From NCBI RefSeq assembly GCF_033845285.1, contig NZ_JAWXCX010000001.1:1379495-1443494 (forward strand): a stretch of DNA of 64,000 nt. Reading direction: 5' to 3'. This stretch comes from Marinococcus sp. PL1-022 (GTDB taxonomy: Bacteria > Bacillota > Bacilli > Bacillales > Marinococcaceae). This document shows positions 1-64,000 of this stretch, piece after piece. Position numbers and translations under genes: made by a program. How positions within the stretch are numbered: position 1 is the stretch's first letter; each line of letters starts with the position of its first letter. The notes under the pieces are model-generated. The model worked only from the letters and a program-made list of their open reading frames with translations. It did not search any database and was not told where the DNA came from.

Positions 1-118
1 AGAGAAACGTCGAAGGGTGAAGGTCAGCTGTAAAGCCCGTTCCAAATAAACCAAACCCAATTAATCCGCATACGAAAAAGAGCAGAACAAAATACAGTAT
101 ATGAACAGCAGTACGCAT
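1..118 (-). CDS. Membrane protein, N-terminal fragment
   Basis: The window edge cuts this gene, leaving about 39 N-terminal codons. The start ATG (complement of 116-118) has an AGGAGGGAAG ribosome binding site at 121-130. The visible peptide is one strongly hydrophobic segment with a Cys near residue 15, followed by a short polar stretch, so it is a membrane anchor or a signal peptide. The remainder lies outside the window, so no family can be assigned. Confidence 0.6.
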   Translation of the reverse strand, partial: MRTAVHILYFVLLFFVCGLIGFGLFGTGFTADLHPSTFL

Positions 119-280
119 AGCTTCCCTCCTGAATCCGACGTTAGTAATTATTTCCATTTTTAAACATAAGAATCAAGAATACAAGGCTTTTAATGATTAA
201 AATTATTATTGTTTTTTGACTGAAGGTGTATTAAGGTAAAACTATATTGTTATACAAGATAGCGGAGAAATACTTAGTTT

Positions 281-318
281 AACCCGTTCTGGCGGTAATA
301 TGCACGGCGGGTTTTTAA
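281..318 (+). terminator. Possible intrinsic terminator
   Basis: ACCCG at 282-286 can pair with CGGGT at 308-312, followed by a short T-run. The stem is short and the loop long, so this is a weak call. It lies just before the padR gene. Confidence 0.3.
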
Positions 319-355
319 TCAAATAACTAGCATGTATTGCAAGGCAGGTGACCAA

Positions 356-682
356 ATGAATGAGCGAAGCCAGCTGTTGAAGGGCATTTTGGAAGGGTGT
401 ATTTTAGCTGTTATTTCCCGGGAGACCGTCTATGGCTACGAGCTGGCGGTCAAGCTGCAGCAGCAGGGAATCGACGTTAAGGAAGGGTCCATTTATCCGC
501 TGCTTTTGCGGCTGCAGAAGGAAAAGCTGATTCACGGGGAAATGAAGGCTTCAGGCAGCGGACCGAACCGGAAATACTATACATTGACCCCGGCGGGAGA
601 AGCTTCACTCGAGGCGTTTCGTGAGAACTGGAAGGCTCTGAAGCAGCCCGTTGATCAATTACTGGACGAGGAGGAATCGTAG
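356..682 (+). CDS. PadR-family transcriptional regulator
   Basis: A small winged-helix regulator of 108 residues. The N-terminal half has the PadR signature: LLKGILEGCILAVI, then YGYELAVKL, then EGSIYPLLLRLQKEKLI, then the GPNRKYYTLTPAG wing. PadR proteins usually repress a neighbouring membrane or transport gene. An upstream ATG at 332 is in frame, but the ATG at 356 is preferred because GGCAGGTG lies at a suitable distance before it. The stop codon abuts the GTG start of the next gene without a spacer, so the two are translationally coupled. This PadR plus DUF1129-like pair is a common Bacillales arrangement. The ligand or signal is unknown. Confidence 0.9.
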   Translation: MNERSQLLKGILEGCILAVISRETVYGYELAVKLQQQGIDVKEGSIYPLLLRLQKEKLIHGEMKASGSGPNRKYYTLTPAGEASLEAFRENWKALKQPVDQLLDEEES

Positions 683-1354
683 GTGAGTACGTTGGTGGAG
701 GAAAACAACGAAAAGCGAAATCAATTAAATAAAGAAAACAAGAAGATATACGAAGATATGATGGTGTATATCCGCCTTTCATTTAATAAAAGTGACCAGG
801 AAACCGAAGAGGTGCTGATGGAGCTGTTGGATCATCTTCTCGTTTTGCAGGCAGAGGGGAGAAACAGTTCGGAGCTTTTTGGATCCGACCCCAGGCAGTA
901 TGCGAAGGATATTGTCGGCGAGCTGCCTCAGACAGTGCCCAGAAAAATGATGGCATTGTTTGTAATGGGTATTTGTTATTTTTTAAGTGTATATATGCTG
1001 TCTACTGGATTGATACAAACAATTCTTTCGTATGGTTTTCAGCAGTTGGAGCCAACGAAATCGTACAGCCTGGGCACGACTGCAATAATTATTATCCTTG
1101 GGAGCATCACAATATCGGTCGTGGGATACAGTGTATTTCGTTATATTAAGTGGTCTTGTTTCCGGGATATTTCGAAAATAAAGGAATTCCTGGTAACAGG
1201 TTTTCTATTCGGTATCGTTCCGGGAACAGTATTTTTTGCAATGTATTACTGGCTGCCTCCGCTGGGACCGACGTTAACCGTTCCGGTATATTGGCTGGGG
1301 ATAGCTGGAGCAGTGTTTCTACTGGTGGCTGAAATATTGCGGAGGAAAAATTAA
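683..1354 (+). CDS. DUF1129-like membrane protein, PadR partner
   Basis: A 223-residue protein. The N-terminal cytoplasmic part (about 1-85) resembles DUF1129: a charged helical segment with a conserved ELFG..P..YA pattern. About four hydrophobic segments follow from residue 95 to the end. It begins at the GTG directly after the padR stop, so it depends on padR translation. Pairs of this kind are usually autoregulated membrane-stress or envelope modules, but no biochemical role is known. A clear terminator follows, so padR and this gene form a two-gene operon. Confidence 0.8.
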   Translation: MSTLVEENNEKRNQLNKENKKIYEDMMVYIRLSFNKSDQETEEVLMELLDHLLVLQAEGRNSSELFGSDPRQYAKDIVGELPQTVPRKMMALFVMGICYFLSVYMLSTGLIQTILSYGFQQLEPTKSYSLGTTAIIIILGSITISVVGYSVFRYIKWSCFRDISKIKEFLVTGFLFGIVPGTVFFAMYYWLPPLGPTLTVPVYWLGIAGAVFLLVAEILRRKN

Positions 1355-1402
1355 GGAAGAAGGGTCAACCTTGAAGCAAGAGGGGGCCCTTCTTTTCTTT
1401 TG
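1354..1402 (+). terminator. Intrinsic terminator
   Basis: AAGAAGGGTC and GGCCCTTCTT form a stem (with G-U pairing) followed by TTTCTTTT. It ends the padR operon. Confidence 0.7.
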
Positions 1403-1437
1403 AATAAAGTAAAATTTTAGGAAAATAACTTCAAAAA

Positions 1438-1455
1438 TGTAATATATATGTTACA
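1438..1455. promoter_or_regulatory. Inverted repeat, candidate XRE operator
   Basis: TGTAA-N8-TTACA lies 24 bases before the start of the XRE gene. A repeat of the same geometry, TGCAA-N8-TTGCA, lies before the second XRE/membrane module at 25938-25955. That recurrence makes an autoregulatory operator plausible. Binding is an inference. Confidence 0.5.
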
Positions 1456-1478
1456 ATTTAGCGGTAGGAGGCGGCAAT

Positions 1479-1703
1479 ATGGAGAATCAGGTCAAAACTG
1501 TACGCAGGCAGGCGGGGTGGACGCAGCAACAGCTGTCTGATGCTACAGGGATAACGCGCCAAACGGTTATCCTCATCGAAAAAGGAACATACAACCCCTC
1601 TTTACATTTATGTCTGGAAATATGCTATGCCCTGGACCGGACCCTTGATGATTTATTTTGGATCGAAAAGGAGCGACGTACTGATGAAAAAAATTACAGA
1701 TGA
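1479..1703 (+). CDS. Small XRE-family regulator (HTH_3)
   Basis: A 74-residue protein consisting almost entirely of one lambda-repressor-type helix-turn-helix: WTQQQLSDATGITRQTVILIEKGTYNPSL, then a tail ending in LDDLFW. Short regulators ending in L(D)DLFW usually sit beside a small membrane protein in Bacillaceae, as here. The ribosome binding site is GTAGGAGG at about 1464-1471. The 3' end overlaps the start of the following membrane gene by 20 bases. A near-palindrome just upstream suggests autoregulation. Confidence 0.88.
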   Translation: MENQVKTVRRQAGWTQQQLSDATGITRQTVILIEKGTYNPSLHLCLEICYALDRTLDDLFWIEKERRTDEKNYR

Positions 1704-2103
1704 ACGACTTCAGTGGAAAAACCTTCAGCACATTCGTATTGCTTTTATCGTTCAAACCCTTGGTATACTGAGCATTTTGGGGTATGAACTGGTTATATCT
1801 GGTATGAATCAAATGATGGAAAACCCTTTATGGCTTGTGTTTACCGTAACAATTGCGGTAATGGCTTTTTTGCATTTGGGAATCAGCGTGGATCATGAGC
1901 GAGTCAAAGCCTCACCAAAAACGCGGCGTAACGGAGCACTGGGCGTTTTGATCTTTTTCTCCATTCTAATAGCTGTATTTACGTCCCTCCAAAATGGCTC
2001 TACCACCATTAGTGGGGTGCTCCTTGGAGTCGTGATTTTTGTATGCGGGGGCCTGCCTCTTTGGTATATTTATTCACTAAGGAAGCGGCAGCAGGAGGAC
2101 TAA
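1684..2103 (+). CDS. Four-helix membrane protein, XRE partner
   Basis: A 139-residue protein with about four hydrophobic segments (roughly 18-42, 48-68, 88-106, 112-132) and a charged C-terminus RKRQQED. The start at 1684 is chosen because GGAG lies nine bases upstream; this places the start inside the end of the XRE gene and implies coupling. No catalytic motif is visible. It occupies the same genomic position relative to its XRE partner as the DUF6773-like protein at 26002, but in the opposite order. Function unknown; most likely a membrane sensor or target of the regulator. Confidence 0.75.
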   Translation: MKKITDERLQWKNLQHIRIAFIVQTLGILSILGYELVISGMNQMMENPLWLVFTVTIAVMAFLHLGISVDHERVKASPKTRRNGALGVLIFFSILIAVFTSLQNGSTTISGVLLGVVIFVCGGLPLWYIYSLRKRQQED

Positions 2104-2153
2104 AACTTTAGCGAAAAAGTACACGAAGAACTTGAAAGGTGAGGGAAGCGGTG

Positions 2154-2873
2154 ATGAGAGAATTTCTTTCGTTTAAGGCATTGGAGAATAAAATCTCGCG
2201 AAAACAACGGACGAAATATCTGCGTAAAACAATTAAAAGAATTCCAAAAACTAAAAAGTTGAATGCCTGCATCAAAGCTATTCAGGCTGTTTCGAGTTTT
2301 TTCATACTCATGATAATGTTATTGGTCCTTTATTATGAGCCTTTTGATTTTGGATGGATTGGATTAGTTGTTTTATTTCTAGTGAATATTGCAATCTGTA
2401 AAATTGGTTCAAACTTTGCGATAAAAAAAGTGATCGCAATGTATTATGGGTACCAAAGCCTTTCACTTTTATATGATAAAATTGTCATTAAAGAAATTCA
2501 GCGATGGGTGATGAATAATAGTGTTCCTACGAAGAGATTAACGAATATTTATCTCCCTCATGTTCAAACACTTTTGGAAGAACATAAAAAAGCTTCTTTA
2601 ATTGAACGGTTTAAATCCCAATGGGGAAAAATATTTTTACTGCCAAGTGCGCTTTTTTTTGTTTTTTCATTCATATACAAATTGCCGGGAGCAGAAAATG
2701 CCTCAAGTGGCGAAATATTGTACGCTTATATTTTAGTATTAATTATCGGTGTTATAATTTTAGTATTTACTGTTCCAGTGCCTGTTGCGTTACTTAGTTT
2801 TTATACACCAGACTTCGACCGACGCTTTTACGCCCGCCTGGAGCTGGCTTTAACCATAGCTGCATATCGATAG
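2154..2873 (+). CDS. Hypothetical membrane protein
   Basis: A 239-residue protein with a basic N-terminus rich in Lys and Arg (residues 1-40) and two pairs of hydrophobic segments, one around 50-90 and one around 165-230. The middle is charged. I do not recognise the family. GAGGGA lies seven bases before the ATG at 2154; GTG codons at 2139 and 2151 are alternatives. The gene is visibly richer in A and T than its neighbours and stands alone between a gene pair and a terminator, which fits an accessory gene. Confidence 0.7.
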   Translation: MREFLSFKALENKISRKQRTKYLRKTIKRIPKTKKLNACIKAIQAVSSFFILMIMLLVLYYEPFDFGWIGLVVLFLVNIAICKIGSNFAIKKVIAMYYGYQSLSLLYDKIVIKEIQRWVMNNSVPTKRLTNIYLPHVQTLLEEHKKASLIERFKSQWGKIFLLPSALFFVFSFIYKLPGAENASSGEILYAYILVLIIGVIILVFTVPVPVALLSFYTPDFDRRFYARLELALTIAAYR

Positions 2874-2907
2874 CCGAATAACTTAAAGCATATTGAAAAA
2901 ACTATAA

Positions 2908-2942
2908 TCAGCCCCTGCTTCTCAAAAGCAGGGGTTTTTTGA
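2908..2942 (+). terminator. Intrinsic terminator
   Basis: CCCCTGCTT and AAGCAGGGG form a perfect nine-pair stem with a short loop, followed by TTTTTT. It ends transcription of the preceding membrane gene. Confidence 0.88.
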
Positions 2943-3000
2943 TGGAAAGCACGGATATAATTAAAAGCCTAAGCATGAACGCCTTAGCTGTCAAAAAGTA

Positions 3001-3037
3001 AAAAAAGCCGTTCTCTCCTTTTAAAAGAGAACGGCTT
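3001..3037 (-). terminator. Intrinsic terminator for the CHRD gene
   Basis: AGCCGTTCTC pairs with GAGAACGGCT. The A-run on the plus strand supplies the U-tract for minus-strand transcription. It lies 25 bases past the stop of the CHRD gene. Confidence 0.85.
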
Positions 3038-3062
3038 CGAAATATTTTATCTGCTGGAATTT

Positions 3063-3686
3063 TTAAGCTTCACTTCTCCGGCGCATGAATAGTGCTGCTC
3101 CGCCAACTGCCAAGGCAGCAATACCTGCCCAGAGTCCGGTCATACCGCCAGTGTCACTGGTGCCGCCCATACCGGTTTGAGGCATTTCCTCCGGCATCAT
3201 GGCTGCCTCCTGTGCTTGTTCATCCAGCTGGCCGCGGATCTCGCCATCCGGGTATTCTTCGGTGTGGAGATTCGCATAAACATCACCTGCGACAAGTCCC
3301 ATGGAGAATTCCTCCCAGGTCATGTCGCCGACCAGGTCATCCTCGGTCAGCGTGCCGGTAGCAACCTCCCCGTCATAATCCATTGGTTCCTCGTTTTCGA
3401 ATAAAAACAACTCGACAGGACCGTCTTCGCCTTCAGCACCACTGTGCAGGTGTCCGGCAACGGCGTTATCCAGATCTTCAGCATGGACCGAATACATGAT
3501 GGACTCGCCGTCTTCGCTCACTTCAAAGTGTGCTTCTCCCATCGCGTCGCTGTCGACGTCCTTGGTTTCCGCCTCTGGCGTTAAGTCCACCATAAATTCA
3601 AGTCCCTCGTGGTCGGCTGAAGCGGTACCGGCAAAGCTGGTGACCGCAAATACGGATGCTAATGGTACAATAACGCGTTTTTTCAT
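3063..3686 (-). CDS. CHRD-domain surface protein with MPQTG sorting signal
   Basis: A secreted protein of 207 residues. Residues 1-24 are a signal peptide ending in GTASA. Residues about 30-155 are a CHRD domain, with the family pattern AGHLHSG and the closing VYANLHTEEYPDGEIRGQL. From residue 168 the C-terminus is a sortase signal: MPQTGMGG, a hydrophobic helix, then RRRSEA. Met replaces the usual Leu of LPxTG, as in the other substrates in this window. The second ATG (3686) is taken as start because the GGGGG ribosome binding site is too close to the first (3692). The role of CHRD domains is not established; the protein is very acidic. It is transcribed away from a sortase gene cluster and is probably anchored by that sortase. 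Confidence 0.88.
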   Translation of the reverse strand: MKKRVIVPLASVFAVTSFAGTASADHEGLEFMVDLTPEAETKDVDSDAMGEAHFEVSEDGESIMYSVHAEDLDNAVAGHLHSGAEGEDGPVELFLFENEEPMDYDGEVATGTLTEDDLVGDMTWEEFSMGLVAGDVYANLHTEEYPDGEIRGQLDEQAQEAAMMPEEMPQTGMGGTSDTGGMTGLWAGIAALAVGGAALFMRRRSEA

Positions 3687-4020
3687 TCTCATTTCCCCCT
3701 TTTGATAATGGAATGGAACAATCGCTGACGTACCAGTCGCGCCCCCTTTGATGAATGCAGACTAAAATTAAGCACCCAATTATATAGACTACGAGCGCTA
3801 AAAGAAAACGGATCACCAATTGATAGAATTTTTTAAAAATTATGTAAATAAGCATTTTCAATACTTGAAATAGTTCAGTGCGCGGGAGTATTAATAAGGA
3901 GAATTTGAAATTCTTGTGGAGAGAATTGTAAGAACCATTTAAAAGATATCGATTAATTGTGATCCAAAACGTTTTTCTTCTCGTTAGCCTGTATGAATAC
4001 AAAATGAGGAGGGTTTTTCC
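3687..4020. promoter_or_regulatory. Divergent intergenic region between two surface-protein genes
   Basis: These 334 AT-rich bases separate the divergent CHRD gene and the first helical-repeat gene, so both promoters must lie here. An AGGAGGG ribosome binding site precedes the plus-strand gene. I could not assign convincing -35/-10 pairs, and no open frame looks genuine. Confidence 0.5.
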
Positions 4021-5403
4021 ATGATTGGTAAAAAATTTATTTTAGGTGCAACAGCGGCTACCCTGATGGTGCCGACAACCGCAATGGCAGCAGACAATGG
4101 CTCCAGCGAGCAGATGCCGATGGCCGATATGCAGGAGATGAAGGACATGTCCGCCGGAGACGTCCGGGCGTCGTTTGACCAGCTGTTATCGGAGCACTTC
4201 GTGTTAGCCGTGCTGTCGATGCAGAAGCAGTATGACGATGCGCCGGATGCCGAGGAAGTTCAAATGAACCTGAACAAGAATGCCGATGACATGCAGATGG
4301 CGATTACATCGCTTTACGGTGAAGAAGCCGGCCAGCAGTTCGGCGATCTGTTCCGGGAGCATAACGAATACACCACGGATATTGTGGAAGCCACCAAAAA
4401 CGACAATGAAGCCGGGCTCGAAGACGCCGAAGCCGAAATTCAAACCTTTGCCGATGAGTTGAGCACGCTGCTCTCGGATGCGACCGGTGGGGAACTGCCG
4501 CAGGAAGCAGCCGAGGAAGCCCTGATCGCCCATGAAGGCGATGTGCAGAGTGCGTTTGATAACTACGTGGCCGAAGATTACCAGGCGGCCTATACGGATT
4601 ACCGGGAAGGTTACGCCCGCATGTTTGACATCGGCGAAACGGTCTCGGACGCGGTCGTAAAAGGCATGCCGGATCAGTTTGACCAGAACACGACCAATAC
4701 CGCCGCAGATGATCTTCGTTCGAACCTGAACATGCTGGCTGGCGAACATTTCAGCCTGGCCGTCCTGGAAATGCAGAAGGGCGTGAACCAGCAGGACGAT
4801 TATGACTTTGTCACCTGGGCCGAGGACGGTAACACGGAAGACTTCCGGGCGGCGATCACCTCCATCTACGGCGAGGAAGCCGGCGTGCAGTTCATGGATA
4901 TCTGGCAGGGCGAGCATATTGATGCCCAGAGCGATATCGTAGCTGCTACACTGGAAGAAGACGATGAAGCTCGTCAGGCCGCTGAAGATGAATTAAAAAT
5001 GTTCTCGGAAGACTTTGGTGCCTTCTTAGGCGGAGCGACGGAGGAAAACCTTCCGACGGAAGCTGCGCAGGATGCCGTATGGATGCATGAAAGCCAGGTA
5101 CTAGACACGTACGATAACTATATGAACGAAGACTATGAAGCCACCTACGATTCCTTCCGGGAAGGCTATGCCTTTATGTTTGGCATCGGCAAGAACCTCG
5201 GAGGCGCAATCTCCACGCAAATGCCGGAGCAGTTCGGAACGGACATGATGATGGAGGACGGCGAAATGATGCCGGCAGAAATGCCGCAAACCGGCATGGG
5301 CGGTACGGCGAATGGCAATAGTCCATGGGCCTGGGTATTCGCGTCTGTCGCGATGACGGCTCTTGCAGGAGCATTCATGTTCCGTAAAAACCTGGCCAAA
5401 TAA
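4021..5403 (+). CDS. Secreted two-repeat helical protein with MPQTG sorting signal
   Basis: A 460-residue acidic surface protein. Residues 1-23 are a signal peptide ending in TAMA. Two homologous units follow, about 47-220 and 231-405, each predicted all-helical. Each unit has DxRxxxxxLxxEH near its start, SxYGEEAGxQF in the middle and a His-containing helix (AHEGDV / MHESQV) towards its end. Conserved His are 59, 114 and 171 in unit 1 and 243, 299 and 356 in unit 2. From residue 421 there is MPQTGMGG, a hydrophobic helix and a short basic tail, a sortase substrate signal. The regularly placed His suggest metal or cofactor binding in a helical bundle; this is inference. Similar Bacillaceae proteins are, as I recall, sometimes labelled copper amine oxidase, but no oxidase domain is visible here. 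The sortase gene follows after 30 bases. Confidence 0.85.
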   Translation: MIGKKFILGATAATLMVPTTAMAADNGSSEQMPMADMQEMKDMSAGDVRASFDQLLSEHFVLAVLSMQKQYDDAPDAEEVQMNLNKNADDMQMAITSLYGEEAGQQFGDLFREHNEYTTDIVEATKNDNEAGLEDAEAEIQTFADELSTLLSDATGGELPQEAAEEALIAHEGDVQSAFDNYVAEDYQAAYTDYREGYARMFDIGETVSDAVVKGMPDQFDQNTTNTAADDLRSNLNMLAGEHFSLAVLEMQKGVNQQDDYDFVTWAEDGNTEDFRAAITSIYGEEAGVQFMDIWQGEHIDAQSDIVAATLEEDDEARQAAEDELKMFSEDFGAFLGGATEENLPTEAAQDAVWMHESQVLDTYDNYMNEDYEATYDSFREGYAFMFGIGKNLGGAISTQMPEQFGTDMMMEDGEMMPAEMPQTGMGGTANGNSPWAWVFASVAMTALAGAFMFRKNLAK

Positions 5404-5433
5404 TCCCACGTAAATAGAAAGGAGAGGGGAACG

Positions 5434-6441
5434 GTGACCAAACGACGAATCAAATTCCTGATACTTGCTGCGATGATGTTTGTGGCCATCGGCCTGGGGA
5501 TTCAATACGCGCAGCAGGCCCTGTTCTCCTCTCCGGCGGAAACCACGGTATTATCCGAGGGAGAGGGCGTGTCGGATCCGGAAGAAAACGAAGAACCGGG
5601 GGAAAGCTCGTCCTCGCAGAAGGTGGAAGAGTTTGTTCAGGTGACAGATAATACCGAAGCGAATGAAAAAACAGAAGAAGCAGAGGAAATGGAGCTGGCC
5701 GCTCCTTCGACGCTTTCGATTCCATCAATTGATGTGGAAGCCGACCTGGAAGGCGTGGGCGTACTGGATAACGGCCAGATGGGCGTACCGGATTCGGCGG
5801 AGGGCGTCGGCTGGTTTGAACCGGGCGTCACCCCGGGAGAACAAGGCAATGCAGTGATGGCCGGCCATGTGGACAGTAAAAGCGGCCCGGCCGTGTTTTT
5901 CGATCTGGAGGACATGAAAGCCGGAGACGATGTGAATGTCACGAATGAGGACGGCCAGGAGCTGACCTTTACGGTGACAAAAGTGGTGAGCTATCCACGG
6001 CAGGATGCACCGATTGAGAATATTTTTGGTGCCAGCGACGGCCGGCACCTGCAGCTGATTACGTGCACCGGCACCTTTAATCAGGAGCAGGGCACGCACG
6101 ATGAACGGCTGGTCGTTTATACCGAGCTCACCAAGGAGAGCGAAGAAGCCCTGATGAACGATGGCGACGAAGCATCGGATCCGCCGCCGTCCCCTGACAA
6201 TGTCTCTCTCCAGGGATCGCTTGTGAAATGGCATGCGGTGCGGGATGAGGACATTGCCGGTTACCGGGTATACCGCCAGGAAGAGGGCGGGGATGATTTC
6301 ACCCGGGTGGCGAGCGTGGATGCACATGAGCGCAAAAGCTACACGGAAACAGAGGAAGGAGCCTTCACGTACCATGTGACGGCTGTCGACACCGAAGGAG
6401 TGGAATCGAAGCCTTCGGAAGACGTATCCATGGAAGAGTAA
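5434..6441 (+). CDS. Class F-type sortase with C-terminal Fn3-like domain
   Basis: A membrane-anchored transpeptidase of 335 residues. A single transmembrane helix spans about 7-28, followed by an acidic linker to residue 85 and a sortase domain to about 230. The triad is visible: His145 in AGHVDS, Cys211 in LITCTG, Arg225 in DERLVV. The GHVDSKSGPAVFF and LITCTG segments are closest to class F sortases. Residues about 248-335 look like one fibronectin type III domain (VKWHAVRDEDIAGYRVYR, YHVTAVDTEG), which is unusual because sortases normally end near the catalytic Arg. The GTG start has a strong AAAGGAGAGG. It lies between two genes for MPxTG proteins, which are its likely substrates. Confidence 0.9.
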   Translation: MTKRRIKFLILAAMMFVAIGLGIQYAQQALFSSPAETTVLSEGEGVSDPEENEEPGESSSSQKVEEFVQVTDNTEANEKTEEAEEMELAAPSTLSIPSIDVEADLEGVGVLDNGQMGVPDSAEGVGWFEPGVTPGEQGNAVMAGHVDSKSGPAVFFDLEDMKAGDDVNVTNEDGQELTFTVTKVVSYPRQDAPIENIFGASDGRHLQLITCTGTFNQEQGTHDERLVVYTELTKESEEALMNDGDEASDPPPSPDNVSLQGSLVKWHAVRDEDIAGYRVYRQEEGGDDFTRVASVDAHERKSYTETEEGAFTYHVTAVDTEGVESKPSEDVSMEE

Positions 6442-6545
6442 AGACAGAGAAAGAACTATAGATCAACGACAGGACGATGAACGTATCAAACGGCATCGTC
6501 TTTGTTGTTCCATCATATGAGTATAGGCACGCACAGGGGGAGGCG

Positions 6546-6743
6546 ATGGCTATCAATGAAAGAAAATGGGGGATTAAAGTAAATAAACAGCCGCGACACA
6601 AAAAATACGCTGACGGCTCTGGAACGAACAGCGATAGCTTTTTACCTTCTGAGGAAAAACAAACCTGCTGTACGCCTCCTGCAGGTATGAAAGAACGAGT
6701 GCTTCAATACGTTTTTGGAGAAACAAGTCTTACGCAGGATTAA
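6546..6743 (+). CDS. Hypothetical small basic protein
   Basis: A possible 65-residue protein between the sortase and the second helical-repeat gene. GGGGGAGG lies three bases before the ATG, closer than ideal. The sequence is hydrophilic and Lys-rich with a CC pair near residue 39, and has no signal peptide or membrane segment. I recognise no family. It may be spurious. Confidence 0.3.
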   Translation: MAINERKWGIKVNKQPRHKKYADGSGTNSDSFLPSEEKQTCCTPPAGMKERVLQYVFGETSLTQD

Positions 6744-6883
6744 CTCTGCAAAGCCTCCGTTTATAACAAAAGTTTATATTTAGAATAATAATCAATAAAT
6801 TCAATAAATTGTAACAAATGATGATCCAATTGCTGATCGATTTCGTTATCTGGGTGTAACAAACCATGAAGGAGGATTATCAC

Positions 6884-8266
6884 ATGAATATGAATATCAA
6901 CTGGAAACGTACGGCGCTGGCACTGCCATTATCTGCAGCTGTCGTGATCCCGACAGCACCGGGAGTGGCATCCGCCGACAGCCACGAAGGCGAAAGTAAT
7001 ACGGAAATGTCCGAAGAAATGATGGCCTCGGTATCGACGCCGGCGGGCGATCTTCGGGCCCAGCTGGATCATTATTTATCTGAGCATGCCTACCTTGCCG
7101 TTACCACGATGCAGAAAGGCGCAGATGGCGCAGAGGATTTTGAAGAATCTGCTGCCGCTCTGGAGGCCAATACGAAAGACCTTTCCAATACGATTGCTTC
7201 GGTTTACGGGGACGAAGCCGGGCAGCAGTTTGAAGAGATGTGGAGCGAGCATATCGGTTATTTCGTTGATTATGTTAACGCGACCGATGCGGGAGACGAA
7301 GCTGCCAAGCAGGAAGCGCTCGACAACCTGAAGGATTACCGCGAGGAATTTTCCCAGTTCCTGGATGATGCGACAAACGGCGGCGTGGACGCTGAGGCTG
7401 CCTCCGAAGGACTGGAAATGCACGTCAATCAGCTGATCGGCTCGTTTGACAGCTACGTGGCTGGAGACTATGAAGAAGCTTATTCGCTGGCCAGTGACGC
7501 GATGGAGCATATGTACGGGGTAAGTGAAAACCTGTCAGTCGCGATTGCGGACCAGTTTCCGGAAAAATATAACAACACCAATCCGGATACGCCGGCTGTC
7601 GATCTGCGCTCTGATATGAACTTCCTGTTTTCTGAGCATGCGGCCCTTGCGGTAACTGCGATGCAAAAAGGCGGTGCAGGCGCGGAGGATTTCGGCGCTG
7701 CAGCGGGCATCCTGAACCAGAATACGCAGGAGCTTTCAGAAGAAATTGAGTCTGTGTACGGCGAAGAAGCCGGACAGCAGTTTGAAGAAATGTGGAGCGA
7801 ACACATCGGCTATTTCGTGGATTATGTAGAAGCGACCGGTGCAGAGGATGAAGCAGCCCAGCAGGAAGCATTGGATAACCTTGATAGCTATCGGATGGAA
7901 TTCTCCAAATTTATGGAAGAAGCGACCGGCGGGGAGCTGCAATCCGATGCTCTGGCGGAAGGCCTGCAAATGCATGTGAACCAATTGATTGGCGCCTTTG
8001 ACAGCTATACTATGGAAGAATATGATATGGCCTATGAAGATGTCCGTGAAGCCTATGGCCATATGTTTGGTGTAGGGGAAGGCGTTTCGGGAGCTATCGT
8101 AGCCCAGTATCCGGAGCAGTTTGAAAGTGAAATGATGCCGGAAGAAATGCCGAAAACCGGCATGGGCGGCACAGCACAGAATGTTAGTCCATGGGGCATC
8201 GCTGCCGGAAGCATGGCGCTTGTGATGGCAGGTATTGCACTCATGAAGCGCCGCAGAGAAGCCTAG
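6884..8266 (+). CDS. Secreted two-repeat helical protein with MPKTG sorting signal
   Basis: A 460-residue paralogue of the protein at 4021. It has a signal peptide ending near GVASA (residue 31), two units of about 175 residues (about 56-225 and 239-410), and a sorting signal from residue 422: MPKTGMGG, a hydrophobic helix, then KRRREA. Each unit keeps the DLRxxxxxxxSEH, YGxEAGQQFEEMWSEH and EMHVNQ motifs, with His at 68, 123, 180 and 252 and equivalents. The core GQQFEEMWSEHIGYFVDY is identical in both units, so this internal duplication is more recent than the one at 4021. The start at 6884 is chosen because AAGGAGG at 6869-6875 would lie inside the reading frame if the upstream ATG at 6866 were used. 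Confidence 0.85.
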   Translation: MNMNINWKRTALALPLSAAVVIPTAPGVASADSHEGESNTEMSEEMMASVSTPAGDLRAQLDHYLSEHAYLAVTTMQKGADGAEDFEESAAALEANTKDLSNTIASVYGDEAGQQFEEMWSEHIGYFVDYVNATDAGDEAAKQEALDNLKDYREEFSQFLDDATNGGVDAEAASEGLEMHVNQLIGSFDSYVAGDYEEAYSLASDAMEHMYGVSENLSVAIADQFPEKYNNTNPDTPAVDLRSDMNFLFSEHAALAVTAMQKGGAGAEDFGAAAGILNQNTQELSEEIESVYGEEAGQQFEEMWSEHIGYFVDYVEATGAEDEAAQQEALDNLDSYRMEFSKFMEEATGGELQSDALAEGLQMHVNQLIGAFDSYTMEEYDMAYEDVREAYGHMFGVGEGVSGAIVAQYPEQFESEMMPEEMPKTGMGGTAQNVSPWGIAAGSMALVMAGIALMKRRREA

Positions 8267-8300
8267 GAACGTGTCGAAAATAAAATAATAGGCATACTGG

Positions 8301-8345
8301 AAAAAGAGCCGGCGTTTATTCATAAAACGCCGGCTCTTTTCGTGT
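8301..8345. terminator. Bidirectional intrinsic terminator
   Basis: AAAGAGCCGGCGTTT pairs perfectly with AAACGCCGGCTCTTT, with A-runs before and T-runs after. It separates the converging surface-protein gene and ABC operon. Confidence 0.9.
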
Positions 8346-8365
8346 GGCCAGACCAGGGCCCTGTA

Positions 8366-9304
8366 TTAGATTGCTACATCTCTCTGGGTAAAGCTGATAA
8401 AAGCTGTTACTGCAAATAACAGGGTGTAGCAGCTTAAGACTGCAATTGAAAACCACGGGCCGACCTCAATGAGCTGTCGGACGTTATCGCTGATAAATAC
8501 TGTGAGGTCATTGTTGGCAAACAGGCTGTAGGACGCGAGCGGTTCATTGAGCTGCGCCAGCAAAGCGGTGGCGGTCGTTCCGAAAAACATGCTGAACACG
8601 CTGAGGCCGATAGCCATGGCATTGCTGCGAAACAGGGAGGCAATCATCACGGCAAAAAGCGTCATGACGGCTGTTTGGATAAAGCCCAGGCCGAACATGC
8701 TGAGCATATGAACCGCTATGCTTCGTTCCAGCAGGTCTTCGCTGCTGTAAAGATAAGGGGCTTCGAGCGGAGAAAAGCCAAACAACAGGCCCCCTGTGAT
8801 GTATACGAGAGCGAGAGTGAACATAGTGAGAAGCGCTGCAAACGTCATCCCGGAAAGGTATTTGCCCAAAAGCAGCTTCCATCTCGCGACCGGCCGGATA
8901 AACAACAGCTTTACCGAGCCCGACTGGAATTCGCCGGCGACCAGCGTTGATGTAACGATAATGGAAAACAGGGTAATAAACGAAATCATTAACGTCATTT
9001 CGTCCATATAATTCCACTGGCCGTAGGCAGCAATAGGAGGGATATTTTCCTGCAGCCGGTATTCATATTCAGCGGCAAGCTCCGGCGTTAAGGAGGCGGC
9101 TGTCTGCTCTCCGCCTTCCTCATACTGGGCAAGCGCCTGTTCATATTCGGCACGCCACTGCGATTCTTCTTCCACTCCGTTCCATTTCCCAAGCAGCGCA
9201 GCTCCAATGATCATTGCCGTTACCAGACCGGCGATGATCCAGGTGCTCGTTTTATGCATCCATTTCATATTTTCATTTTTCCAGATAGCTGTAAGCATAC
9301 TCAA
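8366..9304 (-). CDS. ABC-2 type transporter permease
   Basis: A 312-residue integral membrane protein of the ABC-2 permease type. It has one transmembrane helix near residues 22-42, an extracytoplasmic loop to about 105, then five hydrophobic segments. The VAGEFQSGSVKLLFIRPVARWKLLLGKY stretch after helix 2 is the usual coupling region of NosY/BcrB-like permeases. It is last in a five-gene minus-strand operon. Its ATG overlaps the stop of the ATPase gene upstream by four bases, so that ATPase is its partner. Substrate unknown; relatives act in peptide-antibiotic or lantibiotic resistance. Confidence 0.88.
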   Translation of the reverse strand: MSMLTAIWKNENMKWMHKTSTWIIAGLVTAMIIGAALLGKWNGVEEESQWRAEYEQALAQYEEGGEQTAASLTPELAAEYEYRLQENIPPIAAYGQWNYMDEMTLMISFITLFSIIVTSTLVAGEFQSGSVKLLFIRPVARWKLLLGKYLSGMTFAALLTMFTLALVYITGGLLFGFSPLEAPYLYSSEDLLERSIAVHMLSMFGLGFIQTAVMTLFAVMIASLFRSNAMAIGLSVFSMFFGTTATALLAQLNEPLASYSLFANNDLTVFISDNVRQLIEVGPWFSIAVLSCYTLLFAVTAFISFTQRDVAI

Positions 9305-10224
9305 GCACCCCCGTTGGTTACTTTTAAAAACTGGTCTTCGAGCGAATGATGGTGAGGGGAGACTTCGTATATACGGATGCCATGCTCAACCAGTGTAGCG
9401 ATGCATTGGGGCACATCGTCAGGCGAAAGAGACACCCGGACAGAGAAAGCGTCCATCACTGCCGTCTGCTCCTGTGTGAATGGTTTTAACGCCGTGGAAG
9501 CCTCGCGGGGCTGATTGGTGACAATGGTGACAGCCTGCTTTTGACGGTCTCCCTGCACAAAGGACTGGACCGGCTGCACATCCACCAGACGTCCCTGGTG
9601 AATGATACCGATACGGTCGCACATCTGCTCCATATCTGAGAGCTGGTGGCTGGAGATGAACACCGCCATTTGCTCCTGTTCTGCGAGTCGGCGGAGGTAA
9701 TGCCGGAGTTCCCGGATCCCCGCCGGGTCCAGGCCGTTGGTCGGTTCATCCAGTATTAACAGCTTTGGCTGGTGGAGCAGGGCCTGAGCAAGCCCCAGGC
9801 GCTGCTTCATGCCGAGGGAATAGGTCTTCAATTTCCGTTTCAGGGCGTAGGCGATACCCGTCCGTTCAGCAGCATCCCGGATGTTAGTTGCTGAAGCATT
9901 GCCGGCAAGCCGGGCGTAGTGCTTCAGATTTTGTTCGCCGGTTAAAAAATCATACATTTCGGGACTTTCGATAATTCCTCCGACGCTCGAAATAGCGGTT
10001 AAAAAATTGGTCCGCACATTTTCGCCAGCGATATAAACATCGCCCTCTGTCGCCTTCACAAGACCAAGGATCATGCGGATAGTGGTCGTTTTGCCCGCAC
10101 CGTTCGGACCAATAAAGCCAAACACTTCTCCGGCGTGCACCTGTAAATTAAGGGGATGGACGACGGTGGTTTTTTGAATGGACTTGGTGAGTCCTTCTAA
10201 CTGCAACACAGGATGCTGGTTCAT
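9301..10224 (-). CDS. ABC transporter ATP-binding protein, BcrA-like
   Basis: A 307-residue ATPase. Walker A is GPNGAGKTT, the signature is YSLGMKQRLGLAQ, Walker B is LLILDEPTNGLD and the switch His is in FISSHQ. A C-terminal extension of about 80 residues after the nucleotide-binding domain is typical of the BcrA/DrrA group. The start at 10224 is preferred over an upstream alternative at 10266 because GGAAAGGAAGGG sits correctly before it. It overlaps the permease gene at 8366-9304 by four bases. Together they form an exporter in the GntR-controlled operon. Confidence 0.92.
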   Translation of the reverse strand: MNQHPVLQLEGLTKSIQKTTVVHPLNLQVHAGEVFGFIGPNGAGKTTTIRMILGLVKATEGDVYIAGENVRTNFLTAISSVGGIIESPEMYDFLTGEQNLKHYARLAGNASATNIRDAAERTGIAYALKRKLKTYSLGMKQRLGLAQALLHQPKLLILDEPTNGLDPAGIRELRHYLRRLAEQEQMAVFISSHQLSDMEQMCDRIGIIHQGRLVDVQPVQSFVQGDRQKQAVTIVTNQPREASTALKPFTQEQTAVMDAFSVRVSLSPDDVPQCIATLVEHGIRIYEVSPHHHSLEDQFLKVTNGGA

Positions 10225-10226
10225 GA

Positions 10227-10931
10227 TTAACCCTTCCTTTCCTTGGCATAAATGTGCTCCATCCATCCGGCCGTGTCGACGCCAAATTGTTCGCGGATCG
10301 CTTCGCTGTCTTCGAGGTCGAGCACGTGCTGCTGCCGGAGCACGAGCACCCGGTCGAGCAGGGGATCCATTTCACTGACTTCATGTGTACTGATCAGGAC
10401 GCCCTGGGTCTCGACATCCACAAACGAGACGAGACTTTGGATAATAGAGCGCCGTACAATCGGGTCGAGTCCCGAAAGCGGTTCGTCGAGGAGAAGCAGC
10501 TCGGCTTTCCGGGCGAGCGTGATCACAATTTTTACCCGGCCGCGGTTGCCCTTGGAGAGCGTTTTGATTTTTTGGGCAGGATCGAGGTTCATAAATGACA
10601 GCATGTCGTAAGCACGCTGTTTGTTGAAATCAGGAAACAGGGAAGCCTGGTAATTAATTAATTCGTCGATGCGGAAAAAAGCGTACATGTGGTCGTTTTC
10701 TGATAAATAGGCGATGCGGGAGCTGTCTTTTCGTGATACCTTTTTCCCGTCATAGGCAACAGTGCCCTTGTCCGGACGAAGCAGCCCGCCGGCAAGCTTA
10801 AGGAGGGTAGATTTACCGCTGCCGTTTTCGCCGACGATTCCGGTCACTCCTTTAGTAGGGATTTCGATCGTTACGTTTTCGAGAGCGGTTCGGCTTAAAA
10901 ATTTCTTTGTTACCCCGTCAAAGGTTATCAT
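10227..10931 (-). CDS. ABC transporter ATP-binding protein, YtrB-like
   Basis: A 234-residue ATPase with Walker A GENGSGKST, signature LSKGNRGRVKI, Walker B LLLLDEPLSGLD and switch His in ISTHE. The short length and GRVK-type signature match the YtrB group found in YtrA-regulated operons. The ATG at 10931 is preferred because GAAAGG lies about eight bases before it; the gene then overlaps the end of the GntR gene by 14 bases. Its likely membrane partner is the permease at 11303-12103, while the second ATPase pairs with the other permease. The operon therefore appears to encode two coupled transporters or one mixed complex. Confidence 0.9.
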   Translation of the reverse strand: MITFDGVTKKFLSRTALENVTIEIPTKGVTGIVGENGSGKSTLLKLAGGLLRPDKGTVAYDGKKVSRKDSSRIAYLSENDHMYAFFRIDELINYQASLFPDFNKQRAYDMLSFMNLDPAQKIKTLSKGNRGRVKIVITLARKAELLLLDEPLSGLDPIVRRSIIQSLVSFVDVETQGVLISTHEVSEMDPLLDRVLVLRQQHVLDLEDSEAIREQFGVDTAGWMEHIYAKERKG

Positions 10932-11298
10932 GGTCATCATCCTTTCGGTAGGAGTCAATGCCCTGGCGGATTTCTGCTTTGCTCATGCCGAGGCTTTCCA
11001 TTTCGTTCATAAATTCCTTAATCCGCTGATGCATCAGCTGCTGTTTCAGCTGCTGAATGGCTGCTTCGCTTTCGGTCACAAAGGTTCCCTGTCCCCGTTT
11101 CATTTCCAACACTCCTGTCCGTTCTAATTCACTGTAGGTCCGGGAGACGGTATTTGGATTGACGCCAAATTCGACAGCCAGCGCCCGGACGGAGGGAAGC
11201 TTCGTCCCGGGCGGCCATTCGCCCCGAATAATATTGCCATGGATCGTATCAATAATTTGCTGGTAAATGGGCCTGGAGTTATCAAATGTGTAAGCCAT
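10918..11298 (-). CDS. GntR-family regulator, YtrA subfamily
   Basis: A 126-residue regulator. The winged helix (about 8-75) has the pattern RPIYQQIIDTI, PGTKLPSVRALA, NPNTVSRTYSELERTGVLE. The C-terminal part is only about 45 residues, which defines the short YtrA subfamily. The start at 11298 follows GCGGAGG. It lies second in the operon it probably represses, between a permease and an ATPase gene. An inverted repeat AGTGTA-N12-TACACT overlaps the operon -10 element at 12125-12148 and matches what is known of YtrA-type operators. Members of this family respond to cell-wall antibiotics. Confidence 0.92.
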   Translation of the reverse strand: MAYTFDNSRPIYQQIIDTIHGNIIRGEWPPGTKLPSVRALAVEFGVNPNTVSRTYSELERTGVLEMKRGQGTFVTESEAAIQQLKQQLMHQRIKEFMNEMESLGMSKAEIRQGIDSYRKDDDHDNL

Positions 11299-11302
11299 GA
11301 GC

Positions 11303-12103
11303 TTATACCTCCGCTTTCTTATCAATCAACTGAGCGGAAAGGATAAAGAGGACTACTCCAACCGCGGCATGAAAAAGAATGACGCCGGCATACAGGTTGA
11401 GGTCAAAAAATTCTACATTCACGAGTCCGGTGAGCGAAAACCGGCCCCAGCTGGTGATCGCCTGATACACATCCCCAAGTCCTAAATTGGCAAGAACGCT
11501 TAAAAGAATCACGGCGGCAATCGCCAGCACAATTTGAAGCCCTCGGCCCACGGTGTGCCGATATGCAAAGTCAAACGCGTAAATAAACAGCAGGTAGACG
11601 CTGAAATAAAGCGAAACGAGAAGCACAAAGACAGCACAGAGCAAGCATAAAGCGAGCAGCTGCATCCATGTTACTCCCTCCTCGAGCAGTCCGAAAAAGG
11701 GAGGGAGGCCCGGAGTCATCCAGGAGACAAGAAGCAGCAGGAGCCCGTTAATGAAAAGCGAAATCGAAGCGCAGGTGAGTCCGCTTGCATATTTGGCGCT
11801 GAGCATTTTAGTCAGCGGCTGCGGCTGATACAGCCATAGGTGCATTTGGCGCCGTTCAAGCTCCAGGCTTACAATCATATAGATAGGAAGATAAACAAAA
11901 TGCGCAAGAATACCAGCGCTGAGAGAGCCGAGTACCACGCTTCCCACCCTCTGGGCGGGATTGTCCGCGTTGACGGAGAGAAAATTTCCGCTGTTCATGA
12001 CCACGGCGAAAATAACGACAAAGAATATCAACGCGAGGCACCAGTAAAAAACGGATCGCGTCAGCGCAAACTCTTTTTTCCATAATTGTAACCAGCTTGT
12101 CAT
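11303..12103 (-). CDS. ABC transporter permease, first gene of the YtrA-type operon
   Basis: A 266-residue protein with about six transmembrane segments. The RRQMHLWLYQPQPLTKMLSAKY loop after the second helix is the coupling segment that contacts the ATPase. The ATG has AAAGGAG at a good distance. It is the first gene of the operon, directly after the promoter and operator, and is separated from the GntR gene by four bases. Its likely partner is the YtrB-like ATPase. Substrate unknown. Confidence 0.85.
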   Translation of the reverse strand: MTSWLQLWKKEFALTRSVFYWCLALIFFVVIFAVVMNSGNFLSVNADNPAQRVGSVVLGSLSAGILAHFVYLPIYMIVSLELERRQMHLWLYQPQPLTKMLSAKYASGLTCASISLFINGLLLLLVSWMTPGLPPFFGLLEEGVTWMQLLALCLLCAVFVLLVSLYFSVYLLFIYAFDFAYRHTVGRGLQIVLAIAAVILLSVLANLGLGDVYQAITSWGRFSLTGLVNVEFFDLNLYAGVILFHAAVGVVLFILSAQLIDKKAEV

Positions 12104-12124
12104 AAAGCACAGCTCCTTTGTATT

Positions 12125-12167
12125 AGTGTATTAATTAAATAGTACACTGGTACAAAAGAAACGTCAA
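12125..12167 (-). promoter_or_regulatory. SigA promoter with overlapping YtrA-type operator
   Basis: On the minus strand the -35 element TTGACG (complement of 12162-12167) and the -10 element TACTAT (complement of 12139-12144) are 17 bases apart. The inverted repeat AGTGTA (12125-12130) N12 TACACT (12143-12148) overlaps the -10. A GntR dimer bound here would block RNA polymerase, giving autorepression. Confidence 0.82.
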
Positions 12168-12278
12168 CAATATTTATGACGAATTAAAATCATTTAATAA
12201 AGTTCATTTCTAACGATTTACCCGAAATGGAGAAGGGAACAGGAAAAAGTCAGCAAAACTAACCGATGGAGGGGTTGG

Positions 12279-12470
12279 ATGAAAAGTACAAAATCCGTTC
12301 TTTATTTGTATGGCATATTTTTGTTTATTACATGGAATCTGGTGCTCTTATTGGACCAGAGCCACTACGAGGCTAAGGACAGGATAGAAGGTATTTTATT
12401 TATGAGTGCGGTCGTGGCGGTGCTTTTTATATGTAATTTCTTTTATCACCGGAAGCGGACGGAAGAATAG
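12279..12470 (+). CDS. Small membrane protein
   Basis: A 63-residue protein with two transmembrane segments (about 8-26 and 40-56) joined by a charged loop and ending in HRKRTEE. GGAGGGG precedes the ATG at a good distance. No family is recognised. It is a single gene, divergent from the ABC operon and followed by a probable terminator. Confidence 0.6.
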   Translation: MKSTKSVLYLYGIFLFITWNLVLLLDQSHYEAKDRIEGILFMSAVVAVLFICNFFYHRKRTEE

Positions 12471-12487
12471 CAGCGAAGCATGGCCAA

Positions 12488-12527
12488 GTGGTGGTCCCTT
12501 GAAGGAGGCAGGGGGCCATTTTTTTGA
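12488..12527 (+). terminator. Probable intrinsic terminator
   Basis: TGGTCCCT and AGGGGGCCA form an imperfect stem followed by TTTTTTT. It ends the small membrane gene before the hexuronate island. Confidence 0.55.
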
Positions 12528-12629
12528 TATATCAGGGAAACGGCCAGGGGAGGAGGTGTGCGAGAATAAATAAACTATTAAGTAAAACCGGGGTTGCTAA
12601 ATACTTAGGAAAGCCTTATCATAAAAACC

Positions 12630-12664
12630 AATAATTAATTTGTTTACACTACAAATTAATTATT
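12630..12664. promoter_or_regulatory. XylR-like operator of the GH31/TRAP operon
   Basis: A perfect inverted repeat with 14-base arms (AATAATTAATTTGT and its complement) around the seven-base spacer TTACACT. The half-site TTTGT-N7-ACAAA and its spacing match the xyl operator bound by ROK-type XylR. A related site lies at 19121-19153, before uxaC and in front of the ROK gene. The ROK protein at 17890-19056 is the likely ligand-responsive repressor. Confidence 0.8.
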
Positions 12665-12697
12665 TGGGCAAGTGATTAATCCAAAGAGGGTGAACAT

Positions 12698-15052
12698 ATG
12701 TTGACGAAAAAAGACCAGTTTTATTTATCAGCGCAGAAGAATAACGTGCTGGTTTTTGAATCGGGTATGCAGGAAATGTACTTTTGCGTATATGTACTCG
12801 AAGAAAAATTATTCCGCATCACGCTGACGAAGGAACGCCCGGAAATGGACATACATACGTGGGCGGTAGCCCCCGGGGACACGGAAGTGCCGTTTGAAGG
12901 ACTGAACCGGAATCATCTGACCGATCTTTTTTCGCTGCCGGCTTATGAAGCATCAGAAACGCCGGAGGATGTCACGGTGGAAACCGCATCGCTCAAGCTG
13001 AACATCAACATGGCCAAGCTCCACTGCAGCTGGTATGACAAAACAGGCGGCGCGGACGTGTTAATTGCTGAAGACCGCAGCACCCAGGCCTACGCGTTCC
13101 AGATTGCAGAAAACGCACCGACGGCCCACTATTTAAAGCGAAACGACACGGACCGTTTTTACGGCTTCGGGGAAAAAACGGGCAAGGTTAACAAACACGG
13201 CGACCGCTTCCGGATGCTCAATATTGATGCGATGGGCTATGACGCGGAAAAAACCGATCCACTCTACAAGCATATTCCGTACTATATTACGTACTCCCCG
13301 GAAACCAAAGCGGCTTACGGACTGTATTACGATGACTATAATGAATGCGCTTTCGACATGGGGCGGGAAAAGGACAACTACCACGGAAAATACCGGTATT
13401 TTCAAAGTAATTCGCCGTTTTTGGACTTTTATTTTATTCTTGGCCCGACTGTTGCCGAGGTTACCCGCCGGTTTTCGTGGATGACCGGGCGCCCGGCGCT
13501 GATGCCAAAATGGAGCATTGGCTACTCCGGATCGACGATGACCTACACGGATGAAGAAAAATCGCAGGAGCGGCTGATGAACTTTGTGGCAGATACCGAA
13601 AAGTATGATATCCCTTGCGAGTCCTTTCATCTTTCTTCCGGGTATACCTCGATTAACCATAAACGCTACGTCTTCAACTGGAACTACGATAAGTTCCCGG
13701 ATCCGGTAAAGTTCACCGGGGATTTTCATGCAAGCGGTATTAAAATTATCGCCAACATTAAGCCGAGCCTGCTGATAGATCACCCGAAGCATGAGGAGGT
13801 GCTTGACAACGATCTTATTCTTCTGGATAAAAACGGCCGGCCGCTCCTGCAGCAGTTCTGGGATGACATGGGCGTGTACCTGGATTTCACCAACGAAGAG
13901 ACAATTGACTGGTGGAAGAAAAACGTGAAAACGGAGCTGCTTGCAAACGGCATCGACGCCACCTGGAATGACAACAATGAATTTGAAATCTGGGATCCGG
14001 AGGCGGATGTTCATTTGTTCGGCCGCGGCGGCAAATTCCAGGATTACCGGGCGATTTTCCCGATGCTGATGACCAAGAGTTCCCTGGAAGCACAGCTTGA
14101 ATTCGATGAAGAAAAACGGCCGTATCTGATCAGCCGGGCAGGGAGCGCGGGACTCAGCAGGTACGCCCAGACGTGGACCGGAGACAACTACTCCAACTGG
14201 GAGACGCTCCAGTACAACATTAAAATGGCGATCGGCTTAAGCCTTTCCGGCATCTATAATTTCGGGCATGACACGGGAGGGTTTTCCGGCAACGCACCGG
14301 AGCCGGAGCTGTTTCTGCGCTGGATTCAGAGCAACATCTACTACCCGCGGTTTACGATTCATTCCTGGAACGACGATCAGACAGTCAACGAACCGTGGAT
14401 GTACCCGGAAATTGTAGGTAAGGTATCGGAGACGATTCACTGGCACCAGCAGCTGTCCGGCTACATTTTCTCGCTGCTGCACAAGTCGTCAGCTGACTAC
14501 GAGCCCGTGATCAAGCCGACCTTCTTCGACTTTGGCGAGGATGCAGCGACGCACGCTGAAAACGACGAATTCATGCTCGGCGAAGAGCTGCTCGTCTGCA
14601 CGATCGTGCGTCCGGGTGAGCGTGAGCGCACCGTGTACCTGCCTGAACATCCGCACGGCTGGTACGACATGTATACCGAACAGTGGTACGAGGGAGGACG
14701 TAAGGTGACAGTTCCTGCTCCGCTTGAGTATACGCCGGTGATGGTAAAGGGAGGCAGTCTGCTGCCGGTGGAAAACAAGGCCGAAGGCCGGATCGACATG
14801 TACGCGTATCCGGGCCAAAACGGCGAACGGACGTCGTTTACGTATTACGATGATAACGACAGGCAGCACGATTCTGAAGTGCTTTCCATTACGTGTGCGA
14901 TGACAGCCGATGAAAGCGGCATCTATATTGAAGCCCATCAGGAGGGCGCGTACGACAACGGACTTACATCGATGCAGCTCCAGCTGCCGAAGGATGAAAG
15001 CAGGCAGGTCTTTATCAACGGAGAGGCAGGTGCGTGGTTTTCGTGGAAGTGA
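12698..15052 (+). CDS. GH31 family alpha-glycosidase
   Basis: A 784-residue cytoplasmic glycoside hydrolase without signal peptide. The N-terminal beta-sandwich (about 1-260) includes YGFGEKTG, a family 31 landmark. The catalytic barrel follows; the likely nucleophile is Asp425 in WNDNNE and the acid/base Asp496 in TWTGDN. C-terminal beta domains end the protein. GH31 enzymes cleave alpha-glucosides, alpha-xylosides and related bonds with retention. It is the first gene of an operon with a TRAP transporter and lies beside a complete glucuronate pathway, so a uronate-containing oligosaccharide is a reasonable substrate guess. The subfamily cannot be fixed by eye. A perfect ROK-type operator lies just upstream. 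Confidence 0.9.
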   Translation: MLTKKDQFYLSAQKNNVLVFESGMQEMYFCVYVLEEKLFRITLTKERPEMDIHTWAVAPGDTEVPFEGLNRNHLTDLFSLPAYEASETPEDVTVETASLKLNINMAKLHCSWYDKTGGADVLIAEDRSTQAYAFQIAENAPTAHYLKRNDTDRFYGFGEKTGKVNKHGDRFRMLNIDAMGYDAEKTDPLYKHIPYYITYSPETKAAYGLYYDDYNECAFDMGREKDNYHGKYRYFQSNSPFLDFYFILGPTVAEVTRRFSWMTGRPALMPKWSIGYSGSTMTYTDEEKSQERLMNFVADTEKYDIPCESFHLSSGYTSINHKRYVFNWNYDKFPDPVKFTGDFHASGIKIIANIKPSLLIDHPKHEEVLDNDLILLDKNGRPLLQQFWDDMGVYLDFTNEETIDWWKKNVKTELLANGIDATWNDNNEFEIWDPEADVHLFGRGGKFQDYRAIFPMLMTKSSLEAQLEFDEEKRPYLISRAGSAGLSRYAQTWTGDNYSNWETLQYNIKMAIGLSLSGIYNFGHDTGGFSGNAPEPELFLRWIQSNIYYPRFTIHSWNDDQTVNEPWMYPEIVGKVSETIHWHQQLSGYIFSLLHKSSADYEPVIKPTFFDFGEDAATHAENDEFMLGEELLVCTIVRPGERERTVYLPEHPHGWYDMYTEQWYEGGRKVTVPAPLEYTPVMVKGGSLLPVENKAEGRIDMYAYPGQNGERTSFTYYDDNDRQHDSEVLSITCAMTADESGIYIEAHQEGAYDNGLTSMQLQLPKDESRQVFINGEAGAWFSWK

Positions 15053-15086
15053 GTGTACTGAAAGCTAATTAAAGGAGGGGACCACA

Positions 15087-16076
15087 GTGAAAAAATGGAT
15101 CAGCCTTGTCACGATTATAGCTCTGATTGCTTTAACGGGCTGCCAGAGTGCAAGCGGCGAAGAGGAAAGGACCTTTACGCTCGCACACAACCAGCCGACG
15201 GATCATCCGGTGCACCAGTCGCTTGAACGATTTGCTGAGCTCGTGGAGGAAAAATCAGATGGAGCCATGAGCATTAAAATTTACCCGAACGGAGAGCTTG
15301 GAAGCGAGCGTGAAGTGATTGAAGGAACCCAGGCCGGCGCCGTTGATTTCAGTAAGGTAAGCGGGAGTGCCCTGGAAAGCTTTGAGCCCGCCTATTCGGT
15401 TTTCAGCCTGCCGTATTTGTTTGAAAGCCAGGAAAGCTTTAAGCGTGTCATGAATAACGAGGACGTGACGGACGACATCTATATGGAATCCGCAGATAAA
15501 GGATTCCGCGGCCTGACGTATTACGACGCTGGGATCCGCAATGTTTACACGAAAAGCAGAATGATCGAAACAAGTGAAGACATGAGCGGCTTAAAAACGA
15601 GAGTACAGCCGAGCCAGACGAGCGTGCAGATGATCGAAGCGATGGGGGGCACACCGACGCCGATGAGCTATGGTGAAGTGTATACTGCGCTGCAGTCGGG
15701 CGTTATCGACGCCGCCGAAAACAATGCCACGGCGCTTACGAACAGCAACCACGGGGAAGTGGCGAAAAACTATTTCTACACCGAGCATGCCATTGTTCCC
15801 GACATGCTGATCGCCAATGAAAATATCATGGAAAGCCTGTCCGACAGTGAACGGCAAATCATCGAAGAAGCTGCTGAAGAATCGACCAGCTATCACGAGG
15901 AGCTGTGGAACGAGACGGTGAACGAAGCCAAGGCGACAGCCAAAGAGGAAATGAACGTGGAATTTTATGAAGTGGACAAGCAGTCGTTTATTGATGCAGT
16001 GCAGCCGCTGCATGAAGAGTTCCAAAACGACCCGGACACCTCTGATATTTACAACAAAATAAAGGAGGCCGAGTAG
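15087..16076 (+). CDS. dctP: TRAP transporter substrate-binding lipoprotein (DctP)
   Basis: A 329-residue extracytoplasmic binding protein. The lipobox is LTGC near residue 19, which anchors it to the membrane outer face. The DctP fold is shown by the YPNGELGSEREVIEG segment and by KTRVQPSQTSVQMIEAMGGTPTPM followed by GEVYTALQSGVIDAAE. The Arg in KTRVQ is the usual carboxylate-binding residue, consistent with an acidic sugar as ligand. GTG start with AAAGGAGG. It lies between the GH31 gene and dctQ, one base separating it from dctQ. Confidence 0.93.
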   Translation: MKKWISLVTIIALIALTGCQSASGEEERTFTLAHNQPTDHPVHQSLERFAELVEEKSDGAMSIKIYPNGELGSEREVIEGTQAGAVDFSKVSGSALESFEPAYSVFSLPYLFESQESFKRVMNNEDVTDDIYMESADKGFRGLTYYDAGIRNVYTKSRMIETSEDMSGLKTRVQPSQTSVQMIEAMGGTPTPMSYGEVYTALQSGVIDAAENNATALTNSNHGEVAKNYFYTEHAIVPDMLIANENIMESLSDSERQIIEEAAEESTSYHEELWNETVNEAKATAKEEMNVEFYEVDKQSFIDAVQPLHEEFQNDPDTSDIYNKIKEAE

Positions 16077-16077
16077 G

Positions 16078-16572
16078 ATGCAAAAGGTCAAAATAATTCT
16101 CGACCGTACGCTGTTAATTGTTAATTCCGTATTAATTACCTGCATGGCCCTGCTTTCGATCTGGCAGGTGTTTACCCGGTACGTTCTGGATGCGCCGAGT
16201 ACCACAAGCGAAGAAATTATCCGCTTTATGCTCATCTGGTTCACGCTGCTTACAGCCGCCTACGTATTCGGACAGAAAAAGCATATCGCCATTGTGTTTC
16301 TGATTGAAAAGTTCCGGGAGCGCTCGCAGCGCTTCATCGGGCTTGCCATTAACATTTTATGGGTGTTTTTAGGAATAGTACCAATGATTATCGGCGGCAT
16401 CATTCTGCTGTCGTATACATACTCGGAAACGGCCCCGGCAACGGGCATGTCCATGCTGTTTGTCTACAGCGCTGTGCCGGCCTCGGGTGTATGTATCGTG
16501 CTGTATGCCGTAATTGATATGGTTCGGGGCAGCAGCCGGATCGGCACTGCCGGTGAGGGGGAAAAAGGATGA
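16078..16572 (+). CDS. dctQ: TRAP transporter small permease (DctQ)
   Basis: A 164-residue membrane protein with four hydrophobic segments and the DctQ pattern WQVFTRYVLDAPSTTSEEIIRFMLIWFTLL. It forms the small membrane subunit that pairs with DctM in a sodium-driven uptake system. Its stop overlaps the ATG of dctM by four bases. The context points to uptake of hexuronates or short uronides. Confidence 0.93.
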   Translation: MQKVKIILDRTLLIVNSVLITCMALLSIWQVFTRYVLDAPSTTSEEIIRFMLIWFTLLTAAYVFGQKKHIAIVFLIEKFRERSQRFIGLAINILWVFLGIVPMIIGGIILLSYTYSETAPATGMSMLFVYSAVPASGVCIVLYAVIDMVRGSSRIGTAGEGEKG

Positions 16573-17867
16573 CAGTTACAGCAGGAATTTTATTATTCGC
16601 ATTGCTCGGCATACTGCTCGTGTTCGGGGTGCCGATTGCACTCGCCATACTGCTGAGTGCGATGGTTACCATTTCACTTGTGATTCCGTTTGATGTAAGC
16701 ATCATTATTACCGCGCAGCGGCTTGCGACTGGCGTGGACAATTTCACGATTCTGGCGATTCCGCTGTTTGTGCTTGCAGGCATTATTATGAACAACGGCG
16801 GTATTGCCTTCCGGCTTATTAACCTGGCAAAAATTATTGTCGGCAGACTGCCGGGTTCTCTTGCACATACAAACGTCGTCGGCAACATGCTGTTTGGCTC
16901 CATTTCGGGGTCGAGTGTTGCAGCGGCTGCTGCGATGGGCAAAATCATGACTCCGATGGAAATGAGACAGAAATACTCTCTCAGCTACTCGGCCGCGACC
17001 AATATCGCGTCGGCTCCGGCAGGACTTCTGATCCCGCCAAGCTCCATGCTGATTGTGTATTCTCTTGTCAGCGGCGGCACCTCGATTGCAGCGCTGTTTA
17101 TGGCCGGCTACATTCCGGGGATTTTGTGGGGCCTCTCCGTGATGGCCGTCGCTTATGTGTATGCCAGAAAGCATAAATATCCGGTGTCCGAGAAGGTCAG
17201 CTGGAAGGATAAACTGTTTATCGTATTTGATGCGATTCCGAGTCTGCTTTTGATCATTATCGTAATCGGCGGGATCGTCGCCGGCATTTTTACCGCCACG
17301 GAAGGCGCAGCGGTTGCCGTCATTTATGCGCTTTTGCTGTCACTGATCTACAGACAACTGAAAAAAGAGGAATTTAAAAACATTTTCAAGGAAACCATCG
17401 AAATCACGGGCATGATTCTGCTTTTGATTACAGCATCCTCGCTGTTTTCCCTCGTGATGAGCTATACCGAAATTCCGGCAGGCATCAGCAATGCGCTGCT
17501 TTCGATCAGCGCGAACACGATCGTGATTCTACTGCTTATCAACCTGATCCTGCTTGTAATGGGGACCTTTATGGACATTACGCCGGCCGTGCTCATTTTC
17601 ACGCCGATCTTTTTCCCGGTGGTGACCGAGCTTGGCATCGATCCTGTTCACTTTGGCATTATTATTGCCTTCAACCTTTGTATCGGAAATATCACACCTC
17701 CGGTCGGAAGCGTGCTGTTTGTCGGTACAAGCGTTGCCGATGCGCGACTTGAAAGTGTCATCAAAACACTGATACCTTATTTCATCATTCTGATTGTGAT
17801 GGTGATCGCCGTTACTTTTATTCCTCAGCTCAGCCTGTTTCTGCCTCAGCTGTTTGATCTGATGTAG
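16569..17867 (+). CDS. dctM: TRAP transporter large permease (DctM)
   Basis: A 432-residue integral membrane protein with about twelve hydrophobic segments. It has DctM landmarks: GSISGSSVAAAAAMGKIM, SAPAGLLIPPSSMLIVYSLVSGG, and LCIGNITPPVGSVLFVG near the C-terminus. It is the ion-coupled translocation subunit. It is last in the GH31-dctPQM operon and converges on the ROK repressor gene 22 bases away, with no obvious terminator in the gap. Confidence 0.94.
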   Translation: MTVTAGILLFALLGILLVFGVPIALAILLSAMVTISLVIPFDVSIIITAQRLATGVDNFTILAIPLFVLAGIIMNNGGIAFRLINLAKIIVGRLPGSLAHTNVVGNMLFGSISGSSVAAAAAMGKIMTPMEMRQKYSLSYSAATNIASAPAGLLIPPSSMLIVYSLVSGGTSIAALFMAGYIPGILWGLSVMAVAYVYARKHKYPVSEKVSWKDKLFIVFDAIPSLLLIIIVIGGIVAGIFTATEGAAVAVIYALLLSLIYRQLKKEEFKNIFKETIEITGMILLLITASSLFSLVMSYTEIPAGISNALLSISANTIVILLLINLILLVMGTFMDITPAVLIFTPIFFPVVTELGIDPVHFGIIIAFNLCIGNITPPVGSVLFVGTSVADARLESVIKTLIPYFIILIVMVIAVTFIPQLSLFLPQLFDLM

Positions 17868-17889
17868 TGATGTAGCTATGTGCTTTCTG

Positions 17890-19056
17890 TTACATGCTGA
17901 AGGAGACAGAGTGGTCCACATGGTGAACGCCCAGAAACTTTTTAAACGCAAGCGCCGCGGCTCCTAGTGCACAGGCGTCTTCGTTCAGGCTCGAAATTTT
18001 CAGCTCCTCGTAGTTGTTAAACTTGGACTGCAAAGACTCCTCGACCCGCTCTAAGAGCTCGGGCTTGGAGGCAAACAGCGGGCTGTTGATGATGATGCGC
18101 TCGGGATTAAAGATGTTAATCACATTATTTACGCCAATTGACAGATAGAAAATGTATTCGGCAATCTCTTGCTCAGCATCTATCGTTTCAAGATGTTTAC
18201 TTACCTGCTCCTGGGTATGGAACTCGTCGCCGCTTTCGTAAAGCAGCTTAAAAAATGCTTTATTGGAGGCATAAAGCTCCCAGCAGCCATGGTTGCCGCA
18301 CGGACAGGGCTTGCCATCCGGCTCGATAATCATATGGCCGATTTCACCGGCAAAGCCCTGATGCCCGCGGTAAATGACCGAGTCTTTAACCATGCCGAGC
18401 CCGATGCCGGAGTATAAAGTCAGGCAGAACAGGTCGGACCCATGTTTTGCATAAACGTGTTCGGCATATACGGCCAGGTTGGCGCTGTTGTCTACATGCA
18501 CGGGGGCGTCAAACGCTTCTTCGAGGCGGGTCTTTATGTCCAGATTCACCCACTCCTGTTTTGGGGTATAAACGATCCGGCTGTCGTTGTTCACAATTCC
18601 GTGAATGCCGATACCGATTCCGGCGAGTGGAGCAGCAGAGGCGCCGCTCTGAAAGGCATCGATTTCTGCCTGCAGCTGTTGAATTAATGCTTCAAGCATG
18701 CTTTCAAAATGGTACGTATCCAGATGAAGCTGCTTCTGATGAAGACGACGGCCCTTCAGGTCACAAAAAATGATATTTGTGCTGAGTTCATCAATATCAA
18801 CGCCTATTGTAAAGCCGGCACGCTCGTTCATTTCAATAATAATCGGCTTACGCCCGGGGGTATCGAGAGCTTCGGTTCTCGTTTCAATCACAAGTTCCTG
18901 CTCGAGCAGGTCATTGATCTGTGTGGAGATGGTCGCTTTATTTAAGCCGGTGATTCTCGCCAGTTCGCTCCGGGAAAGGGAAGCGTTTTTCACAATTTCT
19001 TCGAGAATCACCCGACGGTTTAAGTTTCGTATATAGTTCCAGTCGCCTTTATGCAA
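17890..19056 (-). CDS. ROK-family transcriptional repressor (XylR-like)
   Basis: A 388-residue repressor. Residues about 12-65 form a winged helix (LSRSELARITGLNKATISTQINDL). The rest is a sugar-kinase-like ROK domain with GVDIDELSTN near the start and the zinc motif CPCGNHGCWE. The only well-placed start is TTG, with GAGGGA upstream. It lies between the TRAP operon, which it faces tail to tail, and uxaC, from which it diverges. Two operator-like repeats (12630-12664 and 19121-19153) have XylR geometry. It is therefore the likely repressor of both operons and of itself, with a hexuronate or pathway intermediate as inducer. Confidence 0.92.
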   Translation of the reverse strand: MHKGDWNYIRNLNRRVILEEIVKNASLSRSELARITGLNKATISTQINDLLEQELVIETRTEALDTPGRKPIIIEMNERAGFTIGVDIDELSTNIIFCDLKGRRLHQKQLHLDTYHFESMLEALIQQLQAEIDAFQSGASAAPLAGIGIGIHGIVNNDSRIVYTPKQEWVNLDIKTRLEEAFDAPVHVDNSANLAVYAEHVYAKHGSDLFCLTLYSGIGLGMVKDSVIYRGHQGFAGEIGHMIIEPDGKPCPCGNHGCWELYASNKAFFKLLYESGDEFHTQEQVSKHLETIDAEQEIAEYIFYLSIGVNNVINIFNPERIIINSPLFASKPELLERVEESLQSKFNNYEELKISSLNEDACALGAAALAFKKFLGVHHVDHSVSFSM

Positions 19057-19120
19057 GGAGGATCCCTCTTTCTGTACGTACTGCGTATGTTAGTAATATG
19101 AATACTGTGTTAAAAGTATA

Positions 19121-19153
19121 AATTTAATAGTTTGCATAGTAAACAAATTAATT
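19121..19153. promoter_or_regulatory. ROK-type operator before uxaC
   Basis: ACAAATTAATT at 19143-19153 is identical to the right half of the operator at 12651-12661. The left half AGTTTGC (19129-19135) matches five of seven positions of AATTTGT at the same seven-base spacing. It lies in the divergent region between the ROK gene and uxaC, so it can serve both. Confidence 0.7.
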
Positions 19154-19166
19154 AGGAGATGACAAC

Positions 19167-20564
19167 ATGACTGCATTTATTCACGAAGATTTTCTGCTTC
19201 AGTCGCAGGTGGCACGCACGCTGTATCATGATTATGCGAAGCACCTGCCGCTCATCGATTATCACAATCACCTGCCGCCCGGCGAAATTTTAAACGATAA
19301 AAACTTTGATAATCTGGCCCAGATCTGGCTGAGTGGCGATCACTACAAGTGGAGAGCCATGCGGGCAAACGGGATCGCAGAAGAGTATATTACGGGAAAC
19401 AAAAGCGACTACGAAAAGTTTCTGGCATGGGCGGAAACGGTGCCGAATACGCTCGGAAATCCACTGTATCACTGGACGCACCTGGAGCTGTCGTCGTATT
19501 TTGGCATTGATACGCTGTTAAACAAAGACACGGCAGAAGCAATCTGGGAGGAAAGCCGGGAAAAACTGCAGTCGCCGGAGTTTTCCACCCAGTCGCTGCT
19601 TCGAAAGGACAATGTCGTGTTTCTGGGAACGACCGATGACCCGGCGGACGCGTTAACTACGCACGAGCAGCTCGGGCAGAGCCATCTGCCGTTTGACGTG
19701 TCGCCTTCCTACCGGCCGGACCAGGCGCTGCACCTGGAAAAGGACAGCTTTCCGTCCTGGGTGCAGCAGCTGGCAGAGATGACGGGAAAAAGCATTTCCT
19801 CCTACGGGGAGCTTTTAGCGGCATTGGATGAACGAATCGAGGCGTTTGATGCGCTAGGCACCCGCAGCTCCGATCACGGCATGACGGACATGGTATATGA
19901 ACCAGCCAGTGAAGCGGAAGCAGCGGCCGTTTTCCAAAAACGGATAAACGGGGAGGCAGTAACGACGGAGGAAGCAGCCAAATACAAAACGTATACGCTG
20001 CTGCATCTGGCCGAAAGGTACGCGGCAAAGGACTGGGTGATGCAGCTGCACCTGCACCCGCTCCGCAACACAAATACCGCAATGCTTCAGAGGCTTGGCG
20101 GAGACTCGGGATTTGATGCGATCCATGACCAGCTGCCCGCCCGGCCGCTTGCTGCGTTTCTCGATCAGCTTGAACAAAACGGTGCTCTCCCCAAAACGGT
20201 GCTGTACAGCGTAAACGCCAATAACAACAATACGCTTGCGGCGATTGCCGGCAGCTTCCAGAACAGCGAAATTCCCGGCAAGGTGCAGGTAGGCACCGCC
20301 TGGTGGTTCAATGACCACATTGACGGCATGGAAAACCAGATGAAGTCTCTTGCCAGCATTGGCCTGATCAGTAATTTCATCGGCATGCTGACCGATTCAA
20401 GAAGCTTTTTGTCATTTTCGAGACACGAATATTTCCGGCGTATTCTCTGCAATCTGATTGGTACATGGGTGGAGGAAGGAAAAGCGCCGTATGACTTGAA
20501 GCTGTTAAGTACGTACGTCGAAAATATCTGCTATTACAACGCGAAAAAATATTTTTCAATTTAA
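19167..20564 (+). CDS. uxaC: Glucuronate isomerase
   Basis: A 465-residue enzyme of the amidohydrolase-like UxaC family. The metal-site segment LIDYHNHLPPGEI is near residue 30, and WRAMRANGI, LHLHPLRNTN and GTAWWFNDHIDGMENQM are characteristic. It isomerises D-glucuronate to D-fructuronate and D-galacturonate to D-tagaturonate. It is first in a five-gene operon (uxaC, uxuA, reductase, aldolase, kinase) with spacings of 3-14 bases. GGAGA precedes the ATG, and a ROK operator lies directly upstream. Confidence 0.95.
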   Translation: MTAFIHEDFLLQSQVARTLYHDYAKHLPLIDYHNHLPPGEILNDKNFDNLAQIWLSGDHYKWRAMRANGIAEEYITGNKSDYEKFLAWAETVPNTLGNPLYHWTHLELSSYFGIDTLLNKDTAEAIWEESREKLQSPEFSTQSLLRKDNVVFLGTTDDPADALTTHEQLGQSHLPFDVSPSYRPDQALHLEKDSFPSWVQQLAEMTGKSISSYGELLAALDERIEAFDALGTRSSDHGMTDMVYEPASEAEAAAVFQKRINGEAVTTEEAAKYKTYTLLHLAERYAAKDWVMQLHLHPLRNTNTAMLQRLGGDSGFDAIHDQLPARPLAAFLDQLEQNGALPKTVLYSVNANNNNTLAAIAGSFQNSEIPGKVQVGTAWWFNDHIDGMENQMKSLASIGLISNFIGMLTDSRSFLSFSRHEYFRRILCNLIGTWVEEGKAPYDLKLLSTYVENICYYNAKKYFSI

Positions 20565-20578
20565 AGGAGGAGCAGGCA

Positions 20579-21616
20579 ATGGAGATGAGCTTTCGCTGGT
20601 ACGGGACCGAAGACCCCGTCAAGCTTGAACAAATTAAACAGATTCCCGCGATGAAGGGAATCGTATCTGCTATCTATGACCTGCCGCCGGGCGAAACATG
20701 GCCGCAGGAGACCATCAGGGGCATGAAAACCGAAATTGAGCAGCGCGGGCTCGTGTGGAACGTAGTGGAAAGCGTACCGGTGCACGAGGATATTAAAATG
20801 GGCAAGAGCACAAGAGACAGCTGGATTGAGAAGTATCAGGAAACGATCCGAAACCTCTCCCGGGAAGGCATTAAGACCATCTGCTACAACTTCATGCCGG
20901 TATTTGACTGGACCCGCTCCAAGCTTGACGCGCCGCTTCCGGACGGATCGCATTCACTTATGTATGATGAGGAGCTGATTCAGCAGATTGATCCGCTCGA
21001 CGGAAGCTTGACGCTTCCCGGATGGGATCTGTCCTACCAGAAGGACGACCTGCGGGTCATCATGGATGAATATAAAGAAATATCGAAAGAGGACCTGATG
21101 GAGAACCTGATTTACTTTCTGGAGCGGATTATTCCAGTCGCAGAGGAAGAGGATGTGCTGATGGCGATCCATCCCGACGATCCGCCCTGGGACATTTTCG
21201 GCCTGCCGCGTATTATCACAAATGAAGCCAACGTTACGGCCATGCTGAAGCGGGTCAACAGCAGGCACAACGGGATTACCTTCTGCACCGGCTCCTACGG
21301 CGCGGACCGGAGCAACGATTTAATCGGCATGATTGAACATATGAAGGACCGCATTCATTTTGTGCACGCCAGAAACGTGCGGTGGACAAGCGAAAAATCG
21401 TTTCAGGAAACGTCGCATTCCGTGCACGACGGCTCGCTCGATATGGTCGGCATCATGCAGAAGCTGATTGAGGTGGGCTACGAAGGCCCGATCCGCCCGG
21501 ATCACGGACGGATGATCTGGGGCGAAGAAGGCCGGCCGGGCTACGGGTTGTACGACCGGGCACTCGGCGCGGTATATCTTAACGGCATTATCGATGCTGT
21601 GCAGGAGAGGAGATAA
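20579..21616 (+). CDS. uxuA: Mannonate dehydratase
   Basis: A 345-residue TIM-barrel enzyme that dehydrates D-mannonate to 2-keto-3-deoxygluconate. Family markers are MSFRWYG at the start, CYNFMPVFDW, MAIHPDDPPW, FCTGSYGA and FVHARNVR. AAAGGAGGAG lies before the ATG, and the gene follows uxaC by 14 bases. The set of uxaC, uxuA and the following reductase completes the standard glucuronate route. Confidence 0.95.
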   Translation: MEMSFRWYGTEDPVKLEQIKQIPAMKGIVSAIYDLPPGETWPQETIRGMKTEIEQRGLVWNVVESVPVHEDIKMGKSTRDSWIEKYQETIRNLSREGIKTICYNFMPVFDWTRSKLDAPLPDGSHSLMYDEELIQQIDPLDGSLTLPGWDLSYQKDDLRVIMDEYKEISKEDLMENLIYFLERIIPVAEEEDVLMAIHPDDPPWDIFGLPRIITNEANVTAMLKRVNSRHNGITFCTGSYGADRSNDLIGMIEHMKDRIHFVHARNVRWTSEKSFQETSHSVHDGSLDMVGIMQKLIEVGYEGPIRPDHGRMIWGEEGRPGYGLYDRALGAVYLNGIIDAVQERR

Positions 21617-21619
21617 ACG

Positions 21620-22465
21620 ATGCAGACACCATTTCAAATTCCACTGGAGGATAAAGTTGTCGTCATCACGGGCGGAAGCGGCGTGCTCGGCTCGGTGATG
21701 GCCGAGGCGCTCGCCGCCAACGGAGCGAAAGTGGCGATTATCGCCCGCAACAAGGAAAAAGTGGAGCAGGTGGCCCGGCGGATCAGCGAAAACGGGGGAG
21801 AGGCTGCCGGCTACAGCGGCGATGTCACGGACAAGCAGGCCATGGAAGCCATTTACGAGGACGTAAAAAGCCGGTTCGGGCCGTGCGATATTCTCGTAAA
21901 CGGAGCGGGCGGGAACAATCCGAAGGCAACAACCGGGGAGGAATACTTCAATCCGGAAGCGCCCGACAGCGGCGGCACCTTTTTTGACCTGGACCCTGTC
22001 GCAGTGGATCAATTGTTTTCGCTGAATTTTCTCGGCGCGCTGATTCCATCGCAGGTGTTCACCCGCGACATGGTGTACGACCGGCCGGGCTCGATTATTA
22101 ATATTTCATCGATGAATGCGTACCGGCCGCTGACAAAAATCCCTGCCTACAGCGGGGCGAAGGCCGCCGTCAGCAACTTCACCCAGTGGCTGGCCGTTTA
22201 CTTCTCAAAATCCGGGGTACGGGTAAATGCCATGGCTCCGGGGTTTTTCCTTACGGATCAGAACCGGGAGCTGATGTTTTCGGAGGAGGGCGTGCTGAGC
22301 GCGAGAGCGGAAAAAATACTTTCCCAGACGCCGCAGGAGCGCTTCGGGGAGCCGGAGGAGCTGGTGGGCACCCTGCTGTGGCTCGTGGACGAAAAATCCT
22401 CAGGCTTTGTGAATGGCATTGTCGTACCGATTGACGGCGGATTTTCCGCCTATTCTGGAGTGTAA
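21620..22465 (+). CDS. uxuB: SDR-type D-mannonate oxidoreductase (fructuronate reductase)
   Basis: A 281-residue short-chain dehydrogenase. The nucleotide-binding motif is TGGSGVLGS, the structural motif is NGAGG, and the catalytic set is Ser in ISSMNAY with YSGAK. It lies between uxuA and the aldolase, where the enzyme linking D-fructuronate to D-mannonate is expected; Bacillus uses an SDR for this step instead of the long-chain enzyme of E. coli. The gene symbol follows that usage. It starts three bases after uxuA. Confidence 0.88.
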   Translation: MQTPFQIPLEDKVVVITGGSGVLGSVMAEALAANGAKVAIIARNKEKVEQVARRISENGGEAAGYSGDVTDKQAMEAIYEDVKSRFGPCDILVNGAGGNNPKATTGEEYFNPEAPDSGGTFFDLDPVAVDQLFSLNFLGALIPSQVFTRDMVYDRPGSIINISSMNAYRPLTKIPAYSGAKAAVSNFTQWLAVYFSKSGVRVNAMAPGFFLTDQNRELMFSEEGVLSARAEKILSQTPQERFGEPEELVGTLLWLVDEKSSGFVNGIVVPIDGGFSAYSGV

Positions 22466-22476
22466 AGGAGAAAACG

Positions 22477-23106
22477 ATGAGAGTATTTCATATTCTGAAT
22501 CAAATGATAGAAAACAAGGTGGCTGTGGTCATTCGCGGCGAGAGTCCGGAGCAGGCGGTGAAGACCGCCGATGCCTGCGTGCAGGGTGGCTCCCGGACGC
22601 TCGAAGTTACCTTTACCGTACCGGATGCCGATGATGTGCTACGGACCCTTGGGCAAAAATATCCGGATACAGTGGTCGGGGCGGGCACCGTGCTCGACAG
22701 CGAAACGGCCCGGCTCGCGATTATCCGGGGGGCTTCCTTTATTGTGAGCCCGTCCTTTGATCCTGATGTTGCGAAGCTGTGCAACCGCTACGCCGTCCCG
22801 TATCTTCCGGGAGTGATGACCGTCCGGGAAGCGACCGAAGCGCTCGCCTACGGCGCCCAGGTGGTCAAGCTGTTCCCCGGGGAGATGTACGCCCCTTCCT
22901 TTATCAAAACGCTTCGCGGCCCGCTGCCGCACCTGCAGCTGATGCCAACCGGCGGTGTGGACCTGAATAACGTGCAGGAATGGCTGCAGGCCGGGGCCGT
23001 CATGGTCGGCGCCGGGGGATCGATTACCGGACCGGCCAAAGCCGGGGATTACGACGAAGTCACCCGGCTGGCGGGCGAATTCCAGCGGCTCGCCGAGGAG
23101 GTGTAG
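22477..23106 (+). CDS. kdgA: KDPG/KHG aldolase
   Basis: A 209-residue class I aldolase that splits 2-keto-3-deoxy-6-phosphogluconate into pyruvate and glyceraldehyde 3-phosphate. Motifs: VVIRGES (phosphate contact region), SRTLEVTFTVPDA with the catalytic Glu, GAGTVLD, the Schiff-base Lys in VVKLFPGE, and LMPTGGVDLNN. It comes before the kinase gene with three bases between them. Confidence 0.93.
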   Translation: MRVFHILNQMIENKVAVVIRGESPEQAVKTADACVQGGSRTLEVTFTVPDADDVLRTLGQKYPDTVVGAGTVLDSETARLAIIRGASFIVSPSFDPDVAKLCNRYAVPYLPGVMTVREATEALAYGAQVVKLFPGEMYAPSFIKTLRGPLPHLQLMPTGGVDLNNVQEWLQAGAVMVGAGGSITGPAKAGDYDEVTRLAGEFQRLAEEV

Positions 23107-23109
23107 GCG

Positions 23110-24114
23110 ATGGCGCACATCCTGACGATGGGCGAAATGATGATGCGGCTCACCCCGCCGTCCCATCAGCGGCTGGTCCAGACCAACGACTTTCACGTTT
23201 ATTTTGGCGGGGCGGAGGCCAACGTAGCCATGAATATGGCCCAGTTCGGGCACGACGCCTCGTTGTTAACGGCGCTGCCGGCGAATGCGATGGGGGAAGC
23301 CGCCAAGCGCCGGCTCCGGACGGCTGGCGTCCATACGAATACGATCGTGAACCAGGGCCGGCGGCTCGGCCTGTATTATGTGGAGGAAGGGTATTCCGTT
23401 AAGCCGGCGGAGGTCATCTACGACCGGGCGGATGCCTCGGTATGGGAGCTTGTGGACACCGCTCTCGACTGGGAGCAGCTGCTTGCCGGCGTGGACGTGT
23501 TTCACGTAAGCGGCATTACGCCCGCGCTCGGCCCGGCCATGCATAATCTGACGATGACAGCCCTGAAGGAGGCGGCCAGCCGCGGGGTGCAGGTGAGCTT
23601 TGACTGCAACTACCGGGCGAAGCTGTGGTCGCCGGCGGAGGCAAAAGCGTCCTTCGAAGCCATTCTTTCCTACGTGGATGTCTGTTTCATCGGCCACAAG
23701 GATTTTGTCTACCTGCTCGGCATGGAGGGTGACGAAGCGTTTTCCCCGGAGCAGCTGGAACGGTTGTATGACCAGGCGGCCCGGAAGTACCAGATCTCTA
23801 CGATGGCAAGCACGCACCGGACAGCGGCCTCGGCCAGCACGAACAGTCTGACCGGCTACTACTATGACGGCAGCCGGCTCCATGCAAGCAGCACCGTTTC
23901 GTTTGATCTGCTGGAGCGGGTCGGAGGCGGCGACAGCTTTGCCTCCGGCATCCTGCATGGGGTCCTGCAGGAAAACTGGGAGCCGCAGCAGATCGTCGAC
24001 TTTGCGACCGGGTCGAGCGTCCTGAAGCACATGGTTTACGGCGACAGCAACCAGTTTGACGAAGCGTATGTGCTTCAGTTTGTTGAAAATCAGGACAACG
24101 ATGTGAAACGATAA
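23110..24114 (+). CDS. kdgK: 2-keto-3-deoxygluconate kinase, PfkB family
   Basis: A 334-residue sugar kinase. The PfkB signatures are FGGAEANVAMNMAQFG near residue 37 and GGGDSFASG towards the C-terminus, where the Asp is the catalytic base. It phosphorylates KDG to the substrate of the preceding aldolase gene product, ending the hexuronate pathway. It is last in the operon, and a good terminator follows. Confidence 0.92.
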   Translation: MAHILTMGEMMMRLTPPSHQRLVQTNDFHVYFGGAEANVAMNMAQFGHDASLLTALPANAMGEAAKRRLRTAGVHTNTIVNQGRRLGLYYVEEGYSVKPAEVIYDRADASVWELVDTALDWEQLLAGVDVFHVSGITPALGPAMHNLTMTALKEAASRGVQVSFDCNYRAKLWSPAEAKASFEAILSYVDVCFIGHKDFVYLLGMEGDEAFSPEQLERLYDQAARKYQISTMASTHRTAASASTNSLTGYYYDGSRLHASSTVSFDLLERVGGGDSFASGILHGVLQENWEPQQIVDFATGSSVLKHMVYGDSNQFDEAYVLQFVENQDNDVKR

Positions 24115-24127
24115 AGAATACTTATTT

Positions 24128-24158
24128 GTCCGGCTGGATGAACAGCCGGGCTTTTTGG
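24128..24158 (+). terminator. Intrinsic terminator of the uxaC operon
   Basis: CCGGCTG and CAGCCGG form a seven-pair stem with a six-base loop, followed by CTTTTT. Confidence 0.8.
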
Positions 24159-24373
24159 TGTCTCGGGGTACAGCTTTTAGTTTAAAGCTGGTCGCTGTGT
24201 TTGTTTCTAAGCTCAATTATTATTTAATGTACAAATATTTTTAGAAAATTATGAAATTAACGTTTATTTTTTATAATTTAAGGTATAATATTATTAACTA
24301 TGATTATATAGTTGGTTGTTCATTCATTACCCGCCCCGGAGAAACACATCCTTTTTAGAAAGAAGGCGGAGAA

Positions 24374-25210
24374 ATGAAGAAGCTTGCTGGATCCATGTTA
24401 ACTGGTGCGCTGGTGTTTAGTTTCGCTGGGGGAGGCACAGCATTGGCCGACAGTCACGATACGGAGGGCGGTGCATCGGAAGACAGCGGGATGGTAAGGA
24501 TTGTACACGCCTCTCCTGATGCACCCGAGGTTGATGTGTACGTTGATGGAGAGGCTGTAGTCGAAGGGGCGGCCTTCAAGGATGCAACTGATTATATGGA
24601 AGTACCGGAAGGGGAACGTGAGGTAGAAATATTTGCCGCAGGTGAAGAAGGCGAAGGAGAGCCTGTGCTTTCAGGAACACTTGATGTGGAAGAGGGCGAA
24701 GCGTATACAGCTGCAGCCATAAACACGCTCGACGACATTGAGCTGAGCGTGCTAGAGGACAATCAGGAAGCAGCAGAAGGAATGGCGAATATCAGAGTAG
24801 CCCACTTCTCTCCTGACGCTCCAAATGTTGATGTCGCGGTAACAGACGGAGATATTTTGTTTGAAGATGCTCCGTTCACCGGAGTAACGGACTATATGGA
24901 AGTGGAAGCCGGATCCTATGACCTGGAAGTGCGGCCGACTGGCACCGAGGACGTAGTACTTGATCTGGCCGGTACGGAGCTTGAGGAAGGCATGAATTAT
25001 TCTGTACTTGCTGTAGGCTTTGCAGAAGGAGATCCTGAGCTTGATGCTATTATACTGGCAGCCCCTTCCAGTGAAAGTATGCCATCTGAAATGCCGCAGA
25101 CTGGTGCAGCCGGAACAGATAATACGATGATGTACGTATTGGCTGGCCTGTTGGCAGCTGGTCTTGGGGCAGGATACTATGCACGCCGTCGCGCGGGCGC
25201 TTCTTCATAG
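24374..25210 (+). CDS. DUF4397 surface protein with MPQTG sorting signal
   Basis: A 278-residue acidic secreted protein. Residues 1-25 are a signal peptide ending in TALA. Two DUF4397 repeats follow, about 40-125 and 136-225, each opening with (R)(I/V)xH(A/F)SPDAPxVDV and containing TDYMEV. From residue 240 there is MPQTGAAG, a hydrophobic helix and a basic tail. The next gene is a sortase whose start overlaps this gene by 32 bases, so the two are an enzyme and its dedicated substrate. The biological role of DUF4397 domains is not established. Confidence 0.9.
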   Translation: MKKLAGSMLTGALVFSFAGGGTALADSHDTEGGASEDSGMVRIVHASPDAPEVDVYVDGEAVVEGAAFKDATDYMEVPEGEREVEIFAAGEEGEGEPVLSGTLDVEEGEAYTAAAINTLDDIELSVLEDNQEAAEGMANIRVAHFSPDAPNVDVAVTDGDILFEDAPFTGVTDYMEVEAGSYDLEVRPTGTEDVVLDLAGTELEEGMNYSVLAVGFAEGDPELDAIILAAPSSESMPSEMPQTGAAGTDNTMMYVLAGLLAAGLGAGYYARRRAGASS

Positions 25211-25811
25211 CATTCTCTTCGCTGTCCTGATTCTTTTTTTAACCGGAAGCTCTGAAGAATTCACGGAAGCGGAAACAGCTTATTCGGAAGCGTCAATAGA
25301 AGGGGCAGAAGCTCCGGAGATCGGGAAGCGGACAGAGACACAAACAGCAGCTTTATCTCGAGAGTCGATTTCACCGTCAGCCATCAGCATAAGCTCGATT
25401 GGTGTGGAAGCGGCGGTGGATGATATGGGATATACGGAAAACGGGGGAATGGAAGTGCCCGATAACGGGGAGGATACCGGCTGGTTCTCGCCGGGATTCA
25501 AGCCGGGGCAGCAGGGGAATGCGGTCATCGCAGGACATGTGAATGACCGCTCCGGTCCTGCTGTGTTTTACCATCTGGATAAACTCGAGCAGGGAGATTT
25601 GATTGAAGTAACCGGTGAGTCCGGGGAAACGATTACTTTTGAAATGAAATCCGCTGCATCTTATCCGTATGACGATGCCCCGATTCAGCAGATTTTCGGA
25701 GCATCGAGCGAGCGTTCGCTGCAGTTGATCACATGTACCGGAGAGTTTGACAACGATGCCGGTACTCACAGGCAAAGACTGGTGGTAACCGCTTCTGTTG
25801 TGGAAGAGTAA
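25179..25811 (+). CDS. Class F-type sortase, short form
   Basis: A 210-residue membrane-anchored sortase. An N-terminal transmembrane helix (about 8-24) is followed by an acidic linker and the catalytic domain. The triad is His120 in AGHVND, Cys186 in LITCTG and Arg200 in RQRLVV. It is homologous to the catalytic part of the sortase at 5434 but lacks the Fn3-like tail. The ATG at 25179 has GGGGCAGGA upstream and lies inside the substrate gene; a TTG at 25164 is an alternative. Confidence 0.9.
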   Translation: MHAVARALLHSILFAVLILFLTGSSEEFTEAETAYSEASIEGAEAPEIGKRTETQTAALSRESISPSAISISSIGVEAAVDDMGYTENGGMEVPDNGEDTGWFSPGFKPGQQGNAVIAGHVNDRSGPAVFYHLDKLEQGDLIEVTGESGETITFEMKSAASYPYDDAPIQQIFGASSERSLQLITCTGEFDNDAGTHRQRLVVTASVVEE

Positions 25812-25837
25812 AAGAAATTAATTCTGTATGAGTCATG

Positions 25838-25880
25838 ACCGGAATGGTGAGGCGAAAAAAGCCAGCCATCCGGTTTTTTT
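25838..25880 (+). terminator. Intrinsic terminator
   Basis: CCGGAATGG and CCATCCGG pair with a small mismatch, with a GC-rich loop and a TTTTTTT tract. It ends the substrate-sortase operon. Confidence 0.7.
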
Positions 25881-25937
25881 ATGTTCAACACAAATAACTG
25901 GTTTTCAGATAACTAAAAGGATAATTTCTGCCATTAT

Positions 25938-25955
25938 TGCAATATATATATTGCA
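25938..25955. promoter_or_regulatory. Perfect 18-base palindrome, candidate XRE operator
   Basis: TGCAA-N8-TTGCA, a perfect palindrome 47 bases before the membrane-protein gene. A TATAAT follows at 25966-25971, so a bound regulator would cover the -35 region. It has the same geometry as the repeat at 1438-1455. Confidence 0.55.
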
Positions 25956-26001
25956 TTTTGAAAATTATAATATACAATAAAAGAAAAAGGAGGCGGTGCG
26001 A

Positions 26002-26481
26002 ATGAAGTGGTTCCAATCAAATCCGAAGGACGAGCGGGTAGAGCAGGCGAAAAATCAAATCTACCGGGAACTGTATATAGTAGTGGCGGTGCTGTGTTTT
26101 CTTTCAATTATCATTAAACAGTTTGTAAATGTAGCGGTCTACAGCAGTATAACAGCCGAAATAGCGATATTGCTCATCACATCGCTTTATTATATGGTCC
26201 GTGGCTGGCAGCTCGATATTTTCAGCGCAGAGCGGGAAATGCACGACCGCAGGAGCCGCATCCCAATGACGGCGAAAAATTTTATCTATGCCGGGATCGG
26301 CGGCGTGGCAATTTCTCTTTATTTCGGCATGAGGAGCGCCGTTTTATACGCAGAAGGAACAGGGCAGACTATCTACTACTTCTTCCTTGTGGCTGCTGGC
26401 TGCTTAATGATTTACATTCCACTGTTGATTGGTCTGGCTTTTTTGGTGGAAGTATTTACAAAATCAAGACATGCTGAATAA
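26002..26481 (+). CDS. DUF6773-like membrane protein, XRE partner
   Basis: A 159-residue protein with four hydrophobic segments in two pairs (about 25-42, 46-64, 95-113, 124-146) and a basic loop with EREMHDRRSRIP between them. AAGGAGG lies eight bases before the ATG at 26002; an upstream GTG at 25996 is less likely. It is followed after 17 bases by an XRE regulator, so the two form an operon. Function unknown; such pairs may couple membrane state to transcription. Confidence 0.78.
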   Translation: MKWFQSNPKDERVEQAKNQIYRELYIVVAVLCFLSIIIKQFVNVAVYSSITAEIAILLITSLYYMVRGWQLDIFSAEREMHDRRSRIPMTAKNFIYAGIGGVAISLYFGMRSAVLYAEGTGQTIYYFFLVAAGCLMIYIPLLIGLAFLVEVFTKSRHAE

Positions 26482-26498
26482 AAAGGGCAGGAGTATAA

Positions 26499-26693
26499 AT
26501 GAAAAATTTGAAATTAAAAGCGGCCCGGGCCGAGAAAAATTTATCCCAGCAGGAGCTTGCTGAACAGAGTGGCGTTTCCCGGCAGACAATAGGACTAATT
26601 GAACTCGGCAAATACAACCCGAGCCTGCAGCTGTGCCTTGCGATATGCAAGGCTCTTTCCAAAACGCTTGATGATTTGTTCTGGGAGGATTGA
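26499..26693 (+). CDS. Small XRE-family regulator
   Basis: A 64-residue protein that is only a helix-turn-helix: LSQQELAEQSGVSRQTIGLIELGKYNPSLQL, ending in LDDLFWED. It resembles the XRE protein at 1479 throughout, including the LDDLFW end, so the two are paralogues. It probably binds the palindrome at 25938-25955. Confidence 0.9.
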   Translation: MKNLKLKAARAEKNLSQQELAEQSGVSRQTIGLIELGKYNPSLQLCLAICKALSKTLDDLFWED

Positions 26694-26776
26694 AGCGGGA
26701 TAGAAAATTCGCAATACAGAAGAAGGTTTTTCCCTGAATTGGGACTATAATAGAAGAAAAGGAAAGGGTGTTTTAC

Positions 26777-27541
26777 ATGGAGGAAGGAAAGCTCAGTAAC
26801 CCCAACTATCCTTCTGTTGTGTCCCGGGAAGCATGGAAAGCCGCACGTAAGGAGCTGTTACAAAAGGAAAAGGAACTGACGAGAGCAAGAGACCGGTTAA
26901 ACACTGAACGAAGGAATCTGCCGATGGTGGAAATAGAAAAAAATTACCGGTTTGAAGGGGAGAACGGATGGTACCGGCTGCTTGATTTATTTGAAGGGCG
27001 CCGCCAGCTGATTGTGCAGCACTTTATGTTTGATCCGGCCTGGGAAGACGGGTGTCCGAGCTGCACAGCCGGGGTTGATGAACGATCAAACGGATTGTAT
27101 GAGCATCTGCATGCCCGGGATACGACCCTCGCGACCATTTCGCGTGCGCCGATCGAAAAACTTATTCGGTATAAGCATAAAAAAGGGTGGGAGTTTCCGT
27201 GGTATTCTTCCTACAGCAGCGAGTTCAATTATGATTTTCATGCTACACTCGATGAAGCCGTCGCCCCAATTGAATACAATTACCGAACCAAAGAAGAACT
27301 GAAAGAGACGGGTTTTGACGTTGAGCAAGGACAGCCGATAGAAATGCCCGGTCACAGCTTCTTTTTAAGGGACGGCGACAGAATCTTTCATACGTATTCT
27401 ATGTACGCAAGAGGCGCAGAAATGCTTGGAGGCTCCTACTATTTTTTAGATTTAACCGCTCTCGGCAGGCAGGAGCCCTGGGAAGAGCCGAAGGGACGGG
27501 CAGAACAGGTAAAAAGCTCAGATCCTAACTTTTTGGATTAG
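26777..27541 (+). CDS. DUF899 family thioredoxin-like protein
   Basis: A 254-residue cytoplasmic protein. The family pattern is clear: an N-terminal helix with WKAARKELLQKEKELTRARD, then FDPAWEDGCPSCTAGVDE with the CPSC pair, and a C-terminal HTYSMYARGAE with YYFLDLTALGRQE. DUF899 proteins have a thioredoxin-like fold, but their substrate is unknown. GGAAAGGG lies eight bases before the ATG at 26777; a GTG at 26768 is in frame but overlaps that site. Confidence 0.88.
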   Translation: MEEGKLSNPNYPSVVSREAWKAARKELLQKEKELTRARDRLNTERRNLPMVEIEKNYRFEGENGWYRLLDLFEGRRQLIVQHFMFDPAWEDGCPSCTAGVDERSNGLYEHLHARDTTLATISRAPIEKLIRYKHKKGWEFPWYSSYSSEFNYDFHATLDEAVAPIEYNYRTKEELKETGFDVEQGQPIEMPGHSFFLRDGDRIFHTYSMYARGAEMLGGSYYFLDLTALGRQEPWEEPKGRAEQVKSSDPNFLD

Positions 27542-27573
27542 CGAGTCTTCGGCGTTTAAAATAACCTGAATGA

Positions 27574-27605
27574 ATGGCTTCGGTATGGCCCCGGAGTCTT
27601 TTTTA
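27574..27605 (+). terminator. Intrinsic terminator
   Basis: GGCTTCGG and CCGGAGTC pair with two G-U pairs, followed by TTTTTT. It ends the DUF899 gene. Confidence 0.6.
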
Positions 27606-27772
27606 TGTCGTTCAGCCTAAATTTTTATACGTTCTATTTTGGCGGATTTGAAAAAATAGATAGTGAAACATGTCGGTTTTTTGTATGATAGAAAAAACAG
27701 AAGGAATATTTTTCAAGCCAAAAATGATTCCTCATACGCAGTACTAACCTTTGCAGAATCGAGCGATGTGTA

Positions 27773-29101
27773 ATGACTGTTCTATCATGGTTGATGCGGA
27801 GCATGACGCCTCCGCAGATTCTTGCTTCCGGTTTCATCATCGTTATAGCCATCGGCACGGCTCTTCTGATGCTCCCTGTTTCCGTAACGGGTCCGATCAG
27901 TTTCATTGATGCGCTGTTTACAGCAGCATCCGCCACGACTGTGACCGGTCTGGTGACGGTCAGCCCGGGAAACGGCTTCACGGTGTTCGGCCAGACCGTG
28001 ATTATGGTTATGATTCAGCTCGGCGGGCTCGGGTTTATGGCGGTTACGGTATTTATTGTACTTCTGCTCGGTAAACGCATCGGCCTCCGCAGCCGGCTTC
28101 TCGTGCAGGAGTCGCTGAACCAGCCGGCGATGGGCGGCGTCGTGAAGCTGGTAAAGATTCTGGTGATTTTTTCCCTGACTGTGGAATCGGCCTCCGCAGC
28201 CGCACTTGCCACCCAGTGGGTGCCGGAGTACGGCTGGAGCGAGGGCCTGTTCTACAGCGTGTTTCACGCGGTGTCTGCCTTTAATAATGCCGGGTTTGCG
28301 CTCTGGGACAGCAACCTGATGCAGTATGCCGGCAATCCGGCGGTGAATATTGCGATCTCCTCTTCGTTCATTATTGGCGGCATCGGCTTCACAGTATTGT
28401 ACGACGTGTGGGAAAAACGGAAATTCCGCACGCTGACGCTGCATTCGAAATTGATGATCGTCGGCACGCTCGTGCTGAATGCTGCAGCTGTGACTATCGT
28501 ATTTTTGTTTGAATATATTAATCCGCAGACTACGACCTCGCTTTCGCTTGGGGAGCAGCTGTGGACCTCTTATTTTCAGGCGGTGTCGCCTAGAACGGCC
28601 GGTTTTAATACCGTCAACATTGCCGATATGCAGATTCAGACAATCGTATTTATTATGATGCTCATGTTCATTGGCGCCGGCAGCGCTTCGACGGCAAGCG
28701 GAATTAAGCTCACGACATTTCTGGTGATCGTTCTGGCCGCGGTGAAGTATATTAAACGCGAAGAAGATTTAACCGCCTTTCGCCGCCGCATCGCCCCAGC
28801 CATTATTGAAAGGGCACTCGCGATTACGGTGCTCGGATTCGCGGTCGTCTTTTCGGGAATATTTATTTTATCGCTGACCGAGCAGGCCCCGTTTGAACAA
28901 ATTGTATTCGAGGTATTTTCAGCATTCGGAACGGTCGGCCTCACGATGGGGCTCACTGAAGCCTTAAGCACGATCGGAAAAGTGGTGATCATCGGCATCA
29001 TGTTTGTCGGCCGGGTGGGCTCGGTAACGCTCGCCTTTTCCCTGGCCAAGCCGAAAAAAACGCACGTGCGCTACCCGCAGGGCGATATCTTTACCGGATG
29101 A
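27773..29101 (+). CDS. KtrB/TrkH-type potassium uptake protein
   Basis: A 442-residue K+ translocating subunit. All four pore-loop filters with their central Gly are visible: TTVTGL, FNNAGF, PRTAGF and GTVGL. Eight transmembrane helices are expected. Length matches KtrB/KtrD. The partner that gates the channel (KtrA or KtrC) is not in the window, so it must be encoded elsewhere. The ribosome binding site is weak. Upstream bases 27606-27772 hold no recognisable riboswitch. High-affinity K+ uptake fits an osmotically challenged organism. Confidence 0.92.
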   Translation: MTVLSWLMRSMTPPQILASGFIIVIAIGTALLMLPVSVTGPISFIDALFTAASATTVTGLVTVSPGNGFTVFGQTVIMVMIQLGGLGFMAVTVFIVLLLGKRIGLRSRLLVQESLNQPAMGGVVKLVKILVIFSLTVESASAAALATQWVPEYGWSEGLFYSVFHAVSAFNNAGFALWDSNLMQYAGNPAVNIAISSSFIIGGIGFTVLYDVWEKRKFRTLTLHSKLMIVGTLVLNAAAVTIVFLFEYINPQTTTSLSLGEQLWTSYFQAVSPRTAGFNTVNIADMQIQTIVFIMMLMFIGAGSASTASGIKLTTFLVIVLAAVKYIKREEDLTAFRRRIAPAIIERALAITVLGFAVVFSGIFILSLTEQAPFEQIVFEVFSAFGTVGLTMGLTEALSTIGKVVIIGIMFVGRVGSVTLAFSLAKPKKTHVRYPQGDIFTG

Positions 29102-29110
29102 GCCAATACA

Positions 29111-29156
29111 AAACACAGCCGTTTCCTGATATCGACAGGGAGCGGCTGTGTTTTTA
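29111..29156 (+). terminator. Intrinsic terminator
   Basis: AACACAGCCG pairs with CGGCTGTGTT, followed by a T-run. It ends the K+ transporter gene. Confidence 0.85.
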
Positions 29157-29245
29157 CAATGCTTATAATAAAAAATGAAAATAGATATAAAATAAGGAAT
29201 TTTTATGGTAGTATAGTCATGCATTTGTAAAAAGGAGGTGGAAAA

Positions 29246-29542
29246 ATGTATAGTTTCTTAAACTTTAATAAAATGATTACGCCGATGATTATTAAAATAA
29301 TCTTTTTTATCGGAGTTGGGTTGTCAATTTTGGTTGGGATATTCCAAATCGGCGCAGGGGTTGCCAGTGATTATGGTGGAGGCGCCCAAGTACTGCTCGG
29401 ATTGATAACTCTTGTGCTCGGGCCGTTATTTACCAGAATCTACTGTGAACTGCTGATTGTTTTCTTCAAAATGCAGGAGTCGCTGCATGATATTAATACG
29501 AAGCTGTCCAAATTTGAATCGAACAATTCTGGGGACTTATAA
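29246..29542 (+). CDS. DUF4282-like small membrane protein
   Basis: A 98-residue protein: an amphipathic FLNFNKMITP start, two transmembrane helices (about 14-36 and 46-66), then a C-terminal helix with IYCELLIVFFKMQESLHDI, which is the DUF4282 pattern. AAAGGAGGTGG precedes the ATG. No function is known for the family. A single-gene unit between two terminators. Confidence 0.85.
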   Translation: MYSFLNFNKMITPMIIKIIFFIGVGLSILVGIFQIGAGVASDYGGGAQVLLGLITLVLGPLFTRIYCELLIVFFKMQESLHDINTKLSKFESNNSGDL

Positions 29543-29591
29543 TAAATTTATTTTATTGTGTCACCAAAAAATTACTATGATGCCAATACAT

Positions 29592-29627
29592 AGAAAAACC
29601 GTGTCTAAATAAGACGCGGTTTTTCTA
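29592..29627. terminator. Bidirectional intrinsic terminator
   Basis: AGAAAAACCGTGTCT pairs with AGACGCGGTTTTTCT around a five-base loop. Confidence 0.85.
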
Positions 29628-29779
29628 ATTTTTATCTAATATAATAGGCCTCCTAATTCATTAAATGCTGCTTTCCAAATATTTCTTCAGCGTATGTTAC
29701 GATGATTTTATCCTCAGGATCAGTCAGAAAACAGACCAATTTACGCACAAAAGAAGAAAATAGATGCAGGTGATACATA

Positions 29780-31000
29780 ATGAAAAAGCGAGCGGCGTTG
29801 CTCGGTATTATGACTGGGATATTGGTTTTAGGCGGGTGCCGGCAGAGTGATTTGACGGAGCTGGAGCAGACACTTGCGGCACAGAAGGCGAACCGGGGAA
29901 TAGAGGGATCGGCGGAGGCTGGAGCGGGAGGTTCAGGTCCCTTTATTTACGATGAAGACGGGGAGCCGTTTTTCCGGATAGAAGCGCCGGAAGGGTTTTA
30001 TATTAACGAACGCTACTATATTTCAAACAAAAGTTTCGAATTCGAATACAGTCCGGAGGACATGGACTATGTTTATCAGCCGTCCACGGGCGAGAGCCGG
30101 AAAGAAAATATTAGCACGTTCAGTGTGGTGGGAAATAAGACAGTGGAGAATAAACAGGATGCAGACGAGTCGCTCGAAAGGATCAGGGAGACCCGGGTTT
30201 CCTCCTACAGGGAGGAGGGGAGACCGTATTCAGTTTACACCGGGGACGATAAGGACCTGGGCCCCTTTTCGTTTGTTCTTCGATCCACAAGAGAAGGATA
30301 TGAACAATACTTGTTTTACGGCGTACAGAAGAAACGCCTGATTACAGCGATGCTGACCGTGCCGGAGGAGACCGGGGAGCAGGAAGCTATCTTCGACCGG
30401 ACGCTTGAAGCAGTCCGCACGATGACTTTTAAAAATCCTGAGGAGTGGGAGGAGCCAGCGGATCAGGCGCAGAAGGCACAGACGATCCAATACGTGCCCT
30501 ACGAAAAAAGCAGCACGGTGATCCCGGAGAAATCTTACTCCTTTACCGTGCCGGCGCTTCCCCAAGGGTTTCAGCTGCGTAATGCTGATGCGCTGGGATA
30601 TACCGTATCAAAGAATTACCCGGAGCTGGAAAAGCCGGGGAGCCTCCAACGTTCTGAAACGGCCCTGCATTTTTTCGCTCTTGAAAAGGACATGGGCTAC
30701 TTTCGTGAAGACGAGCTGCGAAGCCGTCCGAAGGATGAATTTGAAAACAATATGGGGGAGCCGGCTGAGGAGGTGGAGTACCTGCATAATAATAATCAGG
30801 CAGACCTTGGGGACTTTACGACTGGCGTCCGGACGTCCTACAAAAATTATGAACGGTACCTGTTTGTTGCCGAGACAGAGAACCACGTTCTGTTCGGCCG
30901 GTACTTTCTTCCGAAAAAAATAGAAAATCGCCAGGAGATTAAAGAGCTATATGAAGAGGCGGTCTCAAGCTTCGACATCCAGGAGGAGAAAACGCAGTAA
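29780..31000 (+). CDS. Lipoprotein with duplicated domain
   Basis: A 406-residue lipoprotein. The lipobox is LGGC with Cys20, so it is attached to the outer membrane leaflet. Two similar halves follow. The first (about 60-215) opens with FRIEAPEGFYIN and ends with YLFYG..KRLITA and a AVRTMTF helix. The second (about 250-400) opens with FTVPALPQGFQLRN and ends with YLFVA..NHVLFGRY and a AVSSFDI helix. The pattern recalls PsbP/LpqN-like folds, but that is only an impression. It ends seven bases from the convergent lipoprotein gene. Function unknown. Confidence 0.78.
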   Translation: MKKRAALLGIMTGILVLGGCRQSDLTELEQTLAAQKANRGIEGSAEAGAGGSGPFIYDEDGEPFFRIEAPEGFYINERYYISNKSFEFEYSPEDMDYVYQPSTGESRKENISTFSVVGNKTVENKQDADESLERIRETRVSSYREEGRPYSVYTGDDKDLGPFSFVLRSTREGYEQYLFYGVQKKRLITAMLTVPEETGEQEAIFDRTLEAVRTMTFKNPEEWEEPADQAQKAQTIQYVPYEKSSTVIPEKSYSFTVPALPQGFQLRNADALGYTVSKNYPELEKPGSLQRSETALHFFALEKDMGYFREDELRSRPKDEFENNMGEPAEEVEYLHNNNQADLGDFTTGVRTSYKNYERYLFVAETENHVLFGRYFLPKKIENRQEIKELYEEAVSSFDIQEEKTQ

Positions 31001-31007
31001 TCATAAA

Positions 31008-32099
31008 TTATTTCTGTTGGTCCAGCTCCTCTGTCTTCACGTAGGCATGAGTAACCGCCCCTGCTACTCCGCTGCTTTCGTCGTATGGAAAGGTGGTGAC
31101 ATCGAGCCGGTAGTTAAGGGTGCCAAGCGGACGAATCGATTGTTCGGGTACCTCTGCTTCAAGCCCGATAAAGTCGCCTTTGGCATTATAAAACAGGGTG
31201 TACAGCTGAATGTCGCTGTAGGCCTCCTGGTTTTCATTTTCAATTGCTGCGTTTACATGCAGCGGCTCCTCCCCGGTGGACCGGTTCAGCTGTTCATTTT
31301 CAACGTTCAGCTGGGCGGGCCGGTTTTCAGATATTACTGGGGATAAAGCTGCTTCAACCTCCACTGGAGCAGCCGAGCTGGTTATTTTGGAGGAGACGTA
31401 GCCGGTTTCGCCGGGCGGGATGATCTCTGGGTACACCTGCACCTCGCTTCCTCCTGTCGAAGCAGCTTCGCTGCCGCCCGCATCATACCATGTGGCAGAA
31501 GGCGAGTCTGGAGTAATATATTCATCGCTGTTATTCACAAAGGCCTCGTAGTAATGGTAGGCCTCTTCGCCGGAATAAACATAATCTCCAAGGAACGTGA
31601 GTGAATCCCGAAAAACTTCTTTGCCTGCCGTGCCGGCGTCGGGCTCTGCCGTTTCAGAGTAATAGCCGGTGATTTTCGGCGTTCCTGTATCGGTGGTGCC
31701 GGTGAACCGGCCGAACACGGTCACCTGGTCGTTTCGTTTAATATTGTCCTGATCACTAATAGTCGTAAACAAATCCCGCTGATCAGGTGAATAGTAGGTG
31801 AGTGAGTAAGCCTGCCGGCCGAAGGGGTTTCCCGGCTGGTCTTCGGGAAGCACCTGCGAGACGGTGCCTTCAACTTTTACGATAGTGTCCGGATCCAGGT
31901 CTTTTTTGTAGGCCACAGCTTCCTTCTTGAACGCTTCTTCGCTCAGCTTTTCGTTGGAGGAGCTGTCAGCTCTTTCGGTTTCGCTGGAATTGGTGCTGCT
32001 GGACGTCTCCTCTTCGGATTCGGCACCGCTGCTTCCGCAGGCACTTACGAGCGTCAATACAGAGAAGCCGGCGATAAGGGCGCAGGTATTTTTCTTCAT
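31008..32099 (-). CDS. Lipoprotein with OB-like and FxLYD-like domains
   Basis: A 363-residue lipoprotein. The lipobox is LVSAC near residue 21, followed by a low-complexity Ser/Glu linker to about residue 55. Residues about 65-150 (VKVEGTVSQVL, RNDQVTVFGRF) look like a small OB-type beta barrel. The C-terminal part (about 270-345; HVNAAIENENQEAYSDIQLYTLFYNAKG) has the FxLYD pattern of extracytoplasmic beta-sandwich domains. The start at 32099 follows TTAGGAGG; an upstream frame to 32174 has no such site. Function unknown. Confidence 0.8.
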   Translation of the reverse strand: MKKNTCALIAGFSVLTLVSACGSSGAESEEETSSSTNSSETERADSSSNEKLSEEAFKKEAVAYKKDLDPDTIVKVEGTVSQVLPEDQPGNPFGRQAYSLTYYSPDQRDLFTTISDQDNIKRNDQVTVFGRFTGTTDTGTPKITGYYSETAEPDAGTAGKEVFRDSLTFLGDYVYSGEEAYHYYEAFVNNSDEYITPDSPSATWYDAGGSEAASTGGSEVQVYPEIIPPGETGYVSSKITSSAAPVEVEAALSPVISENRPAQLNVENEQLNRSTGEEPLHVNAAIENENQEAYSDIQLYTLFYNAKGDFIGLEAEVPEQSIRPLGTLNYRLDVTTFPYDESSGVAGAVTHAYVKTEELDQQK

Positions 32100-32245
32100 T
32101 AATAAGCCTCCTAAAACATTACGGTGAAAATAACGCCTGAACTCATATGTTGATGAATGAATTAATGGTACCATAAAATTTCATTTATGGGATAAATGTA
32201 CAGTAGCCGGTTTGCAAATTTTTTTATGTGAAAATACTATTGGAT

Positions 32246-32271
32246 GTTTCATTTTTTTATGAAATGGCAAT
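32246..32271 (+). promoter_or_regulatory. Candidate SigB promoter of the stress SDR gene
   Basis: GTTTCA and GGCAAT are 14 bases apart, one mismatch each from the SigB consensus GTTTAA-N12..15-GGGWAW. It lies 46 bases before the gene. Homologous general-stress SDRs in B. subtilis (the GSP39 group) are SigB dependent, which supports the call. Confidence 0.5.
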
Positions 32272-32316
32272 ATAGAATCATGTAATTAAATTATGTAAAC
32301 AAAGGAGATTTTCAGC

Positions 32317-33204
32317 ATGACCCAGGATCCACGCAACCAGTATTATCATGACGATTATCCAAAGCAGTACCAGGATCCGCCTGGTGTGCAAAAATATATG
32401 AATCCTCAGCCGGACTGCGGCGAAAGCAGCTATGAAGGCACCGGCCAATTAAAGGGACGAAAAGCACTCGTTACCGGCGGCGATTCCGGTATCGGCCGGG
32501 CCGCGGCTATTGCGTACGCCCGTGAAGGCGCGGATGTGGCGATCAACTATCTTCCGGACGAGGAGCCGGACGCCCAGGACGTAAAAGAAATGATCGAACA
32601 GGCCGGGCGTAAAGCAGTGCTTCTGCCGGGAGACCTGAGAAGCGAAACGTTCTCCCGTGAACTCGTGCAGTCGGCCGTGGACGAGCTCGGCGGTCTGGAC
32701 ATTCTGGCGCTTGTCGCCGGTAAACAGCAGGCTGTTAAGGATATTGCTGACCTTACGACCGAACAGATTGTTTCCACGTTTGAAACGAACGTGTTTTCCA
32801 TGTACTGGATGACCCAGGAAGCACTGCCGCATATGCCGGAGGGCGGGTCAATCATTACAACGACGTCCGTTGAAGGCTATAATCCATCGCCGATGCTTCT
32901 GGACTATGCCGCAACCAAAAGCACTATCATCGGATTTACGAAGGCACTTGCCAAGCAGGTAGCCTCCCAGGGTATTCGGGTAAATTCGGTAGCACCGGGA
33001 CCATTCTGGTCTCCGCTGCAGATTTCCGGTGGTCAGCCGGGCGAAAACATCCCGAAATTCGGGGAGGAAACGCCGGAGACACCGCTTGGGCGTGCCGGTC
33101 AGCCGGTCGAGCTTTCCGGAGTCTACGTATTTCTTGCCTCCGACCAGGCAAGCTACGTAACCGGTCATGTATACAGCGCGACCGGCGGCTTGAACGCCAA
33201 TTAA
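32317..33204 (+). CDS. SDR family oxidoreductase, general-stress type
   Basis: A 295-residue short-chain dehydrogenase with the N-terminal extension typical of the GSP39/YhxC group ([18 protein letters not shown]). The nucleotide motif is TGGDSGIGR, and the catalytic residues are Ser in TTTSVEGY and Tyr/Lys in YAATKS. The C-terminus has GHVYSATGG. The physiological substrate is unknown; homologues belong to the general stress response. Strong AAAGGAG. A bidirectional terminator follows. Confidence 0.9.
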
Positions 33205-33217
33205 TTGAGACAGACGA

Positions 33218-33262
33218 AAAGCACCCATTTCCCGGATTCACGGGAAATGGGTGCTTGTTTTG
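33218..33262. terminator. Bidirectional intrinsic terminator
   Basis: AAGCACCCATTTCCCG pairs perfectly with CGGGAAATGGGTGCTT. It is shared by the converging SDR and HxlR genes. Confidence 0.92.
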
Positions 33263-33263
33263 T

Positions 33264-33623
33264 TTAGGAGAGCTTTTCTTCCTGTGCCTCGGGTTCCTCT
33301 GCCTGCTTGCGCGCGACGTGGGAGCTTCCCCATTCGTGCATCGCCTCGAGAATCGGCTCCAGGCTCCGCCCGTATTCGGTAATGGAATACTCCACCTTCG
33401 GCGGGATCTCCGGATAAATGACGCGCTGAATGATATCCTCATCCTCAAGCTCGCGCAGCTGCTTGGTGAGCATACGCTGGGTGATGCCCGGCATTTTTCG
33501 TTTTAATACGCTGAAGCGCTGCGTGCCGTCATTTAACAGATGCACAAGAATGACGGGCTTCCATTTGCCGACAAGGATGCCGAGCGCCTCCTGAAACTGA
33601 CAGAATTCGGGTTCTTTTTTCAA
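33264..33623 (-). CDS. HxlR-family regulator (YodB-like)
   Basis: A 119-residue winged-helix regulator. The HxlR pattern is LGILVGKWKPVILVHLL, RFSVLKRKMPGITQRMLTKQLREL and YSITEYGRSLEPIL. A single Cys lies near the N-terminus (EFCQFQ), at the place where YodB/HypR-type members sense electrophiles and disulfide stress. The TTG at 33623 is chosen because AAGGAG lies nine bases upstream; the GTG at 33632 would overlap that site. It diverges from an azoreductase gene, the same pairing as YodB-AzoR1, and a palindrome lies between them. Confidence 0.9.
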   Translation of the reverse strand: MKKEPEFCQFQEALGILVGKWKPVILVHLLNDGTQRFSVLKRKMPGITQRMLTKQLRELEDEDIIQRVIYPEIPPKVEYSITEYGRSLEPILEAMHEWGSSHVARKQAEEPEAQEEKLS

Positions 33624-33686
33624 TGGTGCCACTCCTTAGTATGATTTTATAAAGCAGGTATGTAGACGTTTGCTTACATTCATCAC

Positions 33687-33700
33687 AGTATGTACATACT
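33687..33700. promoter_or_regulatory. Perfect palindrome, candidate HxlR operator
   Basis: AGTATGTACATACT reads the same on both strands. It lies in the divergent region between the HxlR and azoreductase genes, where a YodB-type dimer would bind. A related half-site GTATGTA occurs about 30 bases away towards the HxlR gene. Confidence 0.6.
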
Positions 33701-33871
33701 ACCACGTTTCATTTAAAAAACGAACTGTTCTGCTTCTGCCCGCCGGAAGCCGTCATTGGTACCCTTGAGGGAACTATACCACTTTTATGTGCGTACTTGT
33801 TTTTGCGGTTGGAGCGGCTAAAATAATAAGAGCAGAGAAAAATTAAACATTTAAGAAAAAGAGGGATAGCT

Positions 33872-34507
33872 GTGAACGTATTACTAGTTAAAGCAAACAA
33901 CCGCCCGGATGGCATTTCCACGAAAATGTACGAAACGTTTCTGGAAAATGTCCAGGACGCAGGCGCATTAAACGTCCAGACCTACGACGTGTTTGAAGAG
34001 GATACACCGTACTTCGGCCAGGACTTCTTTGACGCCTTCGGCCGCCTTGCGACAGACGGCGAGCCAACCGAGATGGACCGCCGGGTGCTTGCCGCCAAGC
34101 AGAAAGCAAAGGATGCGTTCAGCGCTGCTGATCTGGTCGTGTTTGCCTTCCCGCTGTGGAACCTGACGATCCCGGCCAAGCTGCAGACCTTTATTGACTA
34201 TATCGCTGAAGCCGGCTACACGTTTAAATACAGCCCGGAGGGTGCGCTTGTGCCGCTCATGCCGGAGAAAAAAGTGATCTTTCTGAACGCCCGCGGCGGG
34301 GTATATTCCGCTCCGGAAATGGCTGGCATGGACATGGCGCTTACGTACATGCAGAACATTTTTGGCGGTCTGTACGGCATGGATATTGTGGATGAAGTGG
34401 TAATCGAAGGCCATAACGCCAACCCGGACCAGGCAGAGGAAATCATCGAAGCCGGTCTGAAGGAAGTTGCGGAGGCCGCCTCCCGCGTTGCCTACCAAAA
34501 AGTATAA
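33872..34507 (+). CDS. azoR: FMN-dependent NADH-azoreductase
   Basis: A 211-residue flavodoxin-fold enzyme. The flavin-binding pattern is seen in FAFPLWNLTIPAKLQTFIDYI and in NARGGVYS. It reduces azo dyes and quinones with NADH and protects against electrophilic quinones. GTG start with GAGGGA. It diverges from a YodB-like regulator, which likely represses it until the regulator's Cys is modified. Confidence 0.92.
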   Translation: MNVLLVKANNRPDGISTKMYETFLENVQDAGALNVQTYDVFEEDTPYFGQDFFDAFGRLATDGEPTEMDRRVLAAKQKAKDAFSAADLVVFAFPLWNLTIPAKLQTFIDYIAEAGYTFKYSPEGALVPLMPEKKVIFLNARGGVYSAPEMAGMDMALTYMQNIFGGLYGMDIVDEVVIEGHNANPDQAEEIIEAGLKEVAEAASRVAYQKV

Positions 34508-34520
34508 TGAAATGAAGCGA

Positions 34521-34558
34521 TCAACCCGTTCGGCAGGAAACTGCCGGCGGGTTTTTTA
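34521..34558 (+). terminator. Intrinsic terminator of azoR
   Basis: AACCCG..CGGCAG and CTGCCG.CGGGTT form a long stem followed by TTTTTT. Confidence 0.85.
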
Positions 34559-34642
34559 TTGGGAAAACGTAGGGGGGGGGACATAATAGATGATTTCTGG
34601 TACAATTCATTTGTAATATTTTAGGAGGTTGGAGGGAAACGC

Positions 34643-34933
34643 ATGGAAGCGGGCCACAATCGAATACGTACGACACTGATATTTCTGTTGAACGGTCTGA
34701 TTTTTATATGGGTTTTTATCTTGAACATTATGGCTTTCACCGGGCAAAGCTACCTGGGAAACACCGTCCTGTCCTTCCCACTATTATTGATAGTTAACGT
34801 TTGTCTCATATGGAATTACAACGGCGGGGCAAAGGAAAGCATCAACCGTAATGAAGCGGGATTTTTCAGGATACTGGCGGCGCTTCTACTTATGAGCACA
34901 ATGAGCTTCGTGCTTGCGGAGGTACTTAATTGA
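34643..34933 (+). CDS. Small membrane protein
   Basis: A 96-residue protein with three hydrophobic segments (about 10-32, 40-55, 75-93). The ribosome binding site region is TAGGAGGTTGGAGGG. No family is recognised. It is followed after 19 bases by a DUF4181-like gene, and the two are probably co-transcribed. AT-richer than the preceding enzymes. Confidence 0.65.
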   Translation: MEAGHNRIRTTLIFLLNGLIFIWVFILNIMAFTGQSYLGNTVLSFPLLLIVNVCLIWNYNGGAKESINRNEAGFFRILAALLLMSTMSFVLAEVLN

Positions 34934-34952
34934 TTTAAAGAAAGGTGATAAA

Positions 34953-35303
34953 TTGCCAGAATATTTTTCTATTGCAGTGCTTACCAGCATACTGCTTCGT
35001 TTCCCTTTAGAGATGTGGATCGTACCAAAAGGAGCAGTGACGATTAAAGAAACGCGTGGCCAGTACTGGTCGTTTGGAATTCTTATCGTTGCTTTAGTGC
35101 TGATAACGGTTCCAGCCTTTACAGCAGAAACGTATTCGCAGGGTTATATTCCGCTGTTTATGCTTTCTGTATTGACGCTATTTGGATCTGCTCAAGCATG
35201 GCTCGAATGGCATTTTGCCCGTGAGGCAAAAGAATATATAGTATCAACAATCATTGCTTTGTTTTTTATCATTTCTTATCTTGCGTTGGAACTTCTATTT
35301 TAA
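34953..35303 (+). CDS. DUF4181-like membrane protein
   Basis: A 116-residue protein with four hydrophobic segments. It contains ETRGQYWSFGI and a WLEWHFAREAKEYIVSTI segment, which matches the DUF4181 pattern of an Ala/Trp-Glu-Trp motif before the last helix. The TTG at 34953 is chosen because AAAGGTGA precedes it and because the paralogue at 43553 starts at the equivalent position (MPDYF against LPEYF). The paralogue shares ETRGxxWS and FLEWFFAKQSKEYIVT. Function unknown. Confidence 0.7.
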   Translation: MPEYFSIAVLTSILLRFPLEMWIVPKGAVTIKETRGQYWSFGILIVALVLITVPAFTAETYSQGYIPLFMLSVLTLFGSAQAWLEWHFAREAKEYIVSTIIALFFIISYLALELLF

Positions 35304-35315
35304 TATAGACGTTAT

Positions 35316-35681
35316 TTAAAAAAGCGTCAGATTCGCCAAAGCCAATATGCCGATTAGTGCGGAAGCCACGCTGATTAAAAAAGAATGCCAGTGCTTTCGT
35401 TCGTTGGGAATATTGCGTTTTTCCTCTACGGCGTCAAGCAGGGCCTGAAGGGCAAAGTGGAAACCCAGTACCGGGAAAACCCACGGCGTTTTTCCGGTAC
35501 CGATGAAAAGAATGAAAAGAAAAAGCGTAAAAATAGTAGTATAAATCTTAGCCCCCAAAAACTTCTCCTCCTGCATTCGGTAGTTATTTCTCCGATAAGG
35601 AATTCGCGTTTTCTTTCGCAGCCTTTTATCAATCATAAGTGTAAGAAGAAAAATAATAAGAATGATACTTGCTGTGGTCAA
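35316..35681 (-). CDS. Small membrane protein, DUF4181-like
   Basis: A 121-residue protein with hydrophobic segments at about 2-18, 45-63, 65-80 and 100-118. RIPYRRNNYRMQEEKFLG between the first two and ALLDAVEEKRN before the last recall DUF4181 architecture, but similarity to the neighbours is low. The TTG at 35681 lies eight bases after AAAGGAG; the upstream TTG at 35699 overlaps that site. It converges on the gene at 34953. Function unknown. Confidence 0.6.
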   Translation of the reverse strand: MTTASIILIIFLLTLMIDKRLRKKTRIPYRRNNYRMQEEKFLGAKIYTTIFTLFLFILFIGTGKTPWVFPVLGFHFALQALLDAVEEKRNIPNERKHWHSFLISVASALIGILALANLTLF

Positions 35682-35785
35682 TACAATTGCTCCTTTCAAT
35701 ACTGTTTCACATTATACATATATCCCCTTAACCGTATGAAAGGTCACCATAACAACTTATTTATTTTCTGAAGGGAGATTTTCCG

Positions 35786-35968
35786 ATGAATATCTGGCAA
35801 ATCATGGTTCTCAGTGCGCTCATCATATCGATCGCCGGCATTTTTGGCATGAATTATTTTGAAAAGGAAGTACTCCCCGTCATGATACCGCTCGCGGTCG
35901 TGGCTGTAATAGGAGCAGGCTCGCTTACAGCCGATGTTATTAAAATGAGGCAGCTGCGGAAAAATTGA
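35786..35968 (+). CDS. Small membrane protein
   Basis: A 60-residue protein with two transmembrane helices and a basic end (KMRQLRKN). GAAGGGAGA precedes the ATG. Its stop overlaps the TTG start of the next gene, so the two are coupled. No family recognised. Confidence 0.6.
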   Translation: MNIWQIMVLSALIISIAGIFGMNYFEKEVLPVMIPLAVVAVIGAGSLTADVIKMRQLRKN

Positions 35969-36234
35969 TAATCCTGCTGTTACTGTTAATTCCGATCGTG
36001 CTTGTATCCATCGCGCTGTATGCAGTGCTTGAGCCGAGGAACTGGAAAATGCATGCGCTGTATACGCTTGGATATGTGCTTATCACGGGCGTAGTGTCTC
36101 TGATAAGCGCAGCCATTTCGGGATGGGGGGACGGAGCATTTGAAGCAGGGGACGTAATTTACACATTTACCACGATTACTTTTTGTATGACGGTCGGCCT
36201 TGGCGGCTATTCTTTGTTTCGGCCATATTTGTAG
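35965..36234 (+). CDS. Small membrane protein, coupled to the preceding gene
   Basis: An 89-residue protein with three hydrophobic segments (about 2-20, 30-50, 66-82). The TTG start overlaps the preceding stop (TTGA), so initiation depends on the upstream gene. No separate ribosome binding site is evident. Function unknown. Confidence 0.55.
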   Translation: MIILLLLLIPIVLVSIALYAVLEPRNWKMHALYTLGYVLITGVVSLISAAISGWGDGAFEAGDVIYTFTTITFCMTVGLGGYSLFRPYL

Positions 36235-36245
36235 TGGCCGGCCTG

Positions 36246-36749
36246 TTATGACAAACAAAAAGCTCGTATTAAAAACGGCAGCATCACGGCAAATATTCCA
36301 GCTATCAGGCTTATTATTAACAGGTGGGGCGGCTCAGAGCCGTTGATATTTACGACAAAGGCTGCATTTAAACCAATAAGCATGACCAGCATATAGTTTT
36401 TTGTCGTATTCAAAAGAAGAATGCTGTTGCGGTATTGAGCATGGATATTGCCACCGTGAATTTTTCTCGGGTAATTATGTATATGTGGCACCCGTTCCAA
36501 CAGGGACATGAACACCCATAATACGAAAGCGATAGCTGGCAGAAGCCAAATGGCCGCTTTATTACCATATTCATTTACTTCCCCGTTCATACTGAAATGA
36601 ACGGGAACTTCTTCTGGAAATGTATTGTACATAAAAGCAAAATAGACGATTCCCGTAAGAAATAACACGATCCCCGAAGCATCCAGCCAGAAACAAACTC
36701 TTGGCCGCGAAACGCGAACCCTTTCTATCGGCGTGTTTACTGAGCCCAT
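36246..36749 (-). CDS. DUF1648-containing membrane protein
   Basis: A 167-residue membrane protein. The first half has the DUF1648 pattern: a helix, then NTFPEEVPVHFSMNGEVNEYGNKAAIWLLPAI. Four hydrophobic segments in all. DUF1648 occurs in SdpI-type immunity proteins, but the rest of SdpI is not present. The start is uncertain: ATG at 36749 has GGGG upstream, while TTG at 36770 follows AAAAGG too closely. Function unknown. Confidence 0.7.
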   Translation of the reverse strand: MGSVNTPIERVRVSRPRVCFWLDASGIVLFLTGIVYFAFMYNTFPEEVPVHFSMNGEVNEYGNKAAIWLLPAIAFVLWVFMSLLERVPHIHNYPRKIHGGNIHAQYRNSILLLNTTKNYMLVMLIGLNAAFVVNINGSEPPHLLIISLIAGIFAVMLPFLIRAFCLS

Positions 36750-37036
36750 ATTAAAAAACACCCCATTCAATTTCCTTTTAATTCCTATTTTAGCAAATAT
36801 ATTTTTAAAAAGCAGTTGAAGGTTTAGGGTTAGCTGCAGCCTTGGCTGTAAAAAATTAAAAAATATCTATAATTATGTGTGATTTAGAAGCACAAAAAGC
36901 ATTTTATAATAAAAATTTGTTTGAAATATTAATAGTTCGGAAAAGATATGTGTATGAGCATGGATAGGTTAAACAGAACTATCGATTCAGCGAACTAACA
37001 TCCGTAGCTGAGTGAACCATCAAAGGAGATGATGAT

Positions 37037-37318
37037 ATGGCAGATGAAAACAAGAACAGCAAGGACAATAAGGGATACGGCTGGGCAGCCACAGGCAGCC
37101 TGGTCGGCGGCACGCTTCCGCTTATTACACGTAAAATTACAAAAAGCCTGACGCCGGACGGCGATGATAAGGGCAAGAAAAAGGATAAAAAGAAAAAATC
37201 GAAAAAACCACGCTACATTTTAAACAAAAAGAAAAGCACGCCGAAGAAGCTGGCTAAAAAGAAAAAGAAACTCAAGAAAAAGGCGAAGGGCAAGCTGCCG
37301 AAAAAGCTGAAAAAGTAA
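37037..37318 (+). CDS. Lysine-rich small protein
   Basis: A 93-residue protein in which 34 residues are Lys. The N-terminal 45 residues include a small uncharged stretch (GWAATGSLVGGTLPLI); from residue 46 on it is almost only Lys with Ser, Pro, Leu and Ala, resembling histone H1 tails. Such proteins usually bind nucleic acid or anionic polymers, but nothing here proves it. AAAGGAG before the ATG and a good terminator after the stop support a real gene. Confidence 0.72.
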   Translation: MADENKNSKDNKGYGWAATGSLVGGTLPLITRKITKSLTPDGDDKGKKKDKKKKSKKPRYILNKKKSTPKKLAKKKKKLKKKAKGKLPKKLKK

Positions 37319-37327
37319 CAGTAGTGT

Positions 37328-37362
37328 AACCCCCTCCAGTTTTCTGGAGGGTTATTTTTTTA
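37328..37362 (+). terminator. Intrinsic terminator
   Basis: AACCC.CTCCAG and CTGGAGGGTT form a stem with a TTTT loop, followed by a T-run. Confidence 0.85.
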
Positions 37363-37420
37363 GAAATTTTATAGAAAAAGTTTTAAAGCCGAAATGAACG
37401 TTTATAATAGATAATGAATT

Positions 37421-37642
37421 AAGCTGGGCTTACGCAAAGAAGATCTCCGTGTCGAATATGAAGCGCTGGTGCTCCCGGGAAGCGCAAAACGGAACATTGC
37501 CATGACGACTGCGGGCATCGGGAACGCAGGCTACGGTGAATTGCGCCGGCACACAGCGCTTGAACATATAAACGGCGTGTTAAAGCTGAGGCTCCCAAAA
37601 AAGGAAAAACGATCTGTGAATAAAAAACAAATCGCTATTTAA
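37421..37642 (+). pseudogene. Decayed Hsp20 (alpha-crystallin) gene
   Basis: An open stretch of 73 codons without a start; an in-frame TGA lies at 37415-37417. The translation keeps Hsp20 landmarks in the right order: LRKEDLRVEYE near the front, YGELRR, then NGVLKLRLPKKE and a final KKQIAI. Between YGELRR and NGVLKL the usual stretch of some fifteen residues is missing, and the region after VEYE is scrambled. The N-terminal part of the gene is absent. The fragment is too short and altered to fold as a normal small heat-shock protein. Confidence 0.75.
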
Positions 37643-38112
37643 TAGAAATATTACAGTCAGACTGTAAAAATGCTTTTTTGCACTTGAATGTGCGGGAGAT
37701 ACTGATATCACCGCATTGAACGCCTGGAATCAAGAGGAAGTACCTGCCTGCATTTTGAAGGTGGTAATCTAATTGTAATATTTAGTGACAAATTCTGGTG
37801 GATAAACCGCTGTTTATATTGTTGCAAAGCTTTGAAGCAGACCATTAGGCCTGCTTTTTTTACATAAAAAGAAAGTTTATTAAGAGGAGGTTACAACTAA
37901 ATTAATGCTGTTGATATTTTCAACCCCCCACGTCATAATCGGTAGCGTTGTGTTAAAGAGAAAGCACATAAGTAATTCAGCAATCAACTACATTAAACAA
38001 TCAACCTATCTAAGCATTAGTGACGTAAAGGTAAGTAATCATATAGGCAAACAGTTCATTGGGCATCGTCATTAGGGCGAAAAAATATCTTTACCTCGGA
38101 GGTTGAATCAAT
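37643..38112 (+). other. Long intergenic region with hairpins and a leader
   Basis: The 470 bases after the Hsp20 relic contain a perfect dyad TTACAGTC-A-GACTGTAA at 37651-37667, an open 30-codon stretch at 37680-37772 with no start and no recognisable product, a terminator at 37832-37865, and about 245 bases leading to the 3D-domain gene. That leader contains an AGGAGG at about 37883 with an ATG at 37906 and 56 codons of low-information sequence, which I do not call as a gene. No known riboswitch was recognised. Confidence 0.4.
37832..37865 (+). terminator. Probable intrinsic terminator
   Basis: AAGCAG and CTGCTT pair around a ten-base loop, followed by TTTTTT. No intact gene lies before it, so it may be left from the Hsp20 locus or end a small RNA. 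Confidence 0.6.
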
Positions 38113-38781
38113 ATGATGAAAAAAACATTATTTGGAACAGCAATTACAGCAGGCGTAGTATTTGGAGCACCACAGGCAGCGGACGCATCGATCAGCGATC
38201 ATGGCCAAATGGAAAGAGGAGACGTTAACTCTTCTGTTGCGGAGCTTCAGGACACGCTGAAGGAAAAAGGCTATTTCCACGGCTATACTGGTTCCACTTT
38301 TGGACCAAGAACAGAAAGTGCTGTTAAAGAATTTCAGGCTGACAACGGCATTTCTTCTTCTGCCGGCGACTACTTCGGCGTAGCTGGCCCGGAAACACAG
38401 GCAGCTCTCGGTGGATCCAGCTCTTCTGATTCTTCTGATGAAGAAGTAGCAGGCGCGTCGACTTCCGAGTCCTCTGACAGCACAAGCGGCGGCGAAACCA
38501 TGACCATGGAAGCTACCGCATACACCGCTGATTGTGCAGGCTGCAGCGGTATCACGGCGACAGGCGTTAACCTGAACAACGACCGTGACGCTAACGTCAT
38601 CGCCGTAGACCCGGACGTCATCCCACTCGGTTCCACAGTAAAAGTGGAAGGCATGGGCACGTACGAAGCAGCAGACACTGGCGGTGCGATTAATAACGAC
38701 CGCATTGACATTCACGTACCAACAAAATCCGACGCTTATTCCTTCGGCCGTCAGGACGTTGAAGTAACAGTAGTCGACTAA
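38113..38781 (+). CDS. Secreted peptidoglycan-binding protein with 3D domain
   Basis: A 222-residue exported cell-wall protein. A signal peptide ends near DASIS (about residue 26). Residues about 34-98 are one PG_binding_1 domain (GDVNSSVAELQDTLKEKGYF, FGPRTESAVKEFQADNG). A Ser-rich linker follows. Residues about 130-222 are a 3D (DDD) domain with MEATAYTADCAGCSGITATG, VIAVDPDVIPLGSTV, ADTGGAI and DIHV. The three Asp define the active site of YocH/RpfB-like muralytic enzymes. CGGAGG precedes the ATG; a second ATG follows immediately. A 245-base leader precedes the gene. Confidence 0.92.
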   Translation: MMKKTLFGTAITAGVVFGAPQAADASISDHGQMERGDVNSSVAELQDTLKEKGYFHGYTGSTFGPRTESAVKEFQADNGISSSAGDYFGVAGPETQAALGGSSSSDSSDEEVAGASTSESSDSTSGGETMTMEATAYTADCAGCSGITATGVNLNNDRDANVIAVDPDVIPLGSTVKVEGMGTYEAADTGGAINNDRIDIHVPTKSDAYSFGRQDVEVTVVD

Positions 38782-38797
38782 TCAACAGCATCTAACA

Positions 38798-38832
38798 AAA
38801 ATCCTCTCCAGAGCTGGAGGGGATTTTTTTAT
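38798..38832 (+). terminator. Intrinsic terminator
   Basis: AATCCTCTCCAG pairs with CTGGAGGGGATT (one G-U pair), followed by a T-run. Confidence 0.88.
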
Positions 38833-38925
38833 ATTGCCGGAGTTCGATAGGTTTGTATGATAGGAAATTTCTGTTAACGAAAGTATAATATTTTATACTA
38901 CAAATATTATACTGGAGGCACTAAT

Positions 38926-40059
38926 GTGAGTGAGCTGTGTAAAATCATGTGCGTTGTCGGCACCCGGCCGGAGGTTATAAAAATGGCCCCGCTGGTACAT
39001 AAAATTTCACAAAGCAACCAATTTGAATTGTGCCTGGTAACGACCGGTCAGCATAAAGAAATGGTCGGGCAGGCGATGGAATTGTTCCAGCTGAAGGCGG
39101 ATGTTGATCTGGAGGTAATGAAAGCAGGGCAGACGCTCACAAGCATCACATCCAGAGTATTGGATCGGCTGGAGCCGGTCATGCAGGCCGAACAGCCTTC
39201 TGTTGTGCTGGTGCATGGGGACACCACGACGACATTGGCTGCCAGTCTGGCAGCCTTTTATCAAAAAGTGGATATTGGCCATGTTGAGGCCGGGCTGCGA
39301 ACATATGACAAATACGCACCGTACCCGGAGGAAATGAACCGTCAGCTGGTATCGCGATTAGCAGATTGGCACTTTGCCCCGACGGAACTGGCCAGAGAGA
39401 ATTTACTGGCGGAAAATATTGACGCTAAAAGCATTCAGGTGACCGGCAACACAGCAATTGACTGCCTGAATCTGACGCTGAAACAGCACTACAGCCATGA
39501 GCTGCTGGAGCGTATGAACGGGCATGAATTTATACTGGTTACCGTACACCGCAGAGAAAACCTGGGTGTTAATATGGAACATATTTTCTCAGCCCTGCTG
39601 GATATTCTCGATTACTTTCCGAATATTCATATACTGTTTCCGGTTCATAAAAATCCTGTCGTTCGTGAGCTGGCTGAACAAATGCTTCAAAATCATCCGC
39701 GAATTCATTTATCCGAGCCGTTAAACACGGTGGACTTTCATAACATTGCATATCGTTCGTTACTTATTTTGACAGATTCCGGGGGTGTGCAGGAAGAGGC
39801 GCCTTCTTTGCATAAGCCGGTGCTTGTACTCAGAAACCAGACCGAACGTCCGGAAGGCGTGGACGCAGGAGTGCTAAAGCTTGTGGGAACGGATCGCGAA
39901 ACAATTGCCCAAAGCGTGACGGCGCTTTTAACCGATGAGCGAAGCTATCAGCAGATGGCATGCGGTATCAATCCGTATGGAGACGGCCAGGCTGCAGAAC
40001 GAATCATCCGCGTGCTGGAGCAGCACTACGCTTCCGCGCAGGCTGCAGGGAGAGAATAA
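38926..40059 (+). CDS. wecB: UDP-N-acetylglucosamine 2-epimerase
   Basis: A 377-residue non-hydrolysing epimerase that makes UDP-ManNAc from UDP-GlcNAc. Motifs: GTRPEVIKMAPL at the start, VHGDTTTTLAASLAAF, GHVEAGLRT, PEEMNRQL with a catalytic Glu, VTVHRREN and DSGGVQEEAPSL. GTG start with GGAGG. It is the first gene of a four-gene operon with a degenerate GGDEF protein, a glycosyltransferase and a GH8-like hydrolase, so it probably supplies an activated amino sugar for a surface polysaccharide. An AT-rich dyad (AATATTT..AAATATT) lies just before the gene. Confidence 0.93.
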   Translation: MSELCKIMCVVGTRPEVIKMAPLVHKISQSNQFELCLVTTGQHKEMVGQAMELFQLKADVDLEVMKAGQTLTSITSRVLDRLEPVMQAEQPSVVLVHGDTTTTLAASLAAFYQKVDIGHVEAGLRTYDKYAPYPEEMNRQLVSRLADWHFAPTELARENLLAENIDAKSIQVTGNTAIDCLNLTLKQHYSHELLERMNGHEFILVTVHRRENLGVNMEHIFSALLDILDYFPNIHILFPVHKNPVVRELAEQMLQNHPRIHLSEPLNTVDFHNIAYRSLLILTDSGGVQEEAPSLHKPVLVLRNQTERPEGVDAGVLKLVGTDRETIAQSVTALLTDERSYQQMACGINPYGDGQAAERIIRVLEQHYASAQAAGRE

Positions 40060-40060
40060 T

Positions 40061-40837
40061 ATGCGGATTATTCAGTCGATGGTGCTTTTGTCCGGTCTTA
40101 TGGCTCTGGCCATGCTGGCGCTGATATGGTTCAGCGGGCCGGTGCTTAGTTTGATGGTGACGGCTGTGATCGGACTGCTGCTGGCAATAGTCATTTTGCT
40201 TCCGACACGGTTGATTTTTCCTGCGGCTCTCGTGTCCGTGCTCGTGTATGGATTTTTTCTTACAGGGTGGAGCATGTTTTTTGCTTCAGCGCCTCCCCAG
40301 GAGGAATTAATTCTTCATCATATTCTCTTCAGCATCTTTGTGATTTCGTTCTGGCTGTTCTTTGTTTCGGTGAAAACAGCTGTAGAGGAAAACAATACGC
40401 TGCGCCAAAAAGTGAGGGAGCTCGAAAAATATCAGGGAGAGCTGATGATGCTGTCAAACAGCGAATTTAACAATCAGGCGGAATTGTTTTTAACAGGTAT
40501 GCGGCGGCGCCGTGAACAGGGGTTTCTCGTGGAGGTCATGCTTCGGGATTCTTCCTATACGCAGGAAGCGCTCCAGGAGGTCATGAGCAGCGTGTTAATT
40601 GATTCGATCCGGAGCCAGTTTGACCTGGTAACCAATAACGGGGGCCGAAGCTTTACGATGTTTTTGCAGAACACGGATGAGAAGGGGCTTGGCATTGTGC
40701 TCGAGCGTATTAACGAAAACTGCAGGGAAAGGGTATCGATGATAGAACCGCCGTATGAGCTGCACTATGCCGAAATACAGAATTACAGTCTGGAAGCAAC
40801 GCGGGAGTATTTACAGCAGCAGAGGACGGGGGCCTGA
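40061..40837 (+). CDS. Membrane protein with degenerate GGDEF domain (YdaK-like)
   Basis: A 258-residue protein. Four hydrophobic segments fill residues 1-105, a coiled-coil-like stretch lies at about 105-128, and a degenerate GGDEF domain occupies about 130-255. At the active-site position the sequence reads GGRSF (194-198) instead of GGDEF, so it cannot be an active diguanylate cyclase. The usual inhibitory site RxxD is replaced by R184..D188 with three residues between. The position and fold match YdaK, a c-di-GMP receptor that controls polysaccharide synthesis in B. subtilis. It starts one base after wecB stops and ends one base before the glycosyltransferase gene. Confidence 0.75.
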   Translation: MRIIQSMVLLSGLMALAMLALIWFSGPVLSLMVTAVIGLLLAIVILLPTRLIFPAALVSVLVYGFFLTGWSMFFASAPPQEELILHHILFSIFVISFWLFFVSVKTAVEENNTLRQKVRELEKYQGELMMLSNSEFNNQAELFLTGMRRRREQGFLVEVMLRDSSYTQEALQEVMSSVLIDSIRSQFDLVTNNGGRSFTMFLQNTDEKGLGIVLERINENCRERVSMIEPPYELHYAEIQNYSLEATREYLQQQRTGA

Positions 40838-40838
40838 A

Positions 40839-42068
40839 ATGACGATATTTTTTATATGTGTGATGAGCTTTTTCTGGGCGCTTTTGCTTTATTATTCCTG
40901 GCTTGCGGTAGGCGGGGTTATTCATAGGCGGCGGCTGTATCCCTATAACGAACTGAATCACTACCCTTCCGTGTCGATATTTATTCCGGCACATAATGAA
41001 GGGGTGGTCATGAAGGAAACGCTGCAGGCGATGAACGCGCTGGACTATCCGGGGGAGCTTCGTGTCTTTCTGCTCGATGACAATTCATCTGATGAAACGG
41101 AAGCGATCGGACTGGCCTTCAGCCGGATGTTTTCCCGTATTCATTACATCCAGGTGCCGCCCGGGGAGCCAAAGGGAAAGTCCCGGGTGCTGAATTACGG
41201 CCTGAGCTTTATCGATACGAAATATTTTCTGGTGTATGATGCCGACAACCAGCCGGAGCCCGGCGCTGTTAAACAGCTGGTGGAAGCTGCGGAACAAACC
41301 GACAGGGCGGTAGGGGCGGTAGGCTACGTGAAAACGATCAATGCCAGAAAAAATTTACTGACGCGCATGATCGCCCTTGAGTTTCAGGTGTTTCAGCTGT
41401 TGATGCAGAGCGGCCGCTGGTACTGGTGGAAGATGGGGTCGCTGGCTGGCACGAATATGCTGCTCGAGGTGGAGGCGATGCAGGAGCTTGGCGGCTACGA
41501 TGAATATGCTATGGCAGAGGATGCGGAGTTAACGATCCGGGTGGCGGCGAAGGGATGGAGGCTGCCGGTCGTGCCGGAAGCTAAAACATGGGAACAGGAG
41601 CCTGAGACGATCTCGATTTTCCTGCGTCAGCGCACGCGCTGGCTGATTGGCAACATTTATCTGCTGGAAAAATCGTTTAAGGATTTTTCCTTCTGGAACA
41701 GGACCACCATGCTGCACTCGGTTCAGCATATTACCACTTACCTGTTTTTTGTGGTTCTGTTGTTTCTGTCCAATATTTTATTTGTGCTCAGTCTTTTCGA
41801 TGTGTTTACTACGGCGATTACCGTTCCGCTTTTGATGATCTGGTTTATGAGCTACATTGTTTACACGAGCCAGATCTTCAGTGCCCAGGTGCTGGAGCGG
41901 GATGTAACGACCAGGCAGGTCGCCGTGGGAAGCGTTATGTATTTCACCTATGCCCAGCTGTTTTTGATTTTACTCGCTAAAAGCTTTTACGCCTATACCG
42001 GAAGCCGTCTGCGCCGGAAGGTCATTAAATGGGACAAAACGGAGCGATTTAAAGGCGGGAGCTCGTGA
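40839..42068 (+). CDS. Processive family 2 glycosyltransferase (YdaM-like)
   Basis: A 409-residue membrane glycosyltransferase. One N-terminal helix is followed by the GT2 domain: FIPAHNEG, LLDDNSSDET, VYDADNQPEP (DxD), AEDAELTIR and QRTRW. The last two are the D and Q(x)xRW motifs of processive polysaccharide synthases. Three or more transmembrane helices follow. The ATG at 40839 has GGACGGGGG upstream. It is the likely polymerising enzyme of this operon, with the degenerate GGDEF protein as its controller. Confidence 0.92.
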   Translation: MTIFFICVMSFFWALLLYYSWLAVGGVIHRRRLYPYNELNHYPSVSIFIPAHNEGVVMKETLQAMNALDYPGELRVFLLDDNSSDETEAIGLAFSRMFSRIHYIQVPPGEPKGKSRVLNYGLSFIDTKYFLVYDADNQPEPGAVKQLVEAAEQTDRAVGAVGYVKTINARKNLLTRMIALEFQVFQLLMQSGRWYWWKMGSLAGTNMLLEVEAMQELGGYDEYAMAEDAELTIRVAAKGWRLPVVPEAKTWEQEPETISIFLRQRTRWLIGNIYLLEKSFKDFSFWNRTTMLHSVQHITTYLFFVVLLFLSNILFVLSLFDVFTTAITVPLLMIWFMSYIVYTSQIFSAQVLERDVTTRQVAVGSVMYFTYAQLFLILLAKSFYAYTGSRLRRKVIKWDKTERFKGGSS

Positions 42069-43081
42069 CACGAAAACAATTAATTATAGGAATATTCAGT
42101 ATTGTGATCGCCGCAGCTGTGTTTGTTTTCATCAACGCATTCAGCCAGACTGACCCGGTGGTAAATACGGTGGAGAAGGAGTACCGGGGCGACCATGGCT
42201 TAATTCAAAATTATCCGGGGGCCGCTGGAGAGGCAGAATATTTATCGGAAGCTGAAGGCCTGTATTTGGAGTATCTGCTGCTGACCGGCCGAAAGGAGCT
42301 TTTTCGGGACGAAGTGGAACGGCTGGAGCCGCTTCTGCAGAAGGTTCCGTCCGGGAAGCTGGTCCAGTGGAAGGAAGGCGATAATACATCCACCAATGCA
42401 CTGATTGATGATGTCCGTATTGCCTCAGCGCTTGACCGGGCTGGCGCCCAGTTTAATAACCACAGCTATACCGAGCTCTCCAAATCTATTCAGGACGGCC
42501 TGAGGGCCGGCAATTTTGTGGAAGGAAGCTGGAGGGACTATTACGACTGGCAGCAGGACGAGGCATCGCCGGAAATTCATTTCAGCTATTTTTCCAGTGA
42601 AAAATGGAAGCAGTTTGGCTGGCCGCAGGAGGAACTGCAGATCATTCAACGTGCAAAGGACAGCAGCAGCGTGTTTTATCTGGAGTCATATAATGCTGTA
42701 AAGCGGCAGCCGGAGGCGTACAATCTCCAGGAGGTTAATATGATTGACCAGGTGCTGATTATGCAGCAGATGAACACGGAAGCCCCGGAAACGGAGGCAC
42801 TGGCGCAGTGGATTGATAAGAAATACGAAGAAGAAGGCAAAATTTACGGCCGTTACCACCGGACCTCAGAAAAAGCGTCCGTGAATTATGAAGCAGCAAG
42901 CGTCTACGCCCTGCTTTTGATCCAGGAGATTGATGATGGAAATATCCAGGAGGCAGAGAAATGGGAGGAGCCGCTGAGGGGGCTGCACGAGGCCGCAGAC
43001 CCTTCAGAGAACACCCACTTTTTTGATTACATGCTGGCAGCCATTGCGCTCGAACGGCTGGAGCAGGCGAAAAACAGCTGA
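42065..43081 (+). CDS. GH8-like glycoside hydrolase (YdaJ-like)
   Basis: A 338-residue protein anchored by an N-terminal helix (about 7-26) with its catalytic part outside. The YLSEAEGLYLEYLLLTG segment corresponds to the GH8 sequence around the catalytic Glu (probably Glu62), and NALIDDVRIASAL to the second conserved helix; the fold should be an alpha/alpha barrel. Overlap with the glycosyltransferase gene is four bases (GTGA). Such hydrolases trim or release the polymer made by the neighbouring synthase, as BcsZ does for cellulose. Confidence 0.82.
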   Translation: MTRKQLIIGIFSIVIAAAVFVFINAFSQTDPVVNTVEKEYRGDHGLIQNYPGAAGEAEYLSEAEGLYLEYLLLTGRKELFRDEVERLEPLLQKVPSGKLVQWKEGDNTSTNALIDDVRIASALDRAGAQFNNHSYTELSKSIQDGLRAGNFVEGSWRDYYDWQQDEASPEIHFSYFSSEKWKQFGWPQEELQIIQRAKDSSSVFYLESYNAVKRQPEAYNLQEVNMIDQVLIMQQMNTEAPETEALAQWIDKKYEEEGKIYGRYHRTSEKASVNYEAASVYALLLIQEIDDGNIQEAEKWEEPLRGLHEAADPSENTHFFDYMLAAIALERLEQAKNS

Positions 43082-43099
43082 TGAGAAAAAATATTGAAC

Positions 43100-43138
43100 T
43101 GCCCCTGACGGATGCTGCTCCGTCGGGGGTTTTTTTAT
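43100..43138 (+). terminator. Intrinsic terminator of the polysaccharide operon
   Basis: CCCCTGACGGA pairs with TCCGTCGGGG, followed by TTTTTTT. Confidence 0.9.
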
Positions 43139-43308
43139 GGCCGGTAATTCTTGTTGTATAGAAGCACGAAAATTTTTAGAAGGGCATATTTCTCCAGGCT
43201 GTCGTGACCTCGTGCCGGCATATGTTATTCTGTCTTTACGATATTCAAAATAATGGAAATGATGGAACGCTGAGACGTGTGCTTTAATATACAGAGGAGG
43301 TCCTTGGT

Positions 43309-43437
43309 GTGAAATTTTCACGAAAAAGAAGGGAGCGGAGAGCAAATACTCCCGATTGGGTGACATTTTTAATTGAGGCAGCGGATATTATCATCATCGG
43401 TCTACGGTATATGGTGAAATCAATATTTCATTTGTAA
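43309..43437 (+). CDS. Small basic amphipathic protein (42 residues)
   Basis: A short gene with a very good ribosome binding site (AGAGGAGG, about 11 bases before the GTG). The first twelve residues hold seven Arg or Lys; the rest is one hydrophobic or amphipathic helix (FLIEAADIIIIGLRYMV). It could be a membrane-associated peptide. No family recognised. Confidence 0.6.
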   Translation: MKFSRKRRERRANTPDWVTFLIEAADIIIIGLRYMVKSIFHL

Positions 43438-43552
43438 AGCATGTGTATACTGAAACGAAAGTTTTGCCGGGAAAAATAATTAACCGGTAAGGCGGTCGTT
43501 TTTGGTCGGGAATGATAACATTAAGCTATGCAACGATGAGGAGGCAGAGATA

Positions 43553-43906
43553 ATGCCTGATTATTTTCCCTTTATCGCTCTCTCTATTCCTGTAGTCCGA
43601 TTGATTCTATTGGCAGTTATCGTGCCAAAAAATGCAAGGATTTTGAGGGAAACAAGAGGCGGCTTATGGTCCAATATTTTCTTAGGAGTCGTTATTTTCG
43701 GTATAGCGGCTGTTGTTTTCACCACCCCTCTTCCACTTGAAAAATATTTTATTGCAATTACTTTACCCTCTGTATGCTTTATAATCGGGTTGCAGGGGTT
43801 TTTAGAGTGGTTCTTTGCAAAACAATCCAAAGAGTATATCGTAACGATAGTCTTGGGGGTTTATACAATTGCAGCGCTTCTTATCACTAGCTTCATAATT
43901 GGATAA
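43553..43906 (+). CDS. DUF4181-like membrane protein, paralogue of 34953
   Basis: A 117-residue protein with four hydrophobic segments. It shares MPDYF, ETRGGLWS and FLEWFFAKQSKEYIVT with the protein at 34953. The start is set at 43553 by the alignment of these proteins; GAGGAGG lies nearby. AT-rich compared with the polysaccharide operon before it. Function unknown. Confidence 0.72.
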   Translation: MPDYFPFIALSIPVVRLILLAVIVPKNARILRETRGGLWSNIFLGVVIFGIAAVVFTTPLPLEKYFIAITLPSVCFIIGLQGFLEWFFAKQSKEYIVTIVLGVYTIAALLITSFIIG

Positions 43907-43979
43907 AAGCTTGATTGGAAACAAAAATCCTGACAGAATTTACATGCAGATATTAAAATCGCTACGCCGGAGGGAAAAA

Positions 43980-44486
43980 ATGATACATATCGAACAGGCC
44001 GGGCCGTCGCACGTTTCCGGCATTATTTCTGTCTGCACGGCAGCTACGTGGGCCACGTACCGTGGGCTTTGCAGTGATGATTACCTCGAACGGGTGTGCC
44101 GGGAGTTTTATAATGTTCCGAGAGTACTCGATGAGGTGAAGCATACAAGCCTCGACTGGGGCGGCTACTTTGCAGCGATGGAAAATGAAACAGTAATAGG
44201 GGCTGCGGGCGGTGGTATGACAGGGGAAAAGGAATCCGAGCTGTACGTGCTGTATCTGGACCCGGCCCACCGAAACGAAGGGATCGGCACGATGCTGCTC
44301 GGTGCGGTGACGAGCCAGCAGCAGAGCTGGGGCTCGTCAGTGCAGTGGGCGTCTGTCCAGAAGGGCAACCAGCTGGCGATTCCTTTCTATGAAGCGAAAG
44401 GCTTTACGTACGAAGGAGAGCGCATCGGGTATGCGAACACGGAAGACGAGGATTATGTATCACTCCGGTACAGGCGCGCCATTTAA
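43980..44486 (+). CDS. GNAT family N-acetyltransferase
   Basis: A 168-residue acetyltransferase. The acetyl-CoA site is visible as LYLDPAHRNEGIGTMLL (R-x-x-G-x-G type), with NQLAIPFYEAKGFTYEGER as the C-terminal GNAT motif. The N-terminal half (ATWATYRGLCSDDYL) resembles acetyltransferases of the RimI group. GGAGGG lies before the ATG at 43980; the frame is open further upstream but without a good site. Substrate unknown. Confidence 0.88.
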   Translation: MIHIEQAGPSHVSGIISVCTAATWATYRGLCSDDYLERVCREFYNVPRVLDEVKHTSLDWGGYFAAMENETVIGAAGGGMTGEKESELYVLYLDPAHRNEGIGTMLLGAVTSQQQSWGSSVQWASVQKGNQLAIPFYEAKGFTYEGERIGYANTEDEDYVSLRYRRAI

Positions 44487-44532
44487 ATAGAAGAAAAACA
44501 GCTGCGAACCGGGCAGCCCGAGGAGGAAGACA

Positions 44533-44676
44533 ATGCTTATCATGCTCATGGTGCTGGGCTTGGCCGGTATGTTAACAGCGGTCAGCTTTATTCCAAGCAG
44601 CCGGTTAAGGAGGATTGCCGCCTTCAGCAGCTACGCGTTGTTTCTCGCAGCGCTCGCTGTTTTAACATTGGGATAG
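44533..44676 (+). CDS. Small membrane protein (47 residues)
   Basis: AGGAGGA lies six bases before the ATG. The peptide has two hydrophobic helices (1-17 and 30-46) separated by PSSRLRR. It follows the acetyltransferase by 46 bases and may be in the same transcript. No family recognised. Confidence 0.6.
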   Translation: MLIMLMVLGLAGMLTAVSFIPSSRLRRIAAFSSYALFLAALAVLTLG

Positions 44677-44766
44677 CTGCGCCAAAATGGAACAAGGCCA
44701 GTCGTTTTGTTGTACTACATGTAACTGTTTTGGTTATAATTAACAATAGAAATGGAGGAATGACAA

Positions 44767-45639
44767 ATGAAAGCACTAGTAACCGGAGCAACAGGAAAAT
44801 TAGGATCTCAGGTCATGGAGTCGCTGCTGAAAAAAATGCCGGCCGACCAGCTGGCCGTGAGCGTCCGGAACCCGGACAAGGCAAACGATCTGAAGGAAGC
44901 GGGTGTGGAGGTGCGCCGCGGCGATTTTGACGAACCGGACAGTCTGGACGAGGCGTTTGCCGGCGTGGACCGCCTGCTGATTATTTCAACCGACGGGGAC
45001 AATGACACAAGAATCCGCCAGCATACAAACGCGGTGGAGGCAGCGGCCCGGGCGGGTGTTTCCTTTATCGCCTACACCAGCATCGGCCATGCAGAAAGCA
45101 GCACGATGTTTCTGGCTCCGCCGCATCGAGCCGCCGAAAATGCGATCATTGAAACCGGCATACCATATGCATTTCTGCGCAACAACTGGTACCTCGAAAA
45201 CGAAGTGCCGGGCATTCAGGGAGCCATGAACGATGCGCCGTGGATTACTGCCGCTGGAACCGGCCGGGTCGGATGGGCACTGCAGCTCGATTACGCGGAA
45301 GCAGCGGCCGCCGCCCTCGCAGGAGAAGGAACACAGCAGTCGGTCTATGAGCTTTCCGGCCGCCCGTACACCCAGGACGAGCTGGTAAGCGTGCTTGGAG
45401 ACGTGCTCGGAAAAGAGATTCCGGTGCAGCACGTGGACGACGATGAATATGCGGAAATTATGAAGGAAGCCGGCATGCCGGAGGCCGTGGTACCGATGCT
45501 TGTAAGCATTCAGCAGGGCATCCGCAGCGGCTCGCTCGACATTGAAAGCAATGATTTTGAAAAGCTGCTCGGCCGTCCAGCCACACCGATGCATGACGCG
45601 CTTGAACATCTCGTGCGGACAATTCCGGACGAATCGTAA
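44767..45639 (+). CDS. NmrA-like NAD(P)-binding protein (QOR2-type)
   Basis: A 290-residue Rossmann-fold protein of the atypical SDR group. The nucleotide motif is VTGATGKLGSQV, followed by VRNPDKANDLKEAGVEVRRGDFDEP and YTSIGHA. The architecture matches quinone oxidoreductase 2 and related NmrA proteins that bind NADPH and reduce quinones or act as redox sensors. It stands alone with a possible extended -10 element TGGTTATAAT about 30 bases before it, and ends 13 bases from the convergent exporter gene. Confidence 0.9.
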   Translation: MKALVTGATGKLGSQVMESLLKKMPADQLAVSVRNPDKANDLKEAGVEVRRGDFDEPDSLDEAFAGVDRLLIISTDGDNDTRIRQHTNAVEAAARAGVSFIAYTSIGHAESSTMFLAPPHRAAENAIIETGIPYAFLRNNWYLENEVPGIQGAMNDAPWITAAGTGRVGWALQLDYAEAAAAALAGEGTQQSVYELSGRPYTQDELVSVLGDVLGKEIPVQHVDDDEYAEIMKEAGMPEAVVPMLVSIQQGIRSGSLDIESNDFEKLLGRPATPMHDALEHLVRTIPDES

Positions 45640-45652
45640 TTACCACAACGCT

Positions 45653-46555
45653 TTAAGCCGTACGCTTTTGAAGCGCGGGAGCTGATCGCAGCCTCCCGCG
45701 TTTTTTCGAGAGCAGGGAAAATGCTACGCATCCGCCGATGACAATCGCACTGCCGGCCGCCTGCGGCCAGGTGAGGTGTTCCCCGAAAAGCGCAAAGGCC
45801 AGCAGAGCGGTAAACAGCGGGTTAAAGTTTAAAAACAGCCCGGAGGTTGTCGCCCCCAGGTGCTTCACGCCGATCCCCCACAGCACCATGCAGACGATCG
45901 TTGCAATAATGCTTAAAAACAGCATTGATCCGATAAACGTGGCATCGATCCGGTGCACGGGTATTCGAAAGCCGTTGACCGGAAGCAGCAGGAGCACACC
46001 GAACAGGCCGGAATAACAGACGGACATCATCGGGGATACCATGGTGGTGGCCCAGCGGCTGCAGATCGAGTAGAGGCCGAAGACAAGCACCGCCAAAAGC
46101 ATCCACCCATCGCCGGAGGCAAACGAGAAGCCTGCCAGGCTGCCGCCGGTCACGACGAGCAATACGCCGGCGGTGGAGATGAGCATGGCTGTGATCTGTG
46201 CGCCGCGCAGCCGTTCACGCAGAAGAAGCGCTGAAAACAGGGCGATCGACAGCGTGTTCATCGTCGAGATAATGCTCACGTTCGTGGCGCTTGACGACGT
46301 GAGCGCGGTAAACTGCAGAATATTAAACAGGGCAACGCCTGTGATTCCCATCAGAAAGAGCGGCACGATCGCTTTTCTGTCGGGAAGCAGGCGTTTTTCT
46401 GTGACCTGGATGATAGGCAGGAGGCAGAGAACAGCGATGCCGTAGCGCAGAATCGTCAGCGTCACGGGGGAAGCGTAGGCGGTCAGGCCCTCCCCGACGA
46501 TGAAATTGCTTCCCCAGCACAGGCTTGCGAGCAGCAGCAGTCCAATGTATTTCAT
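45653..46555 (-). CDS. EamA family (DMT) exporter
   Basis: A 300-residue membrane protein with ten hydrophobic segments in two homologous EamA halves. Characteristic segments: LLLASLCWGSNFIVGEG in the first helix, LNFNPLFTALLAFALFGEHLTWPQAAGSAIVIGGC at the end. DMT proteins export amino acids or other metabolites. GGGAGGGAG precedes the ATG at 46555. It diverges from an Lrp/AsnC regulator, which suggests an amino acid or similar substrate under Lrp control. Confidence 0.92.
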   Translation of the reverse strand: MKYIGLLLLASLCWGSNFIVGEGLTAYASPVTLTILRYGIAVLCLLPIIQVTEKRLLPDRKAIVPLFLMGITGVALFNILQFTALTSSSATNVSIISTMNTLSIALFSALLLRERLRGAQITAMLISTAGVLLVVTGGSLAGFSFASGDGWMLLAVLVFGLYSICSRWATTMVSPMMSVCYSGLFGVLLLLPVNGFRIPVHRIDATFIGSMLFLSIIATIVCMVLWGIGVKHLGATTSGLFLNFNPLFTALLAFALFGEHLTWPQAAGSAIVIGGCVAFSLLSKKRGRLRSAPALQKRTA

Positions 46556-46739
46556 GTGTTCTCCCTCCCGTCGTATTGTACGAAATAAATGTATCATGTA
46601 AAATATATATAAGAAATAATATTCTCTATAATCTCATTAATTCAAAATATTATTCTTTCAATGAAATTAAAACAGAATTTATTTTTGTTCAGGGTGAAAA
46701 ATACGTGGTATGAACGAATATTATTCGGGAGGGAAAGGC

Positions 46740-47195
46740 ATGCTTGATGACGTGGACATACATATTCTCGATTTACTGCAGACGGAAACGAGGCTCAGCA
46801 ACCTGGAGCTGTCGCAGCGGGTGAATCTCTCCGCGCCGGCTACCCATGCACGGGTGAAACGGCTCGAGCTGGAGGGCTATATTGATTCCTATACGGCGAT
46901 CCTGAATCAGGAAAAGCTCGGGTATGACCTGCTGTGCACGGTATTTATGAGCACGAGCATTCACCAGACGCAGGAGTTAAATGAGCTCGAACGCCATTTG
47001 TCGGAGATGCCGGAGGTTATGGAGTGCTACTGCATGACCGGATCGTTTGATTATATGCTGAAAACCATCCACCGCAGCCGCAAGGAGCTGGAGGCGTTTA
47101 TCCGGGAGTTGAACCAGCTCGGCGTCTCCCAGCTGCAGACGAGCATCGTGCTCCGGGAGGTCAAATCCTCGACGGTGCTGCCGCTATGGAAGTAA
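46740..47195 (+). CDS. Lrp/AsnC family regulator
   Basis: A 151-residue regulator. The N-terminal helix-turn-helix (ILDLLQTETRLSNLELSQRVNLSAPATHARVKRLELEGYID) is followed by the ligand-binding RAM domain (YDLLCTVFMST to LREVKSSTVLPLW). GGGAGGG lies before the ATG at 46740. Its probable target is the divergent EamA exporter gene; an AT-rich repeat pair (AATAATATT about 46615 and AATATTATT about 46648) lies between them and could be a binding site. Confidence 0.92.
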   Translation: MLDDVDIHILDLLQTETRLSNLELSQRVNLSAPATHARVKRLELEGYIDSYTAILNQEKLGYDLLCTVFMSTSIHQTQELNELERHLSEMPEVMECYCMTGSFDYMLKTIHRSRKELEAFIRELNQLGVSQLQTSIVLREVKSSTVLPLWK

Positions 47196-47270
47196 CACCT
47201 CGGAGACAGCTGAAGCGCTGCATCCGCAGAGAGCTCTGCGTATAACGGGGGGCCAGGAAGGAGGAGAGTA

Positions 47271-48182
47271 ATGATACCTGAAGGTTTTCAACAGTATGGT
47301 CCGGTTAAAAATGCTTTAACAATTCGATCAATTCAAAAGGGTTTTTCCGGGAATGGGAAATTTATACTGGACGATACATATGTGCTGAAGACTTTTCCCG
47401 TCGCCGAGCTTGAGGAACGAATGCATGTGTTCCATGTGCTAAACAGGCTTGGAGAGTATTCACGGCGCATTCCCCGTGCGATAGATATCGGAAAGCGGAG
47501 GTTAGACGGGGGAGATGAACAGGCGTTTATGCTGATGACATATCTGCCGGGAGACGATGCAGAAGCAGTGCTTTCCTCTCTTTCTCAAAAGCATCAATAC
47601 GAAGCGGGAGTTGATGCTTCTAAAGAGCTGGCCAGGCTGCATGAGCTTGAAGCACCTCCTGCTTATCCGGACTGGAAAACAGTAAAAATAAAAAAGATCG
47701 ACCGGTACTTCGGGCAGCTGAACAACACCGGGGTGGATGAGGAAACGGTGCATCTGCTGCAAACTTATATTAAAAAGAACGAGTATTTAATGACAGGCCG
47801 CCCAAACAGGTTTCAGCACGATGATTTTCATCCCTCCAATCTATTGATAGCAGAGGAACGCTTCCAGGGAATTATAGATTTTGACCGGATGGATTGGGGG
47901 GACCCGGTGCACGACCTGCAGAAAACCGGGTTTTTCACGAAAAACGTGAGTCGGGCATTCAGCAGGGGATGTATCGATGGCTATCTGGAGGCCACAGATT
48001 TTGACGAGGGCCTTTTCTGGAGGCTGTATGCATTGTATTCAGCCGTTCATATCGTATCAGCGATAGCATGGGCATACCGGGAAAGCAATGGACAATACCA
48101 GAAGCTGCTCAGGTACAGTAAAGAAGCTATTTGGGATCACGATTATTTTAACAAAAGTATACCGGAATGGTATTGGAAGTAG
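47271..48182 (+). CDS. Aminoglycoside phosphotransferase-fold kinase
   Basis: A 303-residue APH/choline-kinase-fold protein. The catalytic loop is HDDFHPSNLL, the metal site is IIDFDRMDWGDPVHDL. Many chromosomal members of this family phosphorylate small metabolites rather than antibiotics, so no resistance role should be assumed. GGAAGGAGGAG precedes the ATG. Confidence 0.88.
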   Translation: MIPEGFQQYGPVKNALTIRSIQKGFSGNGKFILDDTYVLKTFPVAELEERMHVFHVLNRLGEYSRRIPRAIDIGKRRLDGGDEQAFMLMTYLPGDDAEAVLSSLSQKHQYEAGVDASKELARLHELEAPPAYPDWKTVKIKKIDRYFGQLNNTGVDEETVHLLQTYIKKNEYLMTGRPNRFQHDDFHPSNLLIAEERFQGIIDFDRMDWGDPVHDLQKTGFFTKNVSRAFSRGCIDGYLEATDFDEGLFWRLYALYSAVHIVSAIAWAYRESNGQYQKLLRYSKEAIWDHDYFNKSIPEWYWK

Positions 48183-48246
48183 AGACTGTGAAGTGCCCGA
48201 TGTAATTTTTCTTCTCAAATCCATCAACGCCACGGAGGACATGCCG

Positions 48247-48684
48247 ATGCATACCGAGGATTTTATCAGCATTTTGATTCACCAGACCGATTTGAAATTA
48301 ACCAGCTTTATTAAAGAAGAGCTGCGGATATTTAACCTCACCCCGGAGCAGAACCTTATTATGATGCTGCTGTGGGAGGAGGATGGCCGAACCCAGAATG
48401 ATATTGCCCGGAGGCTGCAGAAGGATAAAACCAATATCGCCCGGATGGCTGCCCAGCTTGAAAACAAGCAGTTTGTGCGGCGTGCGGCAGGGACTGAAGA
48501 CCAGCGGGCGATGCAGCTGTTTGTGACAGACGAAGGCAGGCAGCTGCAGGAAAAGGTGCGTCCGGCAGCCGAGCGGTTCAACGCTGCCGTGACAAGGGGG
48601 ATCAGCACCGAAGAGCTCACAGCGCTTGAACAGACGCTCGCCAAAATAAATAGAAATGTTTCCGAGAGTGTCCAGGAGGAGTGA
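48247..48684 (+). CDS. MarR family regulator
   Basis: A 145-residue winged-helix regulator: LTPEQNLIMMLLWEEDGRTQNDIARRLQKDKTNIARMAAQLE, then the DQRAMQLFVTDEGR wing. The ATG at 48247 is chosen because GGAGG is eight bases upstream; the ATG at 48241 is too close. It precedes genes for a pirin and a nitroreductase, a combination typical of MarR regulons that respond to quinones or electrophiles. Confidence 0.9.
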   Translation: MHTEDFISILIHQTDLKLTSFIKEELRIFNLTPEQNLIMMLLWEEDGRTQNDIARRLQKDKTNIARMAAQLENKQFVRRAAGTEDQRAMQLFVTDEGRQLQEKVRPAAERFNAAVTRGISTEELTALEQTLAKINRNVSESVQEE

Positions 48685-48815
48685 AGACCCTCTGAGTAGA
48701 TTCGTTGCAGCGCCTGAAAAAATATGTTGTACTGAAGCTGTATATCAGATAAAGGAAATATATTTTTGGAGAAATAGTTGCTACGCATACTAAAATGAAA
48801 AGTGAGGGATTCTCC

Positions 48816-49682
48816 ATGGAACATCAACAGGAGTTGCTTCAGCGCCGTATCCGCGATAAATGGACGGTACAGTACGAGGAGTTCGGTTTTCCGTCTATTC
48901 AAAAGGGCTGGGTGCTGCCGGTCGACCGCTGGAAGGATTTCGACCCGTTTATTTTAATGGCCGAGGACTGGTTCAAAAAGGGTACTTTCCCGGACCATCC
49001 GCACCGGGGCTTTCAAACCGTGACGTATGTGGTGGACGGACGGCTTGAGCACATTGACAACGGCGGCGGCCGCGATATTCTCGAGCCCGGCGACGTGCAG
49101 TATATGAACGCTGGCTGGGCGGCACGCCACGCCGAAGATGGGGTGGAAAACGACATCGCTCATACGCTGCAGCTGTGGCTGAATCTGCCGAAGGATCAGC
49201 GAAACACCGATACCATCTACCAGAATGTGTACGGCGAAGAAGCGCCGACCGTCCAGATCGACGGCGGCTATGTAAAGGTCTTTTCCGGTACCATCGCCGG
49301 GGAAGAGGGGCCGCTGAACTCGCTCGTCCCGATCACGCTGACCGAAATTAATTTATCGGAGGGCGCCGAATACGTGCATCATCTGCCGGAGAATCACAAT
49401 GCCTTTTTATACACGCTTGCCGGGAGTGCTGATGTGGCCGATGGGACCGTCAATAAGCACGACGTCGCGACGCTCACCTTTGAGGAGGACGGGGACCCGG
49501 AGGCACTCTCCACACTACACATTAAAGCCCACAAGCGCAGAACCCGGCTGCTCGTGTATTCCGGAGAGCCGATCCGTGAAGAGATCGTACCGTACGGCCC
49601 GTTTGTGATGAGCAGTATGGAAGAAATCAGGCAGGCGTACCGGGACTTTCACCAGGGAAAATTCGGACCGCCCGCAGAATAA
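48816..49682 (+). CDS. Pirin family protein
   Basis: A 288-residue bicupin. The N-terminal cupin has the metal motif FPDHPHRGFQTVTYVVDGRLEH with three His and a downstream Glu, and GDVQYMNAGWAARHAE. Several bacterial pirins are quercetin dioxygenases or regulators of pyruvate metabolism. GTGAGGG lies before the ATG at 48816. The neighbouring MarR regulator and nitroreductase suggest a shared electrophile or aromatic-compound response. Confidence 0.92.
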   Translation: MEHQQELLQRRIRDKWTVQYEEFGFPSIQKGWVLPVDRWKDFDPFILMAEDWFKKGTFPDHPHRGFQTVTYVVDGRLEHIDNGGGRDILEPGDVQYMNAGWAARHAEDGVENDIAHTLQLWLNLPKDQRNTDTIYQNVYGEEAPTVQIDGGYVKVFSGTIAGEEGPLNSLVPITLTEINLSEGAEYVHHLPENHNAFLYTLAGSADVADGTVNKHDVATLTFEEDGDPEALSTLHIKAHKRRTRLLVYSGEPIREEIVPYGPFVMSSMEEIRQAYRDFHQGKFGPPAE

Positions 49683-49719
49683 GGCAGGCCGCCATTTAAT
49701 ATGAAGGAGATGAAGCATA

Positions 49720-50295
49720 GTGGATGTACTCACAGCAATTCATTCACGCCGCAGTAACGGGCTTGTGGACGACACTGAAGTGCCGGAGGATGTCATTTCG
49801 CAGGTGCTTGAAGCCGGCACCTGGGCACCGTCGCATCACAAAACAGAGCCGTGGCGGTATTTCGTCATGACCGGCGACGGGCGCAGGCGGCTCGGGGAAG
49901 CGATGGCGGCCATTGCCGCCGAAGGAATGACCCCGGAGGAACAGGTGGAAAAGCAGAAAAATCTTGATAAACAAAAGGAGAAGCCAATGCGGGCGCCGGT
50001 TGTAATCGCCGTGGCGGCGGAGCCATCCGAGGAAGAGCGGGTGGAGACATTCGAGGAATACGGAGCAGTCTACGCGTCGATTCAAAACATGCTGCTGGCC
50101 GCGCATGCGCTTGGACTGGCGGCCTTCTGGCGCACCGGATCGCACTGCTATCATCCGAAAATGAACGAGCAGTTCGGTCTCGGGGAGCAGGGCAAAGTGC
50201 TTGGGCTGATTTATATCGGCTACCCGATGCGGGAGATGAAGGAAGGCAGAAGGAGACCGGTGGAGCAGGTAACCACCTGGATTACCGAAGCGTAG
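49720..50295 (+). CDS. Nitroreductase family protein
   Basis: A 191-residue flavoprotein of the NfsA/YdjA-like nitroreductase family. Signatures: the FMN-binding HSRRSNGLVDDTEVPEDVI start, LEAGTWAPSHHKTEPWRYFV, and AAFWRTGSHCYHPKMNEQFGL towards the end. It reduces nitro compounds or quinones with NAD(P)H. GTG start with AAGGAG. It follows the pirin gene by 37 bases and ends at a terminator. Confidence 0.9.
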   Translation: MDVLTAIHSRRSNGLVDDTEVPEDVISQVLEAGTWAPSHHKTEPWRYFVMTGDGRRRLGEAMAAIAAEGMTPEEQVEKQKNLDKQKEKPMRAPVVIAVAAEPSEEERVETFEEYGAVYASIQNMLLAAHALGLAAFWRTGSHCYHPKMNEQFGLGEQGKVLGLIYIGYPMREMKEGRRRPVEQVTTWITEA

Positions 50296-50303
50296 ATGTT
50301 TAA

Positions 50304-50346
50304 AAAAACCAGGCAGCGGGGGGGCGGATCCGCTGCCTGGTTTTGG
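50304..50346. terminator. Bidirectional intrinsic terminator
   Basis: AAACCAGGCAGCGG pairs with CCGCTGCCTGGTTT. A-run before and T-run after. It serves the nitroreductase gene and the small minus-strand gene that follows. Confidence 0.88.
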
Positions 50347-50484
50347 CTATTTTTCATCATGCTTTTTATTCAGCTGCTGGCGCAGGTTCAAACGCTGCTG
50401 CAGGTATTCCCGCAGGGAAATTTCTTTTTGGGTCCATTGCTGCTTTAAAGCATGAAGCTGGTTTAAAAGATGATGTTTATTCAT
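50347..50484 (-). CDS. Small hydrophilic helical protein (45 residues)
   Basis: A short gene with a strong ribosome binding site (GCAGGAGG, about 5 bases before the ATG). The peptide is rich in Gln, Leu, His and Lys (LLNQLHALKQQWTQKEI, REYLQQRLNLRQQLNK), with heptad-like leucine spacing, so a short coiled coil is likely. It ends at a shared terminator. No family recognised. Confidence 0.65.
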   Translation of the reverse strand: MNKHHLLNQLHALKQQWTQKEISLREYLQQRLNLRQQLNKKHDEK

Positions 50485-50594
50485 ACGATCCTCCTGCAAT
50501 CTATTTCTAATAGGTTATACCCGACTGGAAGCTGGTTGAAACCTCAAATTGCATGTGAAAATGAACGAAAATTGTAAAAATTGAACATTTTAGT

Positions 50595-50624
50595 TTGAGT
50601 ATCCAAGGCGGTTGGGAATATAAT
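50595..50624 (+). promoter_or_regulatory. SigA-type promoter upstream of usp
   Basis: TTGAGT at 50595-50600 and a perfect TATAAT at 50619-50624 are 18 bases apart. Transcription would begin near 50631, about 125 bases before the universal stress protein gene, and would meet a terminator hairpin on the way. Confidence 0.65.
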
Positions 50625-50680
50625 AGATAGATACAAGCCAATATGGCGGAAATGTCAGGAATCCATAAGCCTGCAGCATA

Positions 50681-50728
50681 AGCCAAAAAGCACTGGAAAA
50701 GGGAGACCTTTGTGCTTTTTGGCTTTTA
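50681..50728 (+). terminator. Terminator hairpin in the usp leader
   Basis: AGCCAAAAAGCAC pairs perfectly with GTGCTTTTTGGCT, followed by TTTATT. It lies between the promoter at 50595 and the usp start, so it could act as an attenuator. The leader before it is about 50 bases. Confidence 0.65.
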
Positions 50729-50756
50729 TTATAAAATAATAAGAAGGTGAAATGGA

Positions 50757-51239
50757 ATGAAACAATATACTCATATCCTGGCTGCACTTGACGTTCTAAA
50801 TAACCCGAGTGTCGATGCCTTTGACGAAGCCTGCCGCGTCGCTGTCAAACACGGAGCCGATTTAACGCTCACCTACGTGTTTCATTATAACGAATATTCG
50901 TCGCTTGGATGGATGGATCCGATCGGTATCAAACGCCTGCATGCAGAGGCCGAATACCAGCTCGAAGCGTACCGGAAAAACGCTAAAGAAAAAGGTGTAT
51001 CTAAAGTAAAAGCCGTTCTGGACAACGGGGTTCCCAAAAAACGCCTGGTGAACCAATTATGTGAACGGCTGGAACCGGATCTTATCGTTGTCGGCCAGTC
51101 CGGAGGGAATGTACTCGAGCAGGCCATGCAGGGAAACACTGTTACCAAAACGGTACAAAAGCATGCGCCGTGTGATGTACATGTCGTCGACCCGGCCATT
51201 GCTTCGATCCAGCGGGCCCATACTGCACCGCTCCAATAA
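50757..51239 (+). CDS. Universal stress protein (UspA family)
   Basis: A 160-residue UspA-fold protein. The N-terminus (THILAALDVL) is the first strand, and the nucleotide-binding pattern VVGQSGGNVLEQAMQGNTVTK lies near residue 118. USPs bind ATP and are induced in stress or growth arrest. GAAGGTGAAATGG precedes the ATG. The gene has its own promoter and a leader with a terminator-like hairpin. Confidence 0.9.
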   Translation: MKQYTHILAALDVLNNPSVDAFDEACRVAVKHGADLTLTYVFHYNEYSSLGWMDPIGIKRLHAEAEYQLEAYRKNAKEKGVSKVKAVLDNGVPKKRLVNQLCERLEPDLIVVGQSGGNVLEQAMQGNTVTKTVQKHAPCDVHVVDPAIASIQRAHTAPLQ

Positions 51240-51243
51240 TTCA

Positions 51244-51286
51244 AAAACACTCCGGCTGATTTTAACAATCAGCCGGAGTGTTTTGC
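51244..51286. terminator. Bidirectional intrinsic terminator
   Basis: AAACACTCCGGCTGATT pairs perfectly with AATCAGCCGGAGTGTTT. Confidence 0.92.
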
Positions 51287-51292
51287 GTGCAG

Positions 51293-51523
51293 TTATAAAG
51301 TGTAATGATTTTTATCGTCCCATTTTTGCTTAATCACGGGAAGGTCACTGAGGGTAGTGATGATAAGCTCTTCATTCCGAAATGCGTTTAAACTGTCGAG
51401 AAGCTCATCCTCCGAACAAAAATAAACGGGCTCCTGGCTGCCGAACCGTGAACGGATATCGGCGGCTGTTCCTATGTATACCTGATTTTTGGGGCGTTGA
51501 AGTACGTATGCAAAATGGTCGAT
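51293..51523 (-). CDS. Small protein with near-cognate ATC start
   Basis: A continuous frame of 76 codons with protein-like composition: IDHFAYVLQRPKNQVYIGTA, then SRFGSQEPVYFCSEDELL and a KNHYTL end. An in-frame stop (TAA) lies a few codons upstream, and no ATG, GTG or TTG exists between that stop and the conserved-looking N-terminus. A perfect AAAGGAGG (complement of 51532-51539) lies eight bases before an ATC codon and two bases before an ATT. The AYVL..VYIGTA..IRSRF pattern faintly recalls GIY-YIG folds; the key residues are not all there. It ends near the bidirectional terminator shared with usp. Product unknown. Confidence 0.6.
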   Translation of the reverse strand: MDHFAYVLQRPKNQVYIGTAADIRSRFGSQEPVYFCSEDELLDSLNAFRNEELIITTLSDLPVIKQKWDDKNHYTL

Positions 51524-51662
51524 GACAATGACCTCCTTTGAAGAAACTTATACTAAGAATAGCATGATAGAGGGGAAACAGAAAGCAGAATGCCTGAAAT
51601 TAGAATCAGGACGGAGTATACATCGTAAATTGAGCCTGAGTCTGGTTGAATTGCCCGAAGCC

Positions 51663-51803
51663 TTATGCTTTACCTGGCCTTGGGGAAATAAAGCAGAAAA
51701 TGCCTAAAAGAAGGGCAGAAGCCGCTATGGCCCAATACATAAACAGAATACTGACGAGAGTAAGAGTGCCAAACCAGAGTTGAAAAAAGCGGCGTTCATT
51801 CAT
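51663..51803 (-). CDS. Small membrane protein (46 residues)
   Basis: GGAGTGA lies just before the ATG (complement of 51801-51803). The peptide begins MNERRFFQLWFG and continues with one long hydrophobic segment, then SPRPGKA. It lies downstream of the serine dehydratase operon and may be co-transcribed with it. No family recognised. Confidence 0.5.
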   Translation of the reverse strand: MNERRFFQLWFGTLTLVSILFMYWAIAASALLLGIFCFISPRPGKA

Positions 51804-51830
51804 GGCTTCACTCCTTGGATAAAAGTAGAT

Positions 51831-52715
51831 TCACAAGCTGCAGGGACGCTGATACAGTCTCCGGGCGGCTTCTTTTCCCGTCGGGGTCTGGGCAAGCCCT
51901 CCCTCAGCGGTTTCTTTCAGGCTGCCGGGCATGTCGCGCCCGATGGTGTGCATTGTCTGAATCACTTCATCACACGGAATACGGCTGGTAATGCCGGCCA
52001 ATGCCATGTCGGCTGCCGAAAAGGCGATGGATGTACCGATGACGTTTCTTTTCACGCACGGCACTTCAACGAGTCCCGCAACCGGGTCACATACGAGACC
52101 AAGAAGCGACTTCATCGCCATCGCTGTCGCATGGGCCGACTGCTCCGGCGTGCCCTGCTGCAGTTCCGTGATCGTTCCAGCAGCCATCGCCGTCGCTGAG
52201 CCGATTTCTGCCTGGCAGCCGCCGGCGGCTCCGGAAATAAAGGCATGGTTCGCAAAAACGTAGCCGATGGCGCTTGCTGCGAACAGCCCCATGGTGAGAG
52301 TATCATCATCGAGGCCGCGGTTATCCTGGAGTGAGACGAGCACGCCCGGCAGAATACCGGCGGATCCGGCTGTAGGCGTCGCTACAATGAGTCCCATTTT
52401 GGCGTTGCTCTCGGAGGTCGCCATGGCAGCCGTCATTGCTGTGCTGATGACCGGGCCGGATAACGGGGCGGTGTCCTGGATATACTGATGCATCCGATAG
52501 GCATCGCCGCCCGAGAGCCTGCTTTCTGTTTCCGTTAGATCGTCCAATCCGTTCCGGACGGCCTGCTTCATTACCTGCAGCCGCTCCTGCATAAGTCCGA
52601 AAATATGCCCGCGGGACGAGCCGGAGCGGTCCACTTCGCGGCGCAGCATCCACTCCCCGATGGAAACGTCCTGAGCTGTGCATTCCTGGACGATGCTTTG
52701 CATAGTATCCTTCAT
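51831..52715 (-). CDS. sdaAA: L-serine dehydratase, alpha subunit
   Basis: A 294-residue Fe-S enzyme subunit that deaminates L-serine to pyruvate and ammonia. Landmarks: SNAKMGLIVATPTAGSAGILPG, AFISGAAGGCQAEIGSA and GLVCDPVAGLVEVPCVKRN, which hold the three Cys of the [4Fe-4S] cluster. The C-terminus (AGITSRIPCDEVIQTM) carries another Cys. Its ATG overlaps the stop of sdaAB by four bases. The operon is preceded by a glycine riboswitch. Confidence 0.95.
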   Translation of the reverse strand: MKDTMQSIVQECTAQDVSIGEWMLRREVDRSGSSRGHIFGLMQERLQVMKQAVRNGLDDLTETESRLSGGDAYRMHQYIQDTAPLSGPVISTAMTAAMATSESNAKMGLIVATPTAGSAGILPGVLVSLQDNRGLDDDTLTMGLFAASAIGYVFANHAFISGAAGGCQAEIGSATAMAAGTITELQQGTPEQSAHATAMAMKSLLGLVCDPVAGLVEVPCVKRNVIGTSIAFSAADMALAGITSRIPCDEVIQTMHTIGRDMPGSLKETAEGGLAQTPTGKEAARRLYQRPCSL

Positions 52716-53209
52716 CTAAATGATGCCTCCTTTTTTGTGCGGGCGGTAATGGATAAAATATCCGCGCCCGTTCCCAGATTAATAGCTGTGGAATGCCCGT
52801 TGATTTCATAAATGTAGGCAACGCCGCCCCCGATGGAAGCGCCGGATGCATGGACGCGTTCTGCGCCGGATGAGGCCTGCAGATCCACAGTGTTCGGGTG
52901 GCAGCCGCCAGGGGTGTCCGGGCAGAACCGGAAGTCGTAACGAAGCCCCTTGTCCTTTGCCAGGGCATACGCACTCCGGACGTTGATGTCATGCGCGGAT
53001 AACCCAAGCAGGCCGCCGAGTATGGCTTTATCCGAGCCGTGTCCCTGATAGGTGGAGGCAAGAGAGCCGTAGAAGGTGATTGTCACGTCGCTGACGTCCC
53101 CGAGCCACTCATGCACAAATTTCCCGATCGATACCACCCCGGCAGTATGAGAGCTAGAAGGGCCGACCATAATGGGGCCGATAATATCAAAGCAGCTGTC
53201 AAACTCCAT
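52712..53209 (-). CDS. sdaAB: L-serine dehydratase, beta subunit lacking the ACT domain
   Basis: A 165-residue beta chain. The N-terminal SdaAB domain is complete: FDIIGPIMVGPSSSHTAG, FYGSLASTYQGHGSDKAILGGLLG, PNTVDLQASSG and SGASIGGG. The usual Bacillus chain is about 220 residues and ends in an ACT domain; here the protein stops about where that domain would begin, and the stop is fused by overlap to the sdaAA start, so no remnant of ACT remains. GGAGG lies before the ATG at 53209. Loss of ACT suggests altered allosteric control. Confidence 0.92.
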   Translation of the reverse strand: MEFDSCFDIIGPIMVGPSSSHTAGVVSIGKFVHEWLGDVSDVTITFYGSLASTYQGHGSDKAILGGLLGLSAHDINVRSAYALAKDKGLRYDFRFCPDTPGGCHPNTVDLQASSGAERVHASGASIGGGVAYIYEINGHSTAINLGTGADILSITARTKKEASFR

Positions 53210-53249
53210 AGCAATTCCTCCATATCTTAATTGAAAGCGATTACAAAAA

Positions 53250-53294
53250 TGAAAAAAAGACAGAGAAGCGGCCTCATGCGCCGTTTCTCTGTCT
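53250..53294 (-). terminator. Riboswitch-controlled terminator
   Basis: On the minus strand AGAGAAACGGC pairs with GCCGCTTCTCT, followed by a T-run (A-run at 53253-53259). The 5' arm overlaps the 3' end of the glycine aptamer, so aptamer folding and termination are mutually exclusive. Confidence 0.85.
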
Positions 53295-53464
53295 GTGTGC
53301 CTGAAAGATTTCATTCTTTGACAAGAATTTTCTTCTTCGGCAGGTACGTATACCTTCTCCAGAGGTGCATCCTGTACTGGTCCTGGTACCTGAGAGTTTT
53401 TTCTTCCCGGCTGGTGGGAAGAATTGCTCCTTCGGTGCTGTAAAACAATCTACAGGCTCTCCCA
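53287..53464 (-). promoter_or_regulatory. gcvT riboswitch: Tandem glycine riboswitch
   Basis: Reading the minus strand, aptamer 1 has GGGAGAG, GCACCGAAGGAGCAA and ACTCTCAGG. It is followed by the linker and aptamer 2 with CTGGAGA, TGCCGAAGAAG, ATCTTTCAGG and ACAGACAGAG. These are the conserved elements of the two-aptamer glycine riboswitch in correct order. The P1 3' strand of aptamer 2 overlaps the terminator that follows, which implies an ON switch: glycine favours transcription of sdaAB-sdaAA. Confidence 0.93.
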
Positions 53465-53630
53465 ATACGTTCATCTGCAAAACCACTATTTGTATTAACT
53501 TCAGTTTAAACATGCCTGTCAGAAAAGTAAACCTATTTTTTGACAGCTGGAACGAAAACGATATACTGGATGCAGCCTGACGATTAGTCTTAATAAACCA
53601 ATTCATTATCAGGCAGGAAAGGATAAGACG

Positions 53631-54143
53631 ATGGATGCCCAAATCATTCTGCGCCCGGTCGAAGCGGAAGATGAAAAAGATATTAATATTCTCCGGCGCC
53701 AGCCCTCCGTTATGCATTATACGCTTGGGCTTCCCTCGGAACGAAGAGCTTCCAATCAGTCTTTTATCAATGGGCTGACGGAAAACAATCATGTGATTGT
53801 GGCAGAGAACGACGGTCGTGTCGTCGGTATCGGCTCCCTGGAGGTGCTCGGCGGCAAGCTGCATTACTACGGTCTGACCGCCATGGCGGTGCACGATGAG
53901 TTTCAGAACCAGGGGATCGGCAGCCGTCTGCTTGATTGTCTGATCGATATCGCCGACAATTATTTAGGCTTATTCCGGCTGGAGCTGGATGTGGTGGAAG
54001 AGAATACGCGCGCCGTACAGCTGTATAAAAGCCGCGAATTTGAAACAGAGGGAACGCTTCGCAAAGCCCATTTTGCCCGGGGCGCATTCCACAATGTGCT
54101 GGTGATGGGCCGGCTGAACACCGCGCTGCTCCCCAAAGACTGA
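53631..54143 (+). CDS. GNAT family N-acetyltransferase
   Basis: A 170-residue acetyltransferase of the PhnO/PaiA-like type. The acetyl-CoA motif is AVHDEFQNQGIGSRLLD, followed by LELDVVEENTRAVQLYKSREFETEG. GAAAGG precedes the ATG. It diverges from the riboswitch-controlled operon. Substrate unknown. Confidence 0.9.
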   Translation: MDAQIILRPVEAEDEKDINILRRQPSVMHYTLGLPSERRASNQSFINGLTENNHVIVAENDGRVVGIGSLEVLGGKLHYYGLTAMAVHDEFQNQGIGSRLLDCLIDIADNYLGLFRLELDVVEENTRAVQLYKSREFETEGTLRKAHFARGAFHNVLVMGRLNTALLPKD

Positions 54144-54307
54144 CAGCCTCGCTTAAAAATAGAGCATCCAGCAAATTATAACTTCCAAAAAATAGCTTAT
54201 TATGAAAAAATAGAAAAAAGTGTTTATGTGTATAGGAGTGCCCGGAGAAAACGGGGTATCGGGGCAATGCTGTTGTAATGACAATCATGCGAGCGGGGGA
54301 AAACATA

Positions 54308-54871
54308 ATGAAAAAGATCCTTTCTGCCGGAGCGGCCGGTATGCTCATTCTTTTAAGCGGTTGTTCGGTTCCTTCTTATTATACGGAGGAAGAGAAGGAT
54401 GTGCCCGGAAATATAGAATCGGAATGGGGAGAGGAAGTGCAGCTGCCGTCCTTTAACGAGTCTTCCATTTCGAGGGCACAGATCAACGAAGATGATGAGG
54501 GTGAGCCCGAAGAGCTTGAAATTTGGTACAGCGACGAAGAGCAGGATGAACTGCTGCCTTATTTTCAGGATGCAGGCAACCGGCACCGGTATGAAGAGGA
54601 CTACAGCACGCGCCTGGTATACGGAATTTACAGCAGTGACATTCACATTATTTTAGATTACGAAGCGGGTGACCGGATGGTCTACGGAGCTCATGATGAG
54701 GTGCTCAGTATTGGCGGGCGCCCGGTGGGACGGGACATTCAAAGCGGTCCGATGATTTATACGTTTCAGGCGAACGGGGGCACCTATGCCATTTCATACT
54801 CGGAGGAGGCAAGAGCGGATACCGACGTGCACCGCGAGCAGATTAAAGCCTTTTTACAGAACAGCGGGTAG
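54308..54871 (+). CDS. Lipoprotein
   Basis: A 187-residue lipoprotein. The lipobox is LLSGC with Cys about residue 19. The mature part is acidic with an EELEIWYSDEEQDELLPYF segment and no recognised domain. The start at 54308 follows GGGGGA; an upstream ATG at 54278 would place the signal peptide internally. Single gene followed by a terminator. Function unknown. Confidence 0.75.
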   Translation: MKKILSAGAAGMLILLSGCSVPSYYTEEEKDVPGNIESEWGEEVQLPSFNESSISRAQINEDDEGEPEELEIWYSDEEQDELLPYFQDAGNRHRYEEDYSTRLVYGIYSSDIHIILDYEAGDRMVYGAHDEVLSIGGRPVGRDIQSGPMIYTFQANGGTYAISYSEEARADTDVHREQIKAFLQNSG

Positions 54872-54902
54872 ATAGAAGCTGTGCGTGCATGGGAACATTA
54901 AC

Positions 54903-54937
54903 AAGGGCAGGGACCTCCGGGGGCCTGCCTTTTTGGT
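54903..54937 (+). terminator. Intrinsic terminator
   Basis: AAGGGCAGG pairs with CCTGCCTTT (with one unpaired base), followed by TTTT. Confidence 0.75.
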
Positions 54938-55088
54938 GCCGTTAAATGACTAATTTCCTGGACGAGTGCCTTAGTCTGTTTTTGCAAAAAGGTGCGGGGC
55001 GGGCTTTTCTTTTAAGCAGTTATGGTTCATGATTTATAGAAGAGAGATTGAACACTTTGTAAGTTCACGGAGAAAGAAGGAAGAGTCT

Positions 55089-56822
55089 ATGCCTCGGAGA
55101 ATAAAAAACTTACTGAGTATGCCGCTGGAGTACAACAGCCAGTTGATGAAAAAGGATGTGGCCGCAGGCTTTACGATTTTTATTATGATCGTTCCGCAGG
55201 GCATGGCCTACGCCGTGCTGGCCGGCCTCCCGCCGGTGATGGGGCTGTATGCCTCGCTGCTTCCGCTCTTAATCTACGCCCTGTTCGGGGGATCGAAGCA
55301 TCTGGCTATCGGGCCGGTGGCGATGGCCTCCATTCTTGTATTTTCCGGCGTATCGCTGTATGCCGAACCGGCGACGCCGGATTATGTGGCGCTTGTGCTG
55401 CTGCTTACGGTCATGGTCGGAGTCATGCAGGTGGCGCTCGGCCTGCTGAATGCCGCCGCGTTTGTGAAATTCATTTCGCCGAACGTGATCAGCGGCTTCA
55501 CGTCAGCGGTGGCGATTGCGATAGGGATGAGCCAGCTCGGGCAGTTTATGGGCATCAGTGTAGGCAGCCAGACGCAGATTATCCCGCTGCTCCGCGATGT
55601 GATCGTCCATCTGCCGCAGGTACATATCCCGACCCTGCTCGTAGGAATCGCGAGTCTTCTGGTGCTGATCGGGGGCCGGAAAATAAAACGGAATCTGCCG
55701 GTTTCCCTCATTGTCGTCGTGCTGAGCATTGCGGCGGTGGGGCTTTTCCGTCTCGACAACCAGGGAGTGAGCGTCGTCGGGCAGGTGCCCCAGGGCCTTC
55801 CGGATTTTACGGTGCCGGGCTTTAATCTTGCGGATGTGCAGGTGCTGATTCCGACAGCGCTCACGATTGCGTTGATTGCCATGATGGAGACGCTTGCGAT
55901 CACAAAAACGCTGAGTGATAAAAACGACGTCGGCGTCGATCTGAACAAAGAGATCCGGGCGATCGGGTACGCCAATATTGCCGGCCCATTTTTCTCCTCC
56001 TATGCGGTGACCGGAAGCTTTTCAAGAAGTGCCGTCAGCTACCGTTCAGGAGCGGCCTCGCAGGCGGCGATGATTATTACCGCTGCCGGGGTGCTTGTTA
56101 CGCTCCTCTTTTTCACTTCGTTATTCTACTTTCTGCCGTACGCGGTGCTCGCAGCGATTATTCTCGTGTCGGTCACCGGGCTGATTAACATCCGCTCATT
56201 AAAGGACGCCTTCCGGGTGAAGCCGGAGGACGGCTGGGTATGGATCGTGACGTTTGCTGCGACCCTTCTTGTCGGCATCCAGTGGGGGCTTTTAATTGGA
56301 ATCGGCTTTTCCATCCTGCTGCTGCTGCGCCACATTGCCCGCCCGAATATTGTGGAGATCGGCTATGAGGAGGATACGCACAGCTATCTGGACCTGCAGC
56401 GGTTCCCACACGCGAGGCGGGTGCCGGGGACGGTGCTCGTGCGGGCGGATACGCGCATTCATTTTTCGAACGTCGGCTATTTTGTGAAAATGGTGGAAAA
56501 AACGATTCAGGATCGCCGCAAAACAGAAGGCGGCGGGCTGAAGGCCGCAATCGATATGTCCGGAGTGAACGACATTGACACGACCGGCATCGGCGCTCTC
56601 GAGCAGATTATTGAAATGTACCGGAGGGACCCGGACGTGAAGGTATGGTTTGTCGAGCTGAAGGGCCCGGTCCGGGATCTGCTGCTTAGGGCCGGATGGG
56701 AGGAAAAATACGCGGAAGCGATCAGGTATCAGACCCTTGAAGGCTTTCTTGAGCATGAGGGCAACGTCCCGTTTAGAACACCCACAGAGCCGAAGCAGGA
56801 CTCCTGGGACTACATGATTTAG
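55089..56822 (+). CDS. SulP family anion transporter with STAS domain
   Basis: A 577-residue transporter. The SulP signature is in the first helices (AGFTIFIMIVPQGMAYAVLAGLPPVMGLYASLLP), with GPVAMASILV, GSFSRSAVSYRSGAASQ and about eleven membrane segments to residue about 420. The C-terminal STAS domain (about 440-550) has AAIDMSGVNDIDTTGIGALEQI. Relatives carry sulfate or bicarbonate; the substrate cannot be told here. GAAGGAAG lies before the ATG at 55089; the frame extends upstream to 55029 but without a signal. Confidence 0.92.
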   Translation: MPRRIKNLLSMPLEYNSQLMKKDVAAGFTIFIMIVPQGMAYAVLAGLPPVMGLYASLLPLLIYALFGGSKHLAIGPVAMASILVFSGVSLYAEPATPDYVALVLLLTVMVGVMQVALGLLNAAAFVKFISPNVISGFTSAVAIAIGMSQLGQFMGISVGSQTQIIPLLRDVIVHLPQVHIPTLLVGIASLLVLIGGRKIKRNLPVSLIVVVLSIAAVGLFRLDNQGVSVVGQVPQGLPDFTVPGFNLADVQVLIPTALTIALIAMMETLAITKTLSDKNDVGVDLNKEIRAIGYANIAGPFFSSYAVTGSFSRSAVSYRSGAASQAAMIITAAGVLVTLLFFTSLFYFLPYAVLAAIILVSVTGLINIRSLKDAFRVKPEDGWVWIVTFAATLLVGIQWGLLIGIGFSILLLLRHIARPNIVEIGYEEDTHSYLDLQRFPHARRVPGTVLVRADTRIHFSNVGYFVKMVEKTIQDRRKTEGGGLKAAIDMSGVNDIDTTGIGALEQIIEMYRRDPDVKVWFVELKGPVRDLLLRAGWEEKYAEAIRYQTLEGFLEHEGNVPFRTPTEPKQDSWDYMI

Positions 56823-56840
56823 CATGCTTACAGTAACGAA

Positions 56841-56878
56841 CGAGGCCGGCCGGGAATTTCCCGCCGGCCTTTTCTGTA
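56841..56878 (+). terminator. Intrinsic terminator
   Basis: AGGCCGGC and GCCGGCCT form the stem, with GGGAA/TTCCC extending it, followed by TTT. Confidence 0.85.
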
Positions 56879-56967
56879 TTTCCTAAGCATAAAAGCGTAA
56901 CCCTTGAAAAGCTGCTGTGGCAGGGTATATAGCTATGTACCTTGAATTTAAAAAATTCGGAAAAATC

Positions 56968-56993
56968 GTTTAAACCGTTATTAACCCGGGTAA
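56968..56993 (+). promoter_or_regulatory. SigB promoter of the catalase gene
   Basis: GTTTAA at 56968-56973 and GGGTAA at 56988-56993 are separated by 14 bases. Both hexamers match the SigB consensus exactly. The start codon lies 34 bases further on. Confidence 0.9.
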
Positions 56994-57026
56994 AAACGAA
57001 TAGATTTCCTAAAGGAGGTAACAGCA

Positions 57027-58670
57027 TTGAGTAAAGATCGCGACAACGAACGTGAACACGATGAAGAAAAAAACGACGACAAGCAATATAAGAATGAAGA
57101 TGGCACGCTGACGACGAGACAGGGACATCCTGTCCGGGACAACCAGAACTCGAAAACCGTAGGCAATCGCGGGCCGACAACGCTTGAAAATTATGAGTTT
57201 CTCGAAAAGATCAGCCACTTTGACCGCGAACGTGTACCGGAGAGAGTTGTACACGCCCGGGGCGCAGGCGCGCACGGCTATTTTGAAGCGTATGGCTCCT
57301 TTGGCGATGAGCCGATTTCCAAATATACACGGGCGAAAATCTTCCAGGAGGAAGGAAAGCGGACACCGGCATTCGTACGCTTTTCCACCGTGATCCACGG
57401 CGGGACTTCTCCGGAAACGCTACGGGATCCGCGCGGATTTGCCGTAAAATTTTATACCGAGGACGGCAACTGGGACCTTGTAGGAAACAACCTGAAGGTA
57501 TTTTTCATCCGGGACGCCATCAAATTTCCGGACGTCATTCACGCGCTGAAGCCGGACCCGGTAACAAACGTGCAGGACAGCGAACGGATCTTCGATTTTA
57601 TGTCGCAGACACCGGAATCGATGCACATGCTGACGTTTTTATTCTCCCCGTGGGGCATTCCGGCCAACTACCGGCAGATGCAGGGCTCCGGGGTGAACAC
57701 GTACAAATGGGTGAACGAAGACGGCGAAGCGGTGCTTGTGAAGTACCACTTTGAACCGGTTCAGGGCATCCGCAACCTGACCCAGGAGGAAGCGGACAGC
57801 ATCCAGAGCAAAAACTTCAACCACGCCACCCAGGATCTGTATGAAGCCATTGAAGAAGGCAACTATCCGGAGTGGGAGCTTTGCGTGCAGGTGATGAGCG
57901 ACGACGAGCACTTGGAGCTCGATTTTGACCCGCTTGATGATACGAAGCTGTGGCCAAAGGATCAGTTCCCGTGGATCCCGGTCGGCAAGCTTGTGCTTGA
58001 CCGTAATCCAGAGGACTATTTCAACGAAGTCGAACAGGTGGCCTTTGGTACCGGCGTCCTTGTCGACGGCATGGATTTCTCCGATGATAAAATGCTGCAG
58101 GGCCGTACGTTCTCGTACTCCGATACGCAGCGGTACCGCGTCGGCGCCAACTATCTGCAGCTGCCGATCAACCAGGCGAAGAAAAAGGTCGCGACGAACC
58201 AGCGCGGCGGACAGATGTCGTATAAAGTCGATAACGACGAAGGACAGAATCCGCACGTGAACTATGAGCCTTCCACGATGAATAACCTGAAGGAGGCGGA
58301 GATGAGTGGTAAGCCTCACACTCCTTATACCGAAGGGGAAGTGAAAAAAGAAGCCATCGACCGCCAGAATCCTTACCGGCAGGCGGGCGAAACATTCCGC
58401 AAGTTTAAGGAATGGGAAAAAGACGAATTGATCAAAAACCTCGTCGACAACCTGATTCCATGTAAAAAGGAAATCCAGGAAGAAATGATTGCCCACTTTA
58501 AGAAGTGTGATGAAGAATACGGCCGCCGGGTCGAAGAAGGGCTGAAAAACAGCAGCTCCGCAGACGGCTCAGACCAGGATTCCACCCACGGCGGACCTGC
58601 AGGCGCCACGAAAACAGAAGAGGGCGTTCAACAGGCTGAAGAGCACGGAATTCCATCGGATCCTTATTAA
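57027..58670 (+). CDS. Monofunctional heme catalase (KatX-like)
   Basis: A 547-residue catalase that splits hydrogen peroxide. The catalytic His76 is in [13 protein letters not shown] and Asn154 in DLVGNN; the heme-ligand Tyr is in [12 protein letters not shown]. It is longer than the common Bacillus KatA: an acidic N-terminal tail and a hydrophilic C-terminal extension rich in Glu, Gly and Ser (from about 505). This length matches KatX, the SigB/SigF-controlled catalase that protects germinating spores. The TTG start has AAAGGAGG eight bases upstream. A consensus SigB promoter precedes it. Confidence 0.95.
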
Positions 58671-58692
58671 TAAAAGCACAGCCTGAAACGTT

Positions 58693-58735
58693 AAAAGCTG
58701 AAGCTGGAGATCATTCTCCGGCTTCAGCTTTTTTA
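58693..58735. terminator. Bidirectional intrinsic terminator
   Basis: AAAAGCTGAAGCTGGAGA pairs with TCTCCGGCTTCAGCTTTT (one G-U pair), followed by a T-run. Confidence 0.9.
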
Positions 58736-58741
58736 AGATAG

Positions 58742-59098
58742 TTACAACAAAGTATTAACGTGCTCAAACGTATACTGGTAGCCTTTTCTTGAAGCGCCTG
58801 GGAGGTGCCACTGCGGGCTTAACACCCTGATTTTGATTAAACGCAGCAGCCTTGCGGGATCATCCTGAAACGCTTCAATATCAAGCTTCCGGTGCAGATC
58901 AATGCGGAAGAAATCATTAGGTTTGTTTGCATTTTCCTGAAACGTTATATGAACCTCGGCTAAACGATTGCGGCAAAAAAGAACAAACTGATACGTGCCG
59001 ATCTGTTGCTCTTTTTGAAAAACACTGCCGGAAAAACTGCCTGTATGGTCATCAGTCGGTGGTTCTTCGTGAACAGCGGCTAAATCGAGTCGCAGCAT
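58742..59098 (-). CDS. Hypothetical protein
   Basis: A 118-residue cytoplasmic protein with no membrane segment. It begins MLRLDLAAVHEE and contains IGTYQFVLFCRNRLAEVHITF and LRLIKIRVLSPQW, a mixed beta pattern. GAGAGG lies nine bases before the ATG at 59098. No family recognised. It converges on the catalase gene across a terminator. Confidence 0.62.
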   Translation of the reverse strand: MLRLDLAAVHEEPPTDDHTGSFSGSVFQKEQQIGTYQFVLFCRNRLAEVHITFQENANKPNDFFRIDLHRKLDIEAFQDDPARLLRLIKIRVLSPQWHLPGASRKGYQYTFEHVNTLL

Positions 59099-59178
59099 AA
59101 AAAGCACCCTCTCTTAAGTGAAGTTACTTGCATTCGTGTTAGGGGAGGACATCGGACATTACTTCTTTATAAGCATTA

Positions 59179-59218
59179 AAAAAAGCCATTCCTATCCACA
59201 GAAAGGGATAGAAATGGC
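59179..59218 (-). terminator. Probable terminator of the downstream minus-strand gene
   Basis: GCCATT.CCTATCC pairs with GGGATAG.AAATGGC; the A-run before it supplies the U-tract on the minus strand. The rest of 59099-59406 shows no convincing gene. Confidence 0.6.
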
Positions 59219-59406
59219 CCGAAAAAAGCTTTGTTTCTTTCTCCTAAACCAAGTGTTTATGAAGGTATGGGGGGAGAATGAATGTAAGTGCAGTGTTATC
59301 CAATATTTACAGGCAGGGAAAAGATGACTGCCTATAGCTGTATACATACCCGCATGACAATTATTTACTCATGCCAAAAGACTTAATTTCATCTGCAAGC
59401 TAGATT

Positions 59407-59967
59407 CTAACTAGTAATGGAGTAAACCGCTGAGTTTATTAAACGACTTCCATCCGCAGAGCGTTCATCATTTTTAAATATGCCGTCCAATTGAAAGCCG
59501 GCTCTTGCAAGCATGGCTGTGCTTGGGTCATTCCGTTCATCCGTCCATGCTTCGATCCGGTTCATGCCCAGGTCCTCCAGGCTGTAGCGGACAATTTCAG
59601 TGACGGCTTCCAGGGCATATCCGCTGCGCTGGAACGGATCCAGGATCCAGTAGCCCAGCTCGCAGCGCGGCACGCGCCAGTCGATTTCCTGAATAACAAA
59701 GCTTCCGACGAAGGAAAGCGACTGTTTTTCAAACAGCAAATAGCGAAATTTTTGCTTGTCTGAGAATTGAGCACAGGCCTCCATTAAAAATTCTTTCGTG
59801 CCCGCGAGCGTTGGCGGCTCCTGGAAGGCGCTCATCCAGGCTTTTAGACTTCGATGAGATTGTAAAATTCCTTCGTAGACGGCTTCAGTATCAATCGCAG
59901 GATGTGGAATTCTTAAAAGCAGGCGTTCGGTATGCAGATTTTCTTTTCCGGGCTTTTGGGCAGAAAT
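59407..59967 (-). CDS. RimJ/RimL-type N-acetyltransferase with near-cognate ATT start
   Basis: A 186-residue GNAT enzyme. The first in-frame ATG (59835) lies inside the protein: the 44 codons before it encode the standard N-terminus of the family (HTERLLLRIPHPAIDTEAVY and SLKAWM). The acetyl-CoA motif is GYWILDPFQRSGYALEA, and RIEAWTDERNDPSTAMLARAGF follows. No ATG, GTG or TTG exists at the true N-terminus. A perfect AAGGAGG (complement of 59975-59981) lies seven bases before an ATT codon (complement of 59965-59967), taken as start. Substrate unknown; relatives acetylate ribosomal protein N-termini or small molecules. Confidence 0.78.
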   Translation of the reverse strand: MSAQKPGKENLHTERLLLRIPHPAIDTEAVYEGILQSHRSLKAWMSAFQEPPTLAGTKEFLMEACAQFSDKQKFRYLLFEKQSLSFVGSFVIQEIDWRVPRCELGYWILDPFQRSGYALEAVTEIVRYSLEDLGMNRIEAWTDERNDPSTAMLARAGFQLDGIFKNDERSADGSRLINSAVYSITS

Positions 59968-60137
59968 ACGAAAACCTCCTTAGACGCATTGATAGTTATT
60001 GTCATTATTTTACATGAGCAGGTATTCGCTTACAAATGTTTGGAAAAAAATCAATCAAGGTATATGAACAACGTAATTGCTATTAAAGAAAATGACCTGC
60101 CAGCCAGAGGAACTTTAACACACAGGAGGCTTTAATA

Positions 60138-61208
60138 ATGGAATATATTTATTTGGGAAACTCAGGACTTCGCGTGCCAAAATACATTCTCGGTACGATT
60201 CCATTCAGCGGCACGAATGGGTTTGAACCAACGGGAAATCTCGACGAAAATGATGCCCGCCGGATCGTGGACATATCGCTCGAGGCAGGCATGAACATGT
60301 TCGATACGGCTAATCTGTATTCGAAGGGGGACGCCGAACGCGTTTTGGGATCTGCGATTAAAGGACGCCGGAATGAAGTTCTCTTAACGTCCAAAACCGG
60401 CTTTCATTTTGACAATGACCCAAACGCCCTCGGCGCGTCCCGCAGCAACATCGAAGCATCCATTGACCGGACGCTGGAGCGGCTCGGCACTGATCACCTG
60501 GACGTATATTTTGTGCATCTGTGGGACGGTCGCACACCGGTGGAGGAAACCGTGGAAACGATGACCAACCTCGTGAAATCCGGCAAAATCCGGTACTGGG
60601 GCGTCTCCAACTACAGCGGATGGGCGCTTGCAAGAATATTCTCCGTCGCAGAGCGTCCGGGCTACATTCCGCCGGTTACCCAACAGATTTATTACACGCC
60701 GGAGGCTCGTGAAGCAGAGTACGAGCTGCTGCCGGCAGGCCGGGAGCTCGGCGTAAGCTCAATGATCTGGAGTCCGCTCGGGGAAGGACTTCTAACCGGA
60801 AAAATCGGCCGGAACAAAAAAGCACCGGCGAATACCCGTCAGGGCGAAGGCTGGCCGGAGCCGTGGATTCAGGATGAAGAACGCCTGTACCAGGTGATTG
60901 ACGCGCTTGAGGAAGTAGCCGAAGGCCGGAACGCGACCGTTCCGCAAATTGCCTACGCGTGGGTCAAGGACCGCCCGAACGTCGGCCCGATCGTCATCGC
61001 AGCCCGTAACGAAGAACAGCTGCGCGAAAACCTGGCGTCGGCAGATATGTATCTGACGCAGGACGAGCATGACCGGATCGAATCCGTCGCACGTCCGGCA
61101 CCGATTTACCCACTATGGCACCGGACAATGGCCGGCTTTGAAATGGGCAGCCCGTCCGAAATGCCGTATCTCGAAGGATACAAGAAATCGATGGGGATGG
61201 ATGAGTAA
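60138..61208 (+). CDS. Aldo/keto reductase
   Basis: A 356-residue NADPH-dependent reductase of the YghZ/Tim-like AKR group. The catalytic tetrad is represented by [10 protein letters not shown] (Asp, Tyr), LLTSKTG (Lys) and [10 protein letters not shown] (His). [11 protein letters not shown] and [15 protein letters not shown] line the cofactor site. AGGAGG precedes the ATG. It diverges from the acetyltransferase gene. Substrate unknown, probably reactive aldehydes. Confidence 0.92.
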
Positions 61209-61218
61209 TCATAAATGA

Positions 61219-61258
61219 AACGCACCGGCATTGGAATTTTCCGATGCCGGTGCGTTTT
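61219..61258. terminator. Bidirectional intrinsic terminator
   Basis: AACGCACCGGCAT pairs with ATGCCGGTGCGTT, with a T-run after it. It serves the converging reductase and PHP genes. Confidence 0.9.
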
Positions 61259-61267
61259 TTATTATAC

Positions 61268-62014
61268 TTAAGAATACTCAAGCTTGAGCATTTTTTTAAT
61301 ATATTTAGCTGCCCGTACCTTTGTCTGCAGGGCCGGGGACAGCTGCACGGTATAATTACGGGAGATCAGGGCGTGCTTTAGCTCCCCTACCGTATCACAG
61401 TCCGGAAATTCATTTATCACTGAGCCGTATTGAAAAAATTGGTGCGTGTCGCTTCCGCCCACAGCGGGAGCATCGTAGCGGGCAGCGAAATCCTCTACCT
61501 GCTGCTTCATGACTTCGCCGTACCTGTACAGATCTTTTCCGTTGATATCAAATGCATCAAACTGGTTTAATATAGCGTGCTCATGCTGCGTCCATGGGGT
61601 GGAAACCCTGAATGGGTGAGCCGCGATCTTCAGCACTGGCAGATCTTTTAGGAAGTCTGCGAGCTCTTGGACCGGAATAAAGTGGCCTTCTTTTTCATGG
61701 CCGTTCAGCCTGTTGCGGATACGGCGGATGATTGTACTGTCGGCAACTGCCAGAAAGTGACCGTTCTCTGCCACATCAATTTCGATCCCTGGAAATACCT
61801 TTACGCCATTGACGATATAGCAGTCTCCGGAAATGGGAAAATGAGCGTCGAGCATATCATAAATATGGAGAAAGTTTACGGCATTAAAGTGTTCGGTTAA
61901 AGCGACAGCGTCGAGGCCGCTCTGTTTTGCTTCAGCCATTTTTTCAAGCAGTTCTTCAAGCGTCACCGCGATTGTTTTGGATAGATTGACATGAGTATGA
62001 AAATCAATGTTCAT
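61268..62014 (-). CDS. PHP domain metal-dependent hydrolase
   Basis: A 248-residue protein of the PHP superfamily. The metal ligands are recognisable: DFHTHVN at the start, LTEHFN, GIEID, AAHPFR and GSDTHQF towards the end. PHP proteins are phosphoesterases, often acting on nucleotides or sugar phosphates. GGAG lies eight bases before the ATG. It follows the EcfT gene by 13 bases, so it is in the same operon as a vitamin-type transporter, which may point to a role in handling the imported compound. Confidence 0.88.
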   Translation of the reverse strand: MNIDFHTHVNLSKTIAVTLEELLEKMAEAKQSGLDAVALTEHFNAVNFLHIYDMLDAHFPISGDCYIVNGVKVFPGIEIDVAENGHFLAVADSTIIRRIRNRLNGHEKEGHFIPVQELADFLKDLPVLKIAAHPFRVSTPWTQHEHAILNQFDAFDINGKDLYRYGEVMKQQVEDFAARYDAPAVGGSDTHQFFQYGSVINEFPDCDTVGELKHALISRNYTVQLSPALQTKVRAAKYIKKMLKLEYS

Positions 62015-62027
62015 AAAATACGCTCCT

Positions 62028-62855
62028 TTACGTTAAATGGTACCAGTAGCCGCCGGCATGAATCGCAACGAGCATCAGGGCATTCATTGCGATAAAAAGG
62101 TATTCGCGCGGGCCAAAGGTTAAATGGGAAAGCTTTTGCTTCTTTGCTTCGCTGCTGTGAAGAGAATAAGAAAAACCCCGAACCTCGAGTGCTTCCACGG
62201 TAGTGCGTGTCCGTTTGGCCGTATTAAGCATCATCGGGTAAAACGCTTTGACGACAATAACGGTGTAGTAATAGACGAGCCGCCATTTCAATATGCCATG
62301 CCTCTGCGGCGCTTTTCCGCGAAGCCGGAACGACTGAATAATCTGCTGGTATTCATCCATCAGGATAGGCAGCATCCGGTATCCGTATGAAACGGCGAAG
62401 CTGAACTGGGCCGGTACACCGAAGCTCAGTAGGGCATCACTCAGCTTTTCCGGGTCCATACTCGCAAATGCCGCCACGCTTGCGATAGACATAATGCTGA
62501 TTTTGAATGTTAATAGGAGAAGTGAAGTATAAGCCTCCATATCTCCGCCGAGTATAAACACAACCAGAAAAATATACCCAAGCTCACTGAGAATACCGAT
62601 GGATAATAAAAAGATGATCAGCGGACTGACGCGGGTGACGACTGCTAAAACGGACGTGTAAAGCATAAGTCCGAGCAAAATAAAAATGTTGAATGTAAAC
62701 CACGGCAGCAGGCTCACGATAAAGTACCAGACGATCACAGTCCGGGGGTCCACCTGTCCGAGGTACGTTTCTTTTTTTCCGTAAGCCGTTTTCAGCAGTT
62801 CAAGCTTGATCCATTCGATGTTGTACGTCTTTTTTAATTTATCAACTAACTCCAT
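62028..62855 (-). CDS. ECF transporter T component (EcfT, YkoC-like)
   Basis: A 275-residue membrane protein with five to six hydrophobic segments. The coupling motifs expected for EcfT are present: SFRLRGKAPQRHG and AKRTRTTVEALEVRGFS, each an Ala-Arg-Gly-like box that binds the ATPases. Its ATG overlaps the ATPase gene by 14 bases. It connects the ATPase to a substrate-binding S component, which must lie beyond the window edge. In B. subtilis the YkoE-D-C system with the same architecture imports a thiamine precursor. Confidence 0.9.
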   Translation of the reverse strand: MELVDKLKKTYNIEWIKLELLKTAYGKKETYLGQVDPRTVIVWYFIVSLLPWFTFNIFILLGLMLYTSVLAVVTRVSPLIIFLLSIGILSELGYIFLVVFILGGDMEAYTSLLLLTFKISIMSIASVAAFASMDPEKLSDALLSFGVPAQFSFAVSYGYRMLPILMDEYQQIIQSFRLRGKAPQRHGILKWRLVYYYTVIVVKAFYPMMLNTAKRTRTTVEALEVRGFSYSLHSSEAKKQKLSHLTFGPREYLFIAMNALMLVAIHAGGYWYHLT

Positions 62856-64000
62856 GAGTAATTTCTTCCTTTATCCAATTGGTGAATTCCTCCACTGAAA
62901 GAGGCGGCGGTTCTATATCAAGCTCGAGAGCCAGCTGAACGATTTGAGGGGGAACAAGGCCTGCGCGCTTCCAAATATACTCCTGGTCAAACATATCCCG
63001 GGGAAGGCCGTCGAAAATAAATTCTCCCCGGTCCATGACGATCACCCGGTTCGCCCACTCGGCAACGAGCTGCATATCGTGCGTTGCAATCAATACGGTA
63101 TCTACTTTGTTCATTTGCTGTAAAATACGGACGAGCTCTTTGCGGCTCTGCACGTCAAGGCTTGCGGTCGGTTCATCGAGCATCAGCAGCCTTGGCTCTG
63201 AAGCGAGCCCAACTGCCATGGACGCTCTCCGCTGCTGGCCGCCACTGAGCAGCCTGCCGTCTTTATCGAGCACATCCTCTAAGCGGAACGACTGGATAAG
63301 CTGCTCGATAAAAGCATCATCACTTTGGCCGCGGGAGCGATGATGAAAATATAAATCATTATAGACAGAATCCTGGATAAACATTTCCTCGGGGTTTTGA
63401 AATATGTAGGAGACAACTCCCGCTAGCTGCTCCAGGGATTTCTTTTTAACCGAATCTGCATGAATATCCCAAGAGCCTTCCGTAGGTTTAATCATGCCCG
63501 CAAAGCATTTCATTAATGTTGTCTTGCCTGCCCCGTTGGTGCCGACGAGCGCAATTTTTTCCCCGGGATAAAAGGAGGCGGACAGGTTATTTAAAATGTT
63601 CTTCCGCTCGTTGGCCATGGTTTTGGCGGAGAACGACAGCCGGTTCAGCGTCATAAGCGGCAGTTCTTCGCCTGCTGCTTTCTCTTTCGGACCAGCGGAA
63701 AGCGCAGGAGGATGGACATTTTGTTTAAAGTAGGTGTATCCTTCAGCGACAGTAACAGGAAAATCATGTTCCGGACCGCTATTCATATTTAAGGCGGCCT
63801 GCGTAACCTGAGGCGGGAAAATATCTCTCGACGTTAAATCGTGAATCTGTAAAAGCCCTTCTTTCACAGGGAGATTCCACAGCACGCGGCCGTGATCGAC
63901 GAGCAGTACCCGGGAGCAGAAATCAGCAATGAACTCGGTATGGTGTTCAATGACGATAATTGTCTTTCCGTAGTCGTTTTGGAGTTTTTGAAGCCGGCTG
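62842..64000 (-). CDS. ECF transporter tandem ATPase (YkoD-like), 3' part
   Basis: The reading frame runs past the window edge, so only the C-terminal part is seen (386 codons). The first 50 residues visible are the end of a first ATPase domain: the switch His segment IIVIEHHTEFIADFCSRVLLVDHGRV. A full second domain follows with Walker A GTNGAGKTT, signature LLSGGQQRR, Walker B LLMLDEPTASLD and switch His in ATHDMQ. Two ATPase domains in one chain is the YkoD arrangement. It is co-transcribed with EcfT and the PHP protein. The S component and any riboswitch would be upstream. Confidence 0.9.
   Translation of the reverse strand, partial: SRLQKLQNDYGKTIIVIEHHTEFIADFCSRVLLVDHGRVLWNLPVKEGLLQIHDLTSRDIFPPQVTQAALNMNSGPEHDFPVTVAEGYTYFKQNVHPPALSAGPKEKAAGEELPLMTLNRLSFSAKTMANERKNILNNLSASFYPGEKIALVGTNGAGKTTLMKCFAGMIKPTEGSWDIHADSVKKKSLEQLAGVVSYIFQNPEEMFIQDSVYNDLYFHHRSRGQSDDAFIEQLIQSFRLEDVLDKDGRLLSGGQQRRASMAVGLASEPRLLMLDEPTASLDVQSRKELVRILQQMNKVDTVLIATHDMQLVAEWANRVIVMDRGEFIFDGLPRDMFDQEYIWKRAGLVPPQIVQLALELDIEPPPLSVEEFTNWIKEEITHGVS

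Follow-up and report, generated by a model that had tools for sequence, protein, structure and literature searches.

The window, i.e., the whole 64,000-nucleotide stretch of DNA from the salt-loving Marinococcus sp. PL1-022 that was analysed, very probably encodes a class F-type sortase system, in which two sortases, F1 and F2, would recognise secreted proteins by the C-terminal signal MP[ES]EMPxTG[MLF]GG, cleave them, and attach them to the cell envelope. Support for this reading was computed from gene neighbourhood, from the co-occurrence of sortase and signal across genomes, from the near-fixation of Met at the first motif position (P4) in three protein families, and from the difference from the LPQTG signals of relatives and from xPxT[AS] signals. 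In the proposed mechanism, F1, with its FN3-like domain, and F2 would both be membrane-anchored; cleavage would fall between Thr and Gly, and the proteins would then be joined to the envelope, probably at the wall. F1 most likely acts on the helical-repeat proteins beside it and F2 on the DUF4397 protein, while either may act on the CHRD protein; P4 would be read by a pocket at the beta6/beta7 loop. The initial annotation had described a dedicated surface system, which is not peculiar to the window, as it was found across the order Bacillales.

Table 1. Positions of sortases, putative substrates and motifs in the window.
Feature	Position	Strand	Evidence
CHRD-domain secreted protein, putative substrate	3063..3692	-	ORF; Pfam CHRD, E 3.4e-23; EMPQTGMGGT tail
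MPQTG motif of CHRD protein	3171..3185	-	DNA pattern search
First two-repeat all-helical secreted protein, putative substrate	4021..5403	+	ORF; EMPQTGMGGT tail
MPQTG motif of first helical protein	5281..5295	+	DNA pattern search
Sortase F1, class F-type, with C-terminal FN3-like domain	5434..6441	+	Pfam Sortase, E 2.2e-24; NF033748, 150.8 bits
F1 putative catalytic residues His145, C211, R225	5866..5868, 6064-6066, 6106-6108	+	Invariant in two alignments
F1 beta6/beta7 loop, residues 187-199 (YPRQDAPIENIFG), putative P4 pocket wall	5992..6030	+	Alignment to 7s54
FN3-like domain, F1 C-terminus	6190..6432	+	Beta-rich segment in predicted model
Second two-repeat helical secreted protein, putative substrate	6866..8266	+	ORF; EMPKTGMGGT tail
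MPKTG motif of second helical protein	8147..8161	+	DNA pattern search
DUF4397 secreted protein, putative substrate	24374..25210	+	Pfam DUF4397, E 2.4e-56; EMPQTGAAGT tail
MPQTG motif of DUF4397 protein	25091..25105	+	DNA pattern search
Sortase F2, class F-type short form without FN3	25164..25811	+	Pfam Sortase, E 2.2e-22; NF033748, 135.9 bits

Secreted proteins with MPxTG tails

Four secreted proteins ending in EMP(Q/K)TG, a hydrophobic helix and a basic tail had been annotated, and these tails were read in all four ORFs, with the shared pattern EMP[QK]TG[MA][GA]GT; their N-terminal signal-like segments were judged by eye. The CHRD gene, which encodes 209 aa, lies on the minus strand and spans 3063-3692, and the annotated start of the second helical protein, 6884, is an in-frame ATG in an ORF running from 6866 to 8266. 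The annotated signal itself is real but too short, given the longer consensus.

The two helical proteins are 38% identical. The first was predicted to be all-helical (pLDDT 86), and structure comparison returned no PDB match at E <= 0.001, so that no known fold was assigned. Sortase F1 starts 30 bases downstream of its gene, and at many named loci similar proteins are found in the corresponding position. The DUF4397 match consists of two stretches, and the gene overlaps that of F2, whose likelier start is the ATG at 25179, overlapping the DUF4397 stop codon.

The layout of motif, hydrophobic stretch and basic tail is shared with the class A LPxTG system (TIGR01167, PF00746), whose enzymes have the same sortase fold; unlike class A signals, with Leu at P4, all four window tails carry Met there. 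As proteins, two tails per model gave scores, all under the cut-offs: 13.0 and 14.8 bits with TIGR01167 (cut-off 15.9), and 18.7 and 15.6 bits with PF00746 (cut-off 20). In the genome search, TIGR01167 gave 18.6 and 16.2 bits, above its cut-off, and 12.3 bits, below it; PF00746 gave 22.6 bits for the second helical protein, above the cut-off, and 18.0 bits, below it. The tails were also sub-threshold matches to the sorting domain NF058571 (26.0, 23.5, 20.4 and 16.8 bits; cut-off 29), which is named for GVDTG and not MPxTG. This model matched 26 of the 31 helical proteins at E <= 0.1; among 8 actinobacterial class F neighbours, 2 passed, 2 fell just below and 4 had no match.

Sortases F1 and F2

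Both F1 and F2, which are 42% identical, scored above the cut-off of the sortase superfamily model PF04203, and the modelled fold resembles those of sortases (best E 5.4e-9, structure comparison). The catalytic roles of His145, C211 and R225 in F1 were assigned through alignment to class A. In 43 of the 45 parsed relatives the protein continues for 104-122 aa beyond the TCTG motif; a Pfam fn3 match (0.003) was obtained for 1 of 28 members.

The actinobacterial class F model, NF033748, was the best sortase class model for both enzymes; for F1 it gave 150.8 bits versus 46.6 (class E), 38.3 (GN), 37.4/34.3 (D) and 23.9 (C). Each sortase gene lies directly downstream of one putative substrate gene, in agreement with the annotation of two class F-type sortases beside the substrates, but the curated cut-off of 166 was reached by neither enzyme and in none of the 397 genomes of the order that we searched, which speaks against the class F-type explanation and sets Bacillales members apart from actinobacterial ones. 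Four Bacillales plasmid relatives (H1-H3, H27) bear the NCBI label 'class F sortase'.

Sorting signals in the genome

The MPxTG DNA pattern occurred at 6 sites in the window, versus 0.51 expected from shuffles, and 4 of the 6 were the motifs of the four tails. Across the whole genome, the raw pattern (35 sites) was barely above a reversed-pattern control (29 sites). After filtering for C-terminal position, a hydrophobic segment and a basic end, the secreted anchored MPxTG proteins were only the four of the window, and the genome-wide search for further C-terminal signals of this kind, as the initial annotation had suggested, added no other secreted anchored protein. One more filter match (L009) was discarded, as its MPITG is internal to an apparent multi-pass membrane protein. 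It had also been proposed that a predominance of LPxTG substrates would make Met a coincidence; no C-terminal LPxTG was found in the genome (by pattern for x = K/N/Q/H/E/D, and by profiles only for other x).

Three sortase matches were found in the genome: F1, F2 and one class D enzyme (gene at C1:2956858), which scored 223.4 against a cut-off of 140 on an LPxTATN-specific sortase model. This LPxTATN system (NF058671, NF058670) has a second signal set of five xPxT[AS] candidates, all with Ala/Ser at P1' and Gly-Gly just ahead of the motif; three are Leu-first and two are Met-first (MPETASAQP and MPETATNQP). Met in all four window tails is thus true but not exclusive to them, and because it also stands in two of the five class D-type signals, the two sets are separated by P1' (Gly versus Ala/Ser) and not by P4. 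That the class D sortase, and not F1 and F2, anchors the MPxTG proteins is very unlikely. Its Met-first candidates, together with a CHRD-like protein ending in MPNTASN in a relative (L358), would be consistent with such a role, but the match to its own model, the P1' residue and the Gly-Gly position of its candidates all argue against it, as does the distribution of the MPxTG profile described below.

Distribution across the Bacillales

A profile search found class F matches in 183 of the 397 genomes, and the MPxTG-tail profile matched 174 of these 183 but only 2 of the 214 without class F (174 genomes had both, 9 the sortase alone, 2 the tail alone and 212 neither of them), with a Fisher p of about 1e-98 that ignores kinship of the genomes. 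Among the nine sortase-only genomes, three had MPxTG tails under the profile threshold, one had LPVTG, one IPKTG (in a frame ending just past the motif) and one VPKTG, and in three no tail was seen, one of these having a stop inside the sortase. The two tail-only genomes count against the class F-type explanation, although one of them has a weak class F match (27 bits).

Within about 10 kb of 80 named class F loci, 67 out of 67 xPxTG signals passing a filter that demanded Pro in second place were Met-first. No filtered signal was found at 21 of the 80 loci: MPxTG came to light at 5 when the filter was relaxed and at 2 in a shortened frame, and 14 showed no substrate. Adjacency of sortase and substrate is therefore not universal, another point against the class F-type explanation. 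After de-duplication, 111 loci had a neighbour with a label, and for 100 of them it was Met (34 rows had no label); exceptions in this table and in the residue table were labelled by eye, and Gly residues following the motif were counted in the same way. Among 51 dissimilar tails close to class F sortases, Met was present in 49, Leu in 1 and Asp in 1, the last of which looks spurious; this set omits four Leu- or Val-first cases that lie outside the group or on its margin (L268, L269, L283 and L295), and L279 did not pass the filter. Both tail counts (67 and 51) required Pro at P3 together with Thr and Gly, and shapes such as LAxTG were thus invisible to them.

The consensus of the tails is MP[ES]EMPxTG[MLF]GG, and in the Bacillales class F-type signal P4 is almost always Met. 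The 67 signals, the co-occurrence and the 49 tails rule out that Met arose by chance in one genome; as had been supposed, it goes with class F-type sortases. The tails could instead be plain, unprocessed transmembrane anchors whose common MPxTG is inherited, in keeping with the homology among the helical proteins, both inside single genomes and from one genome to another. This is highly improbable, since Met is kept at P4 although P2 and the hydrophobic stretch differ between tails, the same signal is found on three unrelated families (helical repeat, DUF4397 and CHRD), and it tracks the sortase across genomes.

In 16 class F genomes, a motif was present in 23 of the 30 fetched LPXTG-profile matches and absent from 7 (34 places gave 30 loci; 4 gave none). 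Sets were assigned by motif and not by sortase: TG motifs with Gly-Gly or something close to it behind them had Met (3 out of 3), those lacking it had Leu (5 out of 5, from 3 genomes that all also matched the MPxTG profile), and the TA motifs comprised 9 Leu and 6 Met. Against the class F-type explanation, Leu-first neighbours of class F-type sortases exist, namely LPVTG in the same order (L276), LPKTG in the same phylum (L295) and LPATG in Thermomicrobium (L268); Val- and Ile-first neighbours also occur (L269, L283, L279). A class F-domain tree, made by a quick method from few columns and with a very long outgroup branch, served only to view label clustering; it and the residue table omit near-copies, L240 and L283-L292 (no sortase parsed), and L299-L302 (weak matches).

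Comparison with actinobacterial class F sortases

For Actinobacteria, 28 of 36 plasmid records were read, which gave a set of 24 loci. A substrate-like, anchored ORF lay directly upstream of the sortase in 21 of the 24 (20 distinct), and CHRD neighbours occurred in two Arthrobacter loci. The neighbours ended in xPxGGVx[TA]G-like signals in 19 of 20 cases, with labels made by eye, a shuffle control devised after the motif was seen, and a second possible motif nearer the helix in L306. These signals share with the Bacillales ones Pro at P7 (19/20), Gly at P1' and, in many cases (14/20, hand count), a further Gly at P3'; unlike MPxTG, they are mostly G-V/A-x-[T/A]-G, with two HPETG.

We tentatively propose, with considerable reserve, that class F sortases across phyla might recognise a longer signal, some nine to eleven residues in length (P7 Pro, P5 acidic or Gly, P1 Thr or Ala, P1' Gly, often P3' Gly). 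Its P4-P3 pair would be a lineage code, Met-Pro for Bacillales and mostly Gly-Val for Actinobacteria, determined by loop residues 192/194. The proposal is weakened because Gly-Gly follows the motif in only 9 of the 20 actinobacterial signals. A further point against the class F-type explanation is that C. acnes SrtF, the first characterised class F enzyme, is said in PMC13257024 to take LPXTG.

Loop residues and possible recognition of Met

The F1 loop was mapped by a weak sequence alignment to 7s54, with P4 pocket residues taken from PMC9520033. Residue 192 was Ala, Ser or Gly in 99 of 100 Met-neighbour sortases and Phe in 22 of 24 actinobacterial ones; residue 194 was aliphatic in 99 of 100 and Thr, Asp, Ala, Gln or Ser in 24 of 24, respectively. 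P4 of those actinobacterial neighbours was Gly, His, Ser, Lys or Ala.

That the pocket of F1/F2-type enzymes is altered to prefer Met over Leu is plausible, although we hold it to be somewhat short of probable. Met in 49 of the 51 tails, Leu in the five LPQTG tails without Gly-Gly from class F genomes, and the differences at 192 and 194 are consistent with it. However, the sortase beside LPVTG (L276) has the commonest Met-group residues at all nine tabulated positions, and that beside LPATG in Thermomicrobium has Ala192 and Val194; the difference between Bacillales and Actinobacteria is confounded with ancestry, being essentially one split, and the mapping depends on the weak alignment. Because of L276, Met- and Leu-first signals are not told apart by the loop, and a loop change as the cause of this choice was rejected; the altered, Met-accepting pocket of the initial annotation found no support in the form given there.

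Relation to published work

MPxTG appears, from the tails and their distribution, to be a real and widespread class F-type signal, and a description of MPXTG signals with a sortase was not found in open-access literature. Searches there for other MPxTG spellings returned one off-topic paper only, 'CHRD domain' with sortase and 'processed acidic surface protein' were not found, and neither GVDTG nor GVETG was found among the matches listed. Class F has received little study: a 2026 paper (PMC13251363) describes its physiological roles as unknown, reports no phenotype upon deletion of four class F genes, and seeks substrates by LPXTG, NPXTG, SPXTG, PPXTG, LPXTA and LAXTG motifs. The near-fixed Bacillales signal (MPxTG plus Gly-Gly) and the distinct actinobacterial one, both often encoded immediately upstream of the sortase, provide named candidate substrates and make enzyme-tag pairing testable. 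If the extended signal is true, it would define the substrates of class F sortases; provided that Met-first signals are recognised differently from LPxTG, the enzyme could find use as an orthogonal peptide ligase.

The string MPQTG also occurs in one Lactobacillus genome paper.

Sortases and anchored proteins in the window

The ORF listing and the family scans bore out the four anchored proteins and two class F-type sortases of the initial annotation, with the CHRD gene on the minus strand. The first helical gene lies 30 bases from that of sortase F1, and the DUF4397 gene overlaps that of sortase F2. The tails of the four putative substrates aligned as EMP[QK]TG[MA][GA]GT. The MPxTG DNA pattern was found at 6 sites in the window versus 0.51 expected; genome-wide, its 35 sites hardly exceeded the control (29), so position and context, rather than the pattern, carry the signal.

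Positions of the features in the window
Feature	Position	Strand
CHRD protein (substrate)	3063-3692	-
First helical protein (substrate)	4021-5403	+
Sortase F1, class F-type	5434-6441	+
C-terminal domain of F1	6190-6432	
88-aa ORF	6477-6743	
Second helical protein (substrate)	6866-8266	+
Sugar-acid (hexuronate-like) utilisation cluster, judged by sequence	12698-24114	
DUF4397 protein (substrate)	24374-25210	+
Sortase F2, class F-type	25164-25811	+

The F1 model (pLDDT 82) was characterized by an N-terminal helix, a sortase barrel, which matched class A, C, D, and E sortases, and, at the C-terminus, some 80 residues forming a beta-rich domain (YRVY...HERKS...YVTAVD...ESxPS). From the model, we tentatively read this domain as FN3-like; the name is tentative because Pfam fn3 matched only 1 of 28 members (0.003). 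The C-terminal extension measured 104-122 residues in 43 of the 45 parsed loci and was shorter in two (L192 and L216). The domain is conserved in many Bacillales and, to our knowledge, is unusual in sortases.

The model of the first helical protein (pLDDT 86) matched no PDB fold at E <= 0.001, and neither helical protein matched a Pfam family above cut-off. Across 31 aligned proteins, each of the two repeats carried an invariant Glu-His, His, and His (E58 H59 H114 H171; E242 H243 H299 H356), which makes them a candidate metal- or haem-binding surface family.

Pfam gave no match at E <= 1 for the 88-aa ORF located between the genes of F1 and the second helical protein. The cluster between both sortase loci presumably encodes a GH31-like enzyme, a TRAP transporter, uronate isomerase, mannonate dehydratase, KDPG aldolase, and KDG kinase.

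Sorting signals in the complete genome

The genome (3.2 Mb, 3 contigs) contained three sortase-domain matches: F1, F2, and one at C1:2956858, which exceeded the cut-offs of the class D model (186.8; cut-off 165) and the LPxTATN-specific class D model (223.4; cut-off 140). We inspected the 35 MPxTG sites, 54 sites of the [LF]P[KNQHED]TG pattern (control, 38), and matches to TIGR01167 (27), NF058670 (12), and PF00746 (25), with stretches fetched for 29 pattern sites without a locus. The check originally suggested, MPxTG against LPxTG, favoured Met: these patterns and profiles revealed no C-terminal LPxTG in the whole genome, and C-terminal MPxTG only in the window's four proteins. The other C-terminal signals were MPETASAQP, MPETATNQP, LPVTATNTL, LPDTSTNTI, and LPETASHAP. 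Met thus occupied P4, the first signal residue, in 4/4 signals of the class F-type set and 2/5 of the class D-type set; the two sets are split by P1' (Gly versus Ala/Ser) and its surroundings.

MPETASAQP, a Met-first class D-type signal, ends a DUF6612 protein with the class D sortase directly downstream (L001, C1:2955358-2958726).

Met-first signals among relatives

The nearest named locus, in a list that may omit very near records, was that of Marinococcus halophilus (98% identity). Class F matches were found in 14 of 29 genomes of the family, 183 of 397 of the order, and 11 of 398 in a phylum-wide draw (four of the 11 from the same order). The MPxTG-tail profile matched 176 of the same 397 genomes: 174 had both sortase and tail, 9 the sortase alone, 2 the tail alone, and 212 neither. 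Of the nine, three did contain MPxTG (L275, L277, L280) and three had non-Met signals, namely LPVTG (L276), VPKTG (L283), and IPKTG (L279), where the reading frame stops just past the motif; no signal was seen in L278, L281, and L282, and the sortase of L278 is interrupted by a stop.

In 80 named loci, all 67 xPxTG signals passing the filter were Met-first. Both here and in the tails counted next, the filter required Pro at P3, Thr at P1, and Gly at P1' and left P4 unconstrained. Met was present in 89 of 91 unique Bacillota neighbour tails and in 49 of 51 representatives (<50% identical past the motif), the others having Leu and Asp, the latter in a 111-aa ORF that looks spurious. Also conserved in the 51 were P7 Pro (44), P3' Gly (49), and P4' Gly (46). 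Outside this set, some class F-type neighbours had LPKTG (L295), LPATG (L268), and VPRTG (L269).

The anatomy, neighbourhood, co-occurrence, and near-fixation of Met are direct observations. The system most likely operates by the usual sortase reaction, directed by a signal particular to the lineage; cleavage, wall attachment, the pairing of each substrate with its sortase, and reading of P4 are inferred.

The LPXTG profile, run on 16 class F genomes, matched in 14 (34 places, 30 fetched as loci), with a readable motif in 23 of the 30. LPQTG without Gly-Gly occurred in 5 loci from three genomes, all of which also match the MPxTG profile; in 3 of the 23 motifs, Gly-Gly or a close variant came after MPxTG, and 15 were TA-type (9 Leu, 6 Met, three of the latter MA[DE]TA). 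Grouped by motif rather than by sortase, Leu-first and Met-first TG signals coexist, set apart by downstream residues.

In one relative (L358), a TA-type protein with a CHRD-like end, as judged by eye, terminates in MPNTASN, a class D-type signal, which suggests that the same cargo family can change sorting route or sortase.

Actinobacterial class F loci

A tblastn search with the sortase region of F1 returned 36 plasmid records; 28 were examined, giving 24 actinobacterial loci. An anchored ORF lay immediately upstream of the sortase in 21 of the 24 (20 distinct ORFs), and P-x-[GN]-x-x-x-[TA]-G preceded the helix in 19 of the 20, versus a mean of 0.8 and a maximum of 6 in 1000 shuffles, the pattern having been picked after viewing. 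By hand count, P4 was Gly, P3 Val, and P3' Gly in 14 signals each, and only 9 of the 20 had Gly-Gly at P3'-P4'. Signals included MPSGGADTG and MPAGGADTG in Arthrobacter CHRD proteins, as well as MPNGGVETG, MPAGGVETG, and VPKGHPETG. Of eight actinobacterial neighbours scanned with NF058571 (GVDTG sorting domain), two passed, two were slightly below, and four did not match; the window tails were also below its cut-off.

The CHRD and class F sortase pair of Arthrobacter agilis (L264 6926-8453) lies amid copper/metal genes (copper ATPase, CopC, four-helix copper-binding protein).

The putative P4 pocket

The portions of the literature consulted nowhere describe MPxTG as a signal of class F; they give LPXTG as the motif of C. 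acnes SrtF, a class F enzyme (PMC13257024), state the physiological role of class F as unknown (PMC13251363), and place the P4 Leu pocket of S. pyogenes SrtA at V186, V191, V193, V206, and I218 (PMC9520033). Aligned to class A chain 7s54, with numbering fitted by our own count, F1 had Y187, I194, N196 or I197, I209, and V227 as equivalents, and a two-residue insertion, A192-P193, beside the putative pocket.

Residue 192 was A/S/G and residue 194 I/L/V/M in 99 of 100 Met-neighbour sortases each, whereas the 24 actinobacterial sortases had F at 192 (22) and T/D/A/Q/S at 194 (24). A recognition pocket altered for Met, as initially proposed, is plausible but not supported by the loop residues: the sortase beside LPVTG (L276) has A192 and I194, and that beside LPKTG (L295) has A192 and A194, so these loop residues divide the two phyla rather than Met from Leu. 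Ancestry alone could explain this difference.
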